A stretch of DNA of 36,445 bases from Desulfurivibrionaceae bacterium (lineage in GTDB: Bacteria; Desulfobacterota; Desulfobulbia; Desulfobulbales; UBA5123), in assembly GCA_030145325.1 (NCBI GenBank), contig JAQYVW010000029.1, positions 1-36,445 on the forward strand. The letters run 5' to 3'. Positions 1-36,445 of this stretch are shown piece after piece. The first letter of the stretch is position 1, and the number at the start of each line of letters is the position of its first letter. The notes beneath the pieces were generated by a model. It did no database searches. It was given only the letters and a program-made list of their open reading frames with translations, and was not told where the DNA came from. Position numbers and translations under genes: made by a program.

Positions 1-135
1 ACTCTATGGCTGTACCCGTTTTCCAGACAATTGTGCTTACTATCACCCCATATGCAAGAGGAACAAGGAAGCTCCACAATACGTGGTGCATTAAGGAAAA
101 CAGATAATTTTCATGAATATTGGTGAACATAATTC

Positions 136-1116
136 CTAGTTATCACTACTTCCCTCCAGCACTCTCCTCCTAGGATTAATCTTACAAATCATCTCGTTCA
201 AATTCCCATCTGAGACATGCGTATAGATTTGGGTTACGGATATGCAGTGGTGTCCTAGCAATTTCTGGACATAGCGGATATCTAGGCCTGCTTCGAGAAG
301 TTGCGTGGCTGCGGAATGGCGCAGCATATGCGGCGTCACGTGGCATTTGATGCCTGCGTTTTTTCCTGCCTCAATCACTAGCTTGCGTATAAATTGAGTG
401 GAAGCCGCTTTGCCACGACTGTTCAGTAAAAGGATGTCGGTGGCGGGATTGAATTTCTTCCTGGCATGGATGTACTGCATGACCAGACTTCTTACTTCAT
501 CGTCAGGGATAAACACCCGGCGTTGCCGGTTGCCTTTGCCGATGATGGTGATAACTCCTTCCTGTAGGGAGATATCATTCAGGGTGATGCTGACAAGTTC
601 CCCCACCCGGAGACCCGTGCAAAATAAGAGTTCTAGGGTGATCAGGGTGGTGAAATGGTTGAATTGGCGGGGCAAAAGGTGTTTGAAGTGCAGGTTTCGG
701 TAATCCAACTTGCCGTTGCCTTTGAGCCATTGCGTCGGGGCCAGTAAAAGATTTCTCGTTTCCTCGCGGCTCAATATTTTCGGTAATCGAGGCGGGATTC
801 TGATGCGGAAGTTCAGGCGGTGAAACGGGCTTGAGGCAACCAGTTCTTCTTCTTCCAGCCAGCGGAACATGGTTTTCAGGCAGGCGATCCTCCGCTTGAC
901 GGTACTCTCTTTGAGTTTTCGCTCTTCCAATAGATACGCGAGATAGGAGCGGAGCCTTTTTTTATCACAGTCACCGGCCAAACTGTCTGTTCCGACAAAT
1001 AACTGAAACTGCTGTAGGTCGTTATGGTATGCACGTAAAGTATTGGGGGAAAGATTTTTATCTATTTTGCACTGGGTGATAAATTGTTCACACGCTTCCT
1101 TTATAAACATCGTCAT
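136..1116 (-). CDS. Tyrosine recombinase (XerC/XerD-like integrase)
   Basis: A 326-residue site-specific tyrosine recombinase. An N-terminal SAM-like core-binding domain (about residues 5-90, with the SPNTLRAY segment typical of Xer and phage integrases) is followed by the catalytic domain. The catalytic set is complete: R170 (CTGLRVGE), H263-x-x-R266 (HMLRH), H289 (LGHH) and nucleophile Y298 (IYTH). About 20 extra residues precede the first catalytic Arg compared with plain XerC/D. The ATG is supported by an AGAGAGG ribosome binding site a few bases upstream. It stands alone: no excisionase, att-like repeats or tRNA lie beside it, so it could be a solitary integrase, an integrase of an element extending left of the window, or a third Xer-like protein. 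The family call is firm; the role is not. Confidence 0.9.
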   Translation of the reverse strand: MTMFIKEACEQFITQCKIDKNLSPNTLRAYHNDLQQFQLFVGTDSLAGDCDKKRLRSYLAYLLEERKLKESTVKRRIACLKTMFRWLEEEELVASSPFHRLNFRIRIPPRLPKILSREETRNLLLAPTQWLKGNGKLDYRNLHFKHLLPRQFNHFTTLITLELLFCTGLRVGELVSITLNDISLQEGVITIIGKGNRQRRVFIPDDEVRSLVMQYIHARKKFNPATDILLLNSRGKAASTQFIRKLVIEAGKNAGIKCHVTPHMLRHSAATQLLEAGLDIRYVQKLLGHHCISVTQIYTHVSDGNLNEMICKINPRRRVLEGSSDN

Positions 1117-1531
1117 GCCTCTCTTTGTTTCATCGTTTAAGATTGTTTGTTCCGGCTGGGCGGTAATCTATAAGAAAATAGCGCCTGTTAACCGCATGCC
1201 TGAAGGTCTTACCTCCGCCTTGCGTGTAGGATAAAAGGGGCAATTCGCTTATGCCGGGGAACAAGAGATCTACCCCATGTGGGAATCCACCGGGGCGATA
1301 TTTCACGAAATACGCAAAAAAAGCTGCACGAAGGGTTTCTGTAACCGGCAAAGGGATCAGGGCGTTATTGATGGGCGGGCGGTAGTCATTCGAAAAGGAA
1401 AAAGTTTTGGCACTGTTTGTTTTGTGTTTTATGGTCTTTTGCGTCATTCTGTACTGATCTTACGTTGCATTCGTTGTTGGGTTTTGGTGCCAAGAGGGGG
1501 CAGCGGTAAAGCCCGCCTTGTCCACTGTCTG
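1117..1531. other. Intergenic region, no gene supported
   Basis: This lies between the divergently oriented recombinase and pepN. Open frames here (for example about 1130-1447 on the minus strand) have low-complexity, non-family sequence, no convincing ribosome binding site, and overlap frames on the other strand. Promoters for both flanking genes should lie here, but I see no clear -35/-10 pair. The last part leads into the hairpin at 1532-1576. Confidence 0.5.
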
Positions 1532-1576
1532 TAATCGTAAGCCCGAGGAGTATTTCGCTTCTTGGGCTTACGATTA
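1532..1576 (+). repeat. Long perfect hairpin in the pepN leader
   Basis: TAATCGTAAGCCC (1532-1544) is matched by its exact reverse complement GGGCTTACGATTA (1564-1576). The inner bases continue the helix with G-U pairs (1545-1550 with 1558-1563), giving about 19 pairs around a 7-base loop. It ends 6 bases before the GGGAG ribosome binding site of pepN. No T-tract follows on the plus strand, so it is a weak fit to an intrinsic terminator. An mRNA-stabilising or translation-modulating hairpin, a protein-binding dyad or a REP-like unit are alternatives. Confidence 0.7.
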
Positions 1577-1593
1577 ATATTCGGGAGATGATC

Positions 1594-4242
1594 ATGGCTG
1601 TTGTGGAGAAGAAGGAACCGGTCTTTTTGCAGGATTATCAGTCGCCATCGTATTGGGTGGAGACGGTGGCCCTTCGTTTTGAGTTGGGCGAGGAGTCCAC
1701 CGTGGTCCGGGCTGATTTGGTTATCCGGCGGGACGACCAGGCGCGGGCGGATGCGCCGCTGGTTCTGGACGGGCAGGGGTTTGAGTTGCTGGCGGTGCGC
1801 ATCGATGGGCGAACTCTTGCTGAGAACGAGTATCTGGTGGAGCCGGAAACCTTGACCATTGCCACGGTGCCGGCCGCGTTTACCCTGGCGGTGGAAACCA
1901 GGCTGCAGCCCCAGCTCAACACCTCGCTGGAGGGGTTGTACCAGTCCAGCGGCAATTTTTGTACTCAGTGCGAGGCGCAGGGCTTTCGCCGCATCACCTA
2001 TTACCCTGACCGGCCCGATGTGATGGCCCGCTACACCACCACCCTTGTCGGCGACCGGGGGCGTTGTCCGGTGCTGCTGGCCAACGGCAACCTGGTGGAC
2101 AGCGGCGCATTGCCCGATAATCAGCATTTTGCGGTCTGGGAGGATCCCTTTCCCAAGCCCTCATATCTCTTTGCGCTGGTGGCCGGGGATCTCGGGGTGG
2201 TGCGGGATTCCTTCACCACCTGTTCTGGGCGGGCGGTGCGGCTGGAGATCTATGTTCAGCACCATAATCTCGATAAATGCGATCACGCCATGGCGTCGCT
2301 TAAAAAAGCCATGCGCTGGGATGAAGAGGTTTTCGGGCTTGAGTACGACCTTGATCAGTTCATGATCGTGGCCGTGGATGATTTCAACATGGGGGCCATG
2401 GAGAACAAGGGGCTGAACGTCTTCAACTCCAAGTACATCCTCGCCCGCCCGGAGACCGCCACCGACGACGATTATGATGGCATCGAGGGGGTGGTGGCGC
2501 ACGAGTACTTTCACAACTGGACCGGCAACCGGGTCACCTGTCGGGACTGGTTCCAGTTGAGCCTCAAGGAGGGGTTGACCGTTTTCCGTGATCAGCAGTT
2601 TTCCGGCGACATGGGCTCCAAGGCGGTGCAGCGGATCAACGACGTCCGGGTGCTGCGCAGCCGCCAGTTCCCAGAGGATTCCGGCCCCATGGCCCATCCG
2701 GTGCGACCGGCGTCCTACATCGAGATCAACAATTTTTATACGGTCACCGTTTACGAGAAGGGGGCAGAGGTGGTGCGGATGCTGCACACCATCCTTGGCG
2801 GAGAAGGGTTCCGGCGCGGCATGGATCTCTATGTGGAGCGGCACGACGGCCAGGCGGTGACCTGCGATGATTTTGTCGCGGCCATGGCGGATGCCAATCA
2901 GGTTGATCTGGGGCAATTCAAACGCTGGTACAGTCAGGCTGGGACCCCGGAGCTCACTATCACCTCCATCTATGATCAAGCGGCGGCGACCTGTACCCTT
3001 GTCGTTGCCCAACATTCACCTCCGACCCCGGACCAGGTGGAGAAGCTCCCCCTGCATATCCCGTTGGCGGTGGGGCTGCTCGACGGTAAGGGTGCGGATC
3101 TGCCCCTGCGGCTGGCCGGTGAAGGCGGCAACGATCTTGCCGGTGGGGTCTTGGCGGTGCGGGAGGAGCGGGAGGAGTTCTGCTTCGTGGGGGTCAACGA
3201 GAGGCCGGTGCTGTCGCTGCTGCGCAATTTTTCTGCGCCGGTGAAGGTTCGGTATGATTACAGCGATGACGAGCTCGCCTTTCTACTCACCCATGACCGT
3301 GATCCTTTCAACCGTTGGGAGGCCGGGCAGCGGCTGGCCTGCCGGATTATCCTGGGGTTGGTGGCGGAGTTTCGGCAAGGACGGGCGGGGGCGCTGCCCC
3401 TTTCCTTTGTGGCGGCCTTTCGGGCATTGTTGCTGGCGGCGGATAGCACTGACCAGACCTATTTGAGTCAACTCCTCACCCTGCCCGGCGAAGAGTATCT
3501 GGCCGAGCAGATGGCGGAGATCGATGTGGACAACATCCACGCGGCGCGGATGTTTGTCCGGCAAGGGTTGGCCCGTGTCCTGCGGGAGGAGTTTGCCGCC
3601 GTCTATGCTGCTAACCATGATTCTGGCCCCTATGCGCAGGATTCCAAGGCGGCCGGGCGACGGCGGCTGAAGAACTGTTGCCTTGCCTATCTGACCTGTC
3701 TCGACGAGCCCGCCCAGAATGATCTGGCCCTGGCCCAGTTCCGCAACAGCAATAATATGACCGATGCCTTGGGCGGCCTGGTGCCACTGGCGCATACCGA
3801 AAATGGGCTTCGCCGGGATGCCCTTGCGGCTTTTTATGAGCAGTGGCAACATGATCCGCTGGTGCTGGACAAGTGGTTTGCCATCCAGGCCACCGCGCCC
3901 TTGCCGGGAACCATTGCGGCGGTGCGGCAACTGCTGGCGCATCCCGCCTTTTCCATCAAGAATCCCAATAAGGTGCGGTCGCTGATCGGCGCCTTCGCCG
4001 GTGGCAACCCGGTCTGCTTTCACGCCGGTGACGGCTCCGGCTACCGGTTTCTTGCCGAGCAGGTTCTGGTCCTTGATGGGTTGAATCCCCAGGTGGCGGC
4101 GCGGATGGTGGCTTCGCTCAGTCGTTGGCACCGTTATGATGAAGGGCGGCAGGAGCTGATGCGCAAGGAGCTGGCGGGGATTCTCGCCGTGGAGACTCTT
4201 TCTAAGGATGTCTATGAGGTGGTTTCGAAGAGTTTACAGTAA
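1594..4242 (+). CDS. pepN: Aminopeptidase N (M1 zinc metallopeptidase)
   Basis: An 882-residue cytosolic aminopeptidase that removes N-terminal residues from peptides in protein turnover. The M1 signatures are intact: the GAMEN exopeptidase motif at about residue 267, and the zinc site H303-E-Y-F-H307 followed 18 residues later by E326 (LKEGLTV). The catalytic half is followed by the beta-sandwich and the long helical C-terminal domain, and the length equals that of E. coli-type PepN. An ATG at 1588 is also in frame, but it sits directly on the GGGAG ribosome binding site; the ATG at 1594 has normal spacing and is preferred. The gene is monocistronic, preceded by the hairpin, and its stop is only 2 bases from the stop of the convergent diguanylate cyclase gene. 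Confidence 0.96.
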   Translation: MAVVEKKEPVFLQDYQSPSYWVETVALRFELGEESTVVRADLVIRRDDQARADAPLVLDGQGFELLAVRIDGRTLAENEYLVEPETLTIATVPAAFTLAVETRLQPQLNTSLEGLYQSSGNFCTQCEAQGFRRITYYPDRPDVMARYTTTLVGDRGRCPVLLANGNLVDSGALPDNQHFAVWEDPFPKPSYLFALVAGDLGVVRDSFTTCSGRAVRLEIYVQHHNLDKCDHAMASLKKAMRWDEEVFGLEYDLDQFMIVAVDDFNMGAMENKGLNVFNSKYILARPETATDDDYDGIEGVVAHEYFHNWTGNRVTCRDWFQLSLKEGLTVFRDQQFSGDMGSKAVQRINDVRVLRSRQFPEDSGPMAHPVRPASYIEINNFYTVTVYEKGAEVVRMLHTILGGEGFRRGMDLYVERHDGQAVTCDDFVAAMADANQVDLGQFKRWYSQAGTPELTITSIYDQAAATCTLVVAQHSPPTPDQVEKLPLHIPLAVGLLDGKGADLPLRLAGEGGNDLAGGVLAVREEREEFCFVGVNERPVLSLLRNFSAPVKVRYDYSDDELAFLLTHDRDPFNRWEAGQRLACRIILGLVAEFRQGRAGALPLSFVAAFRALLLAADSTDQTYLSQLLTLPGEEYLAEQMAEIDVDNIHAARMFVRQGLARVLREEFAAVYAANHDSGPYAQDSKAAGRRRLKNCCLAYLTCLDEPAQNDLALAQFRNSNNMTDALGGLVPLAHTENGLRRDALAAFYEQWQHDPLVLDKWFAIQATAPLPGTIAAVRQLLAHPAFSIKNPNKVRSLIGAFAGGNPVCFHAGDGSGYRFLAEQVLVLDGLNPQVAARMVASLSRWHRYDEGRQELMRKELAGILAVETLSKDVYEVVSKSLQ

Positions 4243-4245
4243 ACT

Positions 4246-5478
4246 TTAGAAAGGCTGTTCATCGTCGGCTTGACAGACCATATTGCGGCCTTGTTCCTTA
4301 GCGGTATAGAGGGCGTTATCGGCAAAGCGGATAAGGTCGTCCACGGTCATGATTGTTCTTACCAGTCTGGCAACGCCGATACTGATGGTCAGTCGTCTTG
4401 ATTCTGTCGCATTGATGGTAAAGGGATGGGCGGCGACGGTGGTTCTGATCCGCTCCGCGAGAATAAGCGCGGTTTCCGGCGAGGTGTTGGGGGAGATGAC
4501 CACAAACTCTTCACCGCCGAATCGGGCGACATAATCATCGGTACGGACGGTTGCTCGCAACAGGTCGGATATTTCTTTTAGAACCTGATCGCCGACTAAA
4601 TGGCCAAAGGTGTCGTTGATCTTTTTGAAATGGTCAACGTCGATCATCAAAAGGGCCAGCGGTTGGTTGTGGCGACGGCTGTGGGCTAATTCCTGGGCAA
4701 TGCGCTGTTGGAACATCTGACGGTTATAAGCACCGGTTAAGGTGTCATGATAGACCATTTTTTTAAGTTGTTGCGACATCTTGTTGAAGGAATCGGTCAG
4801 GGTGGCGATCTCATCGTTACCGGTTATCTGTAATTTCTCTTCAGGAAATGAGCCAGTGGTAATTTCACCGGCGACCATGGTGAGATGCTGCAATGGTTTT
4901 GTGAGGTAGGCCGCCAGCTGGATGGCGCAGATGATACTGATCAGAATGCCGCCGAGAAGGATTGTCAGGATGTGCAGCTTAAGGTTATTTATTTGTACGA
5001 TGATATGATTGTGGGAGCAGGTGAGGATAATCGTGCCAAATTTGGTTCCTGATACTTTTACCGGCACGAAGATGTCGACTTTTTCTCGACCTTTTTCATC
5101 CTGATAGTATTCGCTGATGCCGGGGCTGTCTTTTTGCAGGGCGTTTCTTATTCTTTCATTGGTGTGGAGTTTACCCACCTCGGTCAGGCGGTTGTGCATC
5201 ATCACCTTGCCGTCTTTATCAAGGATCATTGCCTGGGAAACATTTTCTTGATTCATGGCGACGCGAAGAAGGTTTCGCAAGCTCAGCAGATCTTTGCCGA
5301 TCATGGCGTTGGTGCAGACATGGGCCAGGTTGATCGCCAACGGCAGCATCTGCCGATGGTACTCTTGGGTCATGGTTCTTTCCACATGCCTGGTGATGAA
5401 AAAACCGGTGGCGAATTGGGTGGTTACCACTAAGGTCGTGGTCAGCAGGATTAGTTTTAGGCGCAGGGTGAATTTCAT
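4246..5478 (-). CDS. Membrane diguanylate cyclase with HAMP domain
   Basis: A 410-residue enzyme that should make c-di-GMP from two GTP. A first membrane helix (about 8-28) is followed by a periplasmic sensor region of about 140 residues, a second helix (about 170-193), a HAMP linker and a C-terminal GGDEF domain (about 245-408). The active-site signature is GGEEF and the DxxDxFKxxND segment is present. An RxxD inhibitory site (RTDD) lies five residues before GGEEF, so product feedback is expected. The start ATG overlaps the stop of the upstream PhnD-like gene in an ATGA overlap, implying translational coupling. I infer that the binding protein supplies the ligand input. No EAL or HD-GYP domain is present. 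Confidence 0.92.
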   Translation of the reverse strand: MKFTLRLKLILLTTTLVVTTQFATGFFITRHVERTMTQEYHRQMLPLAINLAHVCTNAMIGKDLLSLRNLLRVAMNQENVSQAMILDKDGKVMMHNRLTEVGKLHTNERIRNALQKDSPGISEYYQDEKGREKVDIFVPVKVSGTKFGTIILTCSHNHIIVQINNLKLHILTILLGGILISIICAIQLAAYLTKPLQHLTMVAGEITTGSFPEEKLQITGNDEIATLTDSFNKMSQQLKKMVYHDTLTGAYNRQMFQQRIAQELAHSRRHNQPLALLMIDVDHFKKINDTFGHLVGDQVLKEISDLLRATVRTDDYVARFGGEEFVVISPNTSPETALILAERIRTTVAAHPFTINATESRRLTISIGVARLVRTIMTVDDLIRFADNALYTAKEQGRNMVCQADDEQPF

Positions 5479-6395
5479 CTAGATGGCAATCCGGCAGTGG
5501 TAAGGTGTTTTCTCAGTGAATCGTAGTTGCTGTCTTTGTTGCGAATAAATCCTCCTAGTTCCATTTCTTCCATTATCTCGCGATGTTCTGGGTTTCGGCG
5601 GTCAAGCTTGAGGAGAGCGTTGGTCACTTGCCTGGAGATTTCCTTGTCGGTGTCTTGGTGGGCGGCAAAGACCCAGGTCGGTATTTCCCAGGTCGAGCCG
5701 ATTACAACCAGTGCCTCCGGCGGAAGTTCGTCTTCTCTTGGTGAACTGTTTTCCGTAATCTCGTCAAAAGAGTAATCACACATGGCCCCGGCATCTACTT
5801 GCCCGAGGTAGACATTCATGGCGATTGATTCGCAGCTGCCACCATGGGCGTAGTCTTTAAGGTCTTTTTTCAGGTCAAGACCGTTCGCTTCTAAAAGTGA
5901 TTTTGCTGCCAGCCATTTTGCCGTGGAAAATAGGTGGCCGAAGAGAACCTTTTTGCCCCGGAGATCAGAAACTTTTTTGATCCCGCTATCCTTGGCAGCG
6001 ACGATTACGCCGCGATGCATGCTTTCTCCATTTGGAGTCAGTGCACTAAGGATATTTTGCGGATCGTACTGATTCGCCATCAGTAGATAGGCGTGGGGGG
6101 GCTGAAAGGTGAATTCCGCCTCACCTTTCAGGATGGTTCTTTTGAACTCCTGAAAGGTGTTTGGCACCACAATTTCTATTTGGCGATGGGTTTGCTGTTG
6201 CAGGTAGGTTCGTAATGGCTGGAATTGGGTGAAGGTTTTGACAATGTCGGTGCAGGGCATAATCGCGATGCGGATTGGGGGGGTGGTCTCAGTGGCGGTG
6301 GCATTCCATGGGAAGGCGAAAACGGTAAAAAGAAGAGTAAGGCTGAAAATGTATCGATTGATAGCTGAAGAAGGTTTGTGCTTCCTGATTGGCAT
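5475..6395 (-). CDS. PhnD-type periplasmic substrate-binding protein
   Basis: A 306-residue phosphate/phosphonate-binding-like protein (PhnD family). It has a basic N-terminus and a hydrophobic stretch ending near NATA, typical of a signal peptide, then the two-lobed binding fold starting at IRIAIMPCTD. Family landmarks include GEAEFTFQPPHAYL, the DLRGKKVLFG segment and VDAGAMCDYSFDE. An in-frame ATG lies at 6455, but that start has no ribosome binding site; the ATG at 6395 follows GCGGAG at good spacing and begins directly before the signal peptide. No ABC permease or ATPase is nearby. The coupled gene is a diguanylate cyclase, so I infer a sensor role rather than uptake. The ligand is unknown; it need not be a phosphonate. 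Confidence 0.87.
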   Translation of the reverse strand: MPIRKHKPSSAINRYIFSLTLLFTVFAFPWNATATETTPPIRIAIMPCTDIVKTFTQFQPLRTYLQQQTHRQIEIVVPNTFQEFKRTILKGEAEFTFQPPHAYLLMANQYDPQNILSALTPNGESMHRGVIVAAKDSGIKKVSDLRGKKVLFGHLFSTAKWLAAKSLLEANGLDLKKDLKDYAHGGSCESIAMNVYLGQVDAGAMCDYSFDEITENSSPREDELPPEALVVIGSTWEIPTWVFAAHQDTDKEISRQVTNALLKLDRRNPEHREIMEEMELGGFIRNKDSNYDSLRKHLTTAGLPSR

Positions 6396-6492
6396 GGGTA
6401 GTTCTCCGCCTGATTGGTGACCATTTGAATTGTGGCTGAGCACCTGCATTTTCATGTGCTGGAGGTGACGGTTTTAATTCATATCGGTACTT

Positions 6493-6522
6493 ATTATCTA
6501 ATCAGAAAGGTGGTTTATGCAA
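6493..6522 (-). promoter_or_regulatory. Candidate sigma-70 promoter of the PhnD/diguanylate cyclase operon
   Basis: On the minus strand, TTGCAT (6522-6517) and GATAAT (6498-6493) are separated by 18 bases, with an A-rich stretch just upstream of the -35 element. This lies about 100 bases before the chosen start of the PhnD-like gene. The call rests on consensus match only. Confidence 0.4.
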
Positions 6523-6602
6523 GTTTTTTCAGCAGAGTTGGTGCAAGGGGGGAATGGTTGCGGAGGTGGATTACGCTTTTGTTTATGGTCGGGTAAGCAA
6601 AA

Positions 6603-6640
6603 TTATCGCCCCAGTCGAAAGATTCCGACTGGGGCGATAA
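6603..6640 (-). terminator. Intrinsic terminator of the TauE operon
   Basis: TTATCGCCCCAGTCG (6603-6617) and its exact reverse complement CGACTGGGGCGATAA (6626-6640) form a perfect 15-bp GC-rich stem with an 8-base loop. On the minus strand the stem is followed by ATTTTGC, a short T-tract. It lies about 92 bases past the TauE stop codon, where an operon terminator is expected. The weak T-run on the other side leaves little reason to call it bidirectional. Confidence 0.82.
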
Positions 6641-6731
6641 GGATTTTCTATACATATCTACGATGCCTGCTTGGCCCAGCTATCTAGCCTGGGTGGATCA
6701 AGAACTTCTGCAGGCAACTTGTTTCCAGAAA

Positions 6732-8072
6732 TCAGCTCTGGCTGAGAGCGGCTTCCTCCCGTTTCTCGGCCCGGTCTTTGGACATGCCGATGAACATGGC
6801 CACCGAGATGATGATGCCGGCGGTAGCAAGGGCGGCAATTAAGGCCCAGAAGCTGACGCTTTCAAGTAAGGCGGCATTGCCCACGGAAAGAGGCGCTCGT
6901 AGATCTAGGGCGGCGAGGTAGCCGGGGATCTTGGCGCCACGACTGACGGCAACGATTAGCATGACTGCAGCCATGACCCACTTGATCATGTGATCTTTTA
7001 CATAGGTGGTGCCAAGGGCGCCAAGCTGGACGCCGATCAATGAGGCAGAGAGGATGAGCAGGGTCATCCGGATATCGATCAGGCCGCTGATACCCCACTG
7101 GATGGAACCCCAGGCACCCATCAGGAAGGCGATGCCCAACTCGGTGGCGCTGGCGACAACCGCTGACGCGCCGATTACGTAGATCATGCCGGGGACGCCA
7201 ACAAAACCGCCCACGGCGATGGTGGCGGCCAGCATACCGGTGGCCAGGCCCACAGGAACGGTAATCCAAGCGGAGATACGTACCTTGGCCACCGGGAAGT
7301 AGATCATGGGTGGCAGGTTGATCTTCTGCATTTTGAGAGCAAAGGGGGCAGGGCCAGCTTCCTTGTCGGTGTCACCCTTGGAGAGTTTGATGGCGTCCAT
7401 CATTACGTAACCACCAACGAAGACCAGAACAAAGACAAAGACGACGCTGACGTAGAGGTTGGAGCCGGCGTTGCCCCAGTGGTTAAGGATGTATTTCTGG
7501 ATCTGGATACCGATCTGGACACCCATGACCGCGGTAACCGCCATGACCGCCGCCAGTTTCAAGTCAACCTGGCCGTATTTGAAGCGTTTGTAGGTGCCCA
7601 CCATGGCTTTGGGGAATTTGTGACACATGTTACTGGCCACAGCCACCGCGCCTGGTGCTCCCAGAGACATCATCGCTGGGGTAAGGACAAAGGCCCCGCC
7701 CGAGCCGATAAAGCCGCTGAGTAGACCGCCGATCAGGCCGATGACGATGAGAGCGATAACTTTGGTGACCGTCATGGTCATGAACATGATCGAGATGTCC
7801 TTGACGGTATTGGGTACAGCAGCATGCTTGTCAAGGCCCACCAGCATTTTGCGATTAAGTTTGATCTTCTCAAAGGAAATTCCTTCTGGAATGATCAGAG
7901 TCATGGTCTCGCCGGTGCCGTCTTTTTTGAAAACAGCGCTGTGAGCGGCGGGGTCAGCCTGGGTGAAAACACCTTTGAGGATGTCTTTTGGGGGGGGGCC
8001 GCCGGCAAAAGCGGATGTTGCCAAAGGCAGCAGAATAAGGCTGGCCATTAGTGCGATTAGAAACCTCTTCAT
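6732..8072 (-). CDS. TauE/SafE-family anion exporter with N-terminal periplasmic domain
   Basis: A 446-residue membrane protein. A signal peptide (MKRFLIALMASLILLPLATS, ending at AFAGG) is followed by a soluble domain of about 75 residues, then the TauE/SafE (DUF81) fold with about eight membrane helices. The first family repeat is visible as GLIGGLLSGFIGSGGAFVL; a second glycine-rich repeat occurs near AATIAVGGFVGVPGM. The family exports sulfite, sulfoacetate and related sulfur anions, so sulfite or another C1/C2 sulfonate is a plausible substrate, but this is not shown. The start at 8072 is chosen over the upstream in-frame ATG at 8096 because AAGGAG lies 9 bases before it and it begins the signal peptide. 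It is the second gene of a two-gene unit under a sigma-54 promoter. Confidence 0.88.
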   Translation of the reverse strand: MKRFLIALMASLILLPLATSAFAGGPPPKDILKGVFTQADPAAHSAVFKKDGTGETMTLIIPEGISFEKIKLNRKMLVGLDKHAAVPNTVKDISIMFMTMTVTKVIALIVIGLIGGLLSGFIGSGGAFVLTPAMMSLGAPGAVAVASNMCHKFPKAMVGTYKRFKYGQVDLKLAAVMAVTAVMGVQIGIQIQKYILNHWGNAGSNLYVSVVFVFVLVFVGGYVMMDAIKLSKGDTDKEAGPAPFALKMQKINLPPMIYFPVAKVRISAWITVPVGLATGMLAATIAVGGFVGVPGMIYVIGASAVVASATELGIAFLMGAWGSIQWGISGLIDIRMTLLILSASLIGVQLGALGTTYVKDHMIKWVMAAVMLIVAVSRGAKIPGYLAALDLRAPLSVGNAALLESVSFWALIAALATAGIIISVAMFIGMSKDRAEKREEAALSQS

Positions 8073-8122
8073 GGTGAGTAACTCCTTCATGTCCAAATAA
8101 TTTATATAATTTTGAGTATTCT

Positions 8123-8386
8123 TTATTTTTTTGCTTCAAGTCCCAACACTGTCAGCAGGTTACTGCCGAAGGCGCCGTGGACAAAGGAGAAGGCCAGGGC
8201 GGTGCCGATGGGGTAGACCCAATGCCAGCCACCCATGGTAAAAGTATCGGTGACCCATTGCTCGTTCTTAAACACGTAGAGATATGCGCTTAGGGAGATG
8301 GCACCGAAGACGATGGTCTGCAGGTACGGTTTTTTTGTTTTCCCGCCGTTGGGCGATCCTTGGCTGGTGTTGTTGGGACTTGCCAT
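8123..8386 (-). CDS. Small two-helix membrane protein of the exporter operon
   Basis: An 87-residue protein of unknown function. A hydrophilic, Ser/Asn/Gly-rich N-terminus is followed by two probable membrane helices (about residues 22-40, YLQTIVFGAISLSAYLYVF, and 55-82). The in-frame ATG at 8428 has no ribosome binding site, while the ATG at 8386 follows AAGGAG with 7-base spacing and is chosen. The gene is first in the unit and lies 50 bases before the exporter start, so it is probably an accessory or stabilising subunit of the transporter. I do not recognise a named family. Confidence 0.75.
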   Translation of the reverse strand: MASPNNTSQGSPNGGKTKKPYLQTIVFGAISLSAYLYVFKNEQWVTDTFTMGGWHWVYPIGTALAFSFVHGAFGSNLLTVLGLEAKK

Positions 8387-8577
8387 TGTGTGACTCCTTG
8401 CTGATGTTAAAATAATTTGCGCCGCCATTTGCTTGCGGTGCGTATTGCGTTTGTTGTTGAGCTGTTCTTCACACCGATAGATCCTTAATTTAATTCCATC
8501 GTACCCCTAACCAGTAAAAGATTGATATAGGGGATTGTGTGCTGTGCTACGGTTATCTCATTACATACACAAACTAT

Positions 8578-8593
8578 AGCAAATGGCGTGCCA
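8578..8593 (-). promoter_or_regulatory. Consensus sigma-54 promoter (-24/-12)
   Basis: On the minus strand the sequence reads TGGCACGCCATTTGCT, a full match to TGGCAC-N5-TTGCW with the GG and GC doublets correctly spaced. It points at the small membrane protein and TauE genes. The initiation point should be near 8566. A sigma-54 activator gene begins 374 bases away on the opposite strand. Confidence 0.85.
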
Positions 8594-8666
8594 CTTCCTG
8601 CGGTTGGTGTATGTGTTTGTAATTATACAATAAAAAAAGCAAAGTCTTGGTCGTGCGAAATGGTTC

Positions 8667-8683
8667 TGTTGCAGTGTGAAACA
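8667..8683. promoter_or_regulatory. Enhancer-like dyad 1 (proximal)
   Basis: TGTTGCAGTGTGAAACA reads as an imperfect dyad TGTTnCA-N3-TGnAACA. It matches the distal copy at 8768-8784 at 15 of 17 positions in the same orientation. It lies about 75-90 bases upstream of the sigma-54 promoter, the usual range for activator sites. Confidence 0.65.
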
Positions 8684-8767
8684 GTGAGGGGCAAATCTAC
8701 CCATGATTTTTCAAAAAATCAAGATAAACAAGTGCTTTCGAAAAAGCAGTTGCAATAATGCAGTGCA

Positions 8768-8784
8768 TGTTGCAATATGAAACA
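8768..8784. promoter_or_regulatory. Enhancer-like dyad 2 (distal)
   Basis: TGTTGCAATATGAAACA is the second copy of the TGTTnCA-N3-TGnAACA dyad, about 180 bases upstream of the sigma-54 promoter and 101 bases from the first copy, centre to centre. An overlapping ATGCA-G-TGCAT palindrome (8758-8768) lies just beside it. Confidence 0.65.
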
Positions 8785-8966
8785 AACAGGTGTTGGGGGG
8801 TGGCTGAGGAGGATGGATCTCCTTGTAAAGTGGTGATAGGTGCACCGTTCATCTTCCTGGGTGACTGGTGGTATGTTTTTGCGGAAATTTGTTTGGGGGG
8901 TGATTTTTCTTGGTCATCCCATCTGGTTGACAAGATTATGGGTGGTAAGGGCAAGGAGCGGAGTTG

Positions 8967-10307
8967 ATGGAAAAGGCGGCAATTTTAGTGGTGGCCGACG
9001 AACAGGTTGCGGTGAAAAATCTGAAAAATTTTCTCCAGAAGGAAGGTTATACCGTAACTACCTCGCAGAGTGGGGCTCGTGGTTTGCAACTTGTCGCTGA
9101 GCAGGAGTTTGATCTTATCCTTACTGCCCTGCGGATGTCTAATGTTGATGGGATGGAGATTCTCCGGCAGGCAAAATCCCGTTGGGCCGATACCGAGGTG
9201 ATTATGATCTCCTCTTGCCAAAAGGTGGCGGTGGCGGTCGAGGCCATCAAGAAGGGAGCTTACCAATACATGACCAAACCCTACGACCATGGTGAATTGG
9301 GTTTGGTTGTTCAGGAGGCTCTTTTGCGGCGTCAGCGGCGACTGGAGAATAATCATCTCCGGGAGCTTATTGCGCAAGGGGAGGGGGTGACGATCCTCGC
9401 CGAGGATCCCGATATGCTTAAGATCATGTCCATGGCCAGGGATGTGGCGCGTAGTGATTGTAGCGTTATGATTACCGGCGAGTCCGGTACCGGTAAGGAA
9501 CTCTTGGCTCGATATATCCATGAAAACAGTTTGCGTTTCAGTGGACCGTTCAAAGCGGTGAATTGTGGGGTTTTTAGTGAAGAGTTATTGGCCAACGAAC
9601 TGTTCGGTCATGAAAAGGGTGCTTTTACCAGCGCTGATCGCAAGAAAATAGGCTTGATTGAGTCGGCGGTGGATGGCACCCTTTTCCTTGACGAGATTAC
9701 CGAGATGTCACCGTCCATGCAGGTGAAGTTGTTGCGGGTTCTGCAGGAAAAAGAGTTGCAGCCGGTGGGTTCCACAGAGCCGGTGCAGGTTAATGTCCGT
9801 TTCCTCGCTGCCACCAATCGCGACATCATTAAAATGGTTAAGAGTGGTGAATTTCGGCAGGATTTGTATTTTCGCATTAACGTCATGAATTTGCACTTGC
9901 CACCGCTTTCCGCGCGGCGGAAGGATGTCCGCATCCTGGCGCGTTATTTTCTTGATCGATATAGCCGGGAGATGAACAAGGATATCCGGGAAATAGCGCC
10001 AGAGGCCATGCGTATCCTGCAGGGGTATGATTTTCCGGGCAATGTCCGTGAGCTTGAAAATATTCTCGAACGGGCGGTGGTTCTGGCGCGGGGGGAGCGG
10101 ATAGAGGTGGAGCAGTTGCCGGATATGGAGGTCAACACTTTTCGGCCTCCTGTTGAGGGCAACATCCCGTCGTTGGAGGAGCAGGAACGCTCGTATATCG
10201 AGTGGGTTCTTGAACAAACCGCCGGAAATAAGAGCAAGGCTGCGGAGGCTCTCGGGATTGACCGGGTATCCCTGTGGCGGAAGTTGAAGAAGTATGCCAT
10301 GGCATAA
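8967..10307 (+). CDS. Sigma-54 activator with a degenerate receiver domain
   Basis: A 446-residue NtrC-type regulator: receiver (about 1-120), AAA+ ATPase (about 140-380) and Fis-type helix-turn-helix (about 405-446, NKSKAAEALGIDRVSLWRKL). Walker A is GESGTGKE at about 171 and the sigma-54-contacting loop reads GAFTSA at about 218 instead of GAFTGA. The receiver is unusual. The phospho-acceptor position is alanine (LILTALRM, A54) and the first residue of the acidic pair is also alanine (VVADEQ), while the late Ser and Lys (MTKP) are kept. It therefore cannot be phosphorylated in the normal way. The ATG at 8967 is preferred over TTG 8964 because of AAGGAGCGG upstream. Its target is probably the sigma-54 promoter of the divergent exporter operon. 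No partner kinase is adjacent. Confidence 0.93.
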   Translation: MEKAAILVVADEQVAVKNLKNFLQKEGYTVTTSQSGARGLQLVAEQEFDLILTALRMSNVDGMEILRQAKSRWADTEVIMISSCQKVAVAVEAIKKGAYQYMTKPYDHGELGLVVQEALLRRQRRLENNHLRELIAQGEGVTILAEDPDMLKIMSMARDVARSDCSVMITGESGTGKELLARYIHENSLRFSGPFKAVNCGVFSEELLANELFGHEKGAFTSADRKKIGLIESAVDGTLFLDEITEMSPSMQVKLLRVLQEKELQPVGSTEPVQVNVRFLAATNRDIIKMVKSGEFRQDLYFRINVMNLHLPPLSARRKDVRILARYFLDRYSREMNKDIREIAPEAMRILQGYDFPGNVRELENILERAVVLARGERIEVEQLPDMEVNTFRPPVEGNIPSLEEQERSYIEWVLEQTAGNKSKAAEALGIDRVSLWRKLKKYAMA

Positions 10308-10384
10308 GGGGGAGCGTTGCGCGCAGGGGGGGGGCTGACTGGTTTCCGGCGGGTATCCCAACTTTGGATTGGAAATGTGCAGGT

Positions 10385-10900
10385 TCAGTTGGCAGGAATA
10401 AAAATCACCGGACAGCGTAATTCCCGCCACCATTTGCGGCGTTTGGCTGGTCGCCGTTTGCTGCTGTTTTCCTCAATGTTGCTGTCGTCGACTACCACCG
10501 AGACGATGTTGCGATGCTCATCCAGAAAACGGCCCACGGTGCGTGGGAGCTCGCCGTGGGCGGCATGAAGACTTGTTTGTAAGTCCCGGATTTTGTCAAA
10601 AAGGGTGGCCAGGTTGACGCTTGTCTCGGTGTTGGCGGGGAGCGATGATGAGATGTGGAGGACAGCCAGGCCGCACTCCATGCGGTGGCATAGGTTGACG
10701 GCGTACTGCACGGCGCGCTGCCGAAGTTTCCCATCCTGGACAACAAAGAGAACGGTATCGTTGTTTGCCCCGGTGGTGAAAATTTCCCGCGCTGCCCCTG
10801 CTTCGTCCAGATCATCTAAGTCCATGGCCCTCATCCTCTTCTCGATGAGATCAAGCCAGTTGTGCTTGCTGTCGGCGGGGATGTTTTTTTTATTCGGCAT
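10385..10900 (-). CDS. Divergent universal-stress-protein-like protein
   Basis: A 171-residue soluble protein. After a charged N-terminus of about 45 residues it shows a weak UspA-like alpha/beta pattern: a strand (DTVLFVVQDG), a helix (QRAVQYAVNLCHRMECGLAVLHISS), and a C-terminal VSVVVDD...CPVIFIPAN that resembles the last Usp strands. The usual ATP-binding GxxGxxxxxxxxGS segment is not seen; instead a Lys/Arg-rich insert (SSKRRPAKRRKWW) precedes the final strand. No good ribosome binding site marks the first ATG, and Met27 or Met30 are possible later starts. It is convergent with the sigma-54 activator gene. Function is unknown. Confidence 0.65.
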   Translation of the reverse strand: MPNKKNIPADSKHNWLDLIEKRMRAMDLDDLDEAGAAREIFTTGANNDTVLFVVQDGKLRQRAVQYAVNLCHRMECGLAVLHISSSLPANTETSVNLATLFDKIRDLQTSLHAAHGELPRTVGRFLDEHRNIVSVVVDDSNIEENSSKRRPAKRRKWWRELRCPVIFIPAN

Positions 10901-11310
10901 GGCAGTGTAGTGTGTAACCTGTTGATATTTCGTTGTTGCGTGCTGTGTGGTTTATCCCTTCAAGTTTTGTGCCATTGATGCCAAGGATGTGACTTTGGTG
11001 GCTAATTGTTTGAAATTATGATTAGAAAATCTTTTCTGAGGGAGAGATTTTTTCAGTAAGTTTATGTTGCTTTCCGCAACATTTATTTGGCAAAAGGGCG
11101 GTGGTTCACTGGTTTGCTTTCTGTTTGCAAGGGGATGACTGTGGTCGTTTCAGAATGAAACAGCAAGGAGCCCCTGTGCAACAAATGGTGGACTCTCCGG
11201 GCTGATGGAGGCCATGGGCTTGAGGGGAAATAGCAAATGTGCCACCCTGGTAAGAGTTGCAAAGGTTTGCGTCGGGTTGCGAGGATATTTGGTTTATCGA
11301 GGAGGGTGGG
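10901..11310. other. Intergenic region and long leader of the MoaE-like gene
   Basis: No gene is supported here. The first half is AT-rich and should carry the divergent promoters. The second half (about 11165-11310) is GC-rich with several mutually exclusive helices and is listed separately as a candidate structured leader. Confidence 0.5.
11165..11310 (+). ncRNA. Candidate switch-like structured leader (cis-regulatory RNA)
   Basis: GGTGG (11187-11191) can pair with CCACC (11242-11246), closing a domain that contains a CTCC (11195-11198)/GGAG (11207-11210) hairpin; GAGCCC (11168-11173) can pair with GGGCTT (11216-11221). The same CCACCCT (11242-11248) is also complementary over 7 bases to AGGGTGG (11303-11309), which overlaps the Shine-Dalgarno region of the MoaE-like gene starting at 11311. 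This is the layout of a translational switch. I could not assign it to a known class with confidence; the molybdenum-cofactor RNA motif should be tested first given the downstream gene. Confidence 0.4.
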
Positions 11311-11679
11311 ATGGATATTTCAAAAGCGATTGCCCAGATGAAAAAAAATCCTGGTTTTGCTGAAAATGTTGGCATGGTGCTGGTTCATAACGGCGTTGTC
11401 AGGGCCTGGTCCCGCGAGGATAAGTCAGAAGTGGTGGCTCTGGAAGTTTGCCCTAACCAGCGTCTTCTTCAGGAACTGCGCGAGGAATATCTTAAGCGCT
11501 CAGGTATCTTTGACATTGAAATTTTTGCCAAGCATGGTCGTTTTCTGCCTGGTGATGACCTGCTCTTTATCATTGTTGCCGGTGATATCAGGGAAAACGT
11601 CAAGCCGGTGTTGGCAGAGTTGCTTGACCGGGTCAAGGCCGAAGCTATCAGCAAACGAGAGCTGAAAGTCGGGGATTAA
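11311..11679 (+). CDS. MoaE-like molybdopterin synthase large-subunit family protein
   Basis: A 122-residue protein with the pattern of the MoaE fold: an N-terminal strand region VGMVLVHNGVVRAWSRED corresponding to the MoaE 'GAxxxFxGxVR' segment, then ALEV, and a C-terminal HGRFLPGDDLLFIIVAG...KPVLAELLDRVKAEAISKRE corresponding to the MoaE GxLxxGD...HR...LD.LK...KKE core. MoaE with MoaD inserts the dithiolene sulfurs into precursor Z. This copy is shorter than typical MoaE (about 150) and lacks the usual HR pair, so it may be a MoaE-like protein with another role. The ATG at 11311 follows GGAGGG; an in-frame earlier start at 11257 would read through the leader helix. No moaD, moaA or moaC lies nearby. 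Confidence 0.7.
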   Translation: MDISKAIAQMKKNPGFAENVGMVLVHNGVVRAWSREDKSEVVALEVCPNQRLLQELREEYLKRSGIFDIEIFAKHGRFLPGDDLLFIIVAGDIRENVKPVLAELLDRVKAEAISKRELKVGD

Positions 11680-11777
11680 CAGGCAGTTTTTGGCGTCCTT
11701 AGCCCTTGAAAATCCAGCCACTATGGGTTACAAAACATTGGTTTCGGCTGTTGGCGGCCATTGTGAAATTATTAGAT

Positions 11778-11920
11778 AGTGTCTGTCCATAAATGAGGAT
11801 TTTTGTTCGAGATCAAGGCATGTAAAAAAAATAAGCGCAGGCATATGTTTGATATTCCGAGCATTATTTTTTGAACATAACGCAGAGATCGGGCAAAAAG
11901 GTCATTTATGGACAGACACT
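11778..11920. mobile_element. 143-bp MITE-like element, copy 1
   Basis: An 18-bp terminal inverted repeat AGTGTCTGTCCATAAATG (11778-11795) is matched exactly by its reverse complement at 11903-11920. The element has no coding capacity. It is flanked on both sides by AGAT (11774-11777 and 11921-11924), a possible target duplication. A second 143-bp copy, about 88% similar by eye, lies in the opposite orientation at 28390-28532. Copy 1 sits immediately upstream of efp and ends 28 bases before its start, so it may supply or replace promoter sequence. Confidence 0.88.
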
Positions 11921-11948
11921 AGATATTATCCAGTAGGGGAGATATACC

Positions 11949-12512
11949 ATGTACAGCGCGTCGGATTTGCGGAAGGGTTTGAAGATCAGCATTGATGGTG
12001 AGCCTTATATCATCACCGATTTTACTTTTTCAAAGCCGGGCAAGGGCCAGTCCCTCTACCGTTGTCGGATCCGCAACATGATCACCGGCAATTCATCCGA
12101 CCGTACCTATCGCTCCAACGACAAATTTGAAAAAGCGCCCCTGGAAGAGCGCACCATGCAGTTCCTCTATGAGCAGGGTGGCGAATACCATTTTATGGAT
12201 AACAAGACTTACGAGCAGATCGCCCTCTCCAAGGAGCAATTGGGTGATACCACCGTTTTTCTGATGGATAACATGGATGTTGAGGTGCTGCTCTTCTCCG
12301 ATCGTCCCATCGCTGTTACCCCGCCTGTCTTTGTTGAGCTTACCGTCACCAAGGCGGATCCTTGGGTCAAGGGTGATACCAGTGGCAGCGACACCAAGCC
12401 GGTCACCGTTGAAACCGGTTTCGTTCTCCAGGTGCCCCCCTTTATCGAAGAGGGTGAGAAGATTCAGATCGATACCCGTACCCGTGAATACGTGACCCGG
12501 GTCAAGTCCTGA
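11949..12512 (+). CDS. efp: Elongation factor P
   Basis: A 187-residue EF-P, the tRNA-shaped factor that relieves ribosome stalling at polyproline stretches. The three-domain beta-barrel pattern is complete: the N-terminal KOW-like domain with the modification loop KPGKGQ (Lys32 at the tip), the central OB domain, and the C-terminal domain ending with TRTREYVTRV. The next gene is epmA, which attaches beta-lysine to this lysine, so Lys32 is expected to be beta-lysylated. An AGGGGAG ribosome binding site precedes the ATG. A 143-bp mobile element lies just upstream, so transcription may start in or near it. Confidence 0.97.
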   Translation: MYSASDLRKGLKISIDGEPYIITDFTFSKPGKGQSLYRCRIRNMITGNSSDRTYRSNDKFEKAPLEERTMQFLYEQGGEYHFMDNKTYEQIALSKEQLGDTTVFLMDNMDVEVLLFSDRPIAVTPPVFVELTVTKADPWVKGDTSGSDTKPVTVETGFVLQVPPFIEEGEKIQIDTRTREYVTRVKS

Positions 12513-12520
12513 CCTTTCCC

Positions 12521-13423
12521 ATGCCCCCTGCCCGCATTTTGCGGCAGCGAGGCGCTCTCTTTCAGGCCATTCGGACTTTTTTCATTGATCGGGGTTATCT
12601 TGAAGTGGATACCCCGGTGCGTATTCCCGCCCCGGCTCCGGAGGCGTATATTGAGCCTGAACCGGCTGGTGACTGGTTCCTGCAAACCTCGCCGGAACTC
12701 TGCATGAAGCGACTCCTTGCCGCCGGTCTTCCCCAAATATTCCAGATCTGTAAATGTTTTCGCCGTCATGAACGGGGCGCTCGTCATCTGCCTGAGTTTA
12801 CCATGTTGGAATGGTATCAGAGGGAGGCTAATTATTTTGATTTGATGGCGGAGTGCGAGCAGCTGTTGCCCTTTGTGGCCAGTGCGTTGGGGGTTGGCGA
12901 TGAGATTGTCATCGGGGAGGGTGTTGTTTCCCTGACTGCGCCCTGGCAACGGTTGACCGTTGCCGATGCCTTTGCTCGTTATGGGGCGATCTCCCTTGCC
13001 CAGGCGTTGGCCGGGGATTGTTTTGATGAGGTGTTGGTGCGGGACATTGAGCCGAAACTTGGCCGTGGCACGCCCACCTTTTTGTACGATTATCCCGCCG
13101 TTCTTGGTTCATTGGCCCGCTTGCAGCCGGGCAATCCCTCTGTGGCCGAGCGTTTTGAAATGTATATCGGTGGGGTGGAGCTTGCCAACGGATTTTCGGA
13201 GCTTTGTGACCCGGTGGAGCAGCGGCACCGTTTTGAGGATGAGCAGCGGCTGATCGCAAAACTTGGTGGTGAGCCGGCGATGATGCCGGAGCCATTTCTT
13301 GCGGCCTTACCTGCCATGGGGCCGGCGGCCGGGATTGCCTTGGGTGTTGATCGGTTGTTGATGCTATTGCTGGGGTGCCAAACCATTGCTGAGGTGGTGT
13401 CTTTCAGCCCCGAAACACTCTGA
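12521..13423 (+). CDS. epmA: EF-P--(R)-beta-lysine ligase
   Basis: A 300-residue class II lysyl-tRNA-synthetase paralogue (PoxA/GenX/YjeA) without the anticodon-binding domain. Motif 2 is visible as CKCFRRHERGARHLPEFTMLEWYQ and motif 3 as GIALGVDRLLMLLLG; the GGVELANGFSELCDP stretch is typical of this family. It activates beta-lysine and transfers it to EF-P. It begins 8 bases after efp, so the pair is almost certainly co-transcribed. The partner EpmB (lysine 2,3-aminomutase) is not in the window. The length is close to the E. coli enzyme (325), with a slightly short N-terminus. Confidence 0.94.
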   Translation: MPPARILRQRGALFQAIRTFFIDRGYLEVDTPVRIPAPAPEAYIEPEPAGDWFLQTSPELCMKRLLAAGLPQIFQICKCFRRHERGARHLPEFTMLEWYQREANYFDLMAECEQLLPFVASALGVGDEIVIGEGVVSLTAPWQRLTVADAFARYGAISLAQALAGDCFDEVLVRDIEPKLGRGTPTFLYDYPAVLGSLARLQPGNPSVAERFEMYIGGVELANGFSELCDPVEQRHRFEDEQRLIAKLGGEPAMMPEPFLAALPAMGPAAGIALGVDRLLMLLLGCQTIAEVVSFSPETL

Positions 13424-13520
13424 ATTTCTTTTTCTCTATTTTTCCGTGATCATCTGAACCCGGCGTTGGTCCGGCCCGCCATTCCAGAATCTCCTTGCTG
13501 CCTTTGACAATGCTTGGCGG

Positions 13521-14309
13521 TTATTTCCTCGCGCATCTTTTCTGCACCATCTGTAAATCAACCCAGGTGGCTTTTTTCATCTCGGTATTGGCGATCAGGA
13601 AACTAGGATGGAAGGTGGGCATCAGGTCAATGCCACGAAAGGAGTGAAAACGGCCCCGCAATCTGCTTAAGGGGGCTTTGTTTTTGAGTAAGGTGCCAGT
13701 GGCCAGGGGGCCCATGGTGAGAATGACCTTGGGATTGATCACCGCGATCTGGCGGATGAGGAACGAGCGGCAAGCCTTGAGTTCTTTTTCACCGGGGGGC
13801 TGGTCTTGCTCTGGGCGGCATTTGACGATATTGGTCAGGTAAACCTGATCGCGACTCATGCCGATGGCCTGCAGCATGCGGTCGAGAAGGGCGCCATTGG
13901 CCCCTTGAAATGGTTTTCCTGCCTTCTCTTCATCGTGATCCGGCCATTCGCCGATGATAAAGAGATCAGCCTTGGCGGCGCCGGTGCCAAAGATGATTTC
14001 TGCGCGACGTTTATTTAGCCCGCAGCGTTGGCAGTCGCCAAGTTCCAGGCGAATTTCTTCCAGGGTGGTGTCGTCGGTTGGCAGGGTAGGTTGTGCTTCT
14101 TTTTTCTGGTGGAGGATGGGCGGGGTGGGGAATTCCTCTGCCTTGGGGGTGGCCGTGGCGTTTTTTGGGGGCGGTACTGACTTGGCGGCGGCAAGAAAGG
14201 ATTTGAGTCCGTCGGAGGTTGGGTAGGATTCAATGCCCAGGTGATGATGAAACGTGAGCACCTTTCTTGTTTCCTGTAAAATTTCAATGATTGCCGGATT
14301 GTCTGTCAT
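13521..14309 (-). CDS. Family 4 (4Fe-4S) uracil-DNA glycosylase
   Basis: A 262-residue uracil-DNA glycosylase of the SPO1-polymerase-related type. About 85 variable, Pro/Lys-rich residues precede the catalytic domain. Cluster cysteines are present as CQRC, then KC...AC later (NIVKCRPEQDQPP and LKACRSFL). Motif A is recognisable but altered: IGEWPDHDEEKAGKPFQG, where most members have GEAPGxxEDxxGxPFxG. The C-terminal motif is HPSFLI. It excises uracil from DNA to start base-excision repair. The gene is convergent with epmA and 195 bases downstream of the hybrid kinase gene on the same strand. The start has a weak ribosome binding site. Confidence 0.88.
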   Translation of the reverse strand: MTDNPAIIEILQETRKVLTFHHHLGIESYPTSDGLKSFLAAAKSVPPPKNATATPKAEEFPTPPILHQKKEAQPTLPTDDTTLEEIRLELGDCQRCGLNKRRAEIIFGTGAAKADLFIIGEWPDHDEEKAGKPFQGANGALLDRMLQAIGMSRDQVYLTNIVKCRPEQDQPPGEKELKACRSFLIRQIAVINPKVILTMGPLATGTLLKNKAPLSRLRGRFHSFRGIDLMPTFHPSFLIANTEMKKATWVDLQMVQKRCARK

Positions 14310-14504
14310 ATCTTGGTCACTTTGGCTCCCGTTGCTGATTTGTTGCCCATGTTCACCTTATAGAACAGAACGGTGGTGGGGGCGTCAATGGTATTTTGGG
14401 GAAGTGTGTCTGGGCGAGACGCTGGTAGTAGTATTTTTATGGGGATCTTGAAAAATTGTTTTTTGACTCTCGTGGATTTGCGGACCTGCTCTCGAACTAA
14501 AAGT

Positions 14505-17246
14505 CTAATTTTTCAAGGCCCCCTTCTTCAGCACTTCTCTGACAGTTTCTGCCATCTGTTGCCGTGAGACCGGTTTCATCAAAAACGATTTGATGCCCAT
14601 GGCTTGAGCTGATTCCTCGCTAACCAACGTGCTGTAGCCGGTGCAGAGGATGATCGGTATCTCTGGGCGGATGGCAAGGATTTGGCTCGCCAGCTCGGTG
14701 CCGGTCAAGTTCGGCATGGTTTGGTCGGTGAAGATAAGATCAAAGTCGGTGGGGTTATTTTTAAATTCCGTAAGTGCGGCCTGGCTGTCTTTCTCTGCCG
14801 TAACCCGGTAGCCAAGTCCTTCCAAAATGAGTTTTTCCGCGCGCAAAACAGGCTCTTCATCGTCAATACAGAGGATGTGTTCAGTTCCGGTGGGTAATTT
14901 TGTCGCCATGGCCGGGATTTTCTTTTTTAACTGAAGCTTCTCTGCGCTGGGGATATAAATGGCGAAGGTGGTTCCCTGGCCGATTTCGCTTTTCACCTGC
15001 ACCATTCCGTGCATTTCGCAAATAATCCCGTGGACGATTGCCAGCCCCAGGCCGGTGCCTCGCCCTTGTTCCTTGGTGGTGAAATAGGGTTCAAAGATAT
15101 GTAGGCGGGTTGTTTCGTCCATGCCGCAGCCGGTATCGCTGATGATGATTTCTATGAACTGGCCGGGCCTCAGGTCGCGGTAGGGCAACAGATCCTTAGC
15201 GGTTAACTCTTTGTTGGCAAGCTTAACGGTCAAAATGCCTTTTTCGTTTTCCATGGCGTGCACACCATTGGTACAGATGTTGATGATGATCTGCTGGAAC
15301 TTGGTTGGGTCGGCATGGATCATTCCGCAGTTGTTGCTGATCTCCTCATGGATTTCGATGGTGCTGGGCAGGGAGGCGCGGAGCAGTTTCAGCGATTCCT
15401 TGACCATGATCCCAGGGGTGAAAAAATCCTCGGTGCCGCTGCCCTTGCGACTGAAGGTGAGGATTTGGCGGACAAGATCAGTGGCTCTGTATCCCGCCTT
15501 GATCACTTCGGCGATCTGGCGGCTGGCGTCATCATTGTCGGCCACGGATTCTTCCACAAGTTCGGCATAGCCGAGAATGGGGGTAAGGAGGTTGTTGAAG
15601 TCGTGGGCGATGCCCCCGGCCAGAGTGCCGATGGCTTCAACCTTGTGCAGGTGCTGGAGCTGATTTTCCAGCTCCTTCTTTTCGTCATCTGATTGCTTGC
15701 GGCGGGTTATGTCCTGAACCGTGCCGATCATGCGGATTGGTTCGCCGGTGTGGTCGTACTCAACTTGGCCCCGTTCCTGAACGATGCGCTCCTCGCCATT
15801 GGGGCGGACAATGCGGTGTTCGATATCGTAATTGCGTCCGTGTGATAACGTTTCTTCCACCGCCCGTTGCACCAGTTCCCGATCCGCGGGATGGACGGAG
15901 TCGAGAAACCCCTCAAGTGAGGCATTGAACTGGGCAGGGGTGAGACCAAAGATGCGGTAAATCTCAGAAGACCACCAGAGGGAATTGTCAAGGATCTGCC
16001 ATTCCCAGCAGCCCAGGTGGGCGATCCTCTGTGCTTCTTGCAGCCGTCCATGGGCTTTTCTGGATAAAAGATTGGTGTGTTGTAATTCCTCGGTTCTTTT
16101 TTGCACCAAGGATTCCAGGTGTTGGCGGTGTTTCATCAGTTCCTTCTCTGCGGTCTGGCGTTTGCCGAGTTCTGATTGCAAAGCGGTTTGGACTTTTTTG
16201 ATCCTGCGGTTGAAGATGATGGCACAGAAGAGGGCTGCGAAGAGGAGGGCGAAAAGGAATATGATCACTATTCCTTCACGCCAACGATGTTCGACGAGAT
16301 CGGCCAGTGTTGCCTTGCCCATAGTAAGGTAGGGGCCGAGGTGTAATTCCCGCATCAGATCATGGATGGCAAGGTAGTCAAGGGGCACATCCCAACCGGT
16401 GATTTTGGCGTTAATGGCGGCTTTGCTGGTGGGCTCCATTCGCAGGAGAGCCTGGGTGACCAGTTTGGTCAGTTCCTTGGGGGTGTGCTGCGGTTTGGCG
16501 AACGGCCATTCCGGGTAGAGCGGCGTGCTGCGATAGTAGGGGAAGTTATGGTCTTGGGGTTGGGGGTTGATGATTCGGAAATCGTTGGCGGCGATGGAGC
16601 CATTCGCAAGCATTCGTTCCAGGGTATCGGTGCGGACAGTGCCGGCCGCGATTTTTTCAGATAAAACAGCGTGGACCACGTCATCGTGGGTTTCGCCGAA
16701 GAGGAGTTTGTCGAAATCATTTTCGGGGTCAATTCCCGCTTTTTTAAGCTCCCGCCAGGCCATCTGCCAGCCCCCTAAAGATCTTGGGTTAACGGCCATG
16801 AATGATTGCCCCTTCAGGTCGGCAATGGTTTTGAGATCTTTTCTGGCGATGGAGGTGAGGATGACACCGCCGAAGAGGCTGCTGCCTGTATTACCAATCC
16901 GGTTTTCCAGGGTGGCGATACGACTCACCTTGAACTTGGCTTCCAGCTCAACATAAAAACTGGGGTTGGTGATGAAAAAATCAAGTTGTTCCTGGCGCAC
17001 GGCCTCGTAAAGCTCCTTAAAATCCAGGGGGACGATGGTGAAGGTGTATGCAGGGATTTGGGTGGTGAGGTAATGCGCGGTGGCCGACCATTTTTGCCGG
17101 GCTATTGCCGGGCCGCGTTTGGCCAGAACGCCGATGGTTATCGTTTGGGAAGTGGAAAATGCTGTTTCGCCGCCCAACAGGGATGACAAAAGCAGGAGCA
17201 GAAAGATGGTGATTATTAATCTAAACGGTTGCTGTTCATGGTCCAT
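14505..17246 (-). CDS. Hybrid histidine kinase with fused PhnD-type sensor
   Basis: A 913-residue sensor: signal peptide (about 1-30), PhnD-like periplasmic binding domain (about 35-300, with QLDFFITNPSFYVELE), one membrane helix (about 322-345), a coiled coil (350-395), a PAS/PAC domain (about 400-515, DITRRKQ), HisKA with GGIAHDFNNLLTPILGY (phospho-His), HATPase with DTGCGMDE and GRGTGLGLAIV, and a C-terminal receiver with FTDQTMPNLTG (phospho-Asp) and the late Lys in LMKP. All phosphotransfer residues seem intact. No separate response regulator or Hpt is adjacent, so the output partner is elsewhere. It differs from the other PhnD system in this window, where the binding protein is a separate gene. 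Confidence 0.93.
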   Translation of the reverse strand: MDHEQQPFRLIITIFLLLLLSSLLGGETAFSTSQTITIGVLAKRGPAIARQKWSATAHYLTTQIPAYTFTIVPLDFKELYEAVRQEQLDFFITNPSFYVELEAKFKVSRIATLENRIGNTGSSLFGGVILTSIARKDLKTIADLKGQSFMAVNPRSLGGWQMAWRELKKAGIDPENDFDKLLFGETHDDVVHAVLSEKIAAGTVRTDTLERMLANGSIAANDFRIINPQPQDHNFPYYRSTPLYPEWPFAKPQHTPKELTKLVTQALLRMEPTSKAAINAKITGWDVPLDYLAIHDLMRELHLGPYLTMGKATLADLVEHRWREGIVIIFLFALLFAALFCAIIFNRRIKKVQTALQSELGKRQTAEKELMKHRQHLESLVQKRTEELQHTNLLSRKAHGRLQEAQRIAHLGCWEWQILDNSLWWSSEIYRIFGLTPAQFNASLEGFLDSVHPADRELVQRAVEETLSHGRNYDIEHRIVRPNGEERIVQERGQVEYDHTGEPIRMIGTVQDITRRKQSDDEKKELENQLQHLHKVEAIGTLAGGIAHDFNNLLTPILGYAELVEESVADNDDASRQIAEVIKAGYRATDLVRQILTFSRKGSGTEDFFTPGIMVKESLKLLRASLPSTIEIHEEISNNCGMIHADPTKFQQIIINICTNGVHAMENEKGILTVKLANKELTAKDLLPYRDLRPGQFIEIIISDTGCGMDETTRLHIFEPYFTTKEQGRGTGLGLAIVHGIICEMHGMVQVKSEIGQGTTFAIYIPSAEKLQLKKKIPAMATKLPTGTEHILCIDDEEPVLRAEKLILEGLGYRVTAEKDSQAALTEFKNNPTDFDLIFTDQTMPNLTGTELASQILAIRPEIPIILCTGYSTLVSEESAQAMGIKSFLMKPVSRQQMAETVREVLKKGALKN

Positions 17247-17392
17247 GTTAAAAGCCTTGGGGATGGGACATGTTGCGTGAAGGCTGCTGCTCGCAAGATA
17301 CGAATATCATCCGATATTGAAGGAGATAAATCAAGGTAAAGGATGTTTGGAGTCGGCCGTGAAAATTTCTCTCTGGCGTATTGTTTGATAAG

Positions 17393-17422
17393 TTGACATC
17401 TTCCGCTAATGCGGGCTATCGT
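17393..17422 (+). promoter_or_regulatory. Weak candidate promoter of the iron operon
   Basis: TTGACA (17393-17398) followed after 18 bases by TATCGT (17417-17422) lies about 48 bases before the FeoB-like start. The -10 match is poor. I could not identify a clear Fur or DtxR operator around it. Confidence 0.3.
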
Positions 17423-17469
17423 ATCGCCGCATAAGCGCTTTTCCCTTTGGTTTTAAAGGTTACTTATTC

Positions 17470-19473
17470 ATGAGTAAATGTGATACCTGTACCGGCTGCC
17501 AGGCCGGAATCCCCGATCTCTTTGATAGCGAGGCCAAGGGGAATTACGTTATTGTCGGCAATATGAATGTCGGCAAGACCACCCTCTTTGCGCGGTTGCG
17601 CGGCGCTGATGCGGAAAGGGTGAATGTGCCCGGCAATACGGTGGCGATTCGTAAGGGCAAGATCAAGGGTGGGAAAGCGGAGATCTACGACACCCCTGGC
17701 ATCCACTCGATTTTTTCCGGTAACGAAGATGAGCGCGTCTCCCGCGACATCCTTCTGGCTCCCCGTCTCCAGCAGGATCGGTTGGGGATTGTCATGGTCG
17801 CCGACGCCAAGAACCTCAAACACTCCATCGCCATTGCCCTTCAGTATGCCGAGTATGGCCTACCGATGTTCTTTGTGGTCAACATGATCGATGAAGCGGC
17901 CTCGCGCGGGATCGAGATTGATTACCAGCAACTTTCGCTGGAGATGGGCATGGAGGTCGGGATGACCATTGCCCGCGAGGGGCTTGGCGTTGCCGAGTTG
18001 CATGGCCGACTGGCCACCATGCAGGCGCCGCCCCAACTTATTGAATACTCGGTGCCGGTGGAGCGGTTTCTACTGGAAACGGAAAAGCTTTTGCAGCCAG
18101 CCGTCATTTCGGCCAGGGCCATTGGTTTGTTGTTGCTCTGCGGTGATCATGGTATTGAGGCCTATCTACAGGCATATTTCGGCACCGGGATGTTGCAGCA
18201 GTTAAAAGGGCTTGCTGCCGAATATCGAGCCGATGAGGCTGCGGCTTTTGAGGTCGGTCTGGTCAATCAGTACCACCGGGAGGCGACCCGCATTGCCGAG
18301 GCGGTGCAAATGGTGGAGCCTCCCTCCCGCCATCCCTTCATTCTAACCTTCGGCGACTGGTGTACCAAGCTTTCCACCGGCATCCCCATTGCTTTTGCCA
18401 TTCTTGCCGTCCTCTATCTCTTTGTCGGCACCTTCGGGGCCACCTATCTGGTGGATGCCATTAACGGTACCATCTTTCAGGGCATCCTGATCCCGTGGTG
18501 CGCAAAATTGGTGGCGGCGATCCCCAGCTCTTTTATTCGGGATATGATCATGGATCCGGATTTCGGTATCCTCCCCAGCGGTGTTTTCCTCGCTCTGGGG
18601 CTGGTTCTGCCGGTGATCTTCTGTTTCTACATTGCTTTCGGGATTTTGGAGGATTCCGGCTATCTGCCCCGGGTTTCCATCCTTCTTGACCGGGTTTTTC
18701 AGCGGATCGGACTCAATGGCAAGGGGGTGATCCCGCTGGTGATGGGCTTTTCCTGCGTGACCATGGCCATCCTCACCACTCGGGTGCTTAACACCGAAAA
18801 AGAGAAGAACATCGCCTCCTTTCTTCTTTTCTTGTGCATGCCCTGCGCACCACTGGTGGCAGTGATGCTCATTGTTTTGGATAAGATGCCCATCTCGGCC
18901 TCCATCACTGTTTTTGGCGTGATCGCCTTGCAGATGCTCATCGCGGGTTTCCTGGCCGACAAGATTTTGCCCGGTGGTCGCAGTCCTCTGATTATGCAGA
19001 TCCCGGCCATGCGAGTGCCTAAACCGTGGCCGGTGCTACGGATGGCCTCCCGCAAGACCTTTTTCTTTATGAAAGAGGCGGTGCCGGTCTTTGTCTTTGC
19101 CTCGCTGGTGGTTTTCATCTTCCAGCGTTTCGGTGGCCTTGATCTGCTGGAAAAGGCGCTGGGGCCTTTGATCCATGATGTGCTGGGGTTGCCGCCAAAC
19201 AGCGTCCAGGTTTTCATCAAGGCCATGATCCGGCGGGAAAGCGGTGGCGCTGAACTTGAGCATTTGGCCCACGCCTATACCAACCTGCAACTGGTGGTGA
19301 ACATGCTGGTGATGGTTTTCCTGGTTCCCTGCCTCAATGCCGTGATGGTTCTCTATAAAGAGCGGGGCGGGCGGGTGGCCTCCCTGATTCTGGTCACGGT
19401 CTTTTCCTATGCCATCCTTATCGGCAGTCTGGTCAATTACGTCTGCCAGACGTTGGGCGTTACTTTCACCTGA
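17470..19473 (+). CDS. feoB: FeoB-like GTPase-coupled metal transporter
   Basis: A 667-residue protein. The N-terminus carries CxxCxxC (Cys4, Cys7, Cys10), then a GTPase domain with G1 GNMNVGKTT, G3 DTPG and G4 NMID, a helical linker, and a membrane part with two FeoB 'gate' repeats, including PLVMGFSCVTMAILTTRVL and FLLFLCMPCAPLVAVML. FeoB imports ferrous iron. The copy is divergent: the usual GFGCN gate motif reads GFSCV and the G1 and switch regions differ from E. coli FeoB, so another divalent metal is possible. The next gene, a DtxR-FeoA fusion, supplies both a probable regulator and the missing FeoA-like domain. The spacing of 11 bases indicates an operon. Confidence 0.88.
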   Translation: MSKCDTCTGCQAGIPDLFDSEAKGNYVIVGNMNVGKTTLFARLRGADAERVNVPGNTVAIRKGKIKGGKAEIYDTPGIHSIFSGNEDERVSRDILLAPRLQQDRLGIVMVADAKNLKHSIAIALQYAEYGLPMFFVVNMIDEAASRGIEIDYQQLSLEMGMEVGMTIAREGLGVAELHGRLATMQAPPQLIEYSVPVERFLLETEKLLQPAVISARAIGLLLLCGDHGIEAYLQAYFGTGMLQQLKGLAAEYRADEAAAFEVGLVNQYHREATRIAEAVQMVEPPSRHPFILTFGDWCTKLSTGIPIAFAILAVLYLFVGTFGATYLVDAINGTIFQGILIPWCAKLVAAIPSSFIRDMIMDPDFGILPSGVFLALGLVLPVIFCFYIAFGILEDSGYLPRVSILLDRVFQRIGLNGKGVIPLVMGFSCVTMAILTTRVLNTEKEKNIASFLLFLCMPCAPLVAVMLIVLDKMPISASITVFGVIALQMLIAGFLADKILPGGRSPLIMQIPAMRVPKPWPVLRMASRKTFFFMKEAVPVFVFASLVVFIFQRFGGLDLLEKALGPLIHDVLGLPPNSVQVFIKAMIRRESGGAELEHLAHAYTNLQLVVNMLVMVFLVPCLNAVMVLYKERGGRVASLILVTVFSYAILIGSLVNYVCQTLGVTFT

Positions 19474-19484
19474 GTGGTGCAATT

Positions 19485-20135
19485 ATGAATGAAAAATACG
19501 AAGAAATCCTGGAGGCGGTCTGGACCGCTGAAGAGCAGAACAGGTACACTCTGGATGCGATCCAAAAAAACTGCGCCATCGACTTCAACGAGGCTGATTT
19601 GGACTATCTGGAAAAGGAGGGAATGATCGTTCGTCGTGACGACAAGATCCTCTTCTCCAGCGTTGGTAAGCAACAGGGTGAGGCGATTATCCGTCGTCAC
19701 CGCTTGGCCGAGGTCTTGATGACCAGCATCCTTAAATTGAAGAGCAACGAGATGGAGAAGATCGCCTGTCAGGTGGAGCATTATCTCCTGCCCGAGGTGG
19801 AGGCGGCCATCTGCACCCTTCTGGGCCACCCCGAAATCTGCCCGGACGGTAAACCCATTCCCAAGGGAAGCTGCTGTGAACGCTGTCTGGAGGTGGTGGA
19901 TCAGGCGGTGGTCAGCCTGGCCCAACTCAAGGCCGGTGAAAGGGGCAAGGTTACCTATATCAAGCCGGGTAGCCATTCCAATCTCCATCAGCTTATCTCT
20001 TTTGGTCTCAATCCCGGCGTGGTGGTGACCATGCATCGCACCAGCCCGGTTTTCTGTATCAAGTACGAGCAGACTGAACTGGCATTGGATGAGGAAATCG
20101 TTAAAAATATCTTTGTCTGGCGGTTGGCGGAGTAA
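19485..20135 (+). CDS. DtxR-family metalloregulator with C-terminal FeoA-like domain
   Basis: A 216-residue protein. A winged-helix-like N-terminus (about 1-60) is followed by the DtxR metal-binding and dimerisation region, with EAIIRRHRLAEVLM, the downstream Glu/His helix (CQVEHYLLPEVE) and the family signature LGHPEICPDGKPIP. A Cys-rich GSCCERC insertion follows, then an SH3/FeoA-like domain (about 140-216). It probably represses this operon when iron (or manganese) is plentiful. The winged helix is less canonical than in DtxR or IdeR. It lies between the FeoB-like and ferredoxin genes at 11-12 base spacings. Confidence 0.87.
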   Translation: MNEKYEEILEAVWTAEEQNRYTLDAIQKNCAIDFNEADLDYLEKEGMIVRRDDKILFSSVGKQQGEAIIRRHRLAEVLMTSILKLKSNEMEKIACQVEHYLLPEVEAAICTLLGHPEICPDGKPIPKGSCCERCLEVVDQAVVSLAQLKAGERGKVTYIKPGSHSNLHQLISFGLNPGVVVTMHRTSPVFCIKYEQTELALDEEIVKNIFVWRLAE

Positions 20136-20147
20136 GGAGAGATCATT

Positions 20148-20969
20148 ATGTGTGAGTTCTGCACCCAGCACGGGGATGGCAAGGTCTGGTTCAAGAATGC
20201 GGCCAACTACGGCAAGGATTTGATGGCGGATCTTGAGCGCCGCAAGTATATCGGTCGCTTCTTCACCGAGACCATTGAGTCCGGGCTGGTCACCATCGGT
20301 CGTTTGGAGACCATCTACCAGAAGAAAAAGCAGTTGCCTCCCCGCATCGTCAAGCAGATGGTGGATCAGGCCAAGGAAGAGCATTTCGGGCAAGTGGTGA
20401 CCATGGAGGATATCCGCGAGATCGTCGGTAAGGCGGCCACCATTGTTAGGGTGCCCTGTGCTTGCCGCTGGGCTGCCACCAAGAAGGAAAACCGCTGTTG
20501 TTACAGCGTCAGCTATACCCCCGAGACCTGGTACGATAATCTGGATATGGGTTACTTCGGTCTCGCTCACGATGAGGGGTTGGAGTGCGTCACTGCCCAG
20601 GAGGCCATAGAGCAGATGGAGGTTCTAGAGCAGGAGCATAACGCGGTGCATACCATCTGGACCATGGTCACCCCCTTCATTGGCGCTATTTGCAACTGCA
20701 CTCCCCAGGATTGCCTGGGGCTGCGCACCCTGTCCATTGATGTTGAGACCATGTTCCGAGGCGAGCAGGTGGCGCAGGTTGATGGGTTAAACTGCACCGG
20801 CTGCGGCAGTTGTGAGGAGGCTTGTCATTTTGGGGCGATCAGCGGTTATCAGGAGGCGGGGGAGTATAAGGCCATGATCGATGCCGAGAAATGTTTCGGC
20901 TGCGGCCTGTGCCGGAATGTTTGCCCCGTAGATGCCCTGGTCATGGTGGGGCGGCATTTAGCTGGGTGA
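20148..20969 (+). CDS. 4Fe-4S ferredoxin-type protein of the iron operon
   Basis: A 273-residue soluble protein. The C-terminus has two classic 4Fe-4S motifs, CTGCGSCEEACHFGAI and CFGCGLCRNVCPVDAL. Extra Cys groups occur upstream: CEFC at residues 2-5, CACRW...CCYS, and CNCTPQDC. The number of Cys suggests more than two clusters. A strong AAGGAG ribosome binding site precedes the ATG, and it starts 12 bases after the regulator. I infer an electron-transfer partner, for example to keep iron in the ferrous state, or an iron-responsive redox protein. The exact reaction cannot be told from the sequence. Confidence 0.85.
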   Translation: MCEFCTQHGDGKVWFKNAANYGKDLMADLERRKYIGRFFTETIESGLVTIGRLETIYQKKKQLPPRIVKQMVDQAKEEHFGQVVTMEDIREIVGKAATIVRVPCACRWAATKKENRCCYSVSYTPETWYDNLDMGYFGLAHDEGLECVTAQEAIEQMEVLEQEHNAVHTIWTMVTPFIGAICNCTPQDCLGLRTLSIDVETMFRGEQVAQVDGLNCTGCGSCEEACHFGAISGYQEAGEYKAMIDAEKCFGCGLCRNVCPVDALVMVGRHLAG

Positions 20970-20975
20970 TGGGGC

Positions 20976-21392
20976 ATGATTGACAGTTATGTCCAGCACC
21001 GCATCTATCAGCAGCAAGTCAAGATGCTCAGCAGTGGTGAGTGTTGCGAGATCGTGCCGATAAACCTGAATTACCAGAGCTTGATTATGGTCACCACCGG
21101 CGTGCTGGAAGATGACGGCCAGCAGTTCGTTTTTCAGACGCATAGTTGCGGCTGCGGGCCGCAGCCAACAATTTGGGGCGCCTATCTCAAAGAGGTGATT
21201 CCCTGGTCCAGTTCAAATCTGTGCGGTTGGTTTGCGGTCAGCGATAACCGCAAGGAGCGGCAACTTGTCGAGCAAAAGGTGATCGCTGAGGTCTACAGCG
21301 TGCGGTTGCCTGAAAACCAGCAAGAAAAAAGCGCAATCACCGCTGTCCTCCGCAGCCATTTCGGCAGCAATAAAGAGATCAGTTTCTTCTAA
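20976..21392 (+). CDS. Unknown Cys-containing protein ending the iron operon
   Basis: A 138-residue soluble protein that I do not recognise. It contains GECCEIV (about 21-27), a HSCGCGP motif in the middle, and NLCGW, five to six cysteines in all. That suggests metal or cluster binding or a redox disulfide. It begins 6 bases after the ferredoxin stop, so it is translated from the same message. There is no signal peptide or membrane helix. The neighbours suggest a role in iron handling or in maturing the ferredoxin, but this is inference from position only. Confidence 0.72.
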   Translation: MIDSYVQHRIYQQQVKMLSSGECCEIVPINLNYQSLIMVTTGVLEDDGQQFVFQTHSCGCGPQPTIWGAYLKEVIPWSSSNLCGWFAVSDNRKERQLVEQKVIAEVYSVRLPENQQEKSAITAVLRSHFGSNKEISFF

Positions 21393-21420
21393 GAGTTTAT
21401 CCCCGTCTGCATTCTATTTT

Positions 21421-21448
21421 AACTTCCTCTGATTAAGGAGGAGAAGTT
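21421..21448 (+). terminator. Possible weak terminator of the iron operon
   Basis: AACTTCCTC and GAGGAGAAGTT form an imperfect, bulged hairpin 28 bases after the last stop codon, followed by TTATTTCTC. The stem is short and the T-tract weak. Confidence 0.3.
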
Positions 21449-21568
21449 TATTTCTCGGCACGCTTGTAAAACTTTCAGTAAACTATTTTGTAATCGTAAG
21501 GCTTAGAAGATCACCAAATACGTGACTAACTGTTCTGTGTTCACTACCTCCTTCTCAAGGAAGATCCC

Positions 21569-22537
21569 ATGGCTGGGGCAACAAGATTTTTCCACATCAT
21601 CCACCCCCGGTATCTGCTCCACGACACTGGGGGAGCTGCACACTACGATATCCCCGAGCGGTTACAGGTTATTCAAGATATCCTGTCCGGCTTGAACGCA
21701 ACCGGCCCAATGGTCACAGTAGAACCAACTCCGGTGGAAGAAAAAAGGCTGCTGACTATCCATTCCCAGGAGTATCTTTGCCGTTTTGAGGAAGTGGCAC
21801 TCTCCGGTCGGAGTTATCTCGGGCACCCGGATAACCAATTAGGGTATGAGACCTACGAAATAGCGAATTTGGCTGCAGGGGCCGGACTCACTGGTATTGA
21901 TCTGCTTGAGAAAGAGCCAGGCGGCAGGATCTTCTGTAGTGTGCGTCCTCCTGGTCATCATGCGGAAAAGGCTGCGGCCCTGGGCTTTTGCTTTTTAAAC
22001 AATGTCGCCATTGCGGCTCGTTATTGGCAGGAGGAATATTCCCGTCGTCGCATTGCGATAATTGATTTTGACGCCCATCATGGGAATGGTATTCAAAGCG
22101 CCTTTGTTGAAGATCCAGACATTTTCTACGTTAGTCTCCACGAACATCCTTTCTATAGTTTCCCAGGAACCGGCTATGCCGAGGAAACCGGATCTGGCCC
22201 CGGCAAGGGAACAATATTAAATATCCCTCTTCTCTCTGGTGCTGGTGATGAGGAAGTAAAAAAAGCCTTTGCCGAACAAGTTGAACCAGCCTTAGAGAAA
22301 TTTAAGCCGGATGCATTGGTTATTGCTGCAGGTTTTGACGGACATCTCCTGGATGACATGTCTGGCCTGCATTTCTCCACAGGTCTCTACGGCTATCTGG
22401 GGTGCAGGATAGCAACTCTGGCCGATAACCTCTGCAAGGGCAGGCTTTTATCGGTTTTAGAAGGGGGGTACCACCTGCCGAGTCTGGCCTCTTCAGTGGA
22501 AGAATATTGCCGCGCGATGATCGAAAAAAAACAATGA
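21569..22537 (+). CDS. Histone-deacetylase-family (AcuC-like) deacetylase
   Basis: A 322-residue zinc-dependent deacetylase. The class I/II HDAC core is evident: RPPGHHAEKAAALGFCFLNNVAIAA (the tandem His of the active site), DFDAHHGNGIQ (zinc-binding Asp and His), AAGFDGH, and the C-terminal LEGGYHLPSL. The family includes AcuC, which deacetylates acetyl-CoA synthetase, and also acetylpolyamine deacetylases. A good AAGGAAG ribosome binding site precedes the ATG. The following genes encode an ADP-forming acyl-CoA synthetase and a CoA-transferase with a GNAT domain. I infer protein-lysine deacetylation in control of acetate/acetyl-CoA enzymes; polyamine deacetylation is the main alternative. 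Confidence 0.9.
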   Translation: MAGATRFFHIIHPRYLLHDTGGAAHYDIPERLQVIQDILSGLNATGPMVTVEPTPVEEKRLLTIHSQEYLCRFEEVALSGRSYLGHPDNQLGYETYEIANLAAGAGLTGIDLLEKEPGGRIFCSVRPPGHHAEKAAALGFCFLNNVAIAARYWQEEYSRRRIAIIDFDAHHGNGIQSAFVEDPDIFYVSLHEHPFYSFPGTGYAEETGSGPGKGTILNIPLLSGAGDEEVKKAFAEQVEPALEKFKPDALVIAAGFDGHLLDDMSGLHFSTGLYGYLGCRIATLADNLCKGRLLSVLEGGYHLPSLASSVEEYCRAMIEKKQ

Positions 22538-22574
22538 GGCATCGCAATGTTTGGCATGCATTTGCCGCCGCAAC

Positions 22575-22610
22575 GATCTCCGACAAAAATCCTCATTTAT
22601 GGACTGATAC
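22575..22610. mobile_element. Remnant end of the 143-bp MITE family
   Basis: About 36 bases match the right end of the copy at 28390-28532: GATCTCCGACAAAAATCCTC followed by ATTTATGGACTGATAC, with a few mismatches in the terminal repeat. The rest of the element cannot be found around it, so this is a decayed or truncated copy between the deacetylase and the acyl-CoA synthetase gene. Confidence 0.75.
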
Positions 22611-22667
22611 CAGTTAGCGAAGGAGCTCAAGACCGACCCGGTGGCGCACCTGAAGCGGATGCGACCC

Positions 22668-22689
22668 TGTTCTTCCTGGGTGAAGAACA
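22668..22689. repeat. Short hairpin before the acyl-CoA synthetase gene
   Basis: TGTTCTTC and GAAGAACA form an 8-bp perfect stem with a 6-base loop (CTGGGT), about 60 bases before the next start codon. No T-tract follows. It could be an operator or an mRNA hairpin; the evidence is the dyad alone. Confidence 0.4.
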
Positions 22690-22749
22690 ATATTTAGTCA
22701 TCCCGACTCGAATTATGAGACCATCATAACCTAACCTAGGGGCAAAATT

Positions 22750-24861
22750 ATGCTTGAAACACTCTTCTTTGCAAAGACGGTCGCTGTCGTCGGCGCCTCC
22801 CGTACTCCCGGCAAGGTTGGGCATGATATTGTCCGTAATTTAGTGGCAGGCGGCTTTTTGGGAACTATTTTACCCATTAACCCTGCTGCTGCATCCGTAC
22901 TTGGCCTGCCCTGTCTGAAGAGCCCGCGGGACTATGATGGCAAGATTGATCTTTGCATCATAGTGGTGCCTCGACCGGTGGTCCTGGCCGCAGCCGAAGA
23001 ATCGATCAAGGCCGGCGCTGAAAGTCTGGTGGTGATTACCGCCGGCTTTAAGGAAATGAACCAGGAAGGGGCAGATCTCGAAAAACAACTTGTCAATTTG
23101 TGCAAAGCAAAAAGAGTACGCCTGCTTGGCCCCAACTGTTTGGGTTTTATCAATACCGAAAACAATCTCAACGCTTCCTTTGTCGGCAAGATGCCGATCA
23201 AGGGTGGCATTTCCGTTGTTTCACAATCTGGGGCATTGGCAACCGCGATCCTGGATCTTGCTGAAAGCCGTCATCTTGGTTTGGCAAAAATGGTGAGTAT
23301 CGGCAATAAGGCAGATCTATCAGAAGTGGATTTTTTGCGCATTTTGGCCCATGACGAACAAACCAAAGTCATCGTCGGTTATCTGGAAGACATCAGTTCC
23401 GGAGATGAATTCATTAAGACCGCCGAAGAAGCTTCCGCCAAGAAGCCGGTGATTATCTTGAAATCCGGGACCACTAAGGCGGGGATGAAAGCGGCCTCTT
23501 CCCACACCGGCGTTTTGGTGGGATCAGAAACTGCTTATGGCGCTGCTTTTAAACGGTCTGGTGTCGTGAGAGCCGATACCTTTGAAGCCCTTTTTGATTA
23601 TGCAACCGCCTTTGCCATGCAGCCGTTACCAAAAGGCAACCGGGTGCTGATCATCACCAATGCCGGTGGTCCTGGTACCATGGCGGCCGACGCGGTGGAA
23701 AAAGCTGGGATGCAGGTGGCGGAACTTGATCGCAACACCAATAGCGCCCTGCGGGAAAAATTACCTGGGGCCGCAAGTTATGGCAATCCAGTTGATGTTC
23801 TGGGCGATGCCGACCCGGATCGCTATGTCGCAGCCCTGATGGCCGCCCAAGATGACCCGGATGTTGACGCCATCATCATCATTCTTACCCCCCAGGCAAT
23901 GACCAGGGCCGCAGAAACCGCGCGCGCCATCGCCAACAACTTGACGGGCGGCAAACCGGTATTGGTTTCGTTCATGGGCGGGCAGGCGGTGATGCCTGGT
24001 CGAGAAGAGTTAGCGGCGGCAGGTTTGCCTGATTATGAATCCCCAGAACGGGCGGTGAACGCCTTGAAGGCGATGTATGAGTATGCCTCCTGGCATAACC
24101 GGCCGCCCCGGATTGTTACCCGTTTCCGAGTCAATAGACGCCGGGTGGAAAGGATAATTTCCCGACGTTTGCGCACTGGCCGTTTGCACATCGGTGAGGT
24201 TAAAGGCAAAAATATCTTGCAGGCCTATGGTTTCCAGATCCCTGACGGCCATTTGGCAACCTCCGCCGATGAAGCCATCGAAATCGCCAATTGCATCGGT
24301 TATCCGGTGGCCTTGAAGATTGTTTCCTCCGATATTGTTCATAAATCCGACCTGGGGGGGGTGCGCTTAAATATCTCCAGTCCCGGTGCCGTTGCTGATT
24401 ATTTTGATTTGATGATGATCCGGATTGGCCAACGCGCCCCTGATGCCTGGATTGAAGGGGTGTATGTTGAAAAAATGCTCAATCCCGGCCTTGAAGTTAT
24501 TATCGGCATGAGTCGCGATGCTCAATTTGGCCCCATGCTGATGTTTGGCCTGGGTGGAATTTTTGTAGAAGTCATGAAGGACGTCACGTTCTATTTAGCC
24601 CCGATCACTGAAAATGAAGCGGTGCAGATGCTTAAATCAACCAGATCCTACGAAATTCTCGAAGGTCGCCGCGGCCATAAAGGGGTTGATTTAACCGCCA
24701 TCGCCAATGGCTTGCAACGCATCAGTCAATTGACCACCGATTTTCCGCAAATTGCCGAGCTAGACATAAACCCTCTTATTGTCGGCGAGGTCGGTAACGA
24801 TCCTTGGGTTGCCGATGTGCGCCTGACCTTGCAACCTATTGAAGGAGGGGGGCAATCATGA
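22750..24861 (+). CDS. ADP-forming acetate/acyl-CoA ligase (fused alpha-beta)
   Basis: A 703-residue NDP-forming acyl-CoA synthetase. Order: CoA-binding Rossmann domain (VAVVGASRTPGKVG), two succinyl-CoA-ligase-like domains with the catalytic phospho-His region SSHTG (His252), then a C-terminal ATP-grasp domain (about 480-700, with YPVALKIVSSDIVHKSD). The family interconverts acyl-CoA + ADP + Pi and acid + ATP + CoA, often making ATP from acetyl-CoA in anaerobes. The acyl substrate cannot be told. The stop overlaps the next start by 4 bases (ATGA), so it is coupled to the CoA-transferase-GNAT gene. Protein acetyltransferases of the Pat type share this domain set, but here it is a separate polypeptide without GNAT. 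Confidence 0.92.
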   Translation: MLETLFFAKTVAVVGASRTPGKVGHDIVRNLVAGGFLGTILPINPAAASVLGLPCLKSPRDYDGKIDLCIIVVPRPVVLAAAEESIKAGAESLVVITAGFKEMNQEGADLEKQLVNLCKAKRVRLLGPNCLGFINTENNLNASFVGKMPIKGGISVVSQSGALATAILDLAESRHLGLAKMVSIGNKADLSEVDFLRILAHDEQTKVIVGYLEDISSGDEFIKTAEEASAKKPVIILKSGTTKAGMKAASSHTGVLVGSETAYGAAFKRSGVVRADTFEALFDYATAFAMQPLPKGNRVLIITNAGGPGTMAADAVEKAGMQVAELDRNTNSALREKLPGAASYGNPVDVLGDADPDRYVAALMAAQDDPDVDAIIIILTPQAMTRAAETARAIANNLTGGKPVLVSFMGGQAVMPGREELAAAGLPDYESPERAVNALKAMYEYASWHNRPPRIVTRFRVNRRRVERIISRRLRTGRLHIGEVKGKNILQAYGFQIPDGHLATSADEAIEIANCIGYPVALKIVSSDIVHKSDLGGVRLNISSPGAVADYFDLMMIRIGQRAPDAWIEGVYVEKMLNPGLEVIIGMSRDAQFGPMLMFGLGGIFVEVMKDVTFYLAPITENEAVQMLKSTRSYEILEGRRGHKGVDLTAIANGLQRISQLTTDFPQIAELDINPLIVGEVGNDPWVADVRLTLQPIEGGGQS

Positions 24862-26738
24862 GCAAGCAAAGAGAGATTCAAGGTGGCCAGGAAGATTGGC
24901 AGGATAAATATCGAGACATGATCTCAACCCCGCTCAATGCGGTAAAAAAAATAAAACCAGGGCAGCGTGTTTTTATCGGCACCGGCTGCGGGCAACCAAC
25001 TGAGCTGGTCAATGCACTTACCGCCAGGGCCAATGAGCTGGCTGACGTGGAAATCATTCAGCTTTTGACCAAAGGGGAAGCGCCTTACGCCAACCGGAAG
25101 CTGGCCGACAGTTTTACGGTGAACAGCTTTTTCATCGGCACCGCCATCCGCGGCCATATCCAAGAGGGATTAGGAGATTATACCCCGCTCCTGCTTTCTG
25201 ATATCCCGCGGTTATTCCATTCCGGGCAACTGCCTCTTGATGTGGTTTTAATTCATGTCACGCCGCCGGATAAGCACGGCCAGGTCAGTCTCGGAGTTTC
25301 AGTTGATATCGTCAAAAGTGCGGCAGAAAACGGCTCGCTGGTGATCGCCCAAGTAAATCCGCAGATGCCGAGAACAATGGGTGATAGTTCGCTTGACATC
25401 TATGATCTCGATATCTTGGTGCCGGTTGATATGCCTATCTTGGAGCGGGAGCAGTCTGCTCCCAACGAAGAAACATTGAAGATCGGCGAATATATCACCG
25501 GCTTGGTTGAAGATGATGCAACGGTTGAATTCGGCATCGGCAGAATTCCCCATGCCGTGGCGCATTTTCTTAAGGATAAAAAAAATCTAGGGATTCATAC
25601 GGAACTGCTGACCGATTCAATCATGGAGCTTGTGGAATGTGGCGCCGTCAATGGCTCCAGAAAATCTACCGACCGGGGTAAAGTTGTCGCCAGCTTCAGC
25701 ATGGGCAGCAAAAAATTATATGAATTTATTGATAACAATCCAATCGTTTGTTTTCGTCCCACGGAATATGTCAACGACACCCATGTGATCAGTAAGCAAC
25801 ATAAAATGGTCGCCATCAATACGGCTTTGGAAATTGACCTCACCGGCCAGGTCTGTGCCGATTCCCTTGGCGAAAGATTTTACTCAGGTATAGGTGGGCA
25901 GGTGGACTTTAATCGTGGCGCCGCCCTAAGTAAGGACGGCAAGGCCATTATCGCTCTGCAAGCCACCGCCCGAGAGGGGACTCGCTCACGGATTGTCACC
26001 CATCTCACCCCTGGGGCGGGAGTAGTTACCACCAGAGGTGAAGTGCACTATGTGGTGACCGAATATGGAGTGGCCTATCTCCATGGCAAAAGTGTCCATG
26101 AAAGGGCGTTGGCGCTGATCAGCATTGCCCATCCCCAATATCGGGAACAGCTGTTGAAAGAAGCGATAAAGGCTCATTATTTGCGCCAGGAAATGACTGA
26201 AGTCGAAGGTCGATTCGTGGTCGCCTCCAAGGAGATGGAGACAACCATGCTTCTTGATGACGGGATCCAGGTACGTTTCAGACCCGTTCATCCCACCGAT
26301 GAACCTCGCATGCGCGACCTGCACTATACCCTTTCCCAAGAAACTATCTATTACCGGTTTATGACCCATAAGACCCAATTCAGTCATCAGCAGGTGCAGA
26401 ATTTTGTCTATATCGATCACCGGCAAGACGTGGCCATTGTCGGCACCGTTCCCGAGGCGCACGGTGAAGATATTGTTGCCGTAGGCCGCTATTATCTTGA
26501 TCACAAATCGAACCGGGCCGAAGTGGCCTTTGTGATCCGCGACGATTGGCAGAACCACGGAATGGGTACCTTCTTATTTAAACACTTGGTTGCCTTGGCC
26601 AAAAGAAGTGGTATTGCTGGCTTTACCGCCGAAGTATTACGAGATAACCGGCGCATGCAATACATTTTCAACCACTGCGGCTTCAGTGTCAAAAGTGCCT
26701 TGGAGGACGATGTTTACAGCTTCAAGATAGATTTTTAG
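24858..26738 (+). CDS. Acetyl-CoA hydrolase/CoA-transferase fused to a GNAT acetyltransferase
   Basis: A 626-residue two-part protein. Residues about 20-450 are a CoA-transferase of the acetyl-CoA hydrolase/4-hydroxybutyrate CoA-transferase family, with EFGIGRIPHAV at about 224 and GIHTELLTDSIMELVECGAV. Residues about 465-626 are a GNAT domain (VRFRPVHPTDEPRMRDLHYTL at its start; acetyl-CoA loop QNHGMG at about 565) that resembles the GNAT domain of Pat-type protein lysine acetyltransferases. The transferase part moves CoA between acetate and other acids; the GNAT part should acetylate an amine, probably a protein lysine. Coupling to the acyl-CoA ligase and an HDAC-type deacetylase two genes upstream suggests a metabolic acetylation loop. 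Confidence 0.92.
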   Translation: MSKQREIQGGQEDWQDKYRDMISTPLNAVKKIKPGQRVFIGTGCGQPTELVNALTARANELADVEIIQLLTKGEAPYANRKLADSFTVNSFFIGTAIRGHIQEGLGDYTPLLLSDIPRLFHSGQLPLDVVLIHVTPPDKHGQVSLGVSVDIVKSAAENGSLVIAQVNPQMPRTMGDSSLDIYDLDILVPVDMPILEREQSAPNEETLKIGEYITGLVEDDATVEFGIGRIPHAVAHFLKDKKNLGIHTELLTDSIMELVECGAVNGSRKSTDRGKVVASFSMGSKKLYEFIDNNPIVCFRPTEYVNDTHVISKQHKMVAINTALEIDLTGQVCADSLGERFYSGIGGQVDFNRGAALSKDGKAIIALQATAREGTRSRIVTHLTPGAGVVTTRGEVHYVVTEYGVAYLHGKSVHERALALISIAHPQYREQLLKEAIKAHYLRQEMTEVEGRFVVASKEMETTMLLDDGIQVRFRPVHPTDEPRMRDLHYTLSQETIYYRFMTHKTQFSHQQVQNFVYIDHRQDVAIVGTVPEAHGEDIVAVGRYYLDHKSNRAEVAFVIRDDWQNHGMGTFLFKHLVALAKRSGIAGFTAEVLRDNRRMQYIFNHCGFSVKSALEDDVYSFKIDF

Positions 26739-27024
26739 ACAATTTTCAGGCTGAATATTGAAAATATCACCAGAGGGATTGTTCTGTTGGTGTCGGCTTG
26801 GTTTCTTCTTCTGCTCTTGTCGCGTTAAGGATGAAATGTCGTAAAATTGTGCTGAGTTTTAACAAACTTAAATTCAAAAATAGTATTACCGGTTCCTGCA
26901 TCCTTCGCTCTTTAGCAAGAACACCCCTGGGGGTGCTATTGAGCAACATCTCAACATATACGGTACAAAAGAGAATCCAGATTAAGGCCGGAAGATTAAA
27001 GCTTTACGCTGAAGGATACAGTCC

Positions 27025-28146
27025 ATGTTTGGAGCCATCTTGATTGCAGTTTTCACCGTGATGCATATCTATGTTTTTAGCCGGGCTGGGTCCGTGCCGT
27101 TTATTAGCCGCCACCTCCCCCGCTGGATTCTGATCTGGGCAGGGGCGATTCTCTGGGGCATCTTTTTCTTTGCTTGGGTCAGCGGCCACGGAGGAGCATG
27201 GGGGGCTGGCCCCCTTGAATTGTTCGGCATGGACTTGATGGCGGTGGTCTTTTTGAGCTCCATTTCGCTTATGGCCGTTGATCTCGTCACCCTTGGCGGT
27301 TTTTTGCTCCCCCGGATCTCGCTTGTGCTGCGGGGGTGGGCCTTGCTTGTCGGCATGATGTTGTCGTTGGTTGCGCTCTACCAGGGTTTGCGACCGCCGG
27401 TGATTACAGAATACAATGTAACCCTCTCCAGCTTACCGGCAGAGATGGATGGTACCGTAGTCGTCGCCCTCTCTGACCTCCACCTGGGATCAACCTTAAA
27501 CGAACGGTGGCTGGCGGCGCGGATCCTTCAGGTCCAGGCGCAGCGTCCCGACCTGGTGGTTTTACTGGGGGATATCTTCGAAGGGCATGGTCCGTCTGAA
27601 GAGCATTTGTTGACAACATTGCGACAACTTACCGCTCCTTTAGGAGTCTGGGTCGTACCCGGCAATCATGAATTTTATCACGGCGGAAAAATGAGTTTGT
27701 TCGGTAAGGCAGGATTTACCTTACTGCGTAATGAGTGGGCCGAAGTGAGGCCCGGTTTCGTCCTCGCAGGGGTGGATGATCTCACCGCCAAGCGTCGCAA
27801 TGGGCGGGAAGAGGGCGATGATCTTATCGCTGCAGCGCTCACCGGACGTCCTCCCGGCGCCACCATCCTTCTTTCCCACACCCCATGGCAGGCCGAGAAG
27901 GCCGCCGCAAGCAAAGTGGGGTTGATGCTTAGTGGTCACACCCACGGTGGCCAGATATGGCCCTTCAACTATCTGGTTCAGCAATGGTATCCACTTCTTG
28001 CTGGTCATTACCAGGTTGGTGGAACCACCGTTATTGTCAGCCGGGGAACAGGCACCTGGGGGCCGCGGATGAGACTTTGGCAGCCTGGCGAGATCATCCG
28101 GGTGATATTGCACCCACCCCAAGGATCAATAAAACCGACAAGCTGA
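27025..28146 (+). CDS. Membrane-anchored metallophosphoesterase (YkuE-like)
   Basis: A 373-residue protein. About 125 N-terminal residues form four hydrophobic helices, followed by a calcineurin-like phosphoesterase domain with all metal-binding blocks: SDLHLGS, GDIFEGHG, GNHEFYHG, LSHTPW and GHTHGGQIW. YkuE-like members act on phospholipid-type or other phosphoester substrates at the membrane surface; the substrate here is unknown. The predicted topology puts the catalytic domain next to the last helix; side not determined. The gene is transcribed alone, 286 bases after the GNAT fusion gene and before a region with a MITE copy. Confidence 0.88.
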   Translation: MFGAILIAVFTVMHIYVFSRAGSVPFISRHLPRWILIWAGAILWGIFFFAWVSGHGGAWGAGPLELFGMDLMAVVFLSSISLMAVDLVTLGGFLLPRISLVLRGWALLVGMMLSLVALYQGLRPPVITEYNVTLSSLPAEMDGTVVVALSDLHLGSTLNERWLAARILQVQAQRPDLVVLLGDIFEGHGPSEEHLLTTLRQLTAPLGVWVVPGNHEFYHGGKMSLFGKAGFTLLRNEWAEVRPGFVLAGVDDLTAKRRNGREEGDDLIAAALTGRPPGATILLSHTPWQAEKAAASKVGLMLSGHTHGGQIWPFNYLVQQWYPLLAGHYQVGGTTVIVSRGTGTWGPRMRLWQPGEIIRVILHPPQGSIKPTS

Positions 28147-28389
28147 TGTTGGCGGATGGTGAATGATTTATGTGATTATCTGATTTGTTCCAAAGTTATC
28201 TTTCTTCTCCCCCCCAGGTCTCTTTTTTTCTTTCCCTCATCTTCTTTACTCTGTTTTTTGTTGCACCGGTGGTGGGAAATGGTAATAGTTGCCCCGGTCA
28301 TTATATATTCATAGTTTCGTTATTTTCTATTGCCATGGCCTTCACGTAATTAACCTGATTATTTGTGGTTTTGTAGTGCCTTTTTAGAT
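28147..28389. other. Intergenic region with pyrimidine-rich tract
   Basis: No gene is supported between the phosphoesterase and the MITE copy. A strongly pyrimidine-rich run on the plus strand covers about 28185-28262. It could end transcription of the preceding gene in a Rho-dependent way, but I see no stable hairpin. The full gene-free stretch continues through the MITE to the iadA start at 28631. Confidence 0.45.
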
Positions 28390-28532
28390 AGTGTCTGTCC
28401 ATAAATGGTCTTTTTGCCGTATCTCTGCGTCATGCTCAAAAAATAATGCTCGGAATATCATGTATATGCCTGTGCTTATTTTTTTCGCAGTCCTTAATCT
28501 ACGACAAAAATCCTCATTTATGGACAGACACT
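28390..28532. mobile_element. 143-bp MITE-like element, copy 2
   Basis: It is bounded by AGTGTCTGTCCATAAATG (28390-28407) and its exact reverse complement (28515-28532), with AGAT on each outer side. Its reverse complement aligns with copy 1 (11778-11920) over the full 143 bases without gaps, at about 88% identity by eye. It has no open frame. It sits about 100 bases upstream of iadA, so it lies in the promoter region of the cyanophycin cassette. Confidence 0.88.
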
Positions 28533-28630
28533 AGATAGTTGTCCTAAGAGAAGCAAGGTAAGAGTTAGGGCCGAATGGTAATCGTCTTGAGCATCTTTCC
28601 CCAAAGCAGGATCAGCGAGTAATTTAGATC

Positions 28631-29803
28631 ATGATCACCTTACTGAAAAACGTAAACATTTTTAGCCCGCAGCCCCTTGGCATCAAAGATGTACTGGTGG
28701 CAGGTGGGAAAATTGCCGCCATCATTGATGGCCACGATAAGGCTAAAAATTTGCCCCCCCAAAGTTGGGATGTCGAGGTGGTGGATTTTGGTGGGGCCTC
28801 TTTGCTGCCCGGCTTCATTGATAGCCACACCCATATTACCGGCGGTGGCGGCGAGGCGGGGTTTTCCACGCAGGTGCCATCGGTAGCGCTCTCACAATTC
28901 ACCGACGTTGGGGTAACAACCGTGGTCGGTTTGCTGGGTACCGATGACACCACCCGCAGTACCGGCAATCTCTTGGCCAGGGTCTATGGCCTCAGGGAAG
29001 AAGGTCTTTCGGCATATTGCTGGACCGGTGGTTACCATCTGCCCTTAACAACCCTCACCGGCAGCGCCAAATCAGACATTGTTTATCTGGAACCGGTTAT
29101 CGGCATTGGTGAGTTTGCCATCAGTGATCATCGTTCAAGTCAGCCGACCTACCAGGATGTCATTGGCTTGGTCGCGGAAGCCCACGTGGCAGGTTTGATG
29201 ACCGGTAAAGCCGGGGTTATGCACTTCCATCTTGGTGATGGCGAACGTGGTTTGGAGTTTATTGACCGAGCCATCGCCGAAACCGAGATTCCTGCTCGGG
29301 TGTTCCACCCCGCCCATGTCAATCGGAATAGAGACCTGTTTGCTGAGGCTTGTAAGCTGTTAAGCCGGGGCGGGTATATTGATATCACCGCCTTTCCCGA
29401 AGGGTCAGTGGAACCGGGCTTGGACGCACTGGAAGCGATCCAGATCGCGGTGGAGCGCAACCTCCCGTTGGAACGGATAACCATGAGCACCGACAGTGGT
29501 GGCTGCCTGCCCAGTTTTGATCGGCAGGGAACACTTCTGCGGATGGATTTTGCAAGTTCGCGGCCCATGTTGGCAACCCTGCAAGGGGCCCTTGGAGCTG
29601 GTTTGCCGCTGGAAACGGTGCTGCCGCTTTTTACCAGTAATGTTGCGGAGTTGTTGCGGTTGCAAAGTAAAGGAAAAATCAGCATGGGTCACGATGCCGA
29701 CCTGCTGGTACTTAATGAAAAATATGAGATTACAGACGTAATGGCCAAAGGGAAATGGCATAAACGTGATGGCAAGTCAGTAATTTACGGAACTTTTGAA
29801 TAG
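28631..29803 (+). CDS. iadA: Isoaspartyl dipeptidase
   Basis: A 390-residue amidohydrolase. Metal ligands are visible as H66-T-H68 (GFIDSHTHITGGGGE), then HFHLGDGERGL and HVNRN, and the last Asp in STDSGGCLP. The fold begins and ends with the usual beta-sandwich strands (VLVAGGKIAAI; DADLLVLNEKY). IadA splits beta-aspartyl dipeptides; beta-Asp-Arg is the product of cyanophycinase. Its position directly before cphB fits the final step of cyanophycin breakdown, releasing Asp and Arg. No strong ribosome binding site is seen. A MITE copy lies in its upstream region. Confidence 0.94.
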   Translation: MITLLKNVNIFSPQPLGIKDVLVAGGKIAAIIDGHDKAKNLPPQSWDVEVVDFGGASLLPGFIDSHTHITGGGGEAGFSTQVPSVALSQFTDVGVTTVVGLLGTDDTTRSTGNLLARVYGLREEGLSAYCWTGGYHLPLTTLTGSAKSDIVYLEPVIGIGEFAISDHRSSQPTYQDVIGLVAEAHVAGLMTGKAGVMHFHLGDGERGLEFIDRAIAETEIPARVFHPAHVNRNRDLFAEACKLLSRGGYIDITAFPEGSVEPGLDALEAIQIAVERNLPLERITMSTDSGGCLPSFDRQGTLLRMDFASSRPMLATLQGALGAGLPLETVLPLFTSNVAELLRLQSKGKISMGHDADLLVLNEKYEITDVMAKGKWHKRDGKSVIYGTFE

Positions 29804-29811
29804 AGGTGGTT

Positions 29812-30633
29812 ATGTGTCCAGCAAAAATTGCTGAAGGGGAACAACGCGGATTTGTTATTCCCATTGGCGGCGGCGAAGAGCGTCTTGAAGATCCGGTTAT
29901 TCTGCAACGATTTGTTGACATGTGTGGTGGCAAAGATGCCCATATCGTCATCATTCCCACCGCGTCTACCTTGGCGAAAACCGGCCCTAATTATGAAGTG
30001 GTTTTCAGTGAACTGGGCGCGAAAGTGACGGTTTCAGTACTGATAAACAGCAGGGACGATGCCCGGAACAGTGAATATCTGGAAGAGATAGAAAAGGCTA
30101 CCGGTATTTTTATGACCGGTGGCAATCAGCTGCGGCTCTCCACCATCTTGGGCGGCACTCCCGCAGCCCAGGCCATTCGGAGAGCAAATGCTGCCGGTGT
30201 CCATGTTGCCGGCACTTCGGCAGGGGCCGCAATCATGCCGGAACATATGATCGCCGGTGGCCCCACCGGTGCCTTGCCCAGTGAGCAGGGCGTGACCTTG
30301 GCACCAGGGATGGGTCTCATCAACAAACTGATCCTTGATCAACATTTCAGTCAGCGAAATCGCCTGGGACGTTTGTTGTCGGCTGTTTCCTACAACCCCT
30401 TTGCGGTGGGCATTGGCATTTGCGAGGACACCGCCGCGTTCATCGGCCCCGATGGGGTGCTGGAAGTCGTAGGTAGCGGCACCATTACCGTGATTGATCC
30501 GTCGGATCTGGAATACAGTTCCATGGCTGAAGCCCAGGAAGGAGAGTCCATCACCCTGATCGGTTTGAAACTGCATTTGCTCAGCAGTGGCGCCAAATAT
30601 GATCTTAGCTCCCGGCAGGCATCGCCATCCTGA
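29812..30633 (+). CDS. cphB: Cyanophycinase
   Basis: A 273-residue peptidase family S51 enzyme. The catalytic Ser is in GTSAGA (Ser136) with FMTGGNQLRLSTILGG before it and the typical DQHFSQRNRLGRL after it. There is no signal peptide, so it is the intracellular form. It cuts cyanophycin into beta-Asp-Arg dipeptides. A GTG at 29806 is also in frame, but the ATG at 29812 after AGAGGTGG is preferred. The gene starts 8 bases after the iadA stop. The length fits cytosolic CphB. Confidence 0.95.
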   Translation: MCPAKIAEGEQRGFVIPIGGGEERLEDPVILQRFVDMCGGKDAHIVIIPTASTLAKTGPNYEVVFSELGAKVTVSVLINSRDDARNSEYLEEIEKATGIFMTGGNQLRLSTILGGTPAAQAIRRANAAGVHVAGTSAGAAIMPEHMIAGGPTGALPSEQGVTLAPGMGLINKLILDQHFSQRNRLGRLLSAVSYNPFAVGIGICEDTAAFIGPDGVLEVVGSGTITVIDPSDLEYSSMAEAQEGESITLIGLKLHLLSSGAKYDLSSRQASPS

Positions 30634-30740
30634 TTGATATCATTGCTGGTCAAACCATCGCCACGGATCACCGATAATTTCGTCTCACCACTGATAAGGT
30701 TGCAATCCTCCAAGTCAACAAAGAATACAGGGCAGGCTCA

Positions 30741-33560
30741 ATGAAAATTACCTCTTCCAATGTCTACGTCGGGCCAAATGTTTATGCCCATTTTCCCGTT
30801 ATTCGTCACGTTGTTAGCTTAGGGATATTGGAGCAGTATCCGTCGGTGAAGCTCGGCGCTGCTTTTATTGAAGGGTTGATTGCCGCTTTGCCGGGCTTGC
30901 AGCAACACGGTTGTTCTCACGGCGTCGCCGGTGGTTTTATTCGGCGCTTAAGTGAAAATGAGGGCACCTGGGTGGCCCATATCTGGGAACATGTCATCCT
31001 TGAGCTACAATGCATGGCTGGCACGGAAGTAACCTTTGGCAAAACCCGGGGCACTGGCGAAGAGGGTTGCTATAACCTGATCTTTCAATATAAGCAGCGT
31101 GATGTTGGCTTGGAAGCTTCGAAATTGGCGAGAAAGATCCTTATCTCCTTGATGCCGGAAACCATTCAGGCGCAGCTGGATTCTAAGCTGGAGGATGATT
31201 TCAACTTCGATGATGAATTGTCCAATTTTATCCATTTTGCCCAACGCAAGGAGTTTGGCCCCAGTACCCAATCACTGGTCAATGCGGCTGAAGAACGTAA
31301 CATCCCCTGGTTGCGCTTAAACCAGTACAGCCTGGTGCAGTTTGGTCATGGCAAATATCAGCAACGTATTCAGGCGACCATTACCAGCCAGACCAACCAT
31401 ATTGCCGTGGAGATTTCCTGCGACAAGGAAGATACCCATCATCTCCTCAACGACCTGGGTTTGCCGGTGCCGCAGCAACGCATGGTCTATTCTGAGCAGC
31501 AGGCGATCAAGGCTGCCGAACGCATTGGCTATCCGGTGGTGATCAAGCCCTTGAATGCCAACCATGGCCGGGGCGTTTCCATCAACCTTACCGACAAAGA
31601 GCAGATTGCCGCAGCTTTCGCCTACGCCAAAAAGCACAGTACCAGTCGGGCAATCTTGGTGGAATCATTTCTCACCGGTTTGGATCACCGGATGCTGGTG
31701 GTGAATGGTGAACTGGTGGCAGTGGCCAAGCGGGTGCCGGGCCATGTTGTTGGTGATGGTAAGAGTACCATCGCCCAGTTGATCAATATTGTTAATTCGG
31801 ATCCTCGCCGAGGGGTCGGCCATGAAAAGGTGCTGACCCAACTGGAACTGGATACCCAGGCCATACGGTTGCTGGAAGAGGCAGGGTTTAGCGAGGAGAC
31901 GATCCTGCCGGCAGGAGAGATATTCTACCTGCGCTCCACTGCTAATCTGTCCACCGGTGGCACGGCCATCGATATGACCGATGTCTTGCACCCCGATAAT
32001 AAGGCCATGGCAGAACGGGCGGTAAACGCGGTTGGCCTGGATGTTGGTGGCGTTGATTTTTTGACTGCGGACATCACCAAATCCTACAAAGACATCGGGG
32101 GTGGCATTGTGGAGATTAATGCCGCCCCTGGCTTTAGAATGCATGTTTCCCCCAGTGAAGGCAAGCCTCGGGATGTTGCCGGGAAGGTCATGGACATGTT
32201 GTTCCCGCCCGCCTCGCCCGCTCGCATCCCCATTGCGGCTATCACTGGCACCAACGGCAAAACCACCACCTCCCGGATGTTGGCCCATATTCTTAAAACC
32301 GCAGGCCACGTGGTGGGAATGACCTCCACCGAAGGGGTATATGTTGATGGTCATCTCTCCGTGAAAGGCGACATGACCGGCCCGGTCTCTTCACAGATTG
32401 TCTTGCGCGATCCCTCCGTTGACATCGCGGTTCTGGAGACGGCCCGAGGCGGTATTTTACGTTCTGGGCTTGGCTATCGTGAAAGTGATGTATCCGCCTG
32501 TCTGAATATTCAACCCGATCATCTGGGCATGAAAGGGATCAATACCCTGGAGCAGTTGGCCGAGATCAAACGGATCGTGGTGGAAGTTGCCCAAGGAACG
32601 GCAGTGCTGAATGCCGACGATCCTCAATGCCTCAAAATGGCAGGTCACACCAACGCCAAGTATATCTGTTACGTCACCATGAACCCTGGTCACGGTCTGG
32701 TTCGGGAACATATCCGCGCCGGTGGCCGGGCCGTGGTCCTTGAACATGGGATCAACGGGGAGATGATTACCATCTTTGATAATGGCGCCCATATGCCCCT
32801 CCTCTGGACCCATTTGATCCCGGCGACCCTGGAAGGCAAGGCGACCCATAATGTCCAGAATGCCATGTTTGCTGCGGCCCTGGCCTATAGCTTGGACAAG
32901 CCCATTGGTGATATTCAGCATGGTTTGCGAACCTTTAGCACCACCTTTTTTCAGGCACCGGGGCGGATGAATGTTTATGACGAACATCCGTTCAAGGTTA
33001 TTCTGGATTACGCCCATAACCCTGACGGTATTCGTTATATGAGCGAATTGGCGAGTAAATTGGAGATTAAGGGGCGACGCATTGTGGTTATCGCCGGGCC
33101 CGGCGATCGCCGCGATGAAGATTTGCGGAATCTGGCCTGCGCCGCAGCCGGTCATTTTGATATCTATATTTGCAAGGCCGATGATAACCGCCGGGGCCGT
33201 GGTCATGATGAGGTACCCAAACTCATTGCCGAGGCATTAAAAGAAGAAAAGATCAGTGAGGATAATATTTTGATTATCCCCAGTGAAGTGGATGCCATCG
33301 ATAAAGCCTTGGGCATGGCGGCTGAGGATGATCTGGTGATGATTTTTGGTGACGCCATTACCCGTTGCTGGAAACAAATAATCACCTTTGGTGGCGATGC
33401 CCCAGTACAAGCAACCGAAAAGGAAAAACCGGTGCAAACGGTGGTCTCAATGCTGGACGCCAATCATCCCGATCCATTTGTCTTGGAGGCGGGGATGAAA
33501 ATCGTCAAAGATGAACGAGGGGTGCGGGTAGTTGCTGATTTAAATGAAGGCAGTGACTGA
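30741..33560 (+). CDS. cphA: Cyanophycin synthetase
   Basis: A 939-residue CphA1-type synthetase. It has an N domain (about 1-185, with VYVGPNVYAHFP and the AEERNIPWLRL/FGHG segment), an ATP-grasp domain (about 210-485, with VVIKPLNANHGRGVSI and the active-site IVEINAAPGFRMH) and a Mur-ligase-like domain (about 490-890, P-loop GTNGKTTT at about 503, LETARGGILRSGLG, DYAHNPDG). In this family the ATP-grasp part adds Asp to the backbone and the Mur part adds Arg to the side chain. Both active sites look intact. A C-terminal tail of about 40 residues beyond the Mur core is unusual. It is followed directly by a paralogue starting at the next base. Confidence 0.96.
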   Translation: MKITSSNVYVGPNVYAHFPVIRHVVSLGILEQYPSVKLGAAFIEGLIAALPGLQQHGCSHGVAGGFIRRLSENEGTWVAHIWEHVILELQCMAGTEVTFGKTRGTGEEGCYNLIFQYKQRDVGLEASKLARKILISLMPETIQAQLDSKLEDDFNFDDELSNFIHFAQRKEFGPSTQSLVNAAEERNIPWLRLNQYSLVQFGHGKYQQRIQATITSQTNHIAVEISCDKEDTHHLLNDLGLPVPQQRMVYSEQQAIKAAERIGYPVVIKPLNANHGRGVSINLTDKEQIAAAFAYAKKHSTSRAILVESFLTGLDHRMLVVNGELVAVAKRVPGHVVGDGKSTIAQLINIVNSDPRRGVGHEKVLTQLELDTQAIRLLEEAGFSEETILPAGEIFYLRSTANLSTGGTAIDMTDVLHPDNKAMAERAVNAVGLDVGGVDFLTADITKSYKDIGGGIVEINAAPGFRMHVSPSEGKPRDVAGKVMDMLFPPASPARIPIAAITGTNGKTTTSRMLAHILKTAGHVVGMTSTEGVYVDGHLSVKGDMTGPVSSQIVLRDPSVDIAVLETARGGILRSGLGYRESDVSACLNIQPDHLGMKGINTLEQLAEIKRIVVEVAQGTAVLNADDPQCLKMAGHTNAKYICYVTMNPGHGLVREHIRAGGRAVVLEHGINGEMITIFDNGAHMPLLWTHLIPATLEGKATHNVQNAMFAAALAYSLDKPIGDIQHGLRTFSTTFFQAPGRMNVYDEHPFKVILDYAHNPDGIRYMSELASKLEIKGRRIVVIAGPGDRRDEDLRNLACAAAGHFDIYICKADDNRRGRGHDEVPKLIAEALKEEKISEDNILIIPSEVDAIDKALGMAAEDDLVMIFGDAITRCWKQIITFGGDAPVQATEKEKPVQTVVSMLDANHPDPFVLEAGMKIVKDERGVRVVADLNEGSD

Positions 33561-35258
33561 ATGACCGCCATGGATATCAAGCTCAAATTAGATGACAGCA
33601 GACGTCTCACCGGCAAAAGCCTGCTCATGGATAACCCCGGTGCGATCATTGATGGTTTTGTCTCCGGGATCAGCAAAGAAGAGGTGGTGGCGCAGTGGCG
33701 TTTGTTTGCCCAACGTTTGCTGACTGAGCTGGGTTGGGAAAGTGAAGAGACGGTCTCGCGCATCTTTGAAGACGGCATTACTGTTGCCATCAGTGCGCCC
33801 ATGGACGCTCTTTATGCCGCCTGTGAACTTAACGAGGCGGCCTGGGAGTTTGCCTGTGCTGAATTCACCGGCAATTCGCGGGTAGAGGATTTTGACTCAG
33901 CGGTTACGCGGATCAGGAAGTGTGTCGATGAAGAGGTGAATCCTCCCTTATTGAACCTGATTAACGAGGCGGAACAAAGGAACGTCCCCTGGCTCAGTGA
34001 CGATGATAATTTTTCTCTTGGTCATGGCGTTGGTTCACAAGTTTGGCCGATATCGTCCCTGCCAGACCCCGCGCAATTGCCTTGGCAACAGTTTAAATCG
34101 GTGCCCATGGCGCTGGTTACCGGCACCAACGGCAAATCCACCACGGTGCGAATCCTCTCCCAAATGGTTAAAGAGGCTGGCAAGTGCTGTGGGGTGACCT
34201 CAACGGATTTTATTCGGGTGGGCGACAACGTCATTGATTATGGCGATTATTCCGGGCCGGGAGGGGCGCGAATCCTGCTCCGCCACCCAAACACGGAAGC
34301 TGCTATTCTCGAAGTTGCCCGTGGCGGTATCTTACGCCGGGGCTTGCCGGTAGATCGCGTTGATGCAGCCCTCATCACCAATATTGCCGCCGACCATTTA
34401 GGTCAGTACGGGATCAACACCGTTGCCGCTTTGGCCAAAGCCAAGGCGGTGGTTGCCAAAGCTCTCAGCTCCGGCAACCTGGTCTTAAATGCTGATGATG
34501 AGCAGTTGGTCAACCTGGCTCCAGAATTGCCGGTTAACAAGTGCTGGTTTTCTCTTAATCAAGACCATCCGGTTATCGAGGCCCATCGGGACCAGGGCGG
34601 AGCTGTCTGCTTTCTCCATAACGGCTGGCTGGTTTATGCCGACGATCAGGAAGAAGTTGAAATCATCGCCGTCAATGATATCCCCATGACCTTAAACGGT
34701 GCTGCCCGCCATAATATCCACAATGCCTTGGGGGCGCTCGGGATTGCTAAAAGCCTGGGTATTGATAACAAATCCATTGCCATGGCATTGCGTCAATTCT
34801 CCAGCAGTGTTGAAGATAATCCTGGCCGCGGCAACCAGTTTGAGGTCAACGGGGGCACGGTGATAATGGATTTTGCCCACAACGTCCACGGGATGGATGC
34901 CATGGCGGCTACGGTTGCCAATATGCCAGCCCAGCGGAAGTTTCTGATGTTGAGCATGGCCGGTGATCGCAGTGATCAGGACATCCGAGAGTCTACTCAG
35001 TCCGCCCTGGCAATGGGGCCGGATATTCTGGTGGCGGCTGATTTGGAGATCTACCTGCGGGGGCGGCAACCGGGTGAAGTCCCCAAGCTCATCGCTGATG
35101 CCGCGCACGCCTGCGGAATGCCAAAGGAAAACATCATTGTTGTCGACAGCCCTTATGCGGGGGCTAAACTGATTGTCGAGCGATTGCAGGTTGAGGATCT
35201 TGCCCTCTTGCTGGCCCTTTCCCATCGAGATGAAATTATTAAGTTGCTCAGGCGATGA
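33561..35258 (+). CDS. CphA-like Mur ligase lacking the ATP-grasp domain
   Basis: A 565-residue paralogue of the preceding synthetase. The N domain is present (about 1-165; INEAEQRNVPWLSDD and SLGHG match the CphA segment that leads into its ATP-grasp part). The Mur-ligase domain follows at once, with P-loop GTNGKST at about 188, LEVARGGILRRGL, NIAADHLGQYGI and DFAHNVHGMD. The roughly 280-residue ATP-grasp module is missing, with a short Pro/Gln linker in its place, so this is not a frameshift or truncation. It should still activate a carboxylate with ATP and ligate an amine, but cannot add backbone Asp by the usual route. The start codon abuts the cphA stop. Function is unknown; a helper of CphA or an enzyme making a modified polymer are options. 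Confidence 0.88.
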   Translation: MTAMDIKLKLDDSRRLTGKSLLMDNPGAIIDGFVSGISKEEVVAQWRLFAQRLLTELGWESEETVSRIFEDGITVAISAPMDALYAACELNEAAWEFACAEFTGNSRVEDFDSAVTRIRKCVDEEVNPPLLNLINEAEQRNVPWLSDDDNFSLGHGVGSQVWPISSLPDPAQLPWQQFKSVPMALVTGTNGKSTTVRILSQMVKEAGKCCGVTSTDFIRVGDNVIDYGDYSGPGGARILLRHPNTEAAILEVARGGILRRGLPVDRVDAALITNIAADHLGQYGINTVAALAKAKAVVAKALSSGNLVLNADDEQLVNLAPELPVNKCWFSLNQDHPVIEAHRDQGGAVCFLHNGWLVYADDQEEVEIIAVNDIPMTLNGAARHNIHNALGALGIAKSLGIDNKSIAMALRQFSSSVEDNPGRGNQFEVNGGTVIMDFAHNVHGMDAMAATVANMPAQRKFLMLSMAGDRSDQDIRESTQSALAMGPDILVAADLEIYLRGRQPGEVPKLIADAAHACGMPKENIIVVDSPYAGAKLIVERLQVEDLALLLALSHRDEIIKLLRR

Positions 35259-35350
35259 GCAGGTGAGGTCTGGCGGCAGAAATTCCGGCAACAGCGTGGA
35301 GGAGGCGGGGGTGATGTTGAGGAAATGGAAATTCTGCGGGTTGTAATCTT

Positions 35351-36007
35351 ATGAAGATAGCATTGTTCAGCGATACCCATGCTTTGCATGGGAAAATTAA
35401 CATTCCCGACGCAGATATTTTGATTTTTGCCGGAGACATGACCCATTGCCGTACCTCGCGAGATGTTGCGGACTTTAATGCTTTTCTGGGCTCGCTGCCC
35501 CATGGGCATAAAATCGTCATTGGTGGCAATCACGATCATCGCTTGGCTCGTGATCAGCAAAAAGCGCAATCTCTTCTCTCCGAAGCGATATATCTTCTGG
35601 ATCAATCGGTGGTCATTGCTGGTATAACCATTTACGGAGCCCCCTGGCAGCCGACATTTAACCATCGTGCCTGTGATGCTTTTGCCTTGCCGCGCGGAAA
35701 AGCGCTGCAGGAGAAATGGGCCATGATTCCGCCTGATGTGGATATTCTCGTAACCCACGCTCCTCCTGCCGGCATTCTTGATCAGGACGGCCCGGTGGCC
35801 CATGGGTGTTCTGACCTCACCGCCGCCGTGGCTGCCCGCCAACCCCGGTATCATATTTTCGGCCATATTCACAGCCATCACGGTGTGATTAAACATGGCG
35901 CCACAATTTATATCAATTGCAATGTCCAAGGGGAAAACGGGGCCTTACGATCCGCACTTTTGCTTGACTATGAATCAGGTGAATTACTTGATGTTGGGAG
36001 TTGGTAG
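35351..36007 (+). CDS. Soluble calcineurin-like metallophosphoesterase
   Basis: A 218-residue cytosolic phosphoesterase. The five metal-binding blocks are in order: SDTHALHG, FAGDMTH, GGNHDHR, VTHAPP and FGHIHSHHG. The short length and the order match MPPED1/239FB-like stand-alone phosphoesterases. The physiological substrate is not known. It begins 92 bases after the CphA-like gene on the same strand and is followed 5 bases later by a methyltransferase, so it could be the tail of the same transcript or the head of a new operon. Confidence 0.88.
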   Translation: MKIALFSDTHALHGKINIPDADILIFAGDMTHCRTSRDVADFNAFLGSLPHGHKIVIGGNHDHRLARDQQKAQSLLSEAIYLLDQSVVIAGITIYGAPWQPTFNHRACDAFALPRGKALQEKWAMIPPDVDILVTHAPPAGILDQDGPVAHGCSDLTAAVAARQPRYHIFGHIHSHHGVIKHGATIYINCNVQGENGALRSALLLDYESGELLDVGSW

Positions 36008-36012
36008 GAGTT

Positions 36013-36445
36013 ATGCGAAAAAATAATAAAACCACGATGACGATCCAAAAAGTTTTCGACAAATATGCATCCCGCTATGATGAATCGCGGCGGAAGCTCA
36101 TCCCTTGTTTTGATGATTTTTATCGGGTGGCGATGACTGTTATTCCCTTTGTCAAAGATAAGGAAATCAAGGTGTTAGACTTGGGGGCAGGCACAGGTTT
36201 AATGGCGGAAATGGTCGCTCGGCAATACCCAAGTGCAAAAATTACCTTGATGGATATTTCCGAAAAAATGTTGTTCGAGGCTGAGGCAAGGGTTGCCAGT
36301 TATCCAAATCACTTTGAATTTATTGTCACCGATTATGCCAGGACCGCATCATTACCCCAGGATTACGACCTGATCATTTCATCTCTGTCAATTCATCATC
36401 TCTCAGACCGTAACAAACAGGAACTATTCCAAAAGATATATGCGC
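36013..36445 (+). CDS. Class I SAM-dependent methyltransferase (partial, runs off the window)
   Basis: The first 144 codons of a methyltransferase are present; the 3' end lies outside the window. The SAM-binding motif VLDLGAGTGLMAEM follows about 55 residues of N-terminal cap, then LMDISEKML (motif II acidic residue) and DLIISSLSIHHL. This is the general UbiE/TrmR-like class I pattern, with no hint of substrate. A TAGGAG ribosome binding site lies two bases before the ATG, which is tight spacing. Confidence 0.85.
   Translation, partial: MRKNNKTTMTIQKVFDKYASRYDESRRKLIPCFDDFYRVAMTVIPFVKDKEIKVLDLGAGTGLMAEMVARQYPSAKITLMDISEKMLFEAEARVASYPNHFEFIVTDYARTASLPQDYDLIISSLSIHHLSDRNKQELFQKIYA

Follow-up and report, generated by a model that had tools for sequence, protein, structure and literature searches.

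We found that the gene directly downstream of cphA encodes a stand-alone Mur-type ligase, hereafter Mur2, which has conserved catalytic residues and which co-occurs near-obligately and coevolves with one clade of the cyanophycin synthetase CphA. Exactly those CphAs carry a C-terminal tail that ends in an invariant Asp. Our leading, though tentative, reading is that Mur2 is an active ATP-dependent ligase working in trans with this CphA clade, that the last Asp of the tail would be its acceptor, and that CphA may be self-primed. The tail had been missed by the initial annotation of this DNA, and it changes the most likely mechanism. Cyanophycin is a nitrogen-storage polymer with an aspartate building block and is of industrial interest. 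In CphA1, the ATP-grasp (G) domain adds the backbone Asp and the Mur domain adds Arg to the side chain of the C-terminal Asp; to our knowledge, the start of the chain is still poorly understood.

In the window (the whole stretch of DNA that was analysed, 36,445 nucleotides), iadA, cphB, cphA and mur2 are four genes in a row on one strand (+), and the ATG of mur2 abuts the TGA of cphA (33558-33560), as initially described:

28631-29803, + strand: iadA, isoaspartyl dipeptidase (TIGR01975 score above the cut-off)
29806-30633, + strand: cphB, cyanophycinase (TIGR02069 score above the cut-off)
30741-33560, + strand: cphA, full-length cyanophycin synthetase of 939 aa, with the N-domain motif C58...H80xxE83H84 and with G and Mur active-site motifs intact
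33561-35258, + strand: mur2, stand-alone Mur-type ligase of 565 aa, consisting of a CphA N domain, a G-domain stub and a Mur ligase, without the ATP-grasp core
33561-33935, + strand: diverged CphA-type N domain, Mur2 residues 1-125 (AF2 model, Foldseek), without the Cx19HxxEH zinc-peptidase motif
33936-34046, + strand: stub corresponding to the start of the CphA G domain, Mur2 residues 126-162, NPPLLNLINEAEQRNVPWL...GHG

These four genes were the only ones that recurred widely among the loci compared. Cyanophycin clusters with cphB, cphA and iadA have already been described (PMC10206079), and relatives of Mur2 bear the annotation 'Mur ligase family protein'. Elsewhere in the window, we noted a 913-aa hybrid sensor kinase (14505-17246, - strand) whose N-terminal periplasmic binding domain is of the phosphonate type and which also has PAS, histidine kinase and receiver domains, and an ADP-forming acyl-CoA synthetase-like protein (22750-24861) adjoining an acetyl-CoA hydrolase/transferase with a fused GNAT acetyltransferase domain (24858-26738).

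Mur2 was initially described as a CphA paralogue devoid of the ATP-grasp module, and profile searches bore this out. Pfam matched only Mur_ligase_M and Mur_ligase_C in Mur2, and the alignment to TIGR02068 began at profile position 474 and covered the Mur part only (score 372 vs a cut-off of 850); Mur2 therefore lacks the ATP-grasp core, and Pfam and profile searches of the protein gave no ATP-grasp match, let alone a complete fold of that kind. The neighbouring CphA matched the N domain, ATP-grasp and Mur domains. BLASTP aligned Mur2 to this CphA with 36% identity over residues 181-530 (E 5e-63) and returned a second, short N-terminal match (INEAEQRNVPWL / VNAAEERNIPWL and LGHG / FGHG). The CphA stretch skipped in the alignment runs from about residue 209 to 496, close to the jump of about 280 residues first proposed. 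The short matching segments, which had been read as an alignment through the N domain, are real but lie at the beginning of the G domain, which in TeCphA1 comprises residues 162-487 (PMC9427784).

The initial annotation also held that the N domain was kept, and structure prediction agreed with this. Pfam PF18921 did not match the N domain of Mur2 (about residues 1-115), whose sequence is too diverged, and a profile comparison built on few sequences (16 and 15) detected the G-domain stub only and no N domain. However, the AF2 model of residues 1-178 had a mean pLDDT of 84, and its 14 highest-ranking Foldseek hits among 350,542 solved chains were all CphA1 or CphA2 (best E 5.5e-5), with the CphA2 structure 8fxh among the closest folds. 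A deeper profile comparison of Mur2 residues 9-160 with CphA gave an E of 1.5e-5 and a probability of 80%. Claims on the fold are drawn from the N-terminal model, as the full-length AF2 model is poor in the Mur core (pLDDT <50 over residues 181-305). By this model and the deeper comparison, Mur2 retains a CphA-type N domain although Pfam misses it. The zinc-peptidase motif of this domain (Cx19HxxEH), which makes primers in CphA1 (PMC9262961), was absent from Mur2 and its relatives in the alignment.

The catalytic motifs GTNGKST, LEVARGGILRRG and DFAHN, said at the outset to be kept, are all present in Mur2. Among 42 relatives (a non-redundant set, <95% identical), Asn190 and Lys192 of the P-loop, Glu251, Asp278-His279, Arg423, Asp437, His440 and Arg470 were invariant (42/42), so that Mur2 holds the P-loop Lys, Mg-binding Glu, Asp-His, Arg and His of a Mur ligase (M) domain. 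The sites discussed below are located as follows:

34122-34139, + strand: Mur P-loop GTNGKS, Mur2 residues 188-193, with Asn190 and Lys192 invariant in 42 relatives
34242-34256, + strand: GDYSG loop, residues 228-232, whose Tyr230 is common to actinobacterial stand-alone ligases and is not the CphA consensus
34392-34397, + strand: catalytic Asp278-His279 of the DHLG motif, invariant (42/42) and equivalent to SuCphA1 D585/H586
34962-34976, + strand: GDRSD, residues 468-472 (CphA consensus GDRRD)
35052-35066, + strand: YLRGR, residues 498-502 (CphA consensus DDxxRGR, where the loop is shorter)

The Asp-His pair of the DHLG motif is catalytic in SuCphA1 (PMC9262961). At the changed sites, Mur2 and its relatives have GDYSG, NPGR, GDR[S/T]D and YLRGR, which is the consensus of no CphA group, CphA having mostly GD(M/C)xGP, xPGR, GDRRD and DDxxRGR; one deep lineage (L228) deviates at some of these signature sites, with NRGR and GDRK. 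The C-terminal domain of Mur ligases binds the incoming amino acid. Judged from these residues, Mur2 looks like an active, conserved enzyme with predicted activity, and its donor or acceptor is likely to be different, since the ATP machinery is kept and the presumed amino-acid-site residues are changed. A side chain other than Arg would be compatible with the changed residues of the Mur C-terminal domain.

We observed that mur2 and cphA are strongly associated across genomes. The pairing of cphA with an ATP-grasp-less ligase, for which the initial annotation had suggested a search, was recovered in three samples. In one densely sampled order, 69 of 200 genomes carried 70 copies of mur2, 63 of which immediately followed a full-length cphA in the same orientation; three were truncated by contig ends and four were non-adjacent, with cphA at a different place in three genomes and a contig-edge CphA fragment in the fourth. 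All nine mur2 genes of a Gammaproteobacteria sample adjoined cphA, as did those of the seven Mur2-bearing genomes among 397 Pseudomonadota (7/7, the neighbouring CphA having about 940 residues); another 30 genomes of the latter set had CphA-type matches without Mur2. A search of plasmids returned cphA-mur2 pairs from alphaproteobacteria and Roseateles, and a search of phage records returned weak matches to the Mur part only. The abutting codons had suggested that the two proteins are made in a fixed ratio, a proposal that fails across the family: the distance between the genes ranges from -4 to +339 nt among relatives, and they are unlinked in three genomes. In the window and its relatives, the family is recognized by a stand-alone protein of N domain plus Mur ligase whose gene accompanies that of an Asp-tailed CphA or at least occurs in the same genome. 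Further CphA-like Mur-domain proteins were seen outside the pair (L076 and L077 (G703); G952:C117, G952:C67, G1023:C44, G1023:C111, G983:C35 and G1018:C221); their open frames span 660-900 residues and score low against the partner profile, and they are possibly other CphA-type paralogues.

Phylogenetic comparisons revealed that the CphAs with a Mur2 partner form one clade (99*), and that in a Mur-domain tree the Mur2 proteins lie on one side of a branch, apart from every CphA. Therefore, mur2 is not a recent truncated copy or deletion product of the adjacent cphA. The distance matrices of 39 CphA-Mur2 pairs were correlated with r = 0.89, against a maximum of 0.27 in 2000 permutations, with Mur2 evolving about 2.1-fold faster than its CphA. 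Within the window's own phylum, Mur2 was found in 1 of 198 genomes, and also in a second Desulfobulbaceae bin (L016/L062/L063). Both proteins of the window group with Colwellia in their respective trees, which points to a probable transfer of the pair from Gammaproteobacteria into this lineage. The CphA of Octadecabacter, nearest to that of Colwellia, is assigned to group IV of Fuser and Steinbuchel in PMC3646047. Invariant catalytic residues, near-complete co-occurrence with one CphA clade and mirrored trees support well the initial proposal of a dedicated ligase or CphA partner. A decaying cphA duplicate that has lost its middle would account for the missing domain and the faster evolution and for nothing else; the residues invariant in 42 relatives, the frames open in nearly all of them and the deep separate clade, with no sign of sporadic decay, leave this reading virtually no credence.

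The CphAs of the pair differ from all others examined by a C-terminal tail, which in the window is arranged as follows:

33387-33557, + strand: C-terminal tail of CphA, about residues 883-939, a variable linker and a conserved end, found only in the CphA clade with Mur2
33510-33521, + strand: tail element DERG at CphA residues 924-927
33546-33557, + strand: C-terminal ExxD (EGSD), CphA residues 936-939 (Asp at -1 and Glu at -4)

In the tail, a variable linker is followed by a DERG-like element and an ExxD end (e.g., LIRDERGVRLAREEESD), and the tail of the window CphA ends at 33557 with ...KDERGVRVVADLNEGSD. Among 83 distinct tails, the last residue was Asp in all (83/83) and the residue at -4 was Glu in 82. 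The tail was present on every CphA with a Mur2 partner, linked or not, and on no other CphA examined; none of 37 tail-less CphAs ended in Asp (a 38th entry of that list, L068, is a Mur2 partner protein and was left out). As tail and partner coincide on one branch, their association represents a single evolutionary event rather than many, which counts against the mechanism proposed below. Two genomes were not counted as clear exceptions: G1063, with a tail and no Mur2 found, has a fragmented CphA, and G1058 is truncated by the end of its contig. In the deep lineage L228-L231, the element reads DESG or DERG and the last four residues are EDND, EEND or EDAD. A search of solved structures returned no CphA with the tail.

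Since the distance from the DERG-like element to the C-terminus varies from 9 to 12 residues, it is the terminus itself that is conserved. The last Asp is encoded by GAC in 50 cases and GAT in 33, and Glu at -4 is likewise encoded by both of its codons. Furthermore, the same end is found where 60-339 nt separate cphA from mur2 (13 cases) and where the two genes are unlinked (L098, L099 and L100). The use of both codons and the conservation at a distance indicate that the protein is conserved rather than a ribosome-binding site, which rules out a Shine-Dalgarno sequence or a stop/start overlap as the cause. The Mur-domain motifs of CphA are intact in all genomes with the pair, so Mur2 does not replace a dead CphA Mur domain. 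The HxxEH motif of the N domain is also present in the paired CphAs. In the window CphA (30912-30992), as in the rest of the clade, the zinc motif has 21 rather than 19 residues between Cys58 and His80.

These observations suggest that Mur2 and the Asp-tailed CphA may together start or decorate the polymer. In the mechanism that we propose, Mur2 would ligate an amino acid onto the carboxylate in the side chain of CphA's last Asp. The charged C-terminus would resemble the growing end of cyanophycin and could be extended there by the G and M domains, CphA being its own primer, and the N-domain peptidase could later release the chains. The M domain of CphA requires an acceptor with an unmodified C-terminal Asp (PMC9427784), the chain grows at its C-terminus, and unprimed first steps are very slow (PMC9262961); for these reasons, CphA would be a primer if Mur2 modifies its last Asp. 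That Mur2 engages the tail with the C-terminal Asp as acceptor is what we infer, and so is the reaction itself with the amino acid that it adds; an acceptor is favored over a docking site because Asp is strict and not replaced by Glu, although its spacing from the DERG element changes. A conserved C-terminus may nevertheless serve for docking and not as a substrate, and actinobacterial CphAs that have their own stand-alone ligases lack the Asp-ended tail, so that stand-alone ligases in general can do without it. Furthermore, a further route to priming would be in part superfluous, as the paired CphAs keep the primer-making N domain. The wider view, that cyanophycin synthesis is protein-primed in these bacteria, with Mur2 charging the invariant C-terminal Asp and the polymer growing on CphA, and that stand-alone Mur ligases are an old family with a reaction of their own, seems to us doubtful as a whole. 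The likeness to glycogenin, which primes glycogen, would be one of working only, that of a protein bearing the start of its own storage polymer, and is hypothetical here; that protein and its chemistry are unrelated to CphA and Mur2.

Alternatively, the tail may be a docking peptide only, which would hold Mur2 beside CphA while it adds a second side chain such as lysine to the polymer Asp, so that the product would not be plain cyanophycin. This combines the side chain beside Arg of the initial annotation with a docking site, and we regard it as possible and nearly as likely as the tail serving as acceptor. The GDR[S/T]D, YLRGR and NPGR sequences of the Mur C-terminal domain, which depart from the consensus of CphA and are common to actinobacterial stand-alone ligases, argue for it, and lysine side chains occur in cyanophycin from recombinant hosts, according to work cited in PMC5178258. 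The same aldehyde dehydrogenase family (F4) is found upstream at two Rhodobacterales-type loci, L018 and L056, and at the first of these (Ruegeria, 966-3587) a saccharopine-dehydrogenase-like gene also precedes cphB-cphA-mur2, a possible hint of lysine. However, such lysine-type genes do not recur at other loci, and genome context was dropped as a guide to the added amino acid, which cannot be read from the sequence. Pure docking also explains poorly why the last residue is invariably Asp.

It is unlikely that Mur2 is an extra arginine side-chain ligase, or a structural component of CphA by which rate or chain length is adjusted while the chemistry stays the same. Its domain family and ATP machinery are those of the CphA M domain and it is encoded with CphA, but every genome with the pair has an intact M domain, which makes an extra Arg ligase unneeded, and the changed active-site residues point to another substrate. 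More improbable still is an action on small molecules, for example the joining of an amino acid to free aspartate to give either a primer in the form of a soluble dipeptide or a building block for reuse. A stand-alone ligase would need no polymer machinery for this, CphA1 slowly makes beta-Asp-Arg from free amino acids (PMC9262961), and the tail-less actinobacterial pairs would be covered as well, yet the conserved tail and the mirrored trees would be left unexplained. The tail Asp as acceptor of Mur2 is the reading that we tentatively prefer.

At loci of Actinomycetota (L212, L215, L219, L222, L223, L224 and others), we found beside CphA stand-alone Mur ligases that lack ATP-grasp and belong to a family of their own. 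Like Mur2, these proteins of about 570-630 aa combine an N-domain-like start (LRVLDGPNLYF) with a Mur ligase and share active-site states with it; unlike Mur2, they form a separate clade, are often convergent with cphA and accompany CphAs without the Asp tail. Several of these CphAs have a different conserved tail motif, GGDPDL. In a quick search, the Mur-domain tree placed both stand-alone families opposite all CphAs (97% SH-aLRT). We found no name for the actinobacterial ligases.

Mur2 also differs from the characterized enzymes. CphA1 (TIGR02068) has a homologous Mur ligase domain with all ATP-site residues and the same N-domain fold, whereas Mur2 lacks the ATP-grasp core and HxxEH and has GDRSD where CphA1 has GDRRD, and YLRGR where it has DDxxRGR. 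CphA2 is likewise a CphA paralogue of reduced function without the N-domain motif (PMC9262961), but it keeps an active ATP-grasp domain beside a reduced or dead Mur domain and polymerizes beta-Asp-Arg; Mur2 is the reverse, with the opposite domain content. The middle and C-terminal domains of a Mur ligase are shared with MurE, yet the N-terminal domain of Mur2 is CphA-like instead of UDP-binding, and its scores against MurE/MurCDEF, defined by a UDP-MurNAc-binding N-terminal domain, were far below the cut-offs. Two cphA-type genes also lie side by side in Betaproteobacteria such as Accumulibacter and Sideroxydans ('CphA1/CphA2'), but these are described as two cyanophycin synthetases or two cphA copies (PMC10687191, PMC5178258). 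The adjacent double-cphA pairs seen here consist of two long frames (857/907 aa in G270 and 924/892 aa in G334), and the copies examined have no tail.

Among the open papers searched for priming, stand-alone ligases and paralogues, none was found to describe the partner ligase or the CphA tail. The 2007 survey of Fuser and Steinbuchel, cited in PMC3646047 and outside that set, may list Mur2-type genes as ligase-like proteins. A partner ligase together with an Asp-ended tail borne only by its synthetases offers a testable answer to the question of how the chain starts. Furthermore, many 'cyanophycin' clusters in Proteobacteria and Actinobacteria hold a second ligase annotated merely as 'Mur ligase family protein', and for this reason their polymer may differ from textbook cyanophycin.
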